Below are positions 1 to 64,000 of a stretch of 64,000 nt of DNA, piece after piece. Each line of letters opens with the position of its first letter. The first letter of the stretch is position 1. Made by a program: the position numbers and the translations under genes. The stretch spans positions 26,830,201 to 26,894,200 of the forward strand of contig JAWZYU010000028.1 in NCBI GenBank assembly GCA_038380435.1, written 5' to 3'. A model generated the notes under the pieces. That model was not told the DNA's origin, did no database searches, and was given only the letters and a program-made list of their open reading frames with translations. Source of the stretch: Ryuthela nishihirai (lineage: Eukaryota > Arthropoda > Arachnida > Araneae > Heptathelidae).

Positions 1-321
1 TTGCTGTGAACGGTAACTGCACACGCTCAATATTTCCGTGAGTGAGCCCACACGATCCAGGTTTTTGTCAGCTCACACGATCCAATGTGCTGTGAACATT
101 AACCGCACCCGCTCCAGTTTGCTGTGAACGGTAACTGCTCACGCTCCATATTCATTGCATTATATATTCATACGCATTATATATATTAAAAAATATCCGA
201 ACACTATGGTTGATTACAGAATTCAGAAAAAATATCTGGCAACGTTTTTTTTTAGAAATTAGGGATCTGACAACCTTCGTGTCACGTGACACGAAGGTTG
301 CCAGATTACTGATTTCATCAG
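1..321 (-). mobile_element. Long Tc1-type composite MITE, truncated by window start
   Basis: Right-hand part of the family seen complete at 8688-9290. It shows the internal modules GTGAACGGTAACTGCACACG and the core ACACGAAGGTTGCCAGAT. It stops inside the core hairpin next to a SINE, with no terminal repeat on that side. Confidence 0.75.
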
Positions 322-354
322 AGTATTCTAAACAAAAAGCAAAAGTTTCACTCA

Positions 355-667
355 AGGAAATTCCCCGCCTTGCTCACGGTCAGTAGGGTCAAAGTGGAAA
401 TTTCTTTGAGTTTACCATGGGCTTTGAAAGGCCGCCGTCCGTCGGATGGGACGTTAAGCTGTGGCTCTGTGTGCGGGAGAGCCATACCCTGTGCACGTTA
501 AAGAACACTCTGGATGGCCTTGCCGGGAGGCTACCATCTGCCTCCCAACAGCTGTTCCAGTGGGTCCCCTCCCCCAACCTTCTCTGAGCCTTGTGGGTCC
601 ATGTGACCTGGCCATTTAGTCCATAGTGTGCAAAAATATGCCGCTCAGAGGTAAACAACCCAACCCA
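355..667 (+). mobile_element. Thr-tRNA-derived SINE, 5'-truncated
   Basis: Matches the body and tail of the dominant SINE (complete at 50266-50650), ending in the CAACCCAACC tail. The tRNA-like head is missing and a short insertion lies near 390-418. Confidence 0.8.
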
Positions 668-1075
668 AGGAAAAAATGTAATTATATTGAACATATCTGT
701 TTTAATTGATTTTTGCTCATATTTCAAGTGCTGCATTCACATGCGAGGTTTTGATGTCATGAGTATTAATATATACCAAAAATTGTTGCTGTGAATTTTT
801 ATTTTTTGCTTCCTTATTTGTACAAAATCCTTGTGATACAGAAAAATGAAAGTCATTTCCATAATCAGCATGTTTTCACCAATCACAAAATCAGTTATCA
901 AAACTGAAACAGTTCTCTAAAAGTTTTAAATTGCAGACTTGTGTAATCCTTCGATGTCACTCACATGCCAAAATATCAAGAAAGGTCTTCCGAGGGAAAG
1001 GAAAGAAAAATAGATTCCAATTTCCCCCCCCCCCCCCATTTTCTCCAATTCTGATATTTATCCTTATCACGTTTA
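668..1075. other. AT-rich spacer
   Basis: No gene or recognised repeat is visible. It contains a 15-base C tract near 1024-1038. Confidence 0.5.
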
Positions 1076-1288
1076 CAGTCGCTCAAAAAAGTATTCGAAC
1101 ACTAGGTTTGATTACAGAATTCAGAAAAAAAATCTGGCAATTTTTTTTTAGAAATTAGTGATCTGGCAACCTTCGTGTCACGTGACACGAAGGTTGCCAG
1201 ATCACTAATTTCTAAAAAAAATCGTTGCCAGATATTTTTTTGAATTCTGTAATCAACCCTAGTTTTCGAATACTTTTTTGAGCGACTG
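1076..1288. mobile_element. Short palindromic Tc1-type MITE
   Basis: Terminal inverted repeats begin CAGTCGCTCAAAAAAGTATT and the element is flanked by TA duplications (1074-1075, 1289-1290). The interior is a near-perfect hairpin centred on CACGTGACACGAAGG. There is no coding capacity, so it would depend on a Tc1/mariner transposase. Confidence 0.85.
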
Positions 1289-1312
1289 TAGGTGGTCATA
1301 TTATTTTTATAC

Positions 1313-1592
1313 TAGATCGTATGGGCTCACTGACGGAAATATTGAGCGTGTGCAGTTACCGTTCACAGCAAACTGGCGCGTGTGCAGTAACTGCACACGC
1401 TCCAGTTTGCTGTGAACGGTAACTAGAGCGTGTACAGTTGCTGTACACGCTCCAGATATTTTTCCTGAATTCTGTAATCACGTGACACGAAGGTTGCCAG
1501 ATCATTAATTTCTAAAAAAAAAATCGCTGCCAGATATTTTTTTCTGAAATCTGTAATCAACCGTATTGTTCGGATACTTTTTTGAGCGACTA
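1313..1592 (-). mobile_element. Composite Tc1-type MITE, left end missing
   Basis: Carries the CAGTAACTGCACACGCTCCA inverted modules and a right terminal repeat ending GAGCGAC, but no left terminal repeat. It lies 23 bp from the short MITE at 1076-1288. Confidence 0.7.
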
Positions 1593-2201
1593 TACTTTCC
1601 TCTCTCTCTCGTGCTTCCGATCCTTTCCGATTGATAGATGCGCGCATATTCCAGTGTTTTTGTTTATTTTCTCTTTTGTCCTCGGTCTTGGGAGATTCCG
1701 CTTCATTCTTCCCTTTCTCCCGAACTTCCTTTCTCTCTCCTCTTTGAGATTGGTTCTCTTCAGCTTCTCAGTTCTCCTCCTTTTCAATCAATTCTTAAGA
1801 GGGAAAAAAAGGATGAAAAAGCATCATTGAAGGCTGTTAGGATTAAGATTAAGTTCCCGTGGCTCTTCCTGTGTTCATATTAAAATCATTTTCATGTTTA
1901 TCATTTGAAATTTTTTTTAATAAAGTAGGGATACAATCTGCAACTGTTTCTCTAATCTTAACGACTTCTCCGAGCATTTGGGGTTCTTATAATCTGTCCA
2001 TATAACTCATTGTCTGTAAAAAAGTGCTGCTCAGAGATGTCCCACAGATCTCCAGAAAACAAAATACAAATCTCAGCTACGTTGAGTTTCGAATGCTTTA
2101 ACTTTGAGCAATACGTTTACTGTTGGGAACTGGTTAAAAGGCCAAGGCACAAGTAACCCAAGAGATCAGATTTAGCTGAGGGAAACAGACCCACTTGGCA
2201 G
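1593..2201. other. Unassigned spacer, pyrimidine-rich at first
   Basis: 1594-1790 is C/T-rich on the plus strand. Open frames here look compositional. Nothing recognised. Confidence 0.4.
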
Positions 2202-2212
2202 TTGTTAGGTGG

Positions 2213-2532
2213 TTCAGCGTTGAGATTTATCTCCGCAAAATTCCCCGCCCTGCCCACGGTCAGTAGGGGACACCGATGGGCTTGGAAAGGCCGCCGTTCG
2301 TCGGATGGGACGTTAAGCCGTGGCCCCGTGTGTGGGAGAGCCATACCCTGTGCACGTTAAAGAACACGCTGGATGGCCTTGACGGGAGGCTACCATCTGT
2401 CTCCCAACAGCTGTTCCAGTGGGTCCCCTTTCCCAACCTTCTCTGAGCCTTCGGGGTCCATGTGACCTGGCCATTTAGCCCATGGTGTGCAAAAAAGTGC
2501 CGCTCAGAGGTAAAACAACCCAACCCACCCAA
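2213..2532 (+). mobile_element. Thr-tRNA-derived SINE, 5'-truncated
   Basis: Flanked by an 11-bp duplication TTGTTAGGTGG (2202-2212 and 2533-2543), which fixes both ends. The tRNA head is absent although the duplication is intact, so the truncation occurred at insertion, as in target-primed reverse transcription. Confidence 0.9.
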
Positions 2533-2825
2533 TTGTTAGGTGGCAGATGGAAGCTTATCGTCGAGAATATTCAGCGTGTTACGTAACGTTCCAACGCACG
2601 AAACATGGCTTTCACTCACACGGCGTCATGATCTATGGATATACTGGCGGAAGTATACACTGGCGGAAATTAAAAAAAAAAAGAACACCATTAACAATTG
2701 GAGCTTAATCTATGAGATTTATTTAGTAGAAACAACCCGTTGCGAAAGGACAGTGATCACACGTGTGAAGTTATTCAATGTCAATTGTGCCTTTTAATGA
2801 GATTACATTTTACAGAAGGCACATT

Positions 2826-3860
2826 TTAATTAGGTGTTGAACCTCCTCTAGCATCAATACAAGTTTCCAATCTGGCAAGCAAGCGGTCGTACAAATGCTG
2901 GATATCACGCTGGAGGATACCATTCCTTGCGCTTTCAACTTGGATGCGTAATTCAGTGATGGTCGTTGCCTACCTTGGTCCGTGGAAGGGTCTTTGTCTG
3001 ATCAAGTTCCAGACATGCTCGATTGAAACATGTTTCGGAGAGCGTGTTGGCCAAGAGGGTGCACTGCCTGAAGAGCATGTTGAGTTGCCCGGGCGGAGTG
3101 TGGATGGGACTTATCCTGTTGGAATATTACATTTGAGATTACACTCAAATATGGCAGGACGACAGGCTGTACGATGTCACTGACTACGTATTGCTAATCA
3201 GTGAACCCTGTACAAACACCAGACAGGTATGAGAGTGATAGCTAATCGCTCCCACACCATGATGCCCATCGTGGGCCCTGTGTGTCGCTGGCGAATGCAC
3301 GATGGAAGAAGCCGCTCACCTTGTCGCTTTCAGAGGCGTAAACGATCATCAGACGCTCCTAAACAGAATTGGCTTTCATCACTGAAGACCACAGACTGCC
3401 ATCTTCCCTCCAATGAACTCGTTCTTGACACCACTGCAAATGTGCGCGACAGTGACGAGATGACAGTGGTAACCGTGCCAGCGTCATGCGTGCCCATAGT
3501 CCTGCTTCCAAAAGATGATTGCAAATCGTTCTTGTAGACACCCTTGGTATGACAGAGGATCAAATTTGTGACGCCTTAGCCATCAGCCCTGCCACCGCCG
3601 CCTTCCTGATACACTGATCCTCTCATGAATCTGTAATTGTGTGTTGCCCGGAACCACGTCTACGAGTGTGCAAATGCTCTTCTGACCATCGATGCCACCA
3701 TCGTACCACTGTCGATACCTCTCGACAGTGGTACGATGGTGGCATCGATGGTCAGAACGCAGTGTGCAATTTGACGAAAAGACGAACCTGCTTCCACTAT
3801 ACGACCTCGCTCAGACTCCGCTAACTGAACAAATGTTGCGCGCATGCATCGTGCAGGCAT
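2826..3860 (-). pseudogene. Tc1/mariner-like transposase pseudogene
   Basis: Remnant of a cut-and-paste DDE transposase, read on the minus strand in several frames. N-terminal helix-turn-helix residues ESERGRIVEAG lie near 3800-3840. The middle block STRTICNHLLEAG...RAHLQWC lies at 3359-3541. The first catalytic Asp region VVFSDESQF is near 3400. The C-terminal block EHVWNLIRQRPFHGP...LYDRLLARLETCI ends at the stop at 2826. Frame changes, an internal stop after FHGPR and a 35-bp hairpin at 3681-3756 show it is dead. The family assignment is by motif recognition; the host termini were not resolved. Confidence 0.85.
3681..3756. repeat. 35-bp perfect inverted repeat, 6-nt loop
   Basis: Arms 3681-3715 and 3722-3756 are exact reverse complements separated by TACCTC. 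It lies in the 5' part of the Tc1-like pseudogene and splits its reading frame, so a coding segment was duplicated in inverted orientation. Confidence 0.9.
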
Positions 3861-4084
3861 GGTGGGTTCTTAAAAGATTACTGAACAACACGACACAAGA
3901 CAAATAACTTTTTTCTTCATGCCCAGTCCTTAAATAAGCGCTGCGTACATCTTCATGTTGTCGTCCTCAGTGACGCCATTTTTTCACCCAATGCCTTTCA
4001 ATCTTGGATCACGGTTTCTGCTGCCCTTAACTATTAACATATTATAATATGGCATTCCTAAGGGAATTCCTTCCGGGTGTTCTT

Positions 4085-4312
4085 TTTTCAATTTCCGCCA
4101 GTTAAACGGCCGCCATCCGACGGATGGCGGCCGTTTAAGTTCATCGATGTGGCCTTTGCTATCGAAGGGGCAGATGGATGGTTAGCAGAGAATATAAAGC
4201 ATGGGGATATATATATGGGAGCCATGGATACATATGGAAGCATGAGGACTCGAACCTGGAGCAACAAGTAACGAACTTGGTGCGCTAGCGACTGAATCAA
4301 ACTCCCTTCCCT
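4085..4312 (-). mobile_element. tRNA-related SINE fragment, divergent
   Basis: The reverse strand reads a B-box-like GGTTCGAGTCC near 4250 and a head resembling the Thr-tRNA SINE. The body between the head and 4138 differs from the main family, so it may be another subfamily. Confidence 0.5.
4102..4138. repeat. Perfect 18-bp-arm palindrome
   Basis: The arms start TTAAACGGCCGCCATCC and are separated by a single base. The sequence resembles the CCGTCCGTCGGATGG segment of the SINE duplicated head to head. Confidence 0.9.
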
Positions 4313-4494
4313 GAAAACGAGACACCTCTGCAGCTGTTAAGTGACAGAAGGAAATCATCCATAAATACCATCAAGCAGTTCTTTAATGTCTGTAAGGCAC
4401 ACGTTCTCAACTTTTTCCACATCGTGGTAACATATATTATAGTTCTGAACTCACTTCGTCGTGGGGCATATACACTGAATGGACAAATTATTAT

Positions 4495-5636
4495 ATATAT
4501 AGCTACCTAATAACCTGTTGCTCCACTTTTTGTATTCACAACAGCAGCCAGATTTTTGGTAAAGACTCAGGTAGTTGTCGAAAACACGTAGATGGTACTG
4601 CCGCCCATGAGACGAGGATCGCCTGTCGCAGAGCATCCACAGTTGCCGGTGGGAGTTTGCGGGCTTGAACAGATCTTTCCAATTCGTCCCACTAATTCTC
4701 AATGGGGTTGAGGCCCGGCGATCGAGCGGGCATTTGAGTGGGTAAACTCACTTCAATGCTCCTGGACCAATTGGTCGCCACTCGGGAAGTATGCAGCGTG
4801 GCGTTGTCCTGTTGAAAGATGGCGTCATGGTGCTGAAAGAGAATCGTTACGAATGGGTGTAGATTGTCGGTGAGGATGTTCACATATCTTGTGTCGGTGA
4901 GGATGTTCACATATCTTGTGTCGGTGAGGATGTTCACATATCTTGTGTCGGTGAGGATGTTCACATACCTTGTGTCGGTGACGGAATTACCAATGGGTAC
5001 GAGGTGCCTGAAGGAAGCCTATGTAAACACACGGCCAAGTTGTTACACCATCTCCCCCTGTCTGTATGACCCCAACTTGGCAAGCTGGGTCCATCGATTC
5101 GTGTGGTTTACGCTACACACTCAACCTCACATCGGCATGATAGAGTTGAAACCGTGATTCGTCAGACCAGATGACGTGTTTCCAGTCTTCCACAATCCAG
5201 TTGTAAAAGGTCTTTGCTAACTGAAGCCTAATTTTTCGGTGCCTTGTAGTCAACATGGGAACACAATGTGGACGTCGACTGCCATAGCCTATTTTTTTCG
5301 TGATACAATGGATATTTTTTGTGCCGCCTCATTCAATTCCACCGTTATTCAAGCCTCATTCAATTCCACTGTTATCTGCTTCACGGTAGCTGTGTGATTC
5401 CATGTGATGATGCGGGACAGTCTGTGCTCACCTTGAGAGCCAATTACACGTTTACGTCAACATTTTTTCTGTTGGTTGGAAGTTTTTACCGTATTTCACG
5501 TAGTCTTGGTATACACACGCGATGATCTGCGTGGAAATTCCAACAGTTCAGCAGTTGCAATGATTGAACAACTTCTCTTCCTCGCACCTGTTATCTGGCC
5601 ATAGTCAAATTCACTTCTGTCGCTGCCTTTGCCCAT
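4495..5636 (-). pseudogene. Second Tc1-like transposase pseudogene
   Basis: Minus-strand relic of a different Tc1-family transposase. The start is placed at 5636, giving MGKGSDRSEFDYGQI, a typical N-terminal opening. Further along come the block WIVEDWKHVIWSDESRFQLY (about 5150-5215), the proline-rich MDPACQ region (near 5090), the second catalytic Asp block FQQDNATLHTSR (near 4800), ARSPGLNPIEN, and a C-terminal block ending near 4500. A 27-bp unit is amplified between the Asp blocks (4867-4985). Several stops and frameshifts make it non-functional. Confidence 0.85.
4867..4985. repeat. 27-bp tandem repeat, about 4 copies, inside the pseudogene
   Basis: TCGGTGAGGATGTTCAC recurs at 4867, 4894, 4921 and 4948, and starts again at 4975. 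The unit is a multiple of three, so it adds nine-residue repeats without shifting frame. Confidence 0.9.
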
Positions 5637-5944
5637 GCTTACTCTTCCATGACTGTTTTCTAATTCATAGAGACCTGCTCTATTTATAGGCATTGCCAGT
5701 TTCAGCATCCCACATGACTGGAAGTGATACTTATGCTTTGCATATCATTATCAGGGTGCATATAATAATTTCTCCATTCAGTGTAGTACTGCATTCGCCT
5801 CGTCGTGGCCCATGTAGTATCGGGATATATCGTATTGGGCTGACTTCCTTGTGGCACATCCTCTCGTTGCGGCACATATAGCATTGTGTTCATTTTGACA
5901 CTGCACATTAATACTGGATTCACCTTGTCGCATCACTTATAGTA

Positions 5945-6362
5945 CAGTCGCTCAAAAAAGTATCCGAACACTGTGGTTAATTACAGATTTCAGAAAAAAT
6001 ATCTGGCAACGATTGTTTTAGAAATTAGTGATCTGGCAACCTTCGTGTCACGTGATTACAGAATTCAGGAAAAATATCTGGAGCGTGTACAGCAACTGTA
6101 CACGCTACAGTTACCGTTCACTGCAAACTGGAGCGTGTGCAGTTACTGCACACGCTCCAGTTTGCTGTGAACGGTAACTGCACACGCTCAATATTTCCGT
6201 GAGTGAGCCCACACGATCCAGATTTTTGTGAGCTCACACGATCCAATGTGCTGTGAACATTAACCGCAACCTCTCCAGTTTGCTGTGAACATTAACCGCA
6301 ACCTCTCCAGTTTGCTGTGAACATTAACCGCAACCTCTCCAGTTTGCTGTGGACGTAACTAC
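5945..6362. mobile_element. Composite Tc1-type MITE, right end missing
   Basis: Left terminal repeat CAGTCGCTCAAAAAAG follows TA. The core is followed by hairpin modules and three copies of a 32-bp unit containing CTGTGAACATTAACCGCAAC (about 6250-6345). The right terminal repeat is absent. Confidence 0.8.
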
Positions 6363-6929
6363 TTATGTAGTACTGGGCTCACCTCCTCACGTCGACACAA
6401 CTTCCCTTTGCAAAATTTATCGCAGTCTCCTCTACCAGTATCCAGAAGATCCGATCGAACTTCGTGCAGGCGCATGGACAAAACAAAGGCGAATACAGAA
6501 TGAAAAAATTCCCAGTGAGGGATAAATTATCCAACTCGTGAGTTACGCAACATCTATTCAATTCAGTTCCATTCGAAAAAAGTAACGAACAAAGAAACGT
6601 TTAGAAATTTGTAGTGTGGCATACTGCACAAGCTTAAAAAAAAATACTTGGGTTGTTAATTAATGTAAAATTCAATCTCAGCAGAAGGCGACTCGTTCAT
6701 TAAGCCATCTGGGGTACTGTCCCCACCAAAAATATACACAAGAAATAATAAGCAAATTTGAAATTTAGTATTAATTATACGTTTTATCTCAAAAACTCTA
6801 AATGCATTTTTATCTTCTTTTTATTTTATTTTGCAGTGATGTGTGGACAATCACAATATTTACTTTAGAAATCATTGCTACATGGGCTGCGTTAGTTTAT
6901 TCAGTACTAATTTATCAATTACAGCCATC
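6363..6929. other. Unassigned AT-rich spacer
   Basis: I recognise no gene or repeat here. Confidence 0.4.
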
Positions 6930-7520
6930 TCCTGAATTTTAGCATTTCGTGTTGTAGCGATTGCAAAAATGCGCATGCTCTGAAATACAATGGTAGTGAA
7001 CTGCAATACATGGATCCCCAATTCAGGTTGGGTTGGGTTGTTTTACCTCTGAGCGGCACTTTATTGCACACCATGGGCTAAATGGCCAGGTCACATGGAC
7101 CCCGAAGGCTCAGAGAAGGTTGGGGGAGGGGACCCACTGGAACAGCTGTTGGGAGACAGATGGTAGCCTCCCGTCAAGGCCATCCAGCGTGTTCTTTAAC
7201 GTGCACAGGGTATGACTCTCCCGCACACGGGGCCACGGCTTAACGTCCCATGCGACGGACGGCGGCCTTTCCAAGCCCATCGGTGTCCCCTACTGACCGT
7301 GGGCAGGGCGGGGAATTTTTGCGGAGATAAATCTCAACGCTGATCTAGCTGAGACTCGAACCTGGGAACTGCAGATTACGAGCCTGGCTCGCTACCGACT
7401 GAGCCCCCCCCCAAATTCAGAGTGTCCAGTTACACCTGATTGGCTGATTCAACCACTAGTCGAAGAACTTGTTACTAAACTTAAATCTCCATTTGACTGT
7501 AGAGTAAAGAGGAGAATACT
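6930..7520. repeat. Unclassified interspersed repeat, SINE-interrupted
   Basis: Outside the SINE at 7027-7410 the sequence (ATGCGCATGCTCTGAAATAC, then TGATTGGCTGATTC, then CATTTGACTGT) matches 23830-24100 and partly 38317-38510 in the same order. No coding sequence. Confidence 0.55.
7027..7410 (-). mobile_element. Thr-tRNA-derived SINE, full length
   Basis: Tail, body and tRNA head are all present, read on the minus strand. It is flanked by AATTCAG (7020-7026 and 7414-7420). It interrupts the repeat at 6930-7520. Confidence 0.9.
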
Positions 7521-7741
7521 AGAAAAAATTTATTAATTGTGAAGAAATGAAGCGATATTATATTTTACATACAGAAACAAAATATATTGTGAAAATTAAA
7601 AATTCTAACTAAATTTCTATTGTAAACAAAGGCGATCTCTGATTGGCTGCGTTAAACACGTGGGCATGGCAAAAAGTTGCTGTTCTCGAGATATAGGACA
7701 AGTAAATACTAAAATTTCAGTACATTGTTAAATAATGTACT

Positions 7742-7945
7742 GTCCCATGGCCGAGTGGTTAGCACGCTTGGCTACTGATTCTAAGGGACCTGGGTTCGAG
7801 CCCCGGTGATGGCATGTGTGTGCTGTTTCTCTGCTGAGGTCCTGCCATCTTCACAGACCTTCTACTATGGCATATAAACTGACAGGCTCTTGTCAGTCCT
7901 CTGTGGCAAGCAGCTGCTTGAGGGAGATTTATTTTTTTATTGTTA
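7742..7945 (+). mobile_element. Second tRNA-derived SINE family (SINE-2)
   Basis: The head has A-box-like TGGCCGAGTGG and B-box GGTTCGAGCCC. It is followed by a body ending CAAGCAGCTGCTTGAGGGAG and an A/T tail. This family seeds the satellite at 51607-54716. Confidence 0.8.
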
Positions 7946-8095
7946 AGTAATAATACTCTCTGCCAGATCATTTAACATTGAATATAAACGGAGACGTCCG
8001 TCCGTTAGGCCACCAGGAGCGCTGCTCCACCAAAAGTAAACGCAAGAAATAAATAATAATAAATAAATACCCCTGAAGAAATAATAATAAATAAA

Positions 8096-8298
8096 TACTC
8101 CTGACCTCTGTGACAAGCAGCTGCTTGTCACAGAGGTCTGACAGGAGCCTATGAGTTGATATGCCATAGTAGAAGGTCTGTGAAGATGGCGGAACCTCAG
8201 CAGAAAAACAGCACGAACATCCATGCCTTACCTGGAGCTCGAACCCAGGTTCCTTAGAACAGTAGCCAAGCGCGCTAACTACTTGGCCACGACGGCTA
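8096..8298 (-). mobile_element. SINE-2 copy
   Basis: Reverse orientation of the 7742-7945 family, 150 bp away. Its end carries a perfect 36-bp palindrome (8103-8138), GACCTCTGTGACAAGCAG plus its complement, made by inverted duplication of the SINE end. Confidence 0.8.
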
Positions 8299-8341
8299 CG
8301 CAAAGAAATAATAGAATTTAAATTACATGGTAACATCTCAT

Positions 8342-8687
8342 GTTCAGTCGGTAGCAACACCAGGTTTGTAATCTGCAGTCTCAGGTTCGAGTCCCAGTTG
8401 AGCTAGTATTGAGATTTATCTCAGCAAAACTCCTCGTCCTGCCCTCTGTTAGTACGTGACATCGATGGGCTTTGAAAGACCGCTGTCCGTCGGATGGGAC
8501 GTTAAGCCGTGGCTCCATGTGTGGTAGAGCCATTCCATATGCGTGTTAAAGAACATACTGGATGGCTTTGACGGAGGCTACCATTTGTCTCCTAACAGCA
8601 GTCCAGTGGGTCCCCTCCTCCAAACCTTCTCTGCGCCATCGGGGTCCTTGTGTGCTGACCATTTAGCACAAATGTGTAAAACAAGTA
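8342..8687 (+). mobile_element. Thr-tRNA-derived SINE, divergent old copy
   Basis: Head with B-box GGTTCGAGTCC and a divergent body. The tail is cut off where the MITE at 8688 begins, so the SINE predates that MITE. Confidence 0.8.
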
Positions 8688-9290
8688 CAGTCGCTCAAAA
8701 AAGTATCCGAACATTATGGTTGATTACAGAATTCATAAAAAATATCTGGCAACGAGGTTTTTAGAAATTAGTGATCTGGCAAACTTCGTGACACGAAGGT
8801 TGCCAGATCACTAATTTCTAAAAACCTCGTTGCCAGATATTTTTTTATGAATTCTGTAATCAACCATAGTGTTCGGATATTTTTTAATATATATAATGCG
8901 TATGAATATATAATGCAATGAATATGGAGCGTGTGCAGTTACCGTTCACAGCAAACTGGAGCGGTTGCGGTTAATGTTCACAGCACATTGGATCGTGTGA
9001 GCTCACAAAAACCTGGATCGTGTGGGCTCACTCACGGAAATATTGAGCGTGAGCAGTTACCGTTCACAGCAAGCTGGAGCGTGTGCAGTAACTGCACACG
9101 CTCCAGTTTGCTGTGAACGGTAACTGGAGCGTGTACAGTTGCTGTACACGCTCCAGATATTTTTCCTGAATTCTGTAATCACGTGACACGAAGGTTGCCA
9201 GATCACTAATTTCTAAAAAAAATCGTTGCCATATATTTTTTCAGAATTCTGTAATCAACCATAGTGTTCGGATACTTTTTTGACCGACTG
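8688..9290. mobile_element. Full-length long Tc1-type composite MITE
   Basis: 603 bp with terminal repeats CAGTCGCTCAAAAAAGTATC on the left and a near-match on the right, TA on both sides. Inside are one complete short MITE-like hairpin and a block of nested palindromes around GTGAACGGTAACTG, GAGCGTGTACAG and GATCGTGTGAGCTC. Best reference copy in the window. Confidence 0.85.
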
Positions 9291-9859
9291 TACCGCTTAG
9301 AGTTAAACCAAACGAACCTTCTGGTGAAAAGGACGTCTTTAAATTTAAATTAACGTTCTTGTTATTTGATAACAGAGAGAAGATCTATCGTGTGAACTAG
9401 ACTTATTGACTAAAGAAATCAGTTTGAGTCTAGTTTTTCATTTTTGTAATGCAGTCAGAAACTAATTTTTAAACACTGTGCATAAACGTTATGACCAAAA
9501 TATCTTATTTTAATAAATGTAACCTAAATTTATGCCCAAACGTTGCATATGAACTTTTCAAAAAAGTTCGACTACTTTTGGATTTTGAATGGCAAACTTT
9601 GAATAATTTCTCTGCGTTAATATTAAATAACTTTAACTGAAAAAAAGAGAATAATAGAAAAGAGCGAGAATGAGAGGAAATCATTCGCGAAAAATGGTTG
9701 GCCGAGGTCCTGTGAGAACCACCATCCCTCCACGACTAAAGAATTGAGGGTGCTTTCATGTATATTGTGGTTTAATATTTGTGGAAGCCGTAAAAATTCA
9801 CAGCAAAAATTCTGAGTGAAATTTACGAGGTACAGGAATAAGTTAGTTTTTCTTTAGCT
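9291..9859. other. Unique left flank of the palindromic element
   Basis: No recognised repeat or gene. It differs from the right flank after 23099. Confidence 0.5.
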
Positions 9860-9865
9860 AGAGAG
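9860..9865. repeat. Left 6-bp target-site duplication AGAGAG
   Basis: Matches 23094-23099 exactly and abuts the outermost base of the inverted repeat. The flank is AG-rich, so chance identity is possible. Confidence 0.6.
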
Positions 9866-9883
9866 AGTAGTAGGACCTTATCT

Positions 9884-9970
9884 TTGGTGTGAATAAATTA
9901 TCTCCGGTCCACTGCACACGGTGGCGTCCTTGTGTGAATAAATTATCTCCGCTGCACACGCTGACGGCGG
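9884..9970. repeat. Terminal direct repeats, left arm
   Basis: GTGAATAAATTATCTCCG occurs twice, near 9889 and 9934, each with a nearby TGCACACG. The right arm mirrors this at about 22989-23075. Short terminal repeats of this kind could bind a terminal or recombination protein. Confidence 0.6.
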
Positions 9971-10199
9971 GGGGTTTAATTTTTGAGGGGGGTTTAATTT
10001 TTGGTTTCCCACATTGGGGAGGGGCGCGTCCGGAAGTGTCGACCCCCACACGTGTGTGCTACCCTAGCAGTTGTTGGTCAATATTCTACCGGAAGTGTTG
10101 GAGAGGTCTTTGACCCCTTAGGTGAGCAACGGTCTAGGGCTGCCAACCGTATGCTTTTCCTAGCGTCGGGCTGACCGTGGGATTCTTGTAATGACAACC

Positions 10200-10769
10200 C
10201 ATGCGTATCAGCACGCAGACGGGATGTTAAAAAAAAGGACGCCACGACAGGTCCCGTGGGAAACCCAGATTCTTGCTGAAAATGTCCGTTGGCGAGCACG
10301 CAGGTAGAAACGAAATTTAAAAAATGACGACCCCCATTTCTTACCCCCATGCGTATCAGCACGCAGACGGGATGTTAAAAAAGGACGCCACGGAAGTTCA
10401 CGTGGGAAACCCAGATTCTTGCTGAAAATGTCCGTTGGCGCGCACGCAGGTAGAAACGAAATTTAAAAAATGATGACCCCCATTTTTTACCCCCATGCGT
10501 ATCAGCACGCAGTCGGGATGTTAAAAAAAGGACGCCACGACAGGTCCCGTGGGAAACCCAGATTCTTGCTGAAAATGTCCGTTGGCGAGCACGCAGGTAG
10601 AAACGAAATTTAAAAAATGACGACCCCCATTTCTTACCCCCATGCGTATCAGCACGCAGACGGATGTTAAAAAAAAGGACGCCACGGGAGGTCACGTGGG
10701 AAACTCAGATTCCTACTGAAAGCGACCGTTGGCGAGCACGCAGGTAGAAACGAAATTAAAAAAAAATGA
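10200..10769. repeat. Subterminal ~149-bp tandem array, left arm
   Basis: CGTATCAGCACGCAG recurs at about 10203, 10352, 10498 and 10647 (spacing 146-149 bp). Each unit holds GTTAAAAAAAGGACGCCACG and GTAGAAACGAAATTTAAAAA. A partial unit recurs at 11293-11345 on the far side of the GC-rich frame, so that frame sits between repeat units. Open minus-strand frames through the array are by-products. Confidence 0.85.
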
Positions 10770-11314
10770 ATGTCATTGGTGGGAGGGGGAGTACCCGCGA
10801 ATGCGCATACCGTCATGGAGTTGTCATACGGCGAGAAACTTGCGGCATTAAGTCGGATTCAGGGAGAGCTCGAGGATATCCTTCTGCGTATCGAGTTGGA
10901 ATCAGCTATGCGGACCTCGAGACCGACCCTTGGACAGCCGAGAGATGCCTCCGGCCGACCGAGCACCTCCAGCCAGTCAAGTGCCACCGGACAGCCACGG
11001 CCCACCGACCTGCCAAGCACCTCCGCCAAGCCCCGTACCTGGCGCCTCAGCCTAAAGAGACGTCGCCAGATGCGTGGAGAAGGCCCCCGACGCCAAGCGT
11101 CCCCACCGCTGCAGCATCTTCTGCGCCTGCGCCCGACATCGCGCAGGCAAGTGCGACTCCCGGCTACGTAGTGACGCGCTCCAACAGCTTCAGGTCCGCC
11201 AAATACAAAGCTATATTCACGTCCCAACCGGACCCACACGTAACAGCATTTGTCTACCGCCTGAGGCAGTATGGTGCCCGTTGGCAGAAATCGCCCACGC
11301 AGGCGGAATGTTAA
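10766..11314 (+). CDS. GC-rich Ser/Pro-rich reading frame(s), left arm
   Basis: Two overlapping plus-strand frames are open here in an otherwise AT-rich arm. The frame from ATG 10770 (internal ATG 10815, MELSYGEKLAALSRIQGELE) gives a short coiled-coil-like start, then QPRDASGRPSTSS-type repeats, ending at 11171. The frame from 10766 stays open to 11314 and has the more protein-like C-terminal half (APAPDIAQ...YKAIFTSQPDPHVTAFVYRLR). In the right arm a 21-bp insertion adds seven codons to the first frame but puts a stop in the second. This favours the first frame for the N-terminal half; a frameshift or splice would be needed to join the halves. Function unknown. The antisense frame 10859-11440 is also open, so coding status is uncertain. 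Confidence 0.4.
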   Translation: MNVIGGRGSTRECAYRHGVVIRRETCGIKSDSGRARGYPSAYRVGISYADLETDPWTAERCLRPTEHLQPVKCHRTATAHRPAKHLRQAPYLAPQPKETSPDAWRRPPTPSVPTAAASSAPAPDIAQASATPGYVVTRSNSFRSAKYKAIFTSQPDPHVTAFVYRLRQYGARWQKSPTQAEC

Positions 11315-11415
11315 AAAAAAACGGACGCCACGGGAGGTCACGTGATCGTGGGAGAAGGGTTTAACTCTCACATTTCCTGTACACAGATTCTTTCTCGTAT
11401 GAAGAGAAACTTTCT

Positions 11416-11425
11416 GATTTAAATC
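11416..11425. promoter_or_regulatory. GATTTAAATC palindrome, copy 1 (left arm)
   Basis: Exact 10-bp palindrome recurring at 12547-12556, 14388-14397 and 14929-14938, with a one-base variant at 12709. Mirror copy at 21513-21522. Confidence 0.5.
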
Positions 11426-11440
11426 GCGGCACGGCGTCAT

Positions 11441-12821
11441 AGCACACCGTTAGCGAAGCATGACCTGTGCGCCTGAATTACATAATTTAACGATCAAAGT
11501 ACTATCATTTTAAATATTACGTTTGAGTGTAATTTACCGTACGTTTTAAAATATGCTCACGATGTTTGTCATAAAGGTGTGATTCATTTTACGTACAATA
11601 CATAATTTATCAGTCAAGATATAAAGGCGTGAATAAATTTTACGTGTAAGTGAAATATATTATCGTGTAAGCGTACGTTGTATGACCACGTATTATAACT
11701 TAGGTTCTACACACCAATAAAAATAAGATAATGTATAACAAAAAATTATTTCTAGTAATCCTGCAGTGGATGTCCACGTATTATAACTTAGGTTGTACAC
11801 ACCAATAAAAATAAGATAATGTTTAACAAAAAAAAAAACACTTTTTGAGATGTGCATACAGAAACACAATTGGGAATTAATTTTGCTCTAGACAATTATA
11901 AAGCAGTTTTTGATTCTGCTTAAAGCAGAGGATTTGACCCGGAAGAAGATCTGTACATGCTAAAACAATGCATGGTTCAACTTATTCAATGCATCTGTTG
12001 GAATCGACTACCAAAGTATAAAGCATTGAGTCAGGCTCTTTGATTCATATGATTAACTATTATGGTTTACTACGAAAGCTTTTAGTAATGAATAGAACAG
12101 TAAATAACATCAAAACTTTTCGAGATCTGCATACAGAAATATCTGAAAACATCAGACGGGGGAAAAATTCTAGTAATCCAGTCAACATCTAAATAATTCT
12201 AGAAGTTTAATGCGAAAAAGTACCCAGGTCAACCCGTACTTCTTGAATATTCTGGACAGCAGAAACACACTTAAACGTTACCAAAGCTGAGACCGTAATG
12301 TACCTTCACGACGGGAATTCTCTATTTTTCGAAAATTCTTATACAAAAGTTTAGACATCGAGATGCTGAACCGCAATACAACACCCCAAGGGTTAAAGGA
12401 TCTTTCTAAAAACCCTCGTAACTTTGACGGTACGCTTTTTCTGCAACACACTACCCCAGGGGCTAAAAATCAAACACAGCTTGTTTTTCTGTGATGCTCC
12501 ACCGATATGAGGACCAACCCTATACACAGGTTATATTCACTTGACTGATTTAAATCAAAACTTTGGCGCACTACCCAGGGGTTAAAAAATCAAACCCAGC
12601 GTGTTTTTCTAGGTTGCACCATCGATATGTGGACAAACCAGTTTCCATATTCTTAGGGCGAACTGAAAAAAGCTGGCAAAGGTCATATTGAGATATTCAC
12701 AGTCTGATGATTTAAATACACACGCTATATTCACGGACTGATGATTAAAAACGCCATAAATATACACTTTTCTGATGAGTAAGTTGACTCGTACACGAGG
12801 AAATGTACGGACATCAAAGGG
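11441..12821. other. Non-coding interior of the left arm
   Basis: About 1.4 kb without a convincing frame. It contains a ~55-bp direct repeat (about 11690-11745 and 11779-11835, ACTTAGGTTCTACACACC) and a ~55-bp repeat around GGGGTTAAAAAATCAAAC (about 12473-12520 and 12574-12625). Related CCAAGGGTTAAAGG-like motifs lie near 12388 and 12820. Mirror: about 20118-21497. Confidence 0.6.
12547..12556. promoter_or_regulatory. GATTTAAATC palindrome, copy 2 (left arm)
   Basis: Exact copy inside the non-coding interior, next to the GGGGTTAAAAAATC repeats. Mirror copy at 20383-20392. Confidence 0.45.
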
Positions 12822-13150
12822 TTAAGATTTTACGTCTGAGGTCTTGCACTCTGACCGTGCTTTCAGTTTAAAACATCGTTGTCTGTGTGTTTCAAGTTGC
12901 CACAGGACGCGTGATTTTTTACGAGTCGACGTATTAAAGCCGCAATAGGCGACCACGCAGCCGAGCAACATTATGGAGACAGACGATGTCCTTGAAAGAC
13001 GCAACTCCGTCGGGACACTGGCAGGGGAGGATTTGAAAAACTCGAGGCCTGAATGGCTTTTCACTCCCGTTATTTTCTAAGACATAACAAATATTCTGAT
13101 ATCACTTATTTAAATTCAGAAACTATTCTCCATCTTTATCACTGTTCATT

Positions 13151-13351
13151 TTAATACCACCTAAGTTTACTATATTTGTTGATATGTACTGGGGTGTCAA
13201 ACCACTTGAACGTAAAAGCAAACTGTCTTTGGTACATTTGCATGCACACTTGACCCCACTGCTCTAAAACAGGTTTCACGAACTTTCTTTGGGTATTACA
13301 GCGCAAACGTATGGACTGCGCTATTGGTAAAGAATGTTTTACTGCGAACAT
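13151..13351 (-). CDS. Unrecognised 66-aa ORF, left arm
   Basis: Starts at a true ATG and is unchanged in the right arm (19588-19788). It is basic and rich in aromatic residues (FAFTFKWFDTPVHINKY). No motif recognised. Neighbouring frames at 12822-13064 and 13378-13569 open only from non-ATG codons, so this may be part of a decayed or spliced gene. Confidence 0.2.
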   Translation of the reverse strand: MFAVKHSLPIAQSIRLRCNTQRKFVKPVLEQWGQVCMQMYQRQFAFTFKWFDTPVHINKYSKLRWY

Positions 13352-13774
13352 TAATCTCTTTCATATCGGGAGTAAAATTACACGCACAAACGAGTTAGGT
13401 TGTTCATGTTGGAAGAAAATTTAAGATTCTTATTTCCTGTGTTTTTCTCTTGTAGGTACGTATAAAGAATGTTTTGGAATAGACGTTTACACCATAATTG
13501 CTTAATGCTATCACATTTGTACACGCCAAGACATGTGAAAAAGTTTGCAGCGTAAAGTCCCTGTAACACATTTTGAGATTCACTTAAAACTCCTCTGGGC
13601 GTTTACACGCAATTTTCTGTGTAATTCCGCTGTCTGGGAAATTAGCCATCACTTTCTGCCTATAGTTTTTGACAGCCATCTTTGTCTCGCTAGTTCGTAT
13701 AGGGTTTAGGTAAACCTTTTCAAAACCGTTAAGAAAGAAATCACAATGACAATAAAATCAGATACACTATTTAT

Positions 13775-14030
13775 TTAATAACTATTAGTACATATACAGC
13801 CCGCGTCGCAGGAAAGTTCCATACAGACAGGAATGATATCTAAACGATGTAACTGAACTTCTTTCACAAAAATGTTTAGCGATAACGATGAATGTTTCTT
13901 ACATCTTCTGGGAAATAGTCTACAACTGTTATAGCAAGGTACCAATGGCGAAGCTGACTTTACCCGCAATACAGTTCTTTGCGCATTCTGACACATTCTT
14001 AACTGAACGGTGAAGAGCCATAGTGTATAG
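13775..14030 (-). pseudogene. Broken partial copy of the 274-aa gene, left arm
   Basis: Reverse-strand sequence aligns with the 3' third of the 274-aa gene. Shared stretches include GAACTGTATTG, GTCAGCTTCGCCATT, GAAACATTCAT and the block ending TTTTTGTG(G)AA(G)AGG. Gaps and frame changes remove the Cys/His cluster's spacing. It lies directly downstream of the BED-like ORF. Mirror copy at about 18909-19164. Confidence 0.6.
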
Positions 14031-14036
14031 TTAAAT

Positions 14037-14333
14037 TCATTCACTTCCCATCGCTGAAACCTTTGCTTGGTCCCTCAAGGCCTCTAGATGAGTTTGTAGG
14101 ATGTCGAGGTAGCGTCTCATTTTGGAGGGTTCTGACGAGTTCATTACAAATAAGATTTCATGGTCTAGCCATTGCGAAGATGTTACGGCTGGGCCTTTAC
14201 ATTGATGGCTTTTAAGTCGCGCTACAAGTCCGATGACGTCCTTGTTACACTGTAAACAAACGGCACGAAATCCCTTTCCTTTAGGGTATTTCTTGAAACC
14301 TTTCCAAATAGGATCGCTCTTCCGTCCTGACAT
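14037..14333 (-). CDS. BED-like zinc-finger protein, left arm
   Basis: 98 aa from ATG 14333 (MSGRKSDPIW). The N-terminal 45 residues match a BED-type finger: aromatic residues W and F, then C-x2-C (CLQC) and an L-x2-H-x-C end (LKSHQC), the arrangement found in hAT-type DNA-binding domains, though with a short H-C spacing. The C-terminal half is helical and charged (SEPSKMRRYLDILQTHLEAL). Expected role: DNA binding, possibly of repeats or promoters of the element. The right-arm copy differs at one residue (HEILF versus HEILS). A CCAAT and TATA-like promoter lies upstream (14383-14470). Confidence 0.6.
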   Translation of the reverse strand: MSGRKSDPIWKGFKKYPKGKGFRAVCLQCNKDVIGLVARLKSHQCKGPAVTSSQWLDHEILFVMNSSEPSKMRRYLDILQTHLEALRDQAKVSAMGSE

Positions 14334-14382
14334 GTTCAACAAGTCGCTTACTGACAGCAAATGATACAGGCACACAGTGGTA

Positions 14383-14470
14383 CTTATGATTTAAATCCGA
14401 ACCTTCAACCATTCAGTGTGAACCAATGAATGGCTTCTGCAATTCAGTGTGAACTATATCTCGACCAATG
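14383..14470 (-). promoter_or_regulatory. Promoter region of the BED-like gene, left arm
   Basis: On the minus strand the TATA-like CATAAGTA overlaps the end of GATTTAAATC (14388-14397). Further upstream come two CCAAT motifs, each followed by a GGCTTCTGCAA-type repeat. The distal one reads TCTCGACCAATG on the plus strand (14459-14470), also found upstream of the 274-aa gene. Confidence 0.45.
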
Positions 14471-14584
14471 AAAGGCTTCTGCAAGATTCTCGTAACCTAT
14501 TTACGCGCTCCAACAACCCTACCTCTTTTTTTTTTTATAGAACCTTAATGATCCGGTGGAAAATTCTCTAGTTTTCGAGGTAAT

Positions 14585-14746
14585 ATGACTCTCATGTGTG
14601 TAGTTTGTGAGTCTCTTCATTTCAAATGCGCATGTGATGACGAGGACTATTTTTATTGTGATGGTTTTGAGAGGATGTCTTTAGAAAAGAATTGGTTATG
14701 TTCGAAATGTATCAATCTACCCAGTAACACTTCTAAGCTTAAATAA
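14585..14746 (+). CDS. PHD-like Cys-rich mini-protein, left arm
   Basis: 53 aa, divergent from the BED-like gene. Cysteines are C5-x2-C8, C15-x-C17, C25, then W37-L-C39-x2-C42. The closing WLCSKC is typical of PHD fingers, while the middle His-Cys pair is atypical, so this is either a degenerate PHD/RING-like zinc binder or an exon of a longer protein. The right-arm copy is at 18195-18356. Short for a free-standing gene. Expected role: chromatin or protein binding, inferred from the fold only. Confidence 0.45.
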   Translation: MTLMCVVCESLHFKCACDDEDYFYCDGFERMSLEKNWLCSKCINLPSNTSKLK

Positions 14747-14836
14747 ACAACAGAAGAACGCGTTATCACGTGATGTAACAACAGTTGCCATGGAGACTAA
14801 AAGTTGTACAACAGATAAATCTAATGTGTATAACGG

Positions 14837-15004
14837 CTAGTCCCGTTTTCTTACATATCTCAAAATAAGAGGTAAAGCAACGTGAAGTACTTCTGGATTA
14901 AATCTGATACTAATCGCATTACTCAACTGATTTAAATCCACAATAATGTTATTCAGGACTGCCTGTACAGTATGAGAAATTAATAAACACCCGGCCTTTT
15001 CCAT
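14837..15004 (-). CDS. Unrecognised 55-aa ORF, left arm
   Basis: From ATG 15004 (MEKAGCLLISHTVQ) to a stop before 14837; the frame stays open upstream to about 15070 without ATG. It encloses the GATTTAAATC copy at 14929-14938. Predominantly hydrophobic/helical, ending RYVRKRD. No family recognised. Intact in both arms (17937-18104). Confidence 0.25.
   Translation of the reverse strand: MEKAGCLLISHTVQAVLNNIIVDLNQLSNAISIRFNPEVLHVALPLILRYVRKRD
14929..14938. promoter_or_regulatory. GATTTAAATC palindrome, copy 4 (left arm)
   Basis: Exact copy inside the short ORF 14837-15004. Mirror copy at 18003-18012. Confidence 0.45.
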
Positions 15005-15220
15005 TACAGGGACATGAATAAGAAAAGACCTAGAACTCTGACAGTTGCTTGTTACAGAAGAAGCTAACAATTTAGAACGAGACGATTTCTTTCATAGCCA
15101 ACACTGATATCAAATCTACAACATTATTACTCTAATAACGAACAGTTTTCAGATAGTCATTCTTTTACATTTCTCGAATCAGTTAAGGAGAACAATGAAA
15201 CAGCATTGCGGTAAAAATCT

Positions 15221-15226
15221 TTTATT
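15221..15226 (-). promoter_or_regulatory. Polyadenylation signal AATAAA, left-arm 274-aa gene
   Basis: 61 bp beyond the stop codon on the minus strand. Confidence 0.5.
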
Positions 15227-15286
15227 CATACACTAAGAAATTACAATGACGCCCAAACAGATATTGAACAGAAATTAGTAACACTA

Positions 15287-16111
15287 TTAGCATTTATTTA
15301 GTACATATTCAGAGGTACGAACCAGTTCGTCGTACACTTTGTTTAGTAATATAGGAAAGTGTAACATGTAGGTATAATTATCTTCAACTCCGACCTCTTC
15401 CACAAAAAGTTTAGCGATATCACTTAAATGAATGTTTCTCAAGGCTTCTGCGAAATGAACATCCACTGATTCAACGGATATAGCAACACACGAATGGCGA
15501 AGCTGACTCGGATGATCTACTTCACACCCAATACAGTTCGTACGAAGAATCCGAAAAATTTCTTTTCTGACGAGAGTATTTAATGTTTTTATGAAACTTA
15601 GCTTGACTCTCTGATCATACGGTTCAACATTAGACAGTCTTGGAGTATGGTCTGTAGTTAATTCGACATCTTTTACCGCATTAGAAAAGTTATTGAACTT
15701 CAGAGCCATCAAGCTGCATGTGATATAGTTGCGGGAATCTTTTAACCACGACCATTGTTTGATGCTGAGATGTACCGAAGAAATCGTTGAAGTACCGTCG
15801 TCACACACACCACCTTTTTCAATGACCACCCCATTTTTACCCTTGAATACCACCATGCCGTGCAGTTCATACGCGAAGGTAGACGTATAGGCGAGTGTAG
15901 AAGTCAGTCCACACCACTGTTCTTCGGATAATATAACCGAAGCCTTTATGGGTCTAAACGGAATGTCATAACACTTCTGAAGCAAACATATGTGGACTTC
16001 GGGAACGTTCTTGCAAATCTTCACCAACAAGTCAGAGCCTAGCTGGTAGGCGTCATCTCCAATAGCAAACCGCTCCACGGGGAGATCACTTTCGGGCTGA
16101 ACACAGGCCAT
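15287..16111 (-). CDS. 274-aa PC4-like protein, left arm copy
   Basis: The start is ATG 16111 (MACVQPES), 52 bp after a TATA box. Residues about 16-75 resemble the PC4/p15 single-strand-DNA-binding fold: F-x-I-G near the start, a beta-rich VHICLLQKCYD, then RPIKASVILSEEQWCGL, matching the family's P-x-K-x2-I-x-L-x3-Q-W-x2-L pattern. A second, weaker copy ends VHLSIKQWSWL. The C-terminal third has C-x2-C-x3-H-x5-H-x-C (CIGCEVDHPSQLRHSC), a likely zinc site. Expected role: nucleic-acid binding in transcription or replication of the element. It is the only long gene in the arm and is identical in both copies, consistent with recent duplication or constraint. Confidence 0.7.
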   Translation of the reverse strand: MACVQPESDLPVERFAIGDDAYQLGSDLLVKICKNVPEVHICLLQKCYDIPFRPIKASVILSEEQWCGLTSTLAYTSTFAYELHGMVVFKGKNGVVIEKGGVCDDGTSTISSVHLSIKQWSWLKDSRNYITCSLMALKFNNFSNAVKDVELTTDHTPRLSNVEPYDQRVKLSFIKTLNTLVRKEIFRILRTNCIGCEVDHPSQLRHSCVAISVESVDVHFAEALRNIHLSDIAKLFVEEVGVEDNYTYMLHFPILLNKVYDELVRTSEYVLNKC

Positions 16112-16162
16112 CGTTAACACTTCAATACTGCAAAACTATGTCTTTTCACATATCAAGTGTAC

Positions 16163-16219
16163 TACTTATACCTAAAACCTTTGACGTCACCTGGCTAAAT
16201 AGACCACCATTGGTCGAGA
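16163..16219 (-). promoter_or_regulatory. Core promoter of the left 274-aa gene
   Basis: On the minus strand, in transcription order: TCTCGACCAATGG (16207-16219), a perfect CRE TGACGTCA (16182-16189), then TATAAGTA (16163-16170), about 50 bp before the ATG. This spacing is that of a standard RNA polymerase II promoter. Confidence 0.65.
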
Positions 16220-16424
16220 TCTAATTCCTAGTGATATTAAAAACCAATTGTAGAAGAGTAATTTCTTAGTGTATGAATTGGAGGACGGGTCTTTTTTCGT
16301 CACACATACAGTACAATATTAACCCGCAATAATTTATTTTTATACTTTTTATAATTTTCTTTTCACCGTTTTTATTTCTTCTTAAAGTACAAGTATATGG
16401 AAGAAGGACACACGCAGAAACTGA

Positions 16425-16515
16425 TTTAAGTAACTGACCCCCAGAAAAAAAAAATCTCTGATTTCAAATAATTTTAAACCAGAGATTTTTTTTTTTCTGG
16501 GGGTCAGTTACTTAA
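16425..16515. repeat. Central hairpin of the palindrome
   Basis: Stem ACTGACCCCCAG, an A/T run and TCTCTG close a 19-nt loop (16461-16479, ATTTCAAATAATTTTAAAC). The loop itself is weakly self-complementary. The A-run length differs by one between arms. Confidence 0.9.
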
Positions 16516-16721
16516 ATCAGTTTCTGCGTGTGTCCTTCTTCCATATACTTGTACTTTAAGAAGAAATAAAAACGGTGAAAAGAAAATTATAAAAAGTATA
16601 AAAATAAATTATTGCGGGTTAATATTGTACTGTATGTGTGACGAAAAAAGACCCGTCCTCCAATTCATACACTAAGAAATTACTCTTCTACAATTGGTTT
16701 TTAATATCACTAGGAATTAGA

Positions 16722-16778
16722 TCTCGACCAATGGTGGTCTATTTAGCCAGGTGACGTCAAAGGTTTTAGGTATAAGTA
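16722..16778 (+). promoter_or_regulatory. Core promoter of the right 274-aa gene
   Basis: TCTCGACCAATGG (16722-16734), CRE TGACGTCA (16752-16759) and TATAAGTA (16771-16778), then ATG at 16830. With the left copy it forms a divergent promoter pair around the central hairpin. Confidence 0.65.
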
Positions 16779-16829
16779 GTACACTTGATATGTGAAAAGA
16801 CATAGTTTTGCAGTATTGAAGTGTTAACG

Positions 16830-17654
16830 ATGGCCTGTGTTCAGCCCGAAAGTGATCTCCCCGTGGAGCGGTTTGCTATTGGAGATGACGCCTACCAGCT
16901 AGGCTCTGACTTGTTGGTGAAGATTTGCAAGAACGTTCCCGAAGTCCACATATGTTTGCTTCAGAAGTGTTATGACATTCCGTTTAGACCCATAAAGGCT
17001 TCGGTTATATTATCCGAAGAACAGTGGTGTGGACTGACTTCTACACTCGCCTATACGTCTACCTTCGCGTATGAACTGCACGGCATGGTGGTATTCAAGG
17101 GTAAAAATGGGGTGGTCATTGAAAAAGGTGGTGTGTGTGACGACGGTACTTCAACGATTTCTTCGGTACATCTCAGCATCAAACAATGGTCGTGGTTAAA
17201 AGATTCCCGCAACTATATCACATGCAGCTTGATGGCTCTGAAGTTCAATAACTTTTCTAATGCGGTAAAAGATGTCGAATTAACTACAGACCATACTCCA
17301 AGACTGTCTAATGTTGAACCGTATGATCAGAGAGTCAAGCTAAGTTTCATAAAAACATTAAATACTCTCGTCAGAAAAGAAATTTTTCGGATTCTTCGTA
17401 CGAACTGTATTGGGTGTGAAGTAGATCATCCGAGTCAGCTTCGCCATTCGTGTGTTGCTATATCCGTTGAATCAGTGGATGTTCATTTCGCAGAAGCCTT
17501 GAGAAACATTCATTTAAGTGATATCGCTAAACTTTTTGTGGAAGAGGTCGGAGTTGAAGATAATTATACCTACATGTTACACTTTCCTATATTACTAAAC
17601 AAAGTGTACGACGAACTGGTTCGTACCTCTGAATATGTACTAAATAAATGCTAA
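16830..17654 (+). CDS. 274-aa PC4-like protein, right arm copy
   Basis: Same protein, residue for residue, as the left copy at 15287-16111. The start is ATG 16830; the in-frame GTG nine bases upstream is not needed. PC4-like region at residues 16-75, second W-containing repeat near residue 125, zinc-like cluster near residue 200, and a helical, acidic C-terminus (VEEVGVEDNYTYMLHF). AATAAA follows 61 bp after the stop. No transmembrane segment or signal peptide is visible. Family assignment rests on motif reading, and an unrelated beta-rich fold is possible. Confidence 0.7.
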   Translation: MACVQPESDLPVERFAIGDDAYQLGSDLLVKICKNVPEVHICLLQKCYDIPFRPIKASVILSEEQWCGLTSTLAYTSTFAYELHGMVVFKGKNGVVIEKGGVCDDGTSTISSVHLSIKQWSWLKDSRNYITCSLMALKFNNFSNAVKDVELTTDHTPRLSNVEPYDQRVKLSFIKTLNTLVRKEIFRILRTNCIGCEVDHPSQLRHSCVAISVESVDVHFAEALRNIHLSDIAKLFVEEVGVEDNYTYMLHFPILLNKVYDELVRTSEYVLNKC

Positions 17655-17714
17655 TAGTGTTACTAATTTCTGTTCAATATCTGTTTGGGCGTCATTGTAA
17701 TTTCTTAGTGTATG

Positions 17715-17720
17715 AATAAA
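17715..17720 (+). promoter_or_regulatory. Polyadenylation signal AATAAA, right-arm 274-aa gene
   Basis: Within CTTAGTGTATGAATAAAAG. A related CTTAGTGTATGAATTGG lies inverted near the gene's other side, so gene-end sequence was duplicated on both sides. Confidence 0.5.
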
Positions 17721-17936
17721 AGATTTTTACCGCAATGCTGTTTCATTGTTCTCCTTAACTGATTCGAGAAATGTAAAAGAATGACTATCTGAAAACTGTT
17801 CGTTATTAGAGTAATAATGTTGTAGATTTGATATCAGTGTTGGCTATGAAAGAAATCGTCTCGTTCTAAATTGTTAGCTTCTTCTGTAACAAGCAACTGT
17901 CAGAGTTCTAGGTCTTTTCTTATTCATGTCCCTGTA

Positions 17937-18104
17937 ATGGAAAAGGCCGGGTGTTTATTAATTTCTCATACTGTACAGGCAGTCCTGAATAACATTATTG
18001 TGGATTTAAATCAGTTGAGTAATGCGATTAGTATCAGATTTAATCCAGAAGTACTTCACGTTGCTTTACCTCTTATTTTGAGATATGTAAGAAAACGGGA
18101 CTAG
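17937..18104 (+). CDS. Unrecognised 55-aa ORF, right arm
   Basis: Mirror of 14837-15004, with the same protein. The frame is open from about 17871 but the first ATG is 17937. GATTTAAATC lies inside (18003-18012). Confidence 0.25.
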   Translation: MEKAGCLLISHTVQAVLNNIIVDLNQLSNAISIRFNPEVLHVALPLILRYVRKRD

Positions 18105-18194
18105 CCGTTATACACATTAGATTTATCTGTTGTACAACTTTTAGTCTCCATGGCAACTGTTGTTACATCACGTGATAACGCGTTCTTCTGTTGT

Positions 18195-18356
18195 TTATTT
18201 AAGCTTAGAAGTGTTACTGGGTAGATTGATACATTTCGAACATAACCAATTCTTTTCTAAAGACATCCTCTCAAAACCATCACAATAAAAATAGTCCTCG
18301 TCATCACATGCGCATTTGAAATGAAGAGACTCACAAACTACACACATGAGAGTCAT
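18195..18356 (-). CDS. PHD-like Cys-rich mini-protein, right arm
   Basis: Mirror of 14585-14746 with the same cysteine pattern and WLCSKC ending. Divergent from the BED-like gene that starts at 18606. Confidence 0.45.
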   Translation of the reverse strand: MTLMCVVCESLHFKCACDDEDYFYCDGFERMSLEKNWLCSKCINLPSNTSKLK

Positions 18357-18468
18357 ATTACCTCGAAAACTAGAGAATTTTCCACCGGATCATTAAGGTT
18401 CTATAAAAAAAAAAGAGGTAGGGTTGTTGGAGCGCGTAAATAGGTTACGAGAATCTTGCAGAAGCCTT

Positions 18469-18558
18469 TCATTGGTCGAGATATGTTCACACTGAATTGC
18501 AGAAGCCATTCATTGGTTCACACTGAATGGTTGAAGGTTCGGATTTAAATCATAAGTA
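18469..18558 (+). promoter_or_regulatory. Promoter region of the BED-like gene, right arm
   Basis: Inverted CCAAT repeats, then GATTTAAATC (18542-18551) running into CATAAGTA (18551-18558), 48 bp before ATG 18606. It differs from the left arm by a one-base indel. Confidence 0.45.
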
Positions 18559-18605
18559 CCACTGTGTGCCTGTATCATTTGCTGTCAGTAAGCGACTTGT
18601 TGAAC

Positions 18606-18902
18606 ATGTCAGGACGGAAGAGCGATCCTATTTGGAAAGGTTTCAAGAAATACCCTAAAGGAAAGGGATTTCGTGCCGTTTGTTTACAGTGTAACAAGGA
18701 CGTCATCGGACTTGTAGCGCGACTTAAAAGCCATCAATGTAAAGGCCCAGCCGTAACATCTTCGCAATGGCTAGACCATGAAATCTTATCTGTAATGAAC
18801 TCGTCAGAACCCTCCAAAATGAGACGCTACCTCGACATCCTACAAACTCATCTAGAGGCCTTGAGGGACCAAGCAAAGGTTTCAGCGATGGGAAGTGAAT
18901 GA
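18606..18902 (+). CDS. BED-like zinc-finger protein, right arm
   Basis: 98 aa, mirror of 14037-14333, with Ser instead of Phe in HEILS. CLQC and LKSHQC zinc ligands are intact. The stop overlaps an out-of-frame ATG by four bases (ATGA), after which the broken 274-aa-gene copy begins. Confidence 0.6.
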   Translation: MSGRKSDPIWKGFKKYPKGKGFRAVCLQCNKDVIGLVARLKSHQCKGPAVTSSQWLDHEILSVMNSSEPSKMRRYLDILQTHLEALRDQAKVSAMGSE

Positions 18903-18908
18903 ATTTAA

Positions 18909-19164
18909 CTATACACTATGGCTCTTCACCGTTCAGTTAAGAATGTGTCAGAATGCGCAAAGAACTGTATTGCGGGTAAAGTCAGCTTCGCCATTGGTAC
19001 CTTGCTATAACAGTTGTAGACTATTTCCCAGAAGATGTAAGAAACATTCATCGTTATCGCTAAACATTTTTGTGAAAGAAGTTCAGTTACATCGTTTAGA
19101 TATCATTCCTGTCTGTATGGAACTTTCCTGCGACGCGGGCTGTATATGTACTAATAGTTATTAA
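18909..19164 (+). pseudogene. Broken partial copy of the 274-aa gene, right arm
   Basis: Mirror of the relic at 13775-14030. It is followed by AATAAA at 19164-19169, as the true gene is, so the gene's 3' end may have been carried along. Confidence 0.6.
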
Positions 19165-19587
19165 ATAAATAGTGTATCTGATTTTATTGTCATTGTGATT
19201 TCTTTCTTAACGGTTTTGAAAAGGTTTACCTAAACCCTATACGAACTAGCGAGACAAAGATGGCTGTCAAAAACTATAGGCAGAAAGTGATGGCTAATTT
19301 CCCAGACAGCGGAATTACACAGAAAATTGCGTGTAAACGCCCAGAGGAGTTTTAAGTGAATCTCAAAATGTGTTACAGGGACTTTACGCTGCAAACTTTT
19401 TCACATGTCTTGGCGTGTACAAATGTGATAGCATTAAGCAATTATGGTGTAAACGTCTATTCCAAAACATTCTTTATACGTACCTACAAGAGAAAAACAC
19501 AGGAAATAAGAATCTTAAATTTTCTTCCAACATGAACAACCTAACTCGTTTGTGCGTGTAATTTTACTCCCGATATGAAAGAGATTA

Positions 19588-19788
19588 ATGTTCGCAGTAA
19601 AACATTCTTTACCAATAGCGCAGTCCATACGTTTGCGCTGTAATACCCAAAGAAAGTTCGTGAAACCTGTTTTAGAGCAGTGGGGTCAAGTGTGCATGCA
19701 AATGTACCAAAGACAGTTTGCTTTTACGTTCAAGTGGTTTGACACCCCAGTACATATCAACAAATATAGTAAACTTAGGTGGTATTAA
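19588..19788 (+). CDS. Unrecognised 66-aa ORF, right arm
   Basis: Same peptide as 13151-13351, from a true ATG. A 31-aa ATG-started frame (MAVKNYRQKVMANF) lies upstream at 19260-19355. The two may be exons or fragments of one decayed gene. Confidence 0.2.
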   Translation: MFAVKHSLPIAQSIRLRCNTQRKFVKPVLEQWGQVCMQMYQRQFAFTFKWFDTPVHINKYSKLRWY

Positions 19789-20117
19789 AATGAACAGTGA
19801 TAAAGATGGAGAATAGTTTCTGAATTTAAATAAGTGATATCAGAATATTTGTTATGTCTTAGAAAATAACGGGAGTGAAAAGCCATTCAGGCCTCGAGTT
19901 TTTCAAATCCTCCCCTGCCAGTGTCCCGACGGAGTTGCGTCTTTCAAGGACATCGTCTGTCTCCATAATGTTGCTCGGCTGCGTGGTCGCCTATTGCGGC
20001 TTTAATACGTCGACTCGTAAAAAATCACGCGTCCTGTGGCAACTTGAAACACACAGACAACGATGTTTTAAACTGAAAGCACGGTCAGAGTGCAAGACCT
20101 CAGACGTAAAATCTTAA

Positions 20118-21497
20118 CCCTTTGATGTCCGTACATTTCCCCGTGTACGAGTCAACTTACTCATCAGAAAAGTGTATATTTATGGCGTTTTTAATCATCA
20201 GTCCGTGAATATAGCGTGTGTATTTAAATCATCAGACTGTGAATATCTCAATATGACCTTTGCCAGCTTTTTTCAGTTCGCCCTAAGAATATGGAAACTG
20301 GTTTGTCCACATATCGATGGTGCAACCTAGAAAAACACGCTGGGTTTGATTTTTTAACCCCTGGGTAGTGCGCCAAAGTTTTGATTTAAATCAGTCAAGT
20401 GAATATAACCTGTGTATAGGGTTGGTCCTCATATCGGTGGAGCATCACAGAAAAACAAGCTGTGTTTGATTTTTAGCCCCTGGGGTAGTGTGTTGCAGAA
20501 AAAGCGTACCGTCAAAGTTACGAGGGTTTTTAGAAAGATCCTTTAACCCTTGGGGTGTTGTATTGCGGTTCAGCATCTCGATGTCTAAACTTTTGTATAA
20601 GAATTTTCGAAAAATAGAGAATTCCCGTCGTGAAGGTACATTACGGTCTCAGCTTTGGTAACGTTTAAGTGTGTTTCTGCTGTCCAGAATATTCAAGAAG
20701 TACGGGTTGACCTGGGTACTTTTTCGCATTAAACTTCTAGAATTATTTAGATGTTGACTGGATTACTAGAATTTTTCCCCCGTCTGATGTTTTCAGATAT
20801 TTCTGTATGCAGATCTCGAAAAGTTTTGATGTTATTTACTGTTCTATTCATTACTAAAAGCTTTCGTAGTAAACCATAATAGTTAATCATATGAATCAAA
20901 GAGCCTGACTCAATGCTTTATACTTTGGTAGTCGATTCCAACAGATGCATTGAATAAGTTGAACCATGCATTGTTTTAGCATGTACAGATCTTCTTCCGG
21001 GTCAAATCCTCTGCTTTAAGCAGAATCAAAAACTGCTTTATAATTGTCTAGAGCAAAATTAATTCCCAATTGTGTTTCTGTATGCACATCTCAAAAAGTG
21101 TTTTTTTTTTGTTAAACATTATCTTATTTTTATTGGTGTGTACAACCTAAGTTATAATACGTGGACATCCACTGCAGGATTACTAGAAATAATTTTTTGT
21201 TATACATTATCTTATTTTTATTGGTGTGTAGAACCTAAGTTATAATACGTGGTCATACAACGTACGCTTACACGATAATATATTTCACTTACACGTAAAA
21301 TTTATTCACGCCTTTATATCTTGACTGATAAATTATGTATTGTACGTAAAATGAATCACACCTTTATGACAAACATCGTGAGCATATTTTAAAACGTACG
21401 GTAAATTACACTCAAACGTAATATTTAAAATGATAGTACTTTGATCGTTAAATTATGTAATTCAGGCGCACAGGTCATGCTTCGCTAACGGTGTGCT
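20118..21497. other. Non-coding interior of the right arm
   Basis: Mirror of 11441-12821 with the same direct repeats and two GATTTAAATC copies (20383-20392, 21513-21522). Confidence 0.6.
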
Positions 21498-21623
21498 ATG
21501 ACGCCGTGCCGCGATTTAAATCAGAAAGTTTCTCTTCATACGAGAAAGAATCTGTGTACAGGAAATGTGAGAGTTAAACCCTTCTCCCACGATCACGTGA
21601 CCTCCCGTGGCGTCCGTATTTTT

Positions 21624-22193
21624 TTAACATTCCGCCTGCGTGGGCGATTTCTGCCAACGGGCACCATACTGCCTCAGGCGGTAGACAAATGCTGTTACGT
21701 GTGGGTCCGGTTGGGACGTGAATATAGCTTTGTATTTGGCGGACCTGAAGCTGTTGGAGCGCGTCACTACGTAGCCGGGAGTCGCACTTGCCTGCGCGAT
21801 GTCGGGCGCAGGCGCAGAAGATGCTGCAGCGGTGGGGACGCTTGGCGTCGGGGGCCTTCTCCACGCATCTGGCGACGTCTCTTTAGGCTGAGGCGTAAGG
21901 TACGGGGCTTGGCGGAGGTGCTTGGCAGGTCGGTGGGCCGTGGCTGTCCGGTGGCACTTGACTGGCCGGAGTTATCTCTCGGCTGGCTGGAGGTGCTCGG
22001 TCGGCCGGAGGCATCTCTCGGCTGTCCAAGGGTCGGTCTCGAGGTCCGCATAGCTGATTCCAACTCGATACGCAGAAGGATATCCTCGAGCTCTCCCTGA
22101 ATCCGACTTAATGCCGCAAGTTTCTCGCCGTATGACAACTCCATGACGGTATGCGCATTCGCGGGTACTCCCCCTCCCACCAATGACATTCAT
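21624..22193 (-). CDS. GC-rich Ser/Pro-rich reading frame(s), right arm
   Basis: Mirror of 10766-11314 with a 21-bp in-frame insertion (QPRDNSG unit). The frame from 22189 (140 aa, to 21767) is intact. The alternative frame from 22193 ends early at 21972 but reopens in the C-terminal half. Substitutions near 21895 change Trp to Leu in one frame and Ala to Thr in the other. Function unknown. Confidence 0.4.
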
Positions 22194-22759
22194 TTTTTTT
22201 TAATTTCGTTTCTACCTGCGTGCTCGCCAACGGTCGCTTTCAGTAGGAATCTGAGTTTCCCACGTGACCTCCCGTGGCGTCCTTTTTTTTAACATCCGTC
22301 TGCGTGCTGATACGCATGGGGGTAAGAAATGGGGGTCGTCATTTTTTAAATTTCGTTTCTACCTGCGTGCTCGCCAACGGACATTTTCAGCAAGAATCTG
22401 GGTTTCCCACGGGACCTGTCGTGGCGTCCTTTTTTTAACATCCCGACTGCGTGCTGATACGCATGGGGGTAAAAAATGGGGGTCATCATTTTTTAAATTT
22501 CGTTTCTACCTGCGTGCGCGCCAACGGACATTTTCAGCAAGAATCTGGGTTTCCCACGTGAACTTCCGTGGCGTCCTTTTTTAACATCCCGTCTGCGTGC
22601 TGATACGCATGGGGGTAAGAAATGGGGGTCGTCATTTTTTAAATTTCGTTTCTACCTGCGTGCTCGCCAACGGACATTTTCAGCAAGAATCTGGGTTTCC
22701 CACGGGACCTGTCGTGGCGTCCTTTTTTTTAACATCCCGTCTGCGTGCTGATACGCATG
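22190..22759. repeat. Subterminal ~149-bp tandem array, right arm
   Basis: Inverted counterpart of 10200-10769, with four unit starts at matching positions and only scattered differences. Confidence 0.85.
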
Positions 22760-23093
22760 GGTTGTCATTACAAGAATCCCACGGTCAGCCCGACGCTAGG
22801 AAAAGCATACGGTTGGCAGCCCTAGACCGTTGCTCACCTAAGGAGTCAAAGACCTCTCCAACACTTCCGGTAGAATATTGACCAACAACTGCTAGGGTAG
22901 CACACACGTGTGGGGGTCGACACTTCCGGACGCGCCCCTCCCCAATGTGGGAAACCAAAAATTAAACCCCCCTCAAAAATTAAACCCCCCGCCGTCAGCG
23001 TGTGCAGCGGAGATAATTTATTCACACAAGGACGCCACCGTGTGCAGTGGACCGGAGATAATTTATTCACACCAAAGATAAGGTCCTACTACT

Positions 23094-23099
23094 AGAGAG
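23094..23099. repeat. Right 6-bp target-site duplication AGAGAG
   Basis: Follows the last base of the inverted repeat. The next bases (ATAAAAG) do not match the left flank. Confidence 0.6.
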
Positions 23100-23829
23100 A
23101 TAAAAGTAAAATAATTAGCCCTGGCATTCCATTTTTGAGATTAACTTTAAGCAAGCTGAAGAACTGTATTATACGGGATATGTATTTCAAAAATAACACG
23201 AAATAATAAACAAATTTCACATTTAGTATTCATTTTTTGTCATAGCTAAATCAACGTATTATTTTTATATCCGTTTTGCAATCATTATTTGCTCCGTTAT
23301 GTAGACAGGTAAATATACGTATATGATTACAAGACCCTCTAGTTCCGCCTAAAGCACTACCAATGTAGAGAAATGCCATATTCACCACTAACTACGGTTA
23401 GAGGCAAGACAGTACCATATAGATGCAGCTCACCCCACGACTAGCTATGGCGAACAGTACTATAGGAGTAAAGCTCATCCATCGGTCAAAACCTAAATTT
23501 AATCTATGTCCCGGTTAGCCACAAACAAGGATATAGAATCCAAGTTGCCTCGGCTTCCGTGACTGGGACTCTTTAGTCGGGCCCTTCCGTCGGGGCCCTG
23601 TCCAACATGACCGGACCTAGTCAGTCAGCAGGTCCCTCAACTTCTGAGATGGAAATCTTATCCTGTTCAACCGTTGACTAATCCGGACAGCATAGCCTTC
23701 GACTTCATTAGGCCTTCAAGCCCCCCCCCCCCACCACCTCGTCAAAGTGGTCCCGTATTTGGGGGGGGGGCGTTATGTAGACAAACACAGCATTTATTTT
23801 GTGAATCAGTTCTACGTCGTCTGCTTATC
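23100..23829. other. Unique right flank, no clear gene
   Basis: 23500-23700 is less AT-rich and holds a 24-codon frame (MTGPSQSAGPSTSEMEI) resembling the start of a transposon protein, but it stops at once. A C tract (near 23720) and a G tract (near 23761) face each other. Confidence 0.35.
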
Positions 23830-24100
23830 ATCGTTTTGAACAATACGAATTTTTCCATTACGGCCACCGCCCGGAATCTTAACGTTATTTTAAGGATTAC
23901 ACAAATGAGCATGCGCTGATATACGACAGCGATGCCACAAATGAACATGCGCTGAAATACGATAGCGATGACACAAATGGATAGCGATGAACTGCTGGAG
24001 GCAGGTTATCACTCTGTAGCAGCCCTTGATATTTGATTGGCTGATTCTACCAAAACAAGCACAGTCAAAGATCCTGCTGCTTAGCTAATATATCATTTGA
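23830..24100. repeat. Unclassified interspersed repeat
   Basis: CAATACGAATTTT, CCACCGCCCGGAATCT, TGCGCTGAAATACGA and TTGATTGGCTGATTC occur in the same order as in 38317-38510 and 6930-7520. It contains a short internal duplication around ACAAATGA(A/G)CATGCGCTG. Confidence 0.55.
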
Positions 24101-24330
24101 CTGTGGCAGGCTCAACAAACCTAAACGTTCTGCCAAGATGTGTTTGAATTGTGTTACCAATTTTTTCTTCTGCCAAGGTAGGATGTTTATGTATGAACAA
24201 TTTAAGAAGAACATTAGATGTGAAAATATAGATTGTGTTGAATATTTGATCTACAATGGAATGCTAATAATGCATTTTAACGAACCATTTCTTGGTTTGC
24301 GATGTTTAGATCAGTGGTCTCCATGCACTC

Positions 24331-25078
24331 TATTTCTGACTTGCAACTCAGAGGACTCTTTATCCATGCACACAGAGGACTCTTTCGCCATGCACTCAGA
24401 AGACTCTTTCTCCATGCGCTCAGAGGACTATTTCGCCATGCACTCAGAGGACTCTTTCTCCATGCACTCAGAGGACTTTTTTCCATGCACTCAGAGGACT
24501 ATTTCGCCATGCACTCAGAGGACTTTTTCTCCATGCACTCAGAGGACTACTTCGCCATGCACTCAGAGGACTCTTTCTCCATGCACACAGAGGACTCTTT
24601 CTCCATGCACACAGAGGACTCTTTCTCCATGCACACAGAGGACTCTTTCTCCATGCACTCAGAGGACCCTTTCTCCATGCACTCAGAGGACTCTTTCTCC
24701 ATGCACTCAGAGGACCCTTTCTCCATGCACTCAGAGGACCCTTTCTCCATGCACTGAGAGGACTCTTTCTCCACGCACTCAGAGGACTCTTTCTCCACGC
24801 ACTCAGAGGACTCTTTCTCCATGCACACAGAGGACTCTTTCTCCATGCACTCAGAGGACTCTTTCTCCATGCACTCAGAGGACCCTTTCTCCATGCACTG
24901 AGAGGACTCTTTCTCCACGCACTCAGAGGACTCTTTCTCCATGCACTCAGAGGACGCTTTCTCCACGCACTCAGAGGACTCTTTCTCCATGCACTCAGAG
25001 GACTGTTTCTCCATGCACACCGAGGACTCTTTCTCCATGCACACAGAGGACTCTTTCCCCATGCACTCAGAGGACTGC
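24331..25078. repeat. 24-bp minisatellite, about 31 copies
   Basis: Unit TTTCTCCATGCACTCAGAGG plus four bases. Because 24 is a multiple of three and the unit has no stop in several frames, long frames are open on both strands (24138-25100 plus, PCTQRTLS repeats; 24547-25062 minus, MEKESSEC repeats). Variants are point changes (CACTCAG/CACACAG, CATG/CACG). Coding use is unsupported. Confidence 0.9.
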
Positions 25079-25822
25079 GACTCGATACCAGCAGTTCTAA
25101 TAATATTTTAAACCCATTTTATTAACATATAACTTATTTTTGCAATTCCTTGTAAAATATGTTAAACATAACCAAAGTAGACAACTGTTCAAGTGATAAT
25201 TTCAATTTCAAATTCAAATTAATTTCACACTTTTGATGCATTACAAACATGTAATTTAAAACTTATAATAGCAAAAGGAATTAATGTTTTTCTTTTCCAA
25301 AGTAAGTAGACAATTTTGAAAGTGTAAAATTCAAATTACTATTATTATACTATTCAAATAACTGTATAAATACTAATACAATACTGATACAAATAGAAAT
25401 TATTATTACTATTTACTAAGAATAATTCAGTTTAATATATATATAATTTATAATCGAAACTGAGTCAAAAAAACAGTAAACCTACATACTGTTTTAGAAT
25501 ATTTTTCAAGAACAATTTTTAAAATACTATTAGAGAGGGGAGGGAAAATACACATCAATATATATTCAGAGAAAGATAAATACCATATCAGAGAGCCAAA
25601 TACTGAAGGTCAGTAGAAAGGATAAGAACGCCTTTCCGATTTCGCTCCCCCGCCCCCCGAGAATATTTGTTAAATAATGCGTTTTGAGAACAGCTGAGAA
25701 AAAAGGGAAAGGAATATATGCATTAAGGAACGTCTTTTCCCTCCAAATAGTTCAATCCAATTCAATTCAATGTCTAAGGCGTCTCCCGAAAACATTTCTC
25801 CGACATTCGGGCCCTGCCTGTA
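25079..25822. other. AT-rich spacer
   Basis: Very AT-rich with microsatellite-like TATA runs near 25435. Nothing recognised. Confidence 0.4.
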
Positions 25823-26670
25823 CAGTTGGTCAAAAAAGTATCCGAACACTGTGGTTGATTACAGAATTCAGAAGAAATATCTGGCAATGATTTTTTTTTA
25901 GAAATTAGTGATCTGGCAACCTTCGTGTCACGTGATTACAGAATTCAGGAAAAATATCTGGAGCGTGTACAGCAACTGTACACGTTCCAGATTTTTTTGG
26001 AGCGTGTACAGCAACTGTACACGCTCCAGTTACCGTTCACAGCAAACTGGAGAGTGTGCAGTCACCGCACACGCTCCAGTTTGCTGTGAACAGTAAATGC
26101 ACACGCTCAATATTTCCCTGAGTGAGCCCACACGATCCAGGTTTTTGTGAGCTCACACGATCCAATGTGCTGTGAACATTAACCGCAACCGCTCCAGTTT
26201 GCTGTAAACGGTAACTGCACACGCTCCATATTCATTGCATTATATATTCGTACGCACTATATATATTAAAAAATATCCGAACACTATGGTTGATTACAGA
26301 ATTCAGAAAAAATATCTGGCAACGATATTTTCAGAAATTAGTGATCTGGCAACCTTCGTGTCACGTGATTACATAATTCAGGAAAAATATCTGGAGCGTG
26401 TATAGCAACTGTACACGCTCCAGTTACCGTTCAGACTGGAGCGTGTGCAGTAACTGCACACGCTCCAGTTTGCTGTGAACAGTAACCGCACACGCTCAAT
26501 ATTTCCGTGAGTGAGCCCACACGATCCAGGTTTTTGTGAGCTCACACGATCCAATGTGCTGTGAACATTAACTGCAACCGCTCCAGTTTGCTGTGAACGG
26601 TAACTGCACACGCTCCATATTCATTGCATTATATATTCATACGCATTATATATTATTAAAAAAGCGACTG
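25823..26670. mobile_element. Long composite Tc1-type MITE (double module)
   Basis: TA-flanked, terminal repeats CAGTTGGTCAAAAAAG and AAAGCGACTG. The interior repeats the whole hairpin/GTGAACGGTAACTG module twice (about 25930-26240 and 26360-26640). This explains its 848 bp against 603 bp for the reference copy. Confidence 0.8.
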
Positions 26671-26954
26671 TACTAGTCGAAGTGCTCCATCAAAATAGCT
26701 TTGTCACGAGCCGCCACTGAATATAAAGATACACGTGAGATGACGTGTAATTTAATCAACCCCTGATTCTTAAATGTTTGACCGATTTCGATTAACATTT
26801 AAAATAATAGAGAGCAATGAAACGTCATGGTGTTACAAATCGAATGATTGTTTATTTCTGATGAATCGGTATATTTCATGTTTGTCGGTCGGTAAACACA
26901 GAACTGTTGTGTGCAATCAGAAAATTTATGCATGTGATAGCTATTTCAAGACGT

Positions 26955-27251
26955 TGGGTTGTTTACTTTTGAGTGGCACTTTTTTGCACACCATGGGCTA
27001 AATTGCCAGGTCACAAGGACCCCGAAGGCTCAGAGAAGGTTGGGGAGGGGACCCACTGGAACAGCTGTTAGGAGACAGATGGTAGCCTCCCGTCAAGGCC
27101 ATCCAGCGTGTTCTTTAACGTGCACAGGGTATGTCTCTCCCGCACACGGAGCCACGGCTTAACGTCCCATCCGACGGACGGCGACCTTTCCAAGCCCATC
27201 GGTGTCCCCTACTGACCGTGATCAGGGCGGAGAATTTTGCGGAGATAAATA
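26955..27251 (-). mobile_element. Thr-tRNA-derived SINE, 5'-truncated
   Basis: 13-bp duplication TATTTCAAGACGT (26942-26954 and 27252-27264) brackets a copy that stops at GGAGATAAAT, before the tRNA head. Clean evidence of truncated retroposition. Confidence 0.9.
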
Positions 27252-27482
27252 TATTTCAAGACGTAATTGCCGTTAAGAATACAGTTAATTATACGCATAA
27301 AGATATAAATATGGATTGAATAATAGATAGCAAAGAATCCCTCCCCCCAGATCAGGCCCATTACCAGGATTTAGTCTGGGGGAGGAGTCGGAGAATAAGA
27401 CTTGAGTAGGATTTCTCAATTACCAAAATATTCCACAGGACAGAAAAGATTAAAATGACATTCTATTTGGAATAAGAATAAG

Positions 27483-27987
27483 ACAACACGAAGGTTGCCA
27501 GATCACTAATTTCTAAAAAAAAATCGTTGCATAATATTTTTTTATGAATTCTGTAATCAACCATAGTGTTCGGATATTTTTTAATATATATAATGCGTAT
27601 GAATATATAATGCAATAAATATGGAGCGTGTGCAGTTACCGTTCACAGCAAACTGGAGCGGTTGCGGTTAATGTTCACAGCACATTGGATCGTGTGAGCT
27701 CACAAAAACCTGGATCGTGTGGGGGTCACTCACGGAAATATTGAGCGTGTGCAGTTACCGTTCACAGCAAACTGGAGCGTGTGCAGTAACTGCACACGCT
27801 CCAGTTTGCTGTGAACGGTAACTGGAGCGTGTACAGTTGCTGTACACGCTCCAGATATTTTTCCTGAATTCTGTAATCACGTGACACGAAGGTTGCCAGA
27901 TCACTAATTTCTAAAAAAATCGTTGCATAATATTTTTTATGAATTCTGTAATCAACCATAGTGTTCGGATACTTTTTTGAGCGACTG
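27483..27987 (-). mobile_element. Composite Tc1-type MITE, left end missing
   Basis: Begins inside the core at ACACGAAGGTTGCCAG and ends in the terminal repeat GAGCGACTG before TA. Confidence 0.8.
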
Positions 27988-28299
27988 TACGCATAAGTAA
28001 CGACATTTGGGAAAAACAGTACGCATAGGTAAAGACCAGGCTTCGATGTTTTGCGATTCAGAACCAGATTACTGTTTAACGTCTCGTTTATGCCTCTTTC
28101 TGTTTTAGCGGCCTTTTCATTTCAGAACAAAAGCCGATTAGCTGGAAGGAAACATAGTTTCTTACACTGCAGTAAACAAAAAAGACAGTAGTTCAACTTA
28201 TAATTTACGTCATGTATTTCAATATAAAATAATAACTGTAAATTTATAATCGGGGAGAAGTCGAAAATAGATACCCCAATGGCCAATCAGCAGAAATAT
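27988..28299. other. Unassigned spacer
   Basis: I see no gene or repeat. Confidence 0.35.
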
Positions 28300-28710
28300 G
28301 CGGTAATGCTTATATGTGACATCGCTGAAGAAAATGGTTGATGTCTTTGATGGTGTAACATTTTTCATACCTAGTTGACACGGTTCGAATCCCACTCAGG
28401 ACGAAAACGAATTTTTTGAAGTGTTTCTTATCTACAGGACATTTTCCTGTGGTGCATTATAACTGATTTATCCATTTTACGCTGTGAGTGACAAATATGA
28501 GTTCACTCATATGAGATCAGACAGCTTGATTACTGAAAAAGAGGGCACCAGAGGCACATAAACAAAATATGCGAGAATATTGATGTCACATTGCTAAGGG
28601 AAATGGCCAGTGTTTGTGATGAATTGAAATGACGGTGAAGTGTTTATCATACCTGGGAAGTTTCTGGGAGACGAGGGTTTGAATCTCTCTCAGGACAAAG
28701 TCAATTTTGT
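28300..28710 (+). repeat. Two tRNA-like SINE relics in tandem
   Basis: Related ~110-bp stretches near 28330-28440 and 28600-28710 share a B-box-like GGTTCGAATCCCAC / GGTTTGAATCTCTC followed by TCAGGACAAAG-type sequence. Probably two old copies of a third SINE family. Confidence 0.35.
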
Positions 28711-28743
28711 TTCAGCTAATTTATTCAAGGACACACATATATG

Positions 28744-28821
28744 CACAATTGTATCAGAATAATATGACCATCTACCTTCATATACAATGGCAGCTGGTCA
28801 TATTATTCTGATACGACTGTG
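28744..28821. mobile_element. 78-bp TA-type MITE
   Basis: Terminal inverted repeats TTGTATCAGAATAATATGACC and complement, TA on the right. Same family as 63477-63895. Confidence 0.7.
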
Positions 28822-29690
28822 TATATACATTTTTTTGCAAGATTTATTTTTTTAAATACCACTAAAACGGAGAGGAAAATGCATATATATATATCTGTAA
28901 AGAGAGAAATATAAGTAAAGACTAAGATAGTGAATTGAATCGAAAAACACCGCAATTTGTTTACACTTCATTTTTTTTCCGGCGAAAAATCATCGAAACT
29001 ATTCAGCTAATGAAGTTAGCAAAACTAGTCAGCTAAATGAACTATTCAGCGAAACTATTCAGTTAATGAAGTTAGCAAAATTAGTCAGCTAAATGAACTA
29101 TTCAGCGAAACCTTAATATTTCATTTAGAGAATAGATGAAAAAAATATATATTACCTAAAATATATATAACAGTTTCATCCGTTACAGTTCAATTTCGTA
29201 TCAGACATCAGACAGGGCTGTATCTGTGTGTGTGGCGGGGGGGGGGGAGTAGAGCCGCCATCTCCACCTTTGAAAATCTTAGTAACAGGAACGAAGTCGA
29301 AAAAAACTGACACTTATCCCTGATGCAACGTTAAAGCTCTTATGGGAATATCTTTGGCAGCTTCAAATGTTGCAAACTGAGAAAAGGGGAAATATGCAAT
29401 CTGAATTGAAAATCTCACCTGCGGGAGACAGCTAACCGAATACTCAGACAGTAACGAAGGCTCATCGTGTTCGTTGCAGAGTCAGGGATGAGAGGGAAAA
29501 GATCAAAAGTCAACGATTTCTAAAGCTCTCAGCCTCATCCTTCAGTCCTTCCCTGAAGGAACGAAAGACTTTCAAGAAAGCTGAGTGACAAGAAGACAAT
29601 CTATCGTGGAATGGTTGTTGTTTTTGATATGATTGATCTTGTCTTCAAGAGCAATCCAAACAAAAAAAAAAACGAAGTCCAAATATGCTA
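28822..29690. other. Spacer with a 57-bp duplication
   Basis: A 57-bp unit (GAAACTATTCAGCTAATGAA) is tandemly duplicated at about 28994-29112. A G tract lies near 29237. No gene seen. Confidence 0.45.
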
Positions 29691-30052
29691 GGGCGGGGGT
29701 GGCTCAGTCGGTAGCTCGCCAAGCTCGTAATCTGTAGTTTCAGGTTCGAGTCCCAGCTGGGTCAGCGTTGAGATTTATCTCCGCAAAATTCTCCGCCCTG
29801 CCTACGGTCAGTAGGGGACACCGATGGGCTTGGAAAGGCCGCCGTCCGTCGGATGGGACGTAAAGCCGTGCCCCCGTGTGCGGGAGAGAGCCATATCCTG
29901 TGCACGTTAAAGAACACGTTGGATGGCCTTGACGGGAGGCTCCATCTCTCTCCCAACAGCTGTTCCAGTGGGTCCCCTCCCCCAACCATCTCTGAGCCTT
30001 CAGGGTCCATGTGACCTGGCCATCGGGGTCCATGTGACTGGACAACAACCCA
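29691..30052 (+). mobile_element. Thr-tRNA-derived SINE, full length
   Basis: Head GGGCGGGGGTGGCTCAGTCG with A-box TGGCTCAGTCGG and B-box GGTTCGAGTCC, then the full body. The tail partly repeats the GGGGTCCATGTGAC segment. Confidence 0.85.
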
Positions 30053-30157
30053 CTCGAACCTGGGTTGTTTTACCTCTGAGCGGCACTTTTTTGCACACCA
30101 TGGGCTGCATGGTGTGCAAAAAAGTGCCGCTCAGAGGTAAAACAACCCAGGTTCGAG
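30053..30157. repeat. 50-bp perfect hairpin made of SINE tails
   Basis: Arms 30053-30102 and 30108-30157 are exact reverse complements with loop GGCTG. Each arm is the SINE tail (TTTTACCTCTGAGCGGCAC) plus CTCGAACCTGGG. Confidence 0.9.
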
Positions 30158-30484
30158 TTCTACCTGATCCAGCGCTGAGATTTATCTCCGCAAGATTCCC
30201 CATTCTACCCTCGGTTAGAAGGGGACGCCGATGAGATTGGAATGACCGCCGTCCATCGAATGGGAAGTTAAGCCGTGTCCCCGTGTATCGGGAAGCCATA
30301 CCATGTGCACGTTAAAGAACACGCTGGATAGCCTTGACGCGAGGCTACCATCTGTCTCCTAACAGGTGTTCCAGTGAGTCCACCCCCCAATCTTTTTTCA
30401 GGTTTCGTGGTCCTCGTGACCTGGCCATTTAGCACATTGTTGGCAAAAACAAAATGCCGTTCAGAAGTGAAAAAACCCAACCCA
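30150..30484 (+). mobile_element. Thr-tRNA-derived SINE, divergent
   Basis: B-box onward, with many substitutions relative to the neighbours, ending AAACCCAACCCA. It overlaps the right arm of the hairpin. Confidence 0.75.
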
Positions 30485-30603
30485 AATATGTGAATTGATT
30501 TTCAAACGTTTCTAGTTCATCACTTGGACCAAATCTGTTCTTGGATGGTCCCTGAAGATTGGCCATGGAAAGGGAAGTGTGAAAGTGGTAAGTAAAGGAA
30601 ACA

Positions 30604-30967
30604 GGGTTGTTTTACCTCTGAACGGCACTTTTTTGCACACCATGGGCTAAATGGCCAGGTCACATGGACCCCGAAGGCTCAGAGAAGGTTGGGGGAGGGG
30701 ACCCACTGGAACAGCTGTTGGGAGACAGATGGTAGCCTCCCGTCAAAGCCATCCAGCGTGTTCTTTAACGTGCACAGGGTATGGCTCTCTTGCACACGGG
30801 GCCACGGCTTAACGTCCCATCCGACGGACGGCGGCCTTTTTATCCCCTACTGACCGTGGGCAGGGAAATTTGCGGAGATAAATCTCAACGCTGACCCAGC
30901 TGGGACTCGAACCTTGGAACTACAGATTACGAGCCTGGCGCGCTGCCGACTGAGCCACCCCCGCCCC
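30604..30967 (-). mobile_element. Thr-tRNA-derived SINE, full length
   Basis: Complete tail to head, with a small deletion near 30840. Flanked by near-identical GGAAACAG / GGGAACAG. Confidence 0.85.
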
Positions 30968-32449
30968 AGGGAACAGGGAATAAGAGCGGAAAATCTTAGA
31001 TTTGCCTTGATTATGGAGAAAAAGAGACCAAAAATAAAAAAGCCTTGAATTCTGAAGAAAGTCTGTTGTAAAGCTGTTATGTAACGTATGTAACATTATT
31101 CTAAATAATGAAACTAACAAAATAACCCTTATGTCCTGTTATATAAAGTCACGCGAAAGCTTACAAATGATGTTGAAGTTCGGGCTATGCTTTAAGTGTC
31201 ATCCTATCTAACAGAAAAACGATTTTTAATTAATTTCTAAAAACAAAAGAAGTTCAATATCTAAGGAGGAAGTATAAGAGAGTAAAAAGAGCAACTCATT
31301 TTTTTTTAAAAACGAGATAAAATAAAACAGATAACCATTTTACACAAAAAGACAAAAAACTTCAATAGGTCCTTCTTAGTTTCACATGAAAATAGTGGGA
31401 AAAATATCACATATTTCGTTGTTTTTTTTTAACCACAGTTTTCAAATATAAATATATACCGAATAATAATCTTTTAACTATGTTAAGCGTTTAAAGTTTG
31501 TTTTAAATTTAAGTGTATTTCAGGAAACATTTATTCAAAAGCTACAACTTATTATGTTCTCCTTTTTCGCCTGTGAACTTGTCTGTGTTTTATCTACCAA
31601 TATATGTATGTTTGGGTGAAATAAACGTATTCATTTCAATTCAAAATCAAACAAACAAACAAAAATTTACTTTCATGCAAATAATTCTCCATTTTCAAAA
31701 TTAAAATTCTTACGAAATGACATTGAAAACTGCGATGGAAAAGCTTGTTAAATAAATATTCTATTACTGGACAAAAGTTTAAAGTAAAACTATTTCCAAA
31801 ATTTTGTTAGCACGAAACACAGCTGTTCCCCCATTTTCCTAAAAGAATCACTAAAAATAGAGCAGACCCGTCTTTCTGTAGTCTTCAATTTCTTCTTCTC
31901 AGTTGGTGGCTTCCTTGCAATGCTGCATTGAAGTTTTGAAACTGAAAGTTTCCTCAGAGAAATAGTCTGGGTTGATGCATTTCTCTTTATCGATCGATAT
32001 GAGGCTTTGTAACATTTTTTTAAAAAAATAAACTCGAGCACTTCAGCCTTTATGATGTTTTTTTCCTGTCTTCGTTGCGTTAACCAGAATCAGTATAGAG
32101 AAATGATCTACAGATCATTTGTTTGTATTTCACCACACCGATCTCGTAGACGAAGTTATTCAGTAGCAAGACGATGAATTGATTCGTTTCCGCACCGCAG
32201 CATTACGTTTCTGACTTCTTCAATAACATCCAGTTTCTTTCCGGTCGGTTGTGTCTTTTCCAATACTTACGTAGTTCTTTCGATTCGTAATTGTGTCAAG
32301 TTCGGAGAATTTTTTAGAATTTTTTGTGGATTTAGATAGTGATTGCTTTTTCAGGAAGAAAAGTGCCTTTGACTCTTCTGAATGATTTGTTTTCGAAGAA
32401 ATTCTGTATATTGTATTTTAATTTTATATTTTCGTGCAAGGAAAGTGGG
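30968..32449. other. AT-rich spacer
   Basis: About 1.5 kb without recognisable coding, RNA or repeat content beyond homopolymer runs. Confidence 0.4.
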
Positions 32450-32668
32450 ATGGATTGTTTTACCCCTGAGCGGCGCCTTTTTGGCACAAATTGGGCAGGT
32501 TGTTTGGAGCGGCACTTTTTCTGCATACAATTGGCTAAATGGCCAGGTCACAAGACCACGAGGGCACACAGAAGGTTGGGGGAGGTGACCCACTGGACAA
32601 CTGTTGAGAGACAGATGGAAACCTCCCGTCAAGGCTATCCAGCGCGTTCTTTAACGCGCAAGGGTATT
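32450..32668 (-). mobile_element. Thr-tRNA-derived SINE, partial
   Basis: Tail and part of the body, with an internal duplication of the GAGCGGCACTTTTT segment. It ends at AACGCGCAAGGG. Confidence 0.7.
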
Positions 32669-32671
32669 TTA

Positions 32672-32818
32672 TGGGTTGGGTGGTTTTACCTCTGAACGGC
32701 ACTTTTTTACATATCATGGGCTAAATGGCCTGGTCACATGGACCTCGAAGGCTCAGAGAAGGTTGGGGGAGTCGACCGACTGGAACAGCTGTTGGGAGAG
32801 AAATGATAGCCTCCCGTC
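32672..32818 (-). mobile_element. Thr-tRNA-derived SINE, cut by minisatellite
   Basis: Tail to GCCTCCCGTC, then an abrupt change to the 30-bp array. Confidence 0.75.
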
Positions 32819-32825
32819 CCCCCCG

Positions 32826-33608
32826 ATCCCCACCCTTCCATTTCAGTTTTCTATGCAGCTCACCTTACCATTTCAGTTTTCTATGCAGCCCACCCTTCCA
32901 TTTCAGTTTTCTATGCATCTCACCTTACCATTTCAGTGTTCTATGCTGCCCACCCTTCCATTTCAGTTTTCTATGCTGACCACCTTTCCATTTCAGTTTT
33001 CTATGCAGCTCACCTTACCATTTCAGTTTTCTATGCTGCCCACCCTTCCATTTCAGTTTTCTATGCAGCTCACCTTACCATTTCAGTTTTCTATGCAGCC
33101 CACCCTTCCATTTCAGTTTTCTATGCAGCTCACCTTACCATTTCAGTGTTCTATGCTGCCCACCCTTCCATTTCAGTTTTCTATGCAGCCCACCCTTCCA
33201 TTTCAGTTTTCTATGCAGCTCACCTTACCATTTCAGTTTTCTATGCTGCCCACCCTTCCATTTCAGTTTTCTATGCAGCTCACCTTACCATTTCAGTTTT
33301 CTATGCTGCCCACCCTTCCATTTCAGTTTTCTATGCTGCCCACCCTTCCATTTCAGTTTTCTATGCAGCTCACCTTACCATTTCAGTTTTCTATGCTGCC
33401 CACCCTTCCATTTCAGTTTTCTATGCTGCCCACCCTTCCATTTCAGTTTTCTACGCTGCCCACCATTCCATTTCAGTTTTCTACGCTGCCCACCCTTCCA
33501 TTTCAGTTTTCTATGCTGCCCACCCTTCCATTTCAGTTTTCTATGCTGCCCACCCTTCCATTTCAGTTTTCTATGCTGCCCATCCTTCCATTCCAGTTTT
33601 CTATGCGA
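32826..33608. repeat. 30-bp minisatellite, about 26 copies
   Basis: Unit around CCATTTCAGTTTTCTATG with two alternating variants (CAGCTCACCTTA and CTGCCCACCCTT), giving a partial 60-bp higher-order repeat. Open frames on both strands (for example LPFQFSM repeats) follow from the unit length and are not taken as genes. Confidence 0.9.
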
Positions 33609-34385
33609 CACTTCAGCTGAAACATTTGCCCGGGACTGATCTAGGATAATATCTGAAAAGTGTGTGAAAAACCTAACACTTGAATTAAATAATTGGAAGC
33701 TCCAACTATTGAACAGAAAAAAAAACAACTCGTTTGTTCTACTAACGAACTAAAAATGTGAACTGTTTATTTCATGACATTATTTTGCTCAGATTTGTCA
33801 CTCGTAATTTGCAGTAAGCAAATTTAAACCTTGAGTTGGAGAAAAACTCTCATCTCCATCCTGCCACGCAAAGGTAGCAATTGCGCAAGATAGAAGACTA
33901 AACGAGCTCGGAGGAGAATTAGAAAAATCGACAAAACCCACCCTCACGTGTTAAGTACAACGCCAACTGTACTACCGCTGAGGCGATTCGATTTCTACGC
34001 CGGTCACATGACTACCGTGTGGAGTGTCGGGAGCTGTTTGGATATCTACTTCATGATGTGGCGACCGCTCCGAAGCCCAGTAGCAAGCACGTGGATATCA
34101 AGATGCGGTGGGAGCGATGACAGAGATGCTGTGCTCCAAAGGATAAAACCTACACACGTGCATGCATCTCAGCGTGCGGGAATCGCCGCATCTTCACGGC
34201 ATCTCCACATTCCCCCACATCACTTCATCCAGCGAGGTTAAATTCAAATAGGATTAGGGAATTGTATTTTTTTAAACTAATTTCTGAAAAGGAGAAAAAA
34301 AACTTTAAGTGTAGTTAAAGATTGATTTTTTTTTGGATGATGATGATTTAATATTTGGTGTTAACTCTGCAACTCTCTCATCCGG
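33609..34385. promoter_or_regulatory. Possible promoter/5' leader of the LRR gene
   Basis: Unique, repeat-free sequence. 33940-34240 is GC-richer than its surroundings and contains a 97-codon frame from a non-ATG codon. It sits immediately upstream of the exon at 34386, so leader or promoter is the simplest reading; there is no direct evidence for a start site. Confidence 0.3.
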
Positions 34386-34633
34386 ATGCAAATGATGGAG
34401 ATCGACAGATATCTCATCATTTTATCTGCGGTGTTTTTTAACGCGATGTGCAGTGAACTCAAGGAATCAGAAGACGATCATTTTGCCATGCCGTTTGGCC
34501 TCGTACCTGGATCAGTGTCGGAACAGGAACCTGGATGCAGGTGCAGAAATGAAACGGAAGAAGTTGTCTGCAGGTGTTGCGGATCAGTGGTGACCGACAT
34601 TCCCGCCAATTTATCCCAAGGGTTGGCTAAACT
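34386..34633 (+). CDS. First coding exon of an LRR protein, possibly an LGR-type receptor
   Basis: Begins at ATG 34386 (further in-frame ATGs at 34392 and 34395). A hydrophobic run YLIILSAVFFNAMCS gives a signal peptide, then an acidic spacer and a cysteine cluster C-x-C...C-x-C-C leading into VTDIPANLSQGLAKL. That is the layout of a leucine-rich-repeat N-terminal cap (Cys cluster, then x-IP-x-NL-x4-x-L). The frame runs into a strong donor, CT|GTAAGT at 34634, splitting a Leu codon in phase 2 as in LGR/glycoprotein-hormone-receptor genes, whose first exon ends in a similar place. Likely an extracellular domain of a membrane receptor or secreted LRR protein. No further exon is found downstream in the window. 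Confidence 0.6.
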
Positions 34634-35026
34634 GTAAGTACAAATGTTCCTTGCTATTTTCTAATGTATATGTGTTTTAAAATTTAAAAATCGACCTAGA
34701 GCATTTCACAATAGAAGCCTCTGGAGTAAGTCTTCTCAAAATGTGTTTCATTGTAACATTGAAATGAAAATATTGAGAATCGTAATCCATTTTATGTAAT
34801 GGATACTTTAATATTTTTTGAAGACATTATTCAAGTAACTTAGATACAAATCACCAATAAATGTATACGTATCTAAAATAAAGCTTAGACTTTGAATGTG
34901 ATCTGCTTCGTAATGCCAGTGCAAAATAAATCTAGAATTGAATTCTTTCTATAAAATTGGCATTGAGAAAATGCCTCGAGTTAGAACCTTAATTTAAATC
35001 GATTAAATTCTTGACCTTCCGTGATG
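34634..35026 (+). other. Start of presumed intron 1
   Basis: The GTAAGTAC donor opens AT-rich non-coding sequence. If the gene is real, the rest of the window may be intron. Confidence 0.45.
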
Positions 35027-35236
35027 ACTGTTCAGCAATGTTTGTGGCGTGATGACTGTTCAGCAATGTTTGTGGCGTGATGACTGTTCAGCAATGTTTG
35101 TGGCGTGATGACTGTTCAGCAATGTTTGTGGCGTGATGACTGTTCAGCAATGTTTGTGGCGTGATGACTGTTCAGCAATGTTTGTGGCATGATGACTGTT
35201 CAGCAATGTTTGTGGCGTGATGATTGTTCAGCAGTG
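35027..35236. repeat. 28-bp tandem repeat, about 7 copies
   Basis: Unit GTGATGACTGTTCAGCAATG plus TTTGTGGC, nearly invariant, so recently expanded. Confidence 0.9.
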
Positions 35237-35605
35237 TGATTTTAATCGCTTTTGAAGGGTTAGAACTCTCCAGAAATATCCGTCCCATGCAATTCTTTTT
35301 CTATATTCATAAAAAAACATGTATATCAAAGAGTTTATCCTCTAAAAAAAGTTTTTTTTAGAAATTTGTCTAATGAGAATTTTAGTAAATTTCGGGAACA
35401 GAAAGTTTTTGAAAAGAAAGAAATTTAGTGTAATGATATTCAAGTTTCCTAAATCTTTACACTGACTGAATATCTTTAAAGGTCAAATATCAAGTTGCAT
35501 TAAATAATTTATTTTGTTGGATTTAAAAAAAATCACTTTCCACTGCATAAATTTGCTTTTACAATATTCCTAACTTAATTAAATAGTGACGTACACTTAC
35601 TAGTA
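35237..35605. other. AT-rich spacer
   Basis: Nothing recognised. Confidence 0.35.
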
Positions 35606-36157
35606 TAGTCGCTCAAAAAAGTATCCGAACACTATGGTTAATTACAGAATTGAAAAAAAATATATCTGGCAACGATTTTTTTAGAAATTAGTGATCTGGC
35701 AACCTTCGTGTCACGTGATTACAGAGTTCAGAAAAAATATCTGGAACGTGTACAGCAACTGTACACGCTCCAGTTACCGTTCACAGCAAACTGGAGCGTG
35801 TGCAGTAACTGCACACGCTCCAGTTTGCTGTGAACGGTAACTGCACACGCTCAATATTTCCGTGAGTGAGCCCACACGATCCAGGTCTTTGTGAGCTCAC
35901 ACGATCCAATGTGCTGTGAACATTAACCGCAACCACTCCAGTTTGCTGTGAACGGTAACTGCACACGCTCCATATTCATTGCATTATATATTCATACGTG
36001 ATAGTCACACGTGATACGTCATCATAGTGATCTGGCAACCTTCGTGTCACGTGACACGAAGGTTGCCAGAACACTAATTTCTAAAAATATCGTTGCCAGA
36101 TATTTTTTCTGAATTCTGTCATCAACCATAGTGTTCGGATACTTTTTTGAGCGACTG
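35606..36157. mobile_element. Long Tc1-type composite MITE
   Basis: Terminal repeats TAGTCGCTCAAAAAAG (first base changed) and GAGCGACTG, TA at each end. Interior as in 8688-9290. Confidence 0.85.
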
Positions 36158-37271
36158 TACTTCGCGATCCCAACATATGTGTTCAACGAGCGTATGATAA
36201 ATGCCTCGAGAACGTAACATGAACGCTCCCTCTAGTGTAGCTTAAATGTTCCTCGGGCATAATATAGTGTTCCACGGTACTTTAATATATTTGAGGGGTT
36301 AGTGAACATAGGATGAGTGTCTCTTGAGCTTAAATGTTCTGCGACCAAAACATTGTGTTCCGCAAACATTTGGAAATATAAATAAAAAAATCTAATCATT
36401 GATAATCAGAAAATGGGAATTTTTCTACTAGTTGGCAACACTGTCAATACGTTCCTTCGCAAAACTTATTCCAATAACTGATGAGGTGTGCCGGGGTATG
36501 TCGGCTCAAAACGTCACCCTATAAAACCACAATATTAATAAAATATCCCGAATATATCTAATGGATATCCATTTGTCATCTTATCGATTATTGCCTCAAT
36601 ATCTTCCCACTCTCGTATTATCTTCATATCTCAATATCTTCCCATGAACTCTTATTATAACTTCAATCATCAGCTAGAATGAATAACATTTGCTCTGATG
36701 AAGATGAACATCATCAGATGAAGATGTGCCCTGCTTCAGAGTCTACAACCTTTTTTTTTAAATATATTATCTCCATTAAAAATGCAATATCTACTAATAA
36801 AACATCTCCTAGAATCCTGATATGATACAGGATAAATCTAAGCTTACACGTGGGGAACAAAGCCTTCTGATGCTTGGATGGCTATGGAAATTGAATTTCC
36901 TTGCATTGTGCATTAACTGAAACGATGCGTGTAAGATTTTTAGATGACATATTTCTTCACAGATCTGTCTTGAAATGAAACGGCCGCCGATAGAATCACA
37001 TAAGCCGAAGAGAAAACTGATATATTCTTTAAGTCTGTTCATCCTCTCAGAGTGTATCGAAAGCTGATTATCAGACGCAGAACCATCAGCGTTATCTCGT
37101 GCTGCCTCTGCTCCCAATATTCGAGGCTTACATGATAACAGAACTAAACTCTTGACCCATCAGTGCAGATAATATAGGATAGTTCAGAATGTCATGTAAG
37201 TATTGTATTGTAACGTATAGTATGAAATAATGACTGCAATTTTTAAATTATATTTTATCTGTTTTTTCTCC
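36158..37271. other. Unassigned spacer
   Basis: A 102-codon minus-strand frame (36809-37117) begins at a non-ATG codon and shows no motif. No repeat recognised. Confidence 0.35.
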
Positions 37272-37282
37272 TCGATCTAACT

Positions 37283-37668
37283 GGGTTGGGTTGTTTTGCC
37301 TCTGAGCGGCACTTTTTTGCACACCATGGACTAAATGGCCAGGTGGCAAGGACCCCGAAGGCTCAGATAAGGTTGGAGGAGGGGACCCACTAGAACGGCT
37401 GTTGGGAGACAGTGGTAGCCTCCCGTCAAGGCCATCCAGTGTGTTCTTTAACGTGCACAGGGTATGGCTCTCCTACACACGGAGCCACGGCTTAACGTCC
37501 CATCCGACGGACGGCAGCCTTTCCAAATCCATCGGTATCCCCTACTGACCATGGGCAGGGCGAGGTATTTTGCCGAGATAAATCTCAACGCTGACCCAGC
37601 TGGGACTCGAACCTGGGAACTACAAATTACGAGCCTGGCGCGGTACCGACCGAGCCACCCCCGCCCCA
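37283..37668 (-). mobile_element. Thr-tRNA-derived SINE, full length
   Basis: Flanked by TCGATCTAACT / TCGATGTAACT (37272-37282 and 37669-37679), one mismatch in 11. Confidence 0.9.
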
Positions 37669-37924
37669 TCGATGTAACTGACTGCGACTTTTCTCCCGTT
37701 TCGTCCGTTAGATGAGCTACTATTGTATTTACTTGAAACTTAGGAGAACATTGTCGTATTTCGCAGATCATTATGTTCTTTTATCTGAATAAAAATAATA
37801 CGATTTTGGGAATGCAAATGTTTCGGTAGGCAGTTATAATTTTCTCTGTGATATATTTTCTCTATTGTGGAAAATGGAAAATATTTAGTGTCATTTGTGA
37901 TGCCTGATGTCTTCTTAGTGTACT

Positions 37925-38310
37925 GGGGCGGGGGTGGCTCAGTCGTTAGCGTGCCTGGCTCGTAATCTGTAGTTTCCAGGTTCGAGTATCAGCTGGGGAA
38001 GCGTTGAGATTTATCTCCGCAAAATTCCCCGCCCTGCCTACGGTCAGTAGGGGACACCGATGGGCTTTGAAAGATTGCCGTCCGTCGGGTGGGACGTCAA
38101 GGCGTGGCCCCTTGTGCGGCAGAGCCATACCCTGTGCACGTTAAAGAACAAAATGGATGGTCTTGACGGGAGGCTACCATCTGTCTCCCAACAACTGTTC
38201 CAGTGGGTAACCTCCACAACCTTCTCTGAGTCTTCGGGGTCCTTGTGACCTGGCCATTTAGCCCATGGTGTGCAAAAAAGTGCCGCCCAGAGGTAAAACA
38301 ACCCAACCCA
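37925..38310 (+). mobile_element. Thr-tRNA-derived SINE, full length
   Basis: Complete copy from GGGGCGGGGGTGGCTCAG to ACCCAACCCA. It lies against the repeat at 38317 and faces the copy at 37283-37668. Confidence 0.9.
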
Positions 38311-38316
38311 ATCCAA

Positions 38317-38510
38317 TACGAATTTTAACATTACGACCACCGTCCGGAATCTGAGCATTATCTATTATAGCGAGACACAAATGCGCATGAGCACAAATAT
38401 AATTACGCTGAACTACAGCAGCTATTATCCCATTTTGTAGAGGCCAATGACATTAGATTGTTAGACTCTAGCAAAGCAACCAACAGTCGAAGATCTTTTT
38501 ACTTAACCAA
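38317..38510. repeat. Unclassified interspersed repeat
   Basis: Shares CAATACGAATTTTAAC, CCACCGTCCGGAATCT and CAACAGTCGAAGATC with 23830-24100. Confidence 0.5.
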
Positions 38511-38930
38511 TACAGCTATCCCTCGATTTACACGGTTAACAAAAATGCAATCCGTTTCGCTTTGCACAATTGTAGACTCGGTTTTTACACAGTATGGATT
38601 CAGTTTCTGTTATGTACGCAGATATATTATGTATGCAGATATAATTCATATTATGAAGTAACAGTAGTATAGAGTCAAGGGAGATTATTAGACTGTGACA
38701 CCAAAGCAAAACATCAACTAAATTGTTTTGATTAATATCATCATTTTGAAGAATAAACAGATAATAGTAAATTCTTAGATTAGTTTATGTTTCATCATTT
38801 GTAACATGTCATTCATCAATAAAGTCATCATTTGTAACAAGTTTATTTATATTCTTTCGCTAAAAAATTATATTCTTGCCATTGTAATACAATCTGTCTA
38901 GACCATCTTAAAAAATAAACAATTAATAAA
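38511..38930. other. AT-rich spacer
   Basis: Short internal duplications (ATGTACGCAGATATATTATG, TCATTTGTAACA) only. Confidence 0.35.
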
Positions 38931-39070
38931 TACCCCCTCAAGCAGCTGCTTGCCACAGAGGTCTGACAGGAGCCTGTCAGTTTATATGCTATAGTAGAAG
39001 GTCTGAGAGGATGGCAGGACCTCAGCAGAAAAACGACACACACGTCCATGCCTTACCCAGGGCTCGAACC
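38931..39070 (-). mobile_element. SINE-2 copy, head truncated
   Basis: From CTCAAGCAGCTGCTTGCC to the B-box GGGCTCGAACC. The A-box end is missing. Confidence 0.75.
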
Positions 39071-39172
39071 TTAATGATATTATTACGGATTTTTGTTCGA
39101 AATAAATAAACGGAATCTAAAAGAACTAATTTAATAACTAGGACAATAAGTTTGCATAAATCATAAACAAAT

Positions 39173-39504
39173 TTCAGTCCCAGCTGGGTCAGCGTTGAGA
39201 CTTATCTCCGCAAAATTCTCCGCCCTGCCCACGGTCAATAGGGGACACCGATGGGCTCAGAAAAACCGCAGTCCGTCGGGTGGGACGTTAAGCCGTGGCC
39301 CCGTGTGTGGGAGAGCCATATCCTGTGCACGTTAAAGAACACGCTGGATGGCCTTGACGGGAGGCTACCATCTGTCTCCCAACAGCTGTTCCAGTGGGTC
39401 CCCTCCCCCAACCTTCTCTGAGCTTTCGGGTTCCATGAAACCTGGCCATTTAGACTATGGTGTGCAAAAAAGTTCCGCTCAGAGGTAAAAAAAACAACCC
39501 AACA
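39173..39504 (+). mobile_element. Thr-tRNA-derived SINE, partial head
   Basis: Starts in the middle of the tRNA-like region (CAGTCCCAGCTGGGTCAG) and keeps the full body and tail. Confidence 0.8.
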
Positions 39505-40565
39505 ACTCTTTGTGTACTATTCTTGTTTTGAAAGTGTCGGTCCCAAATTGAAACCAGAAGAACAATTATTTGGCGAAGAGAAGAATTGAGTACGTAGATT
39601 CACATGTGAATAGTTAACAACTGAGGAAATATCGTCTTCTGTCGTAAAGATTTCTCAGGGAACAAAAGTGTGGACGCAATTGGCACCCAGACAAACGAAA
39701 CATGTTTCACCCACCTGCACTGAATGCCAAGCTAAGTCTACGACAACGCTGACTCTAAACCATGTCCTGAATGAAGACTTCCAGAGGACGTAGTGAAGAA
39801 ATAAATAAAAGGCGTTGATGCTTTGGATTCGCACGAAGTCATTAAAGGAAGTCTTACCTTTCGACAGTAGGGGGACCCTTATCTCGAATAAAACTGTTCA
39901 CGTCCCCCCACCTCCAAAATTAAAATGGAAACCATGATATCTGTCGTGTTATTCTTTAAATCTGAAAAATATATATCTCTAAATATTCTATACTCTATAG
40001 TTATTAGGAACTTTTAATATGAAAACAACAGCAAAATATATTTAGACTCAGACTTTCTTAATATGTAGCACTTATACTTCTTATACAATTCGATTTGTGA
40101 TTAAATCGTAATTGCTTGCCTACATATGAAGCAGATAAAAATATAAAAAAGTTTGGCCGGAAAAATTCGTCACGGTTTATTAAATATGCATTTCTGAGAA
40201 AAAGAAGATTACAAAGTGAATATAATATTGATTTCCCCCCCCCCACCTCTAAACACTTCGTACTAACACGATCCCGTCTGTGTTCTCCACCAATAGAGAT
40301 AAGGTAACCTAGATATACTAAGTTTCAACAGTTCAATAATAGACGAAGTACATAGTATTTAAACATGTAAGTGTTTGAATTAAAGATATATCTTTTAAAA
40401 TTAGTTTTACTATTTATTTTTTAAAATTCAGTAATGAAATCTAAAAAATTTAATTATATTTTAATAAAATAGTAATGAGTAAATTATTTTATATCGTTTT
40501 AAACTAAATAATTTGCAGTTAAATTTTAGACAAATTGAATCACTTGAAACTTTAGGCATATTTAA
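39505..40565. other. AT-rich spacer
   Basis: About 1 kb without recognised content. C tract near 40236. Confidence 0.35.
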
Positions 40566-42652
40566 TTCCCTTCTTTTTCCCTCTCCTTTCCCACTTCCTT
40601 TTCTTCGCTCCTTTTTTCTCCTATTCTCCCTCCTTTCCCCTCCTTTTTTTGCCTCCTTTCCCCTCCTTTTTGCATCCTTCCCCTCCTTTTTGCCTCCTTT
40701 ACACTCCTTTTTGCATCCTTTCCCCTCCTTGTTTTCTTTTTTCTCTCTCCGTCTCCCTCTTTATGCCTCATTTTCCCTCTTTTATCTCTTTTCCTTCCTT
40801 TCTACCTCCTTGTTTCCCTCCTTCTCACTTCTTTTCCCTTATTCTCCTACTTTTTTGCCTACTTTTTCCACTTTATCTCTGCTTTCTCTCTCCTTCCCCT
40901 TTTCCCTTTTTCCCCTTTTTTCTCTCCCTTTCCCTCTTTTCTCTCTCCTTGTTCCCTCCTTCTCACTCCTTTTTCCTTATTTTCCTTCCTTTTTGACTCC
41001 TTTTTCCTCTTTATCTCTCCTTTCTCTTTGCTTTCACCTTTCCCTTTTTCCCCTTTCTTTCTCTCCCTTTCCCTCTTTTCTCTCTCCTTGTTCCCTCCTT
41101 CTCACTCCTTTTCCCTTATTTTCCTTCCTTTTTGACTCCTTTTTCCTCTTTATCTCTCCTTTCTCTCTGCTTCCCCCTTTCCCTTTTTCCTCTCCCTTTG
41201 CCTCTTTTCTCTCTCCTTGTTCCCTCCTTCTCACTCCTTTTTCCTTATTTTCCTTCCTTTTTGACTCCTTTTTCCTCTTTATCTCTCCTTTCTCTCTGCT
41301 TCCCCCTTTCCCTTTTTCCTCTCCCTTTGCCTCTTTTCTCTCTCCTTGTTCCCTCCTTCTCACTCCTTTTTCCTTATTTTCCTTCCTTTTTGACTCCTTT
41401 TTCCTCTTTATCTCTCTTTTCTCTCTGCTTCCACCTTTCCCTTTTTCCCCTTTCTTTCTCTCCCTTTCCCTCTTTTCTCTCTCCTTGTTCCCTCCTTCTC
41501 ACTCCTTTTCCCTTATTTTCCTTCCTTTTTGACTCCTTTTTCCTCTTTATCTCTCCTTTCTCTCTGCTTCCCCCTTTCCCTTTTTCCTCTCCCTTTGCCT
41601 CTTTTCTCTCTCCTTGTTCCCTCCTTCTCACTCCTTTTTCCTTATTTTCCTTCCTTTTTGACTCCTTTTTCCTCTTTATCTCTCCTTTCTCTCTGCTTCC
41701 ACCTTTCCCTTTTTCCCCTTTTTTTCCCTCCCTTTCCCTCTTTTCTCTCTCCTTGTTCCCTCCTTCTCACTCCTTTTCCCTTATTTTCCTTCCTTTTTGA
41801 CTCCTTTTTCCCCTTTTTTTCTCTCCCTTTCCCTCTTTTCTCTCTCCTTGTTCCCTCCTTCTCACTCCTTTTCCCTTATTTTCCTTCCTTTTTGACTCCT
41901 TTTTCCTCTTTATCTCTCCTTTCTCTCTGCTTCCACCTTTCCCTTTTCCCCCCCTTTTTTTCTCTCCCTTTCCCTCTTTTCTCTCTCCTTGTTCCCTCCT
42001 TCTCACTCCTTTTCCCTTATTTTCCTTCCTTTTTCCTCTTTATCTCTCCTTTCTCTCTGCTTCCACCTTTCCCTTTTTCCCCTTTTTTTCCTCTCCCTTT
42101 CCCTCTTTTCTCTCTCCTTGTTCCCTCCTTCTCACTCCTTTTCATTTATTTTCCTTCCTTTTTGACTCCTTTTTCCTCTTTATCTCTCCTTTCTCTCTGC
42201 TTCCACCTTTCCCTTTCCCCCCCCTTTTTTTTCTCTCCCTTTCCCTCTTTTCTCTCTCCTTGTTCCCTCCTTCTCACTCCTTTTCCCTTATTTTCCTTCC
42301 TTTTTCCTCTTTATCTCTCCTTTCTCTCTGCTTCCACCTTTCCCTTTTTCCCCTTTTATTTCTCTCCCTTTCCCTCTTTTCTCTCTCCTTGTTCCCTCCT
42401 TCTCACTCCTTTTCCCTTATTTTCCTTCCTTTTTTGACTCCTTTTTCCCCTTTTTTTCTCTCCCTTTCCCTCTTTTCTCTCTCCTTGTTCCCTCCTTCTC
42501 ACTCCTTTTCCCTTATTTTCCTTCCTTTTTGACTCCTTTTTTCCTCTTTATCTCTCATTTCTCTCTGCTTCCACCTTTCCCTTTTTCCCCTTTTTTTTCT
42601 CTCCCTTTCCCTCTTTTCTCTCTCCTTGTTCCCTCCTTTTTTCCCTCCTTTC
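40566..42652. repeat. 2.1 kb polypyrimidine tract/satellite
   Basis: Almost only C and T on the plus strand. Built from variable ~97-165-bp units marked by CTCCTTGTTCCCTCCTTCTC (for example near 41213, 41613, 42619). Long frames such as 40513-41532 (Phe/Ser/Pro/Leu only) result from composition. Confidence 0.9.
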
Positions 42653-43547
42653 GGACGACGGCTATTGGAGTCTCCGTGTATCTAGGTAGCCTTGACAGTG
42701 CCTACCTGACAAAGTGGCAACCATTGTTTTAAAGATAAAGAGAGTTCCTCATTGTAGGAAACTTCGGACATTTCGATGTTCAGATCGAAGGATTCAATTG
42801 GTCCTATATACGGTATCTGATTTCTCGATAATTTAAATTTCCGAGAATCGGAAATCCGATATTTGAATTCTCGAGAATTGTCGAAATATATAATTGACTA
42901 TAAAATAATTGTTTTTCTTATTATTTTGCCATTAAATCTTTCATTACAATTACTAAAATTGTAATTGCTAACATAAACCTAGGTAATAACTACACCACAA
43001 AATTACATTTATAAAAGAAACGTTTGTATGTTTATTATGTTATTATAAAACCAAAAACAGAGCAAACATTATCATTTAACAAAAGTATTCTAAGTTTCAT
43101 GCTTAGTTTTGAATACAACAAATTAAGTTGAAACGATTACTTACTCATTGTGTTGAAATTGCTACTTTAAGCGACATAAGGCATCTATCTCTTCATACGA
43201 TTGTCTTGTTTTTTTCCTTTGTAATGAAAATTTCTAAGAAGAGAAATTTCCTTCATTTTTCGCTGAAGTGTGTCTTATAATAGGAAGAGCTTCCAAAAGA
43301 ATTTATATGTGTGGTGTAAGATCAAACATGAAATTTATTTTGTATGACACTTAATAGAACTCCTCGCGTATATTAAAAGCATATATAAATGTTGACACAT
43401 GATACGTTAAAATAATTTTTTATTGTAGTAAAATAACAATTTACCATCAACTTTCTCGAGAAAATAATAATATGTTGAGCAGCGAGTATTTTGAAAATCA
43501 CGTATATTTGTCGAGAAGAATCTCCAATTCTAGATATAAAGAGACAC
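42653..43547. other. AT-rich spacer
   Basis: Nothing recognised apart from a repeated TTTCTCGATAA / ATTCTCGAGAA motif near 42820-42880. Confidence 0.35.
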
Positions 43548-44356
43548 GTGAATCCTAGAGAGCAAGACAAAACGAGTTCTAGAGATCAAGGGGGAAAAAG
43601 AGTCCTAGAGATCAATGGAAAAATCCTAGGGATCAAGAGAAAAACGATTTCCAAAGTTCAGGCGAAAAATGAGTCCTAGAGATCAAGAGAGAGAGAGAGA
43701 AAGAAAAAAAAAACCGAGTCCTAGAGATCAAGAGAGAGAGAGAGAGAGAGAAAGAAAAAAAACCGAGTCCTAGAGATCAAGAGAGAGAGAGAGAGAAAGA
43801 AAAAAAAAACCGAGTCCTAGAGATCAATAGAAAAAAATTTATTTCCAGCGATCAGGAGAAAAATGTGTCCTAGAGATCAAGAGAGAAATGAGTCCTAGAG
43901 ATCAAGAGAGAAATAAGTCCTAGAGACCAATAGAAAAAAAAATATTTCCAGCGATCAGGAGAAAAACGTGTCCTTACGTTTTTTCCTGATCAAGAAAAAT
44001 TCCTGAGAAAAACGTGTCCTTACGTTCTCCTGATGGCTGGAAATAATTTTTTTCCTAGAGATCAAGAGAGAAATGAGTCCTAGAGATCAAGAGATAATGA
44101 GTCCCAGAGATGAAGAGAAAAAAATGAGCCTCAGAGATCAGGAGAAAAACGTATCCTAGAGATCAAGAGAGAAATGAGTTCTAGAGATCAATAGAGAAAT
44201 GTGTCAAGAGTGTTCAAGAGATAATGAGTCCCAGAGATGAAGAAAAAAAAATGAGCCTCAGAGATCAGGAGAAAAACGAATCCCAAAGATCAAGAGAAAA
44301 ACGAGTCATAGAGATCAAAGAAAAAGTGAGTCCTAGCGATCAAAAGAAAAATGAGT
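43548..44356. repeat. Purine-rich degenerate tandem repeat
   Basis: Unit around GAGTCCTAGAGATCAAGAG with expanding GA microsatellites (43688, 43735, 43785). A segment near 43970-44060 is inverted (ACGTTTTTTCCTGATC). Confidence 0.8.
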
Positions 44357-45008
44357 TCTATATTCCGCGTGCTCTTTAAATATTTCCCCGCTGGACTCTT
44401 TCAGTATATCGTGTTGTATTTTTTCAATCTCAATTATGCAACCAGCCGTAATGTTCTGTCGAATTCTAAGCATGTGATTTATAAGACTCATCATCTGGTC
44501 CGTATGCTAGACCTAAAGGGTGGAAGGAATTGCAAATCATAACTATCCCGCCTAGCACTAAGCACAACTAGAAACTTTGTACCTTTTAACAACAAAAAAC
44601 AAACGGCATTGATTGGATTCTTCTCCAACACATATCTTTCACATTAGAATTTTACAAACACATGCCGCTTACATCAGAGTGTTGGTGTGGTTGAAAATAT
44701 CTCTCATCACAGCATCGGCTCTCTAAGAGAGGACTAACAGACACAATAACTCTGTCTCTTTCTCTTGCATGATGTCCAAACATTTTCTGCCTCTCGATCA
44801 GGTTCTTCCTCCTCATAAAAGGTATCATCTGCCTCTTTCATTGGTCAGCATCAACCAATTAGATGGAACAAATATTAGTGGAGGCTTGAGACTTTTTTTT
44901 ATCTCGCCGTCACTACCACGTGGGTTGCTTCCTTTCCCATGGATACTGTGATGCTGTGGTCCTGACAGTCTCCCTGGAGATCCATCAGGTGGTAGGAGCG
45001 CCGTTGTA
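44357..45008. other. Unassigned spacer
   Basis: A 63-codon frame at 44351-44542 and others show no motif. Confidence 0.35.
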
Positions 45009-45651
45009 CAGTCGGTCAAAAAAGTATCCGAACACTGTGGTTGATTACAGAATTCAGAAAAAATATCTGGCAACGATTGTTTTTTAGAAATTAGTGATCA
45101 GGCAACCTTCGTGTCACTTGATTACAGAATTCAGGAAAAATATCTGGAGCGTGTACAGCAACTGTACACGCTCCAGTTACCGTTCACAGCAAACTGGAGC
45201 ATGTGCAGTTACTGCACACGCTCCAGTTTGCTGTGAACGGTAACTGCACACGCTCAATATTTCCGTGAGTGAGCCCACACGATCCAGGTTTTTGTGAGCT
45301 CACACGATCCAATGTGCTGTGAACATTAACCGCAACCGCTCCAGTTTGCTGTGAACATTAACCACAACCGCTCCAGTTTGCTGTGAACGGTAACTGCACA
45401 CGCTCCATATTCATTGCATTATATATTCATACGCATTATATAAATTAAAAAATATCCGAACACTATGGTTGATTACAGAATTCATGAAAAATATCTGGCA
45501 ACGATTTTTTTTAGAAATTAGTAATCTGGCAACCTTCGTGTCACGTGACACGAAGGTTGCCAGATCACTAATTTCTAAAAGAATCGTTGCCAGATATTTT
45601 TTCTGAATTCTGAAAACAACCATAGTGTTCGGATACTTTTTTGAGCGACTG
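45009..45651. mobile_element. Long Tc1-type composite MITE
   Basis: 643 bp, TA-flanked. The GTGAACATTAACCGCAACCG module is duplicated once more than in 8688-9290. Confidence 0.85.
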
Positions 45652-46466
45652 TACCTTTACGACTTTTATAGGACTCCTAGTGACGTATAATGCTTACGTC
45701 AGTTAAATATTTTGCATATATTGGTATGTTTCATGGTGATAAAAAGTGCATATATATATTTTACAGACTGTATATATGTGTGTAATTTTTTTTGGCCTAT
45801 GTTCCGGTTATAGGGCGTATGGAGATCTAGGTCTTACCCTGGTCAAAACAGACTAATTAGAAATGTTTTCAAAACAAGTCTGTTCTCAAATCATGCAGTT
45901 TGTCTGGTTTAAATCCACATTGGTATTGATTTCTTTGCTCATTCCTCTATCTTGCAGACAGATGACAAATTTTATGGGCTAATTTTGTTTAACTCTTCTT
46001 TACAATCAAGTAACCATTCATCCTGTTTTAATTGAATATCCAGCTTTAACCAGAGGAATTACAATTTATTTCATTACCTACTTGAATTCCCACTACTTGG
46101 ATATCATTTGATCTTATCAGTCTGTTCTGAATCCAGTTTTTAAATTTTATTCAGAGTGCTTTCTTGTTTTTTTTCCTATTTTCTAAAATCATATTTACGC
46201 TTATAAAACTTACTTTTGTTACCTTTTTTCGTTATTACAACAACTAGAGTTTTCCATTTAATTTTATTGTTTTAGAATTTGAAATGTATACCAGTGTTAA
46301 GGTCTTGTACAGCTTTGATAGGTTGTGTATATCGCTTTTTTCAGGTATGTTAATTATATGAATATGCTTTATCTATAGACTTGCTATTTAAATCCTATAT
46401 TCAAGTGTTGATTTATATTTTTGATAACTAAATTGAAATGGTTTATTTTTTTCCACATCAGTTATA
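45652..46466. other. AT-rich spacer
   Basis: No gene or repeat recognised. Confidence 0.35.
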
Positions 46467-47180
46467 CACTACATTGCAAAAAGTGTCCGGACACTTTCAT
46501 TTTAAGTGAACGGATAGCCAGATTCAAATCTACCTCACTTTGAAAATAAGCTTTTTACGGAAAAAAGTCACTAGACATAAATTGAAGATCTCGGTCAGAA
46601 CTCTCTAAATCTCTATTTTCTATAATATTAATCTAATATTTAAAGAGTTATGGAAGCTGAAACATTCAAGTGAAACTTTTGCTAGTTTTTAAAATTTACT
46701 TCAAAAAGTCAAATCACAAATGTTATAACAAGTTGTTCGCATTATAAATGCGATATTTGAATTTTGTGTAAGGAGTTTTGAAGTTTTCATCAATTTTGGG
46801 GGTAAATATTTTGGAAGTGTGGTGTGTGATAACATCTGTTGTTAAATATTATAGCTCCCATAACTCTTTAAATATTAGATTTCATAGCTCCCATAACTCT
46901 TTAATATATAGATTCATATTATAGAAATAGATATATAGAAAATATACTGTATAGATATATAAATATAAATAAATATAGAAATATTAAAGCTTCCCATAAC
47001 TCTTTAAATATTAGATTCATATTATAGAAAATAGAGATTTCGAGAGCTCTGACCTAGAACTTCAATTTATGTCATGTGACCTTTTTCCGTAAAAAGCTTA
47101 ATTTTAAAGTTATGTAGATTTGAATGTGGCTATTCGTTCACTTAACATGAAAGTGTCAGGACACCTTTTGCAATATAGTG
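46467..47180. mobile_element. Tc1/mariner-type inverted-repeat element
   Basis: Terminal repeats CACTACATTGCAAAAAGTGT and complement extend more than 100 bp inward, with TA on both sides. The interior repeats AATATTTAAAGAGTTATGG, shared with the satellite at 47334. Non-coding. Confidence 0.75.
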
Positions 47181-47204
47181 TATACTGTATATATAACACT
47201 TCCC

Positions 47205-48975
47205 TATTAAAATATTAGAAACTTCCCATATTATGTCAATGGGAATCTAACGTAGACGCTCTATAACATTTAAATTATGCATTTAATGGAAATATGTGAC
47301 CGACGATAAAACAAAATCGTAAACAAATCAAATCTCGTTTTTTCAACAATATTCGTTCAATATTTAAAGGGTTGTGGGAGCTAGAATATTTCACAACATC
47401 AATGACTCATAATAATATATCTCAGAAATTAAAAATCAAATCAAATCTCGTTTTTTCAACAATATTCTTTCAATATTTAAAGAGTTGTGGGAGCTAGAAT
47501 ATTTCACAACATCAATGACTCATAATAATTTACCTCAGAAATTAAAAATCAAATCAAATCTCGTTTTTTCGACAATATTCGTTCAATATTTAAAGAGTTG
47601 TGGGAGCTAGAATATTTCAGAACATCAATGACTCATAATAATTTATCTCAGAAATGAAAAATCAAATCAAACCTCGTTTTTTCAACAATATTCGTTCAAT
47701 ATTTAAAGAGTTGTGGGAGCTAGAATATTTCACATCAATGACTCATAATAATTTATCTCAGAAATTAAAAATCAAATGAAATCTCGTTTTTTCGACAATA
47801 TTCGTTCAATATTTAAAGAGTTGTGAGAGCTAGAATATTTCACAACATCAATGACTCATAATAATTTATCTCAGAAATTAAAAATCAAATCAAATCTCGT
47901 TTTTTCAACAATATTCGTTCAATATTTAAAGAGTTGTGAGAGCTAGAATATTTCACAACATCAATGACTCATAATAATTTATCTCAGAAATTAAAAATCA
48001 AATCAAATCTCGTTTTTTCGACAATATTCGTTCAATATTTAAAGAGTTGTGAGAGCTAGAATATTTCACAACATCAATGACTCATAATAATTTATCTCAG
48101 AAATTAAAAATCAAATCAAATCTCGTTTTTTCAACAATATTCGTTCAATATTTAAAGAGTTGTGGGAGCTAGAATATTTCACAACATCAATGACTCATAA
48201 TAATTTATCTCAGAAATTAAAAATAAAATCAAATCTCGTTTTTTCAACAATATTCGTTCAATATTTAAAGAGTTGTGGGAGCTAGAATATTTCACAACAT
48301 CAATGACTCATAATAATTTATCTCAGAAATTAAAAATCAAATCAAATCTCGTTTTTTCGACAATATTCGTTCGATATTTAAAGAGTTGTGGGAGCCAGAA
48401 TATTCCACAACATCAATGACTCATAATAATTTATCTCAGAAATTAAAAATCAAATCAAATCTCGTTTTTTCGACAATATTCGTTCAATATTAAACAGTTG
48501 TGGGAGCTAGAATATTTCACAACATCAATGACTCATAATAATTTATCTCAGATATTAAAAATCAAATCAAATCTCGTTTTTTCGACAATATTCGTTCAAT
48601 ATTAAAGAGTTGTGGGAGCTAGAATATTTCACAACATAAATGACTCATAATAATTTATCTCAGAAATTAAAACTTAAATGATAATTATTGTTTCAAGTCA
48701 CTTAATGAAATAAATATGCATTTTGTAAGTTTGCCTAATGATTAGTTCAAAATTAGACAATTATGAATGAATTTTATAAAACAAGACATTTTATTGCCAA
48801 CTATTCGAACTTACTCAACTCCTTAAATACTGAACCAATTGAAAAACGAGATTTAAACAAATTTGATTTTGTAATCTTTAATTGAGCTTCAGTCATATTT
48901 TGCCACTAAATCAATATTATAGAGTTATAGAATTTCAAAATCAGATTCCCATTCACAAAATGTGGAAATTCTCTG
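47205..48975. mobile_element. Inverted-repeat element swollen by satellite
   Basis: Left ATGTCAATGGGAATCT...CTCTATAACA and the complement of the right end (GAATGGGAATCTGATTTTG...CTATAACTC) pair imperfectly over about 150 bp. Between them lies the 113-bp array. A related element without the array is at 61270-61808. Confidence 0.6.
47334..48669. repeat. 113-bp satellite, about 12 copies
   Basis: Unit starts CTCGTTTTTTC(A/G)ACAATATT, at 47334, 47447, 47560 and onward. Copies are very similar. The unit equals one edge of the host element's inner repeat. Confidence 0.9.
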
Positions 48976-49757
48976 TTTTGGTAGGGAAGTGTTCATAAAT
49001 AATTTCGTTGGTGAAAAAAGTAACCTAGCAAACCGAAGATATAGTTCGCGTTTACTAATTTTTTTTGATTTGCGACATATAGGACAGAGAAGAATCCTAG
49101 AAGCAGGGGCCTTCTCATACAAGGACATACATCTCATACAAGGACACAGGCCTTCTCATACAAGGACATGCCCTACTAAGACCGAAGTCACTGCTGACCA
49201 CTGCCTTAGTTAGAGCTAACACAACACACAAAGTTTGCCTTTGCTGGAACAGTCGCTAGCTGCCTAACCATTATGCAAGTTTAGGCTATTTTATTTTTAT
49301 TAATTATATTTATAATTTTGAATTAAGTAGTAGTAGCTTCCTAACGTGATCAGTGGTTGTTAGAATCAACCACCTATTAGAATAATTAAAAAACTACAAA
49401 TAAATTATTATTAATTCGTTATAATTTATCCACATATTTTGATAATATTTTTGGTTCTTGGAATAAAGAAAACTCCATTGAATTGTTGTGTTAAACCAGA
49501 CATGCACAAATCTCGAATCGTAGAGCATTCCAGCTATATTAACAATTTTATCCCATCCTATGAATATCGAAAACATAAGCTAAATTATTTTTTAATCTGG
49601 AAAAGTAAATGGTATTTTAGTAAGACGAAATTAAGAAAACAACAACATCAGATTCGCTGTAGCGTCACTGAAACAGAATGTTCAGCAGCTATTTCTGGGA
49701 TCCAGTCCCATAATCCTTCAAATATTGCTTCGACAAGACCACCTCAGTTTTGAAGTT
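48976..49757. other. Unassigned spacer
   Basis: CAAGGACATACATCTCATA-type short repeats near 49119-49168. No gene recognised. Confidence 0.35.
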
Positions 49758-49769
49758 AAAATAAACTTT

Positions 49770-50057
49770 CCGGAAAATTCCCCGCCCTGCCCACGGTCAG
49801 TAGGGGACACCGATGGGCTTGGAAAAGCTCCGTCCGTCGGATGGGACGTTAAGCCGTGGCCCCGTTTTGGGAGAGCCGTACCCTGTGCATGTTAAAGAAC
49901 ACACTGGATGGCCTTGATGGGTGGTTACCATCTGTCTCCCAACAGCTATTCCAGTGGGTCGCCTCCCCCTAACTTTCTCTGAGCCTTCGGGGTCCTTGTG
50001 ACCTGGCTATTTAGCCCATGGTGTGCAAAAAAGTGCCTCTCAGAGGTAAAAGAACCC
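49770..50057 (+). mobile_element. Thr-tRNA-derived SINE, 5'-truncated
   Basis: 12-bp duplication AAAATAAACTTT (49758-49769 and 50058-50069) around a headless copy. Confidence 0.9.
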
Positions 50058-50265
50058 AAAATAAACTTTATATTAATACTGAATTTTTTTCAATATCATT
50101 CTTATAATTTTGCTTCTCTACATGTAACAAATAAAATATAATAGACAGAGCTAAATATTTTTTTCTGTTCTTTTTACTTCATCTCGTCCCAACTCTTGGC
50201 TCACAGCAAACATAATATTTTTCTATTCGGCCCGATGCCAAAAACGTTTGCATCCTCCTGTTATT

Positions 50266-50650
50266 GGGGCGGGGGTGGCTCAGTCGGTAGCGCGCCAGGC
50301 TCGTAATCTGTAGTTCCCAGGTTCAAGTCCCAGCTGGGTCAGCGTTGAGATTTATCTCCGCAAAATTTCCCCGCCCTGCCCACGGTCAATAGGGGACACC
50401 GATGGGCTTGAAAAGGCCGACGTCCGTCGGATGGGACGTTAAACCGTGGCCCCGTGTGCGGGAGAGCCATACCCTGTGCACGTTAAAGAACACGCTGGAT
50501 GGCCTTGACGGGAGGCTACCATCTGTCTCCCAACAGCTGTTCCAGTGGGTCCCCTCCCCGAACCTTCTCTGAGCCTTCGGGGTCCATGTGACCTGGCCAT
50601 TTAACCCATGGTGTGCAAAGAAGTGCTGCTCAGAGGTAAAACAACCCAAC
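50266..50650 (+). mobile_element. Thr-tRNA-derived SINE, full-length reference
   Basis: 385 bp bounded by CCTCCTGTTATT (50254-50265 and 50651-50662). The head has A-box TGGCTCAGTCGG, an anticodon-loop-like CTCGTAA (CGT, Thr) and a B-box GGTTCAAGTCC. The 310-bp body ends in AAAACAACCCAACC. Transcription by RNA polymerase III and mobilisation by a LINE are expected for this class. Confidence 0.92.
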
Positions 50651-50662
50651 CCTCCTGTTATT

Positions 50663-50989
50663 AAAGCTCCGTTGTCTTTAAGGCACAGTAAAGTTTTTAT
50701 ACTCTTCATAATGTTGGGAGCTTAAGTCAAAACAAGCAGAAGGATAACAACCCCGCTCTTTAAGATGCTTTGTGTTAAGCTGCTTCTAGTGGAAATGTCT
50801 GACATTCAAAGACCTTGGTCAGTGAGGAATAAATCCCTCTGGACCTTGACTCCGATTTGTGTCCTTTTTCTTTCGAACCACTGAATGTTACATACACATT
50901 TAGAAAAGGAAACCTCTTTCAAATTTCTTTTAATATGATATATGCGTAGACTTCGCGTGTAGCCAGATCAGTGGAAATGGTTTAAAATA
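50663..50989. other. Unassigned spacer
   Basis: Nothing recognised. Confidence 0.35.
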
Positions 50990-51450
50990 CAAATAATAAT
51001 AGCTATTAAATCATTGAGAAGATACAAATAATAAGCAATTATTAATAAAGAAGAAACTAATGCGAATTTTTAATAAGGAACATGTAAAATACGAAATCAT
51101 TAATATGTATAATACGGAATTGTTAATGAAGAATACATATATAATAGTAAATTATTAGTAAGGAATGTAAATTAAGCAAAATTGTTAATAAAAATATACA
51201 TAGTAAAAATTTATTAATAATGAAAAAACATAATACAAAAATATTAATAAGGACTATACAGTACGAAATTATCAATAATAAACGCATATGATACGAAAAT
51301 ATTAATAAGGAATATACATAATACGCAATTTTTAATAAAGAATACACACATGATTCAAAATTCTTTATGAAGAATATACATAATACGAACTTATTCAAAA
51401 CGAATACACAAAAATCCATAATTTTTAATTAGGAATATAAATAATATTTA
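50990..51450. repeat. AT-rich degenerate tandem repeat
   Basis: Imperfect ~35-70-bp repeats of AATAAGGAATATACATAATA and ACGAAATTATTAAT. A similar patch lies at 58490-58590. Confidence 0.6.
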
Positions 51451-51606
51451 TTAATGAAATTTTCAGTATCAGTTTACATGCATTGTCAAACCTTTAGCAA
51501 CAAATAAAGAAAAAAGGAATTATTTGCATTCCTAAAGTCAAGAACGATTCGAAATTAATCGATTTCAAGGTGAGAATTTTCTAAACATTTTAAAAAAATT
51601 TAATAC

Positions 51607-54600
51607 TCCCTCAAGCAGCTGCTTGCCACAGAGGTCTGACAGGAGACTGTTAGTTTATACGCAATAAGTGGGAGATCTGTGAGTTTGGCGAGAACTCAGC
51701 AGAAAATCAACTACAAACACACAGGTCCCTTTGGCTAGCAGCCAAGCACGCTAACCACTCGGACAAGGAATTAATAAAAAAATAAAAATAAATACTCCCT
51801 CAAGCAGCTGCTTGCCACAGAGGTCTGACAGGAGACTGTTAGTTTATACGCAATAAGTGGGAGATCTGTGAGTCTGGCGAGACCTCAGCAGAAAATAAAC
51901 TCAAACACACAGGTCCCTTTGGCTAGCAGCCAAGCACGCTAACCACTCGGACAAGGAATTAATAAAAAAATAAAAATAAATACTCCCTCAAGCAGCTGCT
52001 TGCCACAGAGGTCTGACAGGAGACTGTTAGTTTATACGCAATAAGTGGGAGATCTGTGAGTCTGGCGAGACCTCAGCAGAAAATCAACTACAAACACACA
52101 GATCCCTTTGGCTAGCAGCCATGCACGATAACCACTCGGACAAGGAATTAATAAAAAAATAAAAATAAATACTCCCTCAAGCAGCTGCTTGCCACAGAGG
52201 TCTGACAGGAGACTGTTAGTTTATACGCAATAAGTGGGAGATCTGTGAGTCTGGCGAGACCTCAGCAGAAAGTCAACTACAAACACACAGGTCCCTTTGG
52301 CTAGCAGCCAGGCACGATAACCACTCGGACAAGGAATTAATAAAAAAGTAAAAATAAATACTCCCTCAAGCAGCTGCTTGCCACAGAGGTCTGACAGGAG
52401 ACTGTTAGTTTATACGCAATAAGTGGGAGATCTGTGAGTCTGGCGACACCTCAGCAGAAAATCAACTACAAACACACAGGTCCCTTTGGCTAGCAGCCAG
52501 GCACGATAACCACTCGGACAAGGAATTAATAAAAAAATAAAAATAAATACTCCCTCAAGCAGCTGCTTGCCACAGAGGTCTGACAGGAGACTGTTAGTTT
52601 ATACGCAATAAGTGGGAGATCTGTGAGTCTGGCGAGACCTCAGCAGAAAATCAACTACAAACACACAGGTCCCTTTGGCTAGCAGCCAAGCACGCTAACC
52701 ACTCGGACAAGGAATTAATAAAAAAATAAAAATAAATACTCCCTCAAGCAGCTGCTTGCCACAGAGGTCTGACAGGAGACTGTTAGTTTATACGCAATAA
52801 GTGGGAGATCTGTGAGTCTGGCGAGACCTCAGCAGAAAATCAACTACAAACACACAGGTCCCTTTGGCTAGCAGCCAAGCACGATAACCACTCGGACAAG
52901 GAATTAATAAAAAAATAAAAATAAATACTCCCTCAAGCAGCTGCTTGCCACAGAGGTCTGACAGGAGACTGTTAGTTTATACGCAATAAGTGGGAGATCT
53001 GTGAGTCTGGCGAGACCTCAGCAGAAAATCAACTACAAACACACAGATCCCTTTGGCTAGCAGCCAGACACGATAACCACTCGGACAAGGAATTAATAAA
53101 AAAATAAAAATAAATACTCCCTCAAGCAGCTGCTTGCCACAGAGGTCTGACAGGAGACTGTTAGTTTATACGCAATAAGTGGAAGATCTGTGAGTCTGGC
53201 GAGACCTCAGCAGAAAATCAACTACAAACACACAGTTCCCTTTGGCTAGCAGCCAAGCACGCTAACCACTCGGACAAGGAATTAATAAAAAAATAAAAAT
53301 AAATACTCCCTCAAGCAGCTGCATGCCACAGAGGTCTGACAGGAGACTGTTAGTTTATACGCAATAAGTGGAAGATCTGTGAGTCTGGCGAGACCTCAGC
53401 AGAAAATCAACTACAAACACACAGATCCCTTTGGCTAGCAGCCAGGCACGATAACCACTCGGACAAGGAATTAATAAAAAAATAAAAATAAATACTCCCT
53501 CAAGCAGCTGCTTGCCACAGAGGTCTGACAGGAGACTGTTAGTTTATACGCAATAAGTGGGAGATCTGTGAGTCTGGCGAGACCTCAGCAGAAAGTCAAC
53601 TACAAACACACAGGTCCCTTTGGCTAGCAGCCAGGCACGATAACCACTCGGACAAGGAATTAATAAAAAAGTAAAAATAAATACTCCCTCAAGCAGCTGC
53701 TTACCACAGAGGTCTGACAGGAGACTGTTAGTTTATACGCAATAAGTGGGAGATCTGTGAGTCTGGCGACACCTCAGCAGAAAATCAACTACAAACACAC
53801 AGGTCCCTTTGGCTAGCAGCCAGGCACGATAACCACTCGGACAAGGAATTAATAAAAAAATAAAAATAAATACTCCCTCAAGCAGCTGCATGCCACAGAG
53901 GTCTGACAGGAGACTGTTAGTTTATACGCAATAAGTGGAAGATCTGTGAGTCTGGCGAGACCTCAGCAGAAAATCAACTACAAACACACAGATCCCTTTG
54001 GCTAGCAGCCAGACACGATAACCACTCGGACAAGGAATTAATAAAAAAATAAAAATAAATACTCCCTCAAGCAGCTGCTTGCCACAGAGGTCTGACAGGA
54101 GACTGTTAGTTTATACGCAATAAGTGGGAGATCTGTGAGTCTGGCGAGACCTCAGCAGAAAATCAACTACAAACACACAGGTCCCTTTGGCTAGCAGCCA
54201 GGCACGATAACCACTCGGACAAGGAATTAATAAAAAAATAAAAATAAATACTCCCTCAAGCAGCTGCTTGCCACAGAGGTCTGACAGGAGACTGTTAGTT
54301 TATACGCAATAAGTGGGAGATCTGTGAGTCTGGCGACACCTCAGCAGAAAATCAACTACAAACACACAGGTCCCTTTGGCTAGCAGCCAGGCACGATAAC
54401 CACTCGGACAAGGAATTAATAAAAAAATAAAAATAAATACTCCCTCAAGCAGCTGCTTGCCACAGAGGTCTGACAGGAGACTGTTAGTTTATACGCAATA
54501 AGTGGGAGATCTGTGAGTCTGGCGAGACCTCAGCAGAAAATCAACTACAAACACACAGGTCCGTTTGGCTAGCAGCCAAGCACGCTAACCACTCGGACAA

Positions 54601-54716
54601 GGAATTAATAAAAAAATAAAAATAAATACCCCCTCAAGCAGCTGCTTGCCACAGAGGTCTGACTGGAGCCTGTAAGTTTATATGCCACAATAGAAGGTCT
54701 GAGAGGATGGTGGGGA
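51607..54716 (-). repeat. ~189-bp satellite derived from SINE-2
   Basis: Sixteen near-identical units plus a divergent last SINE-2-like unit; CTCAAGCAGCTGCTTGCCAC recurs about every 189 bp from 51612 to 54636. Each unit is a SINE-2 copy with the B-box region collapsed and the linker GGAATTAATAAAAAAATAAA. The final unit (from 54636) reverts to the interspersed form (TCTGACTGGAGCCTG). Confidence 0.9.
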
Positions 54717-54996
54717 ATTACTAAAGCTAATATTGATAAAGAAATCATTTAATGAGTGGTTCGAAAATTTAAAAAATTTGCCCTTGAGTTGCAGAAATTT
54801 ATTCGTAAATGTTTATAGAAAAATAATAATTTTGATACTATCCTTTATTTTGTCATTTAATTTAAAGTGCGAAAGAAAAAGTGAACTCTATACACTTTAA
54901 GGTAAGAAGAATGGATAACGCTTTTTTGCCGGTTAGATTTATTTACGCAAGTACTGCAATGTGCTATTTACATGGAGCCGAGCCCTTTCGACTCTA

Positions 54997-55210
54997 CAGT
55001 CGCTCAAAAGATTATCCGAACGCTATGGTTGATTTCAAAATTGAAAAAAAAATCTGGTAACGATTTTTTTTAGAAATTAATGATCTGGGAACCTTCGTGT
55101 CATGTGACACGAAGGTTGCCACATCACTAATTTCTAAAAAAATCGTTACCAGATATTTTTTCTGAATTTTGTAATCGACCATAGCGTTCGGATACTTTTT
55201 TGAGCGACTG
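54997..55210. mobile_element. Short palindromic Tc1-type MITE
   Basis: 214 bp, TA-flanked, inserted just inside the left end of the Penelope-like element and therefore younger than it. Confidence 0.85.
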
Positions 55211-55219
55211 TACCTTATT

Positions 55220-56530
55220 AACACTCCAGTCGACCAAGCAAAAACAATTCTGATCCAAACACTGATTAACTCTGGGAATCTTAATCAAGTCCAAACTAAC
55301 GAATTTTCCAAATTGCTGAACTTTTTCATTGATAATAATCATTTTTAATCATGCCGAGTGGTTAACGCGCTTGGCTACTGGTCTAAGGGATCTGGGTAAG
55401 ACTTGGACGTTTGTGTTGTTTTTCTGCTGTGATCCATCCTCATAGACCTTCTACTATGGCATATAAACTGACAGGCTCCTGTCAGACCATTGTGGCAAGC
55501 AGCTGCTTGAGGGAGTATATATTTATTTATTTATACTTCAACCCTTTATAAGTAGCTCACTGGATGTCCCATGGGATCTCCTCTTTCAGGTCTGCTCGCA
55601 GACGTTGTCCGGCGTAACCTCGAAAAGCACGTGATCGAATTGCAGCGAGCGTGCAAACCTCTCTTTTGGGCCAGATTTGCAGAATATGTCTTTCTCATTT
55701 GGGAATACTCAGAGCTGGAACCCACCAAATTCTTCGAAGAGCTCAAATCATTTCGAAGAGCTCAATCAACCTACGATTCCATTCACACAAGAGAGTGAGG
55801 TAGACAGAACCCTCCCAATTCTGGACCTTAATATTAGGCGAACCAACCAAGGCACTCTAACCACCAACGTTTTCCGAAAACCTGGTTTTTTCCCCCACCC
55901 TTATTTCCTTCGATGCTTTTTCTCCCACACAGTTTAAAAGTGCCTTTTTCTACTTTACATTTTATCACGTTTTGCGCGCCTGTGATTCCCCAACAACCAT
56001 TCTGCAAAACGAAATCAGCTTTATCTTTCCACAGGGAGCAATGCTGGTTATACTAATCCTTTATCAACAGAATTCTTCACAAAGCTAAGCACAATCCCCT
56101 ACCCCTCCAACCACAGCATATTTTCACCCCCTCCATTACTTTCTCCAATATTTCATCCCTTGTTATAACAACCTCCTAGAACCATTTATCCTAAAAGTTC
56201 CTTTCTAAACATCACCGAACCTATTTAAAATTCTTAAGCATGACAGAGATCCCATTAGCCAAGCTGACAAAGGCGGAATCGACTTCATTACCCTAACCCC
56301 CATTTCGTCCACCGATACCCCCTCTTTCTATATGGGCTGCATTACAGGCACCCTAAAACAAAAAACAGACGAGCATAACCGGGACATTAGAAAAAAAATT
56401 CCACGAACCGCCCTTGCTAAAATCGTCCTTTATGGCAAGATAGTCCTGCAGTTCCGCTGTTCGATGCTTCCGAGACAGATGCGACACATCTGTCTCGGAA
56501 GGCGAAAATTTCGAGGGTTTCATGGAAAGC
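55220..56530 (+). pseudogene. Penelope-type RT/GIY-YIG pseudogene
   Basis: Pieces in order: TPVDQAKTILIQTLINSGNL...LLNFFIDNNHF (55220-55345), then after the SINE-2, GCPMGSPLSGLLADVV (near 55570, with Gln to stop just before), FAEYVFLIWEYSE where an active RT has a catalytic Asp pair (here EY), then LPILDLNIRRTNQGTLTTNVFRKP (near 55815). About 400 bp on comes YMGCITGTLKQKTDEHNRDI (near 56335), the GIY-YIG endonuclease edge. The loss of the RT aspartates, stops and frame changes show it is inactive. RT plus GIY-YIG in this order is diagnostic of endonuclease-positive Penelope-like elements. Confidence 0.8.
55353..55530 (+). mobile_element. SINE-2 copy inserted in the RT relic
   Basis: Head GCCGAGTGGTTAACGCGC to tail CAGCTGCTTGAGGGAG and TATTTATTTATTT. 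It splits the RT just before its GCPMGSP motif. Confidence 0.85.
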
Positions 56531-57095
56531 AACTTGAGTTTTGAAGTTGGGGGAGAAGACAGTGAATGCGGAGTCGAACTGGGGGATTTTCTTGACACAC
56601 CCTTTCCTCCCTGCAGCTTGGCGCATCTTGCTACGTGACTTCCCGCCCCCACCACCTCCCACCACTGGCCAACCGGCCGCGCCCCTTGTCCCCGCTACAC
56701 AAGACAAATTCGACACTTCAACTGCCAAAACATTGTTCCTATGAAGTTAGTGATCATCACGTGGGAAAACGGCTCATTGCTCTTCACCCTCGCTACTGAG
56801 AAGGGATTACTTCTAAGTGATACCGGCAATGCAACGAACTGCTGCTACCTAGTGACTTTTACTCCACTATCAAGCTGAAATTTCCTTCTGATGCAGGACT
56901 CTCGTCAGCGAAAATGTCTGCAAAAAAAAGTTATTATTTTTGCTTAACATAACCTGTCACCCATAATCCGCCTCTACAAGAAACTAAAAGCCGCCCTGAT
57001 CATGACTGCCGAGTAGAGTCGAAAGCGCTCGGCTCCATGTAAATAGCACATTGCAGTACTTGTGTGAATAAATCTAACCTGCAAAAAAAGCGTTA

Positions 57096-57840
57096 TCCTT
57101 TCTTATCAGATAATAATGAAGCCGTGAAATCGTTCATCGATTTACCACTCTATTCGATATACACTTTTGTTGTTTCGAATATCTCCCAGGAATTAAATCA
57201 AAGTGAGAATAAATTGATGTGGACAAGTAATAGAAGGATTCCTAAGATAAAGAAAAAAACTGGAAAAAAAAAGAATTTATTTTTCCTTCCTTGGAAAAAT
57301 AAAATTCGTTCTGGAAAAATAAAATTCGTTCGCCTTTAATTTCATGGTAAACCAACAAAAGCAGAGAGAAGGAAAAGGAAAAGAGAAATAAATTTTCGCC
57401 TAAAGCTCTTTTTCCTTCAAAAGAAAAATATTTTTTTACCTTTGTTTAAAGAAATCTCGAGGTTTTATTTTATTTTTTGTTGTCCGCATCGAAATGAATT
57501 TCGCTCCTCTTCCTTCGAGATATTTCCCTCCGTTCTAGCAGTTATAAAAAAAGAGACGGATTTATCGATCTTATAAGCAATTTCCTTGGAACCGAATTTT
57601 AACAAATACTGCGTGCTTTTAAAGAATGTTTATTTTTTGTGCGTATGAAAGAGAAGCAATTAACTTTTCTGCATACTTTGGCATCGAAAATTCTAATTGT
57701 GAAGTATTCTACGTTTTGTTCATTTTCGGTTGGGACGTGTAAGAGGATTATTTTAAAAAATACAATTTGGTACAAAAGTCGCTTGATAATTCCGAATTAA
57801 CTTAGGTGTTCGAAAATGATGACCTTCTGAATAGCGATGT
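57096..57840. other. AT-rich spacer
   Basis: Duplication GGAAAAATAAAATTCGTTC near 57295-57330. No gene recognised. Confidence 0.4.
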
Positions 57841-57852
57841 GGAAGTGAAGAG

Positions 57853-58242
57853 TGTTGGGTTGGGTTGTTTTACCTCTGAGCGGCCCTTTTTTGCACACCA
57901 TGGGCTAAATGGCCAGGTCACATGGACCACGAAGGCTCAGAGAAGGTTGGGGGAGGGGACCCACTGGAACAGCTGTTGGGAGACAGATGGTAGCCTCCCG
58001 TCAAGGCCATCCAGCGTGTTCTTTAACGTGCACAGGGATGGCTCTCCCGCACACGGGGCCATGGCTTAACGTCCCATCCGACGGACGACGGCCTTTCCAA
58101 GCCCATCGGTGCCCCCTACTGACCGTGGGCAGGGCGGGGAATTTTGCGGAGATAAATCTCAACGCTGACCCAGCTGGGACTCGAACCTGGGAACTACAGA
58201 TTACGAGCCTGGCGCGCTACCTACTGAGCCACCCCCGCCCCC
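57853..58242 (-). mobile_element. Thr-tRNA-derived SINE, full length
   Basis: Bounded by GGAAGTGAAGAG / GGAAGGGAAGAG (57841-57852 and 58243-58254). The open frames through it belong to the SINE. Confidence 0.9.
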
Positions 58243-58254
58243 GGAAGGGAAGAG

Positions 58255-58930
58255 GGAGGGTCATAAGTACGGGAAGAGGGAAGTATGTAGGAGAAGAGAG
58301 GTGCATGTAGGGAAGAGAGGGATTATGTAGGAGAAGATAAACAAAAGAGAATGAGGGCGTGTTTGGAGTAAGAGGGGCATATTTGGGGTAAGAGGTGCAT
58401 ATATTGCTCTGAGGATAGTAGAGGGGCTTATGTAAGGAAAAAGGGGACTATGCAGAGGAAGAAGGGCACATATAGGAGAAGAGGGGCATATGTAATAATA
58501 ATGAATATACAAAACTAAATAAATATGCAATAATAAGGAATACAGAAACGTGAAAAAAATTTAATTAGGAATGCAAATAATGCGATTTTGTAGTACAAGT
58601 ATTGAATATGTAGGGGTAGAAGAGGGAATTTGGGGTAAGAAGAGCGCATGTTGGAAAGAGGAGCGTATGCAAGGAAAGAAAGAAGTATCTAGGGAAAGAG
58701 GGGAGTATGTAGGGAAAGGGGTGTGTATACGGAAAGAGATACCTATATAGGGAACGAGAGGTGTATGTAGGGAAAGAGGGTCGTATGTGGGAGAAGAGGA
58801 ACATGAATAGGGGAGGAGGGGCCCTATATAGGCGAAGAGTGGTTCGTGTAGAGGAAGACAGGCGTGTTTAGGGAAAAGAGTAACGTATGTAAGGGAAGAG
58901 GGAGCATAAGAAGGGGAAGAGAAATATAAG
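58255..58930. repeat. Purine-rich degenerate tandem repeat
   Basis: Units of about 20-25 bp around GAGGGGCATATGTAGGGAA, interrupted near 58490-58600 by AT-rich repeats like those at 50990-51450. Confidence 0.7.
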
Positions 58931-58969
58931 CCGCGACGGCTTACTTTTAATATCTCGACGCTGGCTAAA

Positions 58970-59145
58970 CGGTATCGTTTTAGCTCAGTGTAATACTGCA
59001 GCTGCTAGAGTCTGGGTTCGAGTTCCGGGATGGCATGATTGTGTTATCGTGTATGTGTTTGTATGTTGTATGAGAAACCAGGACAAGCCTGATAGAGCTT
59101 TTAGCTCATCTCTGTCCTTTTCCTAAGAAGTTGATTATTAATAGG
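58970..59145 (+). mobile_element. Third tRNA-related SINE
   Basis: A-box-like TTAGCTCAGTG, B-box GGTTCGAGTTCC, then a body ending CTCATCTCTGTCCTTTTCC. Neither body matches SINE-1 or SINE-2. Confidence 0.5.
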
Positions 59146-59179
59146 GACAATGTAGAAGAATTACTGAATGGTGATGGAA

Positions 59180-59295
59180 ACAGAAGGCCTACAAGAATTT
59201 TGTAGTGAATACCATCACTACAAAAACAGAAGGCCTACAAGAATTTTGTAGTGAATACCATCACTACAAAAACAGAAGGCCTACAAGAATTGATT
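59180..59295. repeat. 46-bp tandem repeat, about 2.5 copies
   Basis: Unit AACAGAAGGCCTACAAGAAT followed by TTTGTAGTGAATACCATCAC; each unit is itself hairpin-forming (TTTGTAGTGA / TCACTACAAA). Confidence 0.85.
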
Positions 59296-59725
59296 TTTTG
59301 AGTTCAGGCGAACACAAAAAAAAATCAAATGCGTGAAAATTTTGTAAGTAATTAGATTTTTTTCCCTAAATTTAAATGCAAACTATTAAGTTTCAAATAA
59401 TAGCGTAATAAAATAACATAAATTATTTTGAATAACATAATTAATGTGTATTCTAATTAAAGTTTATTTATTAAAAATTTCAAATGTTTCCTACTTATTT
59501 ATTAAAAGTTCGCAATTCATTTATTAAAATATTTTTGAATATTTTTGAAATTAATTGCTAACTTTTGAAAAGAAATAGGTAAAAATCAGTTTGAATTTCA
59601 ATAAACTAATTTTAATTAGAATACACATAAATTCAAGCTTCAGTTTTCGTATTAGTGTTCGGGCCCGGTCCTATCTGGTGCTCTAAGCATAGTCACTAAG
59701 CCTCACTCCCCTGGATTAAGATCTA
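59296..59725. other. AT-rich spacer
   Basis: Contains an imperfect inverted repeat around TTTATTAAAA. No gene seen. Confidence 0.35.
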
Positions 59726-59946
59726 CAGTCGCTCAAAAAAGTATCCGAACACTATGGTTGATTACAGAATTCAGAAAAAATATCTGGCAACGATTTTTTT
59801 TTTTGGAAATTAGTGATCTGGCAACCTTCGTGTCACGTGACACGAAGGTTGCCAGATCACTAATTTCCAAAAAAAAATCGTTGCCAGATATTTTTTTCTG
59901 AATTCTGTAATCAACCATAGTGTTCGGATACTTTTTTGAGCGACTG
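59726..59946. mobile_element. Short palindromic Tc1-type MITE
   Basis: 221 bp, TA-flanked, with almost perfect arms; the least diverged short copy. Confidence 0.9.
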
Positions 59947-60349
59947 TACATGAGAGAGGGGTTGGTTGAATCTGCAGTTCTGCAGTTCCGAGTCCCAATT
60001 GTGCCAGCGTTAACATATATCTCTGTTAACCCCTACTTCGATGATGAAAGGGAGTGCGAAGAGTACACAAGGGACTAAGCTCAGAGCCATCAGGTAACAC
60101 AGAGCAAGAACACTACCAGAAGAAACTTATAAAATATGGGTATTATAATTATAGTTCATTTATCAAAATTCAAACTGTATTCTATCTATTTTTGAAAAGT
60201 CAGCAATTAATTTAAAAAATATTCAATAACATTTTAAGAATTTCGTAAAAAAAAAGTTATATTATTTTATTACACTATTATTTTAAACTAAATGGCTTTA
60301 ATTTTTAAAAAACAAATAAGTTACAAATATTAGCATTTAATTTCCACTG
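59947..60349. other. Unassigned spacer with SINE-like start
   Basis: 59960-60030 (CAGTTCCGAGTCCCAATTGTGCCAGCG) hints at an old SINE head. The rest is AT-rich. Confidence 0.35.
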
Positions 60350-60601
60350 ATTGGTTTGGAAAGTCCGCGTTTATCAGATGGGGACATCAAGCCCGATCTC
60401 CATGTGCAGGAGAGACACACTCTATTCTCGATAAAGAGCACGCTGTAAGGCCTTGACGAGAGACTACCATCTGTCTCCTAACAGCTGTTTGTAGTGTCCC
60501 TTTTCTTTAATCTTCTTTGATACCTTAGGGTCTTTGTGACCTTGCCATTTAGCTGACTATATGTGAAAAAGTGCCATTCAGAGGCAAAACAAGCCAACCC
60601 A
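60350..60601 (+). mobile_element. Thr-tRNA-derived SINE, highly diverged
   Basis: GATGGGGACATCAAGCC, ACCATCTGTCTCCTAACAGC and CATTCAGAGGCAAAACAAGC keep the family order with many changes. The oldest copy seen. Confidence 0.7.
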
Positions 60602-61269
60602 TTCATCTCTCGTGTATTCAGTATGATTATGAAACCCTGTGTTATAGGCTTCACTGCATGAAAACCTCACATGCAGTGAAACAACCATCAAAGGGAAATT
60701 CTAGCAAACGAACGATGTATGCTATAATTTCAGAATCCATTCAAAAGAGCATAAATTTAAAGCTGAAGGGTTTGAACATCGCTCGAAATGAAAATAATTC
60801 AATGTGCTTTGTTTAAATTTTTATTTGTAATGAAAATTCATCGAAATGTGATCACGTCCTCTTCTTTGCAATGCATCTGCCTTTATCCCATTAGTCTGAT
60901 CCTAGTAGCATCCCGGGAAATAAACGTGAAAATATTTGAAGCAAATAATATTTATTCATAAAATACTTTCTCCATTTCTTAAATTGTTGTTCAGCTTCAA
61001 TTTATTTACTGTGTGCTAACAGACTCCAACAACGGTTACTATGGAAACAACACTATGGTTTGCTAGCCCTTTTTATTGAAAGATGAGGAATATTTTAGTA
61101 TAAGGAAAGCTGTTTCTTCAGTATACCAAGTTTAGTGCGGAAAAAATAAGAAATCCGATATGAGGAATGCAAAAGCTTTTTTTGATGGAAAAAATATGTT
61201 TTCTCAAATGTGAAATTTTCATACAAAACAGCATTTTAAATGCATTGGTTTTCATAAATTAGGGAACAA
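60602..61269. other. AT-rich spacer
   Basis: Short hairpin TTCACTGCATG...CATGCAGTGAA near 60651. No gene recognised. Confidence 0.35.
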
Positions 61270-61808
61270 TCCTGTAGTATATCAATGGGAAGTTAACTTC
61301 AAAGCTCTATAACTTCCAAAATAAGCATTTTTCTTTTAAAAAATGTGAATGCAGATAAAGATCTCAATAAAATAAATCAACATCTCGATTTTCAATAATA
61401 TTCGCTCAACATTTAATGAGTTATGGATGCTTAAATATTTAACGATAGAGATGCCAGTCTTAAGAAACTTATACAAAACTGATGAAGAGGGGAAAATCTC
61501 TTTAAACAAATTTCTAAAATACACACTTATTTTATTAAACTATTTGATACAATACTCATTATTAAGTTTCGATTTTTTTCCCTAAGTAACAATGCCAGTC
61601 ACAAAAAGCGACTTCTGAAGTCAATTTTTGTGACTTTCTAATATTCAAATTTCCATAACTCATTAAACACTGAACGAATATTATTGAAAAATCGACATAT
61701 TGATATGTTTAATTGAGATCTTTATCTGCTATCATATTTTTAAAAGCAAAAAATAATTTCTGAAGTTATAATAGATCTTTGGCTTTAGCTTCCCATTATC
61801 ATAAAAAT
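61270..61808. mobile_element. Inverted-repeat element, satellite-free relative of 47205-48975
   Basis: ATCAATGGGAAGTTAAC...AAAGATCTCAATAAA...TCGATTTTCAATAATATTCG faces its complement at 61660-61800. Non-coding. Confidence 0.6.
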
Positions 61809-61879
61809 AGAGTTGTTCCGTAATTTGTGGAAACAGTATACAATTGATAAAGGTATGGGGTTGGAGGTTAAAAAAAAAT

Positions 61880-62103
61880 AAATACCCCCTCAAGCAGCTG
61901 CTTGCCAGAGAAGTCTGATAGGAGCCTGTCAGTTTACATGCCATAGAAGGTTTGTGAAGATGAAGTTTATATGCCATAGAAGGTCTGTGAGGATGACAGG
62001 ACCTCAGGAGAAAAACAGCGCACACAACCATGCCTTACCAGGGGCTCGAACCCAGGTCCCTTAGATCAGTAGCCAGGCGTGCTAACCACTCGGCCATGGG
62101 ACG
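61880..62103 (-). mobile_element. SINE-2, full length
   Basis: From CTCAAGCAGCTGCTTGCC through GGCTCGAACCCAGG to CACTCGGCCATGGGAC, with an internal duplication of the TTTATATGCCATAGAAGG segment. Confidence 0.85.
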
Positions 62104-62203
62104 ACGGTTGGAGGTTGTTAGTCAAAATTTATCACATGACCAGTTCACAAGAATGTTAAGGGTTCAGATGTTTGTAGAACCACTAAACAATGTTAGGTGA
62201 TGG

Positions 62204-62262
62204 AGGCCTCTTGTAAACGTTATCTAGCGCGTTCTTTAGCATGTGCCACGGTCTAATGTCCC
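62204..62262 (-). mobile_element. Short relic of the Thr-tRNA SINE
   Basis: TATCTAGCGCGTTCTTTAGC and flanking bases match the body; too short for ends. Confidence 0.4.
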
Positions 62263-62804
62263 AAAAAATATCAACGCATGGTCAGTGACAAATAGAATAT
62301 AAATGAGCTTCTTCATTTCGATTTGATTGTTTTATATCCGTACACTAATTTCGAGCATTTTAAATTTTAATCATTCCATTAATCTTCACTGAGTGCAGTC
62401 AGTAAAAAGGCGAATGAAAATTATATAAGAAAAACACTGTTGCTATAACCATTGTTTGTTCTTGATGTAACAGATAAAACCAAATAGTTGTTTAATTGTT
62501 CTTTCTTTAGGAATAAAACGTAGAGTGTCATTATTGAAGAGTTGGCTGGTCAATAATAATTTTCACTTCAATTTGAAATTGCATTGACACAAAGATTTCG
62601 CTGTGTTATTCGTTTTCTCTCTTTCCGTTTTTTAGGCCTCATATAATTCTAGACAACTCTTCTGTAATAAAAGGGTTCAATTTCCACGTAAAAGGGTTCT
62701 GTTTCCAAGTAAAATGGACTAAGGAGATAATTTGAGCACCAAATGTTTGCAGCTTATCAGACAAAACTGCTAGAAAGGAAATTAGTTTACGCCAAGTGTT
62801 CCTA
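62263..62804. other. AT-rich spacer
   Basis: Nothing recognised. Confidence 0.35.
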
Positions 62805-63347
62805 AAAGTTCACTATAATGCGGTTGTTGTTTTACCTCTGAGCGGCACTTTTTTGCACACCATGGGCTTAAATGGCCAGGTCACATGGACCCCGAAGGCT
62901 CAGAGAAAGTTGGGGGAGGAGACCCACTGGAACAGCTGTTAGGAGACATATGGTAGCCTCCCGTCAAGGCCTCCAGCGTGTTCTTTAACGTGCATAGGGT
63001 ATGGTTGACCCAGCTGGGACTCGAACTTGGGAACTACAGATTACGAGCCTAGTGCGCTACCGACTGAGCCACCCTTATAATGCGGTAGGTAAACATAATG
63101 TACAGTACGTAAGGCAGCCGTTGGTGACGTTAGAGTGTGAAAAGGATTTTTTCAAGGAATAAGAGAAGCACTTAAGGAAAGTTGGCTTCTTATTTTGACG
63201 GGGATGACTGACATATGAACGGGAGCTTTGAGGACAACTTTCCGTAAGTGCTTCTCTTATCCCTTGCCAAAATATTTTTGGTGTTATAACATCACCAATG
63301 ACTGACATGTGTACAATATGCTTATCCACCGCATTATTGTGAACTGT
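62805..63347. mobile_element. TA-type MITE with nested SINE
   Basis: Terminal repeats around AGTTCACTATAATGCGGT and complement of CACCGCATTATTGTGAACTGT, TA at 62803 and 63348. Inner arms (GAATAAGAGAAGCACTTA / complement) continue the hairpin. The SINE at 62825-63075 is inserted near the left end. Confidence 0.75.
62825..63075 (-). mobile_element. Thr-tRNA-derived SINE with internal deletion
   Basis: Bounded by TATAATGCGGT (62814-62824 and 63076-63086). The body is deleted from GGGTATGG to GACCCAGCTGGG. Confidence 0.9.
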
Positions 63348-63476
63348 TACGAACATCTGAAGTTCACGCAGTGTTGCCAGCTTTATTTTATAGTTTAGCG
63401 CTATCCAGAAATAAATTGGGGCATATTTTTCTGGTATTGAAAATATAATTTTTTTTTAAAAGAATGTCAATGTATA

Positions 63477-63895
63477 CACAGTTGTATCAGAATAATATGA
63501 CTTTGGATTGGATTGTTTTACCTCTGAGCGGCACTTTTTTGCACACCACTGGAACAGCTGTTGGGAGACAGATGGTAGCCTCCCGTCAAGGCCATCCAGC
63601 GTGTTCTTTAACGTGCACAGGGTATGGCTCTCCCGCACACGGGGCCACGGCTTAACGTCCCGTCCGACGGACGGCGGCCTTTTCAAGCCCATCGGTGTCC
63701 CCTACTGACCGTGGGCAGGGCGGGGAAATTTTGCGGAGATAAATCTCAACGCTGACCCAGCTGGGACTCGAACCTGGGAACTACAGATTACGAGCCTGGT
63801 GCGCTACCGACTGAGCCACCCCCGCCCCGGAATAATATGACCATCACCGATTCCCATTATTAGGTAGGTGGTCATATTATTCTGATACGACTGTG
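63477..63895. mobile_element. TA-type MITE with nested SINE
   Basis: Terminal repeats CACAGTTGTATCAGAATAAT / complement; TA at 63475 and 63896. Same family as 28744-28821. Confidence 0.85.
63502..63830 (-). mobile_element. Thr-tRNA-derived SINE with internal deletion
   Basis: Bounded by AATAATATGAC (63491-63501 and 63831-63841). About 85 bp are lost between CACACCA and CTGGAACAGC, a different deletion from the 62825 copy. Confidence 0.92.
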
Positions 63896-64000
63896 TATGT
63901 TTAGCTAAAACCCGATTTCAGATAATTCTAGTTTCACCTGGTCAATACTAAAAATATTTCTGTTAAAACTAGATTTTTTCACAGGCATTATTAATGCTAT

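What the first reader, a model, noticed from the sequence alone, without database searches (positions are those of the whole stretch)
9866..23093. A 13.2 kb near-perfect palindrome that looks like one integrated element
Two 6.6 kb arms in inverted orientation, a 19-nt loop, matching outer termini and a flanking 6-bp direct repeat. The arms carry the same small set of genes twice. Palindromes of this size with defined ends and a target duplication are not a standard transposon class. Arms differ by scattered substitutions, homopolymer changes and one 21-bp indel.
Basis: seen in the sequence. Interest (0 to 1): 0.92.

Follow-up and report, generated by a model that had tools for sequence, protein, structure and literature searches.

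The report
Palindromic satellite of Polinton transposons

Summary
The palindrome is real: 9866-23093 (13,228 bp), arms 99.5% identical, 19-nt loop, termini (AGT)2//(ACT)2, flanking duplication AGAGAG. An assembly artefact is very unlikely: with the window, 15 inverted-pair loci in the same genome (3.1 Gb, species undetermined) have different flanks, 12 with a perfect 6-bp duplication and 3 matching at 5 of 6 positions. It is a Polinton/Maverick derivative. The outer 1.37 kb of each arm resembles the left end of 14.9-15.2 kb Polintons found here, whose ORFs include protein-primed polymerase, integrase and protease; the palindrome keeps only parts of the first ~200 polymerase residues plus ORFs of its own. 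So it is a non-autonomous, palindromic Polinton satellite, presumably mobilised in trans. The two arms of a copy are usually each other's closest relatives, and the 30 terminal nucleotides match within a copy but mostly vary between copies. Several copies have diverged arms, so I infer that arms are equalised during extrachromosomal (hairpin, protein-primed) replication rather than in the chromosome. One copy carries, in one arm only, a patch up to 99.7% identical to Polintons: recent exchange with a presumed helper. Ten literature searches listed no palindromic Polinton. New variant of a known kind; the replication step is inferred.

The parts
9860..9865 (.). left copy of the 6-bp target-site duplication AGAGAG
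   Evidence: duplications at other loci:
9866..16460 (+). left arm of the palindrome, terminus (AGT)2
16461..16479 (.). 19-nt loop at the centre
16480..23093 (-). right arm, inverted, terminus (ACT)2
23094..23099 (.). right copy of the target-site duplication AGAGAG
9866..11231 (+). outer part of left arm homologous to the LEFT end of Polintons of the same genome, reaching beyond their TIR
21707..23093 (-). the same Polinton-like segment in the right arm (inner limit converted from the left arm)
10198..10764 (+). 147-bp tandem repeat, 3.9 copies
22195..22761 (-). 147-bp tandem repeat, 3.9 copies, mirror image
10770..11231 (+). remnant of the Polinton pPolB N-terminus (residues 9-111 and 173-202 of the 1398-aa ORF match), in two frames
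21707..22189 (-). same pPolB N-terminal remnant, right arm; keeps the 21 bp missing from the left arm
14037..14333 (-). 99-aa ORF, BED-finger-like by eye only (no Pfam match)
18606..18902 (+). mirror copy of the 99-aa ORF (one residue different)
14585..14746 (+). 53-aa Cys-rich ORF, sub-threshold PHD_2 match; frameshifted in 2 of 7 copies (C17, C4)
15287..16120 (-). 277-aa ORF, open in both arms; PC4-like by eye only; motif CIGCEVDHPSQLRHSC shared with P0001
16821..17654 (+). mirror copy of the 277-aa ORF, same protein sequence
13775..14044 (-). region holding a decayed second copy of the C-terminal part of the 277-aa gene (13857-13959 resembles 15393-15508, 71%)

Best explanation
A non-autonomous, palindromic satellite of a Polinton/Maverick family. 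Shown: it is an insertion with (AGT)2//(ACT)2 ends and a 6-bp duplication; it belongs to a multicopy family with inverted pairs at many loci; its ends are like those of Polintons in the same genome; no integrase, ATPase, protease or capsid-type ORF of those Polintons and only N-terminal parts of pPolB were found in it; arms are mostly alike within a copy; one copy has recently exchanged part of an end with a Polinton. Inferred: the Polintons supply pPolB/terminal protein and integrase in trans. The linear palindrome is copied by protein-primed strand displacement from its identical ends; each displaced strand is self-complementary, folds into a ~6.6 kb hairpin, and mismatch repair of that hairpin, or turn-around synthesis at the central stem-loop, makes the two arms equal before the integrase inserts the duplex. 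After insertion the arms drift apart; deletions near the centre shorten one arm.
For: Ends and duplications: 15 inverted-pair loci, 12 perfect 6/6 and 3 at 5/6. Polintons: 3 of 3 with both ends fetched have a perfect 6-bp duplication and the same end motif, TIR pieces spanning ~270-375 bp; DNA_pol_B_2 6.6e-47, rve 1.8e-15, Peptidase_C5 5.4e-6. Published Maverick signature (AGT)2//(ACT)2 with 6-bp duplications: PMC8097293, passages. Shared outer 1.37 kb, 5 of 5 Polinton loci. Of 13 Polinton ORFs only pPolB matches the palindrome below E 0.3. Arms pair by copy: within-copy substitutions 0-0.3% (once 1.0%) against 0-5.8% between copies (C11 has no within-copy value there; trees). Terminal 30 nt over 21 elements: mean left-right difference 0.5 against 9.2 between elements; 0 of 10,000 shuffles as low. 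The 277-aa gene: 18 two-match clusters, all divergent (-+), none tandem or convergent among the matches listed. C11 right arm: a 300-bp stretch 98.7-99.7% to Polintons P34, P24, P3 against 76-78% to the palindromic arms compared.
Against: Mobilisation in trans and the hairpin intermediate were not observed. Movement as plain duplex with occasional conversion could mimic part of the pattern. C11 breaks the arm-pairing rule in its outer part. In the trees, C3's arms (segment A) and the window's arms (outer segment; with C11 in A, B and C) are not resolved as pairs. 14 of 210 between-element comparisons of the terminal 30 nt are identical. The 15 loci were chosen because both arms matched; 106 of 124 clusters of the 277-aa gene show one match only, though at least five of those are known inverted pairs, and the 4 others examined have a shortened second arm. 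Imperfect duplications do not track arm divergence well: the three 5/6 loci have outer arm identities of 97.8, 98.1 and 99.3%, while C2b (92.7%) and C2a (96.5%) are perfect. Counts are lower bounds because the search scores part of its candidates. Polinton capsid genes were named by eye and the ATPase matches are below cut-off.
Confidence: 0.8

Rival explanations
1. Assembly or sequencing artefact: a read that passed a hairpin adaptor, or mishandled repeats, made a false palindrome.
For: Such artefacts do make long palindromes in long-read assemblies (recalled). Three or four of the arm differences are single-base changes in or near homopolymers.
Against: A fold-back artefact would not put a 6-bp direct repeat at both outer ends, nor recur at 15 loci with different flanks and duplications, nor give locus-specific asymmetric deletions and substitutions.
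Confidence: 0.03
2. In-chromosome origin: the element inserts with unlike arms and arm-to-arm gene conversion later makes them alike, as in Y-chromosome palindromes (recalled).
For: Arms within a copy are more alike than between copies.
Against: Several copies have diverged outer arms (BLAST identity, gaps counted): C2b 92.7% over 817 columns though 98.4% over another 386, C2a 96.5%, C24a and C37 97.8%, C4b 98.1%, so conversion is not efficient everywhere; terminal nucleotides next to the flanks are matched too; the Polinton patch in C11 was not spread to the other arm.
Confidence: 0.12
3. A separate foldback-type transposon with very long inverted repeats and its own unrecognised transposase (for example the 277-aa protein), which only borrowed Polinton ends.
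For: The 277-aa ORF is stop-free in 31 of the 33 best matches listed and pooled dN/dS is 0.38 over 21 non-independent pairs of 7 copies.
Against: The outer 1.37 kb is Polinton-like beyond the TIR; one arm has a patch up to 99.7% identical to Polintons; the 277-aa protein matched no Pfam family above cut-off and no solved structure.
Confidence: 0.05

Closest known systems
Polinton/Maverick transposons (class Polintoviricetes)
   Same: (AGT)2//(ACT)2 ends, 6-bp duplication, left-end sequence beyond the TIR, overall length within the range of intact vertebrate Mavericks (12.7-24.6 kb, PMC8097293 passages).
   Different: Inverted repeats of 6.6 kb meeting at a 19-nt loop, against 46-1,447 bp TIRs in intact vertebrate Mavericks (PMC8097293) and ~270-375 bp in this genome; no integrase, ATPase, protease or complete polymerase found.
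Palindromic derivatives of protein-primed linear replicons (adenovirus 'symmetric recombinants'; yeast pGKL1 and Neurospora kalilo derivatives)
   Same: Both ends are the same end of the parent, with a mirror-image body; expected from fold-back during protein-primed strand-displacement replication. The kalilo paper was seen only as a title in a reference list; the rest is recalled.
   Different: As recalled, those are defective virus or plasmid forms; here a chromosomal family has persisted and diversified.
Foldback (FB/Galileo) transposons
   Same: Inverted repeats make up most of the element and contain tandem repeats (recalled).
   Different: Tied to another transposase superfamily with other duplication lengths (recalled, not tested); here the ends are Polinton-like.

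Membership tests
Polinton/Maverick | end motif (AGT)2//(ACT)2 or similar | tested here: met
   29 of 30 ends at 15 inverted-pair loci begin AGTAGT, one AGTAAT
Polinton/Maverick | 6-bp target-site duplication | tested here: met
   12 of 15 inverted-pair loci perfect, 3 at 5/6; of 3 one-match loci tested 2 perfect, 1 at 4/6
Polinton/Maverick | protein-primed DNA polymerase B | tested here: not met
   only residues 9-111 and 173-202 of the 1398-aa ORF match
Polinton/Maverick | retroviral-like integrase | tested here: not met
   no tblastn match of the Polinton integrase at E 1; present in the Polinton at C34
Polinton/Maverick | TIRs of tens to ~1,450 bp around a unique body | tested here: not met
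   arms of ~6.6 kb meet at a 19-nt loop
non-autonomous Polinton derivative | shares ends with Polintons of the same genome | tested here: met
   outer 1.37 kb shared with 5 of 5 Polinton loci fetched; C11 patch 98.7-99.7% to three of them
non-autonomous Polinton derivative | mobilised by enzymes supplied in trans | not testable with these tools
   inferred from shared ends and missing genes
protein-primed palindromic (fold-back) replicon | hairpin or palindromic extrachromosomal form | not testable with these tools
   only chromosomal copies are visible; arm equality and matched ends are indirect
Foldback (FB/Galileo) | family-specific ends and transposase | not tested
   characteristics recalled only; the Polinton-like ends make it unlikely

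The most novel reading that the evidence does not exclude
A persistent hairpin satellite of a Polinton: a palindromic genome that replicates through a ~6.6 kb self-paired strand, carries its own conserved gene in two copies, depends on full Polintons for polymerase, integrase and possibly capsids (its 13.2 kb lies near the 14.9-15.2 kb of the helpers), and re-equalises its halves as it replicates; a natural counterpart of defective palindromic adenovirus genomes, fixed as a transposon family.
Probability: 0.45. Interest if true: 0.85.

Novelty: new variant of a known kind. Interest (0 to 1): 0.72.

Why it matters
Polintons are thought to replicate by protein priming, but direct evidence is scarce (recalled). 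A family whose halves are mostly alike within each copy, and whose termini match within but mostly not between copies, may leave a footprint of that replication in the chromosome. As far as the listings of my ten searches show, no palindromic Polinton satellite is described there. It makes three things testable: hairpin intermediates, help in trans, and packaging of satellites.

Tried and rejected
Pfam on 8 of the palindrome's ORFs gave nothing above cut-off. A search of 5.8 billion proteins gave one partner of the 277-aa protein, P0001 (E 4.7e-3), sharing CIGCEVDHPSQLRHSC; solved structures, viral contigs and phages gave none. Homology between the 277-aa protein and the Polinton's 273-aa PC4-domain protein is suggested by layout to my eye, but sequence does not show it (best E 0.036 for a single pair; no tblastn match at E 1); a database search with the 273-aa protein gave no hit at E 0.1. 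Structure models were too poor to use, mean pLDDT 44.0 and 36.6, so no fold search was made. A Polinton integrase search of viral contigs found no relative. I considered the one-match loci as possible non-palindromic ancestors, but the 4 examined run from the gene into the centre-side sequence and then into an inverted, shortened second arm, so they look derived. Selection on the 99-aa ORF could not be judged (no synonymous differences). The host species and an empty site could not be determined because the genome search did not complete (for a haemocyanin family; 108, 111, 114, 115, 118 for the empty site).
Full report
WHAT IS THERE. The palindrome runs from 9866 to 23093 (13,228 bp). The arms are 9866-16460 and 16480-23093, the loop is 16461-16479, and AGAGAG flanks it at 9860-9865 and 23094-23099. 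Outside the loop the arms differ by 6 substitutions and 5 indels; they are 99.54% identical with the centre left out.

NOT AN ARTEFACT. In the own genome (3.11 Gb, 1,680 contigs, unnamed) window 9800-10300 gave 113 matches, with 40 of 252 candidates scored; besides the window, six facing pairs 9.5-13.4 kb apart stood out and were fetched. An interior probe (41 matches, 40 of 531 candidates scored) led to eight more pairs. With the window this makes 15 inverted-pair loci whose two ends I read; 29 of the 30 ends begin AGTAGT, one AGTAAT. Their duplications all differ: window AGAGAG, C11 CAGTGC, C17 AATGTA, C8 ACTACC, C30 TAGATT, C12 GCCGAT, C4 AACGTA; C3 TACGGC, C2b CTTATG, C24b AGCATG/AGCACG; C24c TATATA, C2a CATGGG; C37 GTCACA, C24a TAAATT/TACATT, C4b CAAGTC/CAGGTC. 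That is 12 perfect and 3 at 5 of 6. The loci were picked because both arms matched, so they are not a random sample. In C24c and C4b the probe matches lie 22 and 11 kb apart, and the middle pieces fetched there do not match the window element; they are inverted pairs with something in the centre.

WHAT IT BELONGS TO. Five other loci share only the outer 1.37 kb of the arm (window 9866-11231; main aligned pieces 82-96% identical, two longer gappy alignments 69-72%) and then continue into long ORFs. For one of them (C34) and its neighbour ORFs Pfam finds DNA_pol_B_2 (6.6e-47), rve integrase (1.8e-15), adenovirus-type protease (5.4e-6), ATPase matches below cut-off and a marginal PC4 domain (25.1 bits, cut-off 25); 4 of the 9 ORFs sent had no match, among them two that I take for capsid proteins. 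The three with both ends fetched are 14.9-15.2 kb long by their end positions, have TIR pieces spanning ~270-375 bp, and carry perfect 6-bp duplications AAGGCC, CACTTG and CTCATG. These are Polintons/Mavericks: PMC8097293 (passages) gives (AGT)2//(ACT)2 ends, 6-bp duplications, sizes of 12.7-24.6 kb and TIRs of 46-1,447 bp for intact vertebrate elements. The palindrome's arms thus begin with the left end of a Polinton, past the TIR and into the polymerase gene. Of 13 Polinton ORFs compared by tblastn only pPolB matched below E 0.3 (residues 9-111 and 173-202). PMC11071308 (abstract and passages) identifies the N-terminal domain of Polinton pPolB as the terminal protein; the remnant here is split into two frames in the window and in C11 (left), C17, C8 and C12, and runs on in one frame in C30 and C4. 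C24b and C3 lack most of window 10060-11470, so the polymerase piece is not part of every subfamily.

ARMS ARE ALIKE PER COPY. In four segments, substitutions between the arms of a copy number 0-3 per ~900-1,380 bp (once 12 in 1,157, C4 outer segment), while copies differ by 0 to 5.8% (C11, and C12 and C4 in some segments, had no within-copy value). In the trees, segment A: 8 of 9 copies have arms paired or identical (window and C11 share one sequence), C3 unresolved beside C24b. Segment B: 6 of 6 paired or identical. Segment C: 4 of 5 paired, window unresolved with C11. Outermost segment: 5 of 6 paired with mixed support, window unresolved, and C11's left arm groups with Polinton P34 (94/93). 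Nearest relatives change along the element: C4 is nearest C30 in the outer segment but C17 at 14260-15260. The signals are mirrored: both arms of C30 and of C4 carry the same 11-bp gap, and both arms of C17 and C4 form one clade in segment C, as if recombinant halves were later copied to the other side. The terminal 30 nt of 21 elements (15 inverted-pair loci, 3 one-match loci, 3 Polintons) differ on average by 0.5 between the two ends and by 9.2 between elements (14 of 210 pairs identical); 0 of 10,000 random pairings was as low (ends were located with short anchors chosen from earlier outputs, mostly the same for both ends). The 3 Polintons also have identical ends, as expected if ends are regenerated from one another in protein-primed replication.

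NOT MAINLY BY CONVERSION IN PLACE. Outer arm identities, gaps counted: C2b 92.7% over 817 columns (98.4% over another 386), C2a 96.5%, C24a 97.8%, C37 97.8%, C4b 98.1%, C3 98.6%, C24b 99.3%, C24c 99.4%. Arms thus seem to drift once inserted, and I infer that equalisation happens before insertion. Imperfect duplications (C24a, C4b, C24b) do not track this divergence well. The simplest route is a displaced self-complementary strand that folds into a hairpin and is repaired, or copied by turn-around at the central stem-loop. This step is inferred, not shown.

EXCHANGE WITH THE PRESUMED HELPER. In C11 the right arm's inner windows are 100% identical to its own left arm, but a 300-bp outer stretch is 98.7-99.7% identical to Polintons P34, P24 and P3 (95% to P8b and P11b) and 76-78% to the seven palindromic arms compared. 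This is the exception to arm pairing, and evidence that palindromes and Polintons have recently shared a template.

CENTRES AND SHORTENED ARMS. Window, C8, C30 and C24b share one centre type; C3, C24a and C2a have a different inner sequence, with C24a lopsided and C2a with a spacer of ~242 nt. C11 and C12 have lost centre-proximal DNA on one side; C37 and C2b look off-centre. The 277-aa gene gives 146 matches in the genome (142 of 2,351 candidates scored), 142 after merging, in 124 clusters: 18 divergent pairs, 106 single, none tandem or convergent. 'Single' is not 'one-armed': C2a, C2b, C4b, C24c and C37, known inverted pairs, fall among them. Of four other singles examined, each runs from the gene through centre-side sequence into an inverted, shortened second arm; I did not fetch their whole first arms. 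Two of three tested have perfect duplications (C2 ATCGTG, C36 AATGCC), C9 matches at 4 of 6; C7 was not tested. So the family has more members than the 15, many lopsided.

THE GENES. The 277-aa ORF is open in both window arms and stop-free in 31 of the 33 best matches. Pooled dN/dS over 21 pairs of 7 copies is 0.38; pairs are not independent, so this is a hint of purifying selection. It shares CIGCEVDHPSQLRHSC with one database protein. Its resemblance to the Polinton's PC4-domain protein is by layout only and unproven.

LITERATURE. Ten searches listed no palindromic Polinton; I saw listings, and passages of PMC6431247, PMC11071308, PMC8097293, PMC4028283 and PMC12368964. Most subscription journals are missing from the library. 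Palindromic derivatives of adenovirus and yeast killer plasmids are recalled; the kalilo hairpin derivative was seen as a reference title only.

VERDICT. A real, probably recently active, palindromic, non-autonomous Polinton satellite family. Membership 'is a full Polinton' fails (no complete polymerase, no integrase, wrong TIR); 'derives from and inserts like a Polinton' is well supported; hairpin replication and help in trans are inferred.

Noticed in passing
51595-54682: Tandem array, 189-bp unit, 16.3 copies, 97% matches; related short copies elsewhere in the window, e.g. 38910-39043, 55353-55544.
   Followed up: no
47324-48679: Tandem array, 113-bp unit, 12 copies, 96% matches.
   Followed up: no
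24346-25076 and 32829-33606: 24-bp unit x30.5, lying in a repetitive ORF ('CTQRTLSP'), and a 30-bp unit x25.9.
   Followed up: no
2207-2535, 7027-7411, 29691-30023, 30604-30979, 37282-37667, 37925-38311, 50266-50652, 57857-58241: Dispersed repeat family of up to ~390 bp in both orientations; a second family lies at 5942-6341, 8685-9293, 25820-26663, 27486-27990, 35603-36162, 45006-45654. Not classified.
   Followed up: no
3680-3757: Rfam mir-130 match, 44.7 bits against a gathering score of 40.6; possibly chance in a repeat-rich window.
   Followed up: no
L072:1227-4109 and L071 (C7, C36): ORFs of an endonuclease/reverse-transcriptase LINE-like element within or beside shortened palindrome copies (named by eye).
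   Followed up: no
L026:823-1437: 205-aa ORF near the right end of a Polinton, no Pfam match.
   Followed up: partly
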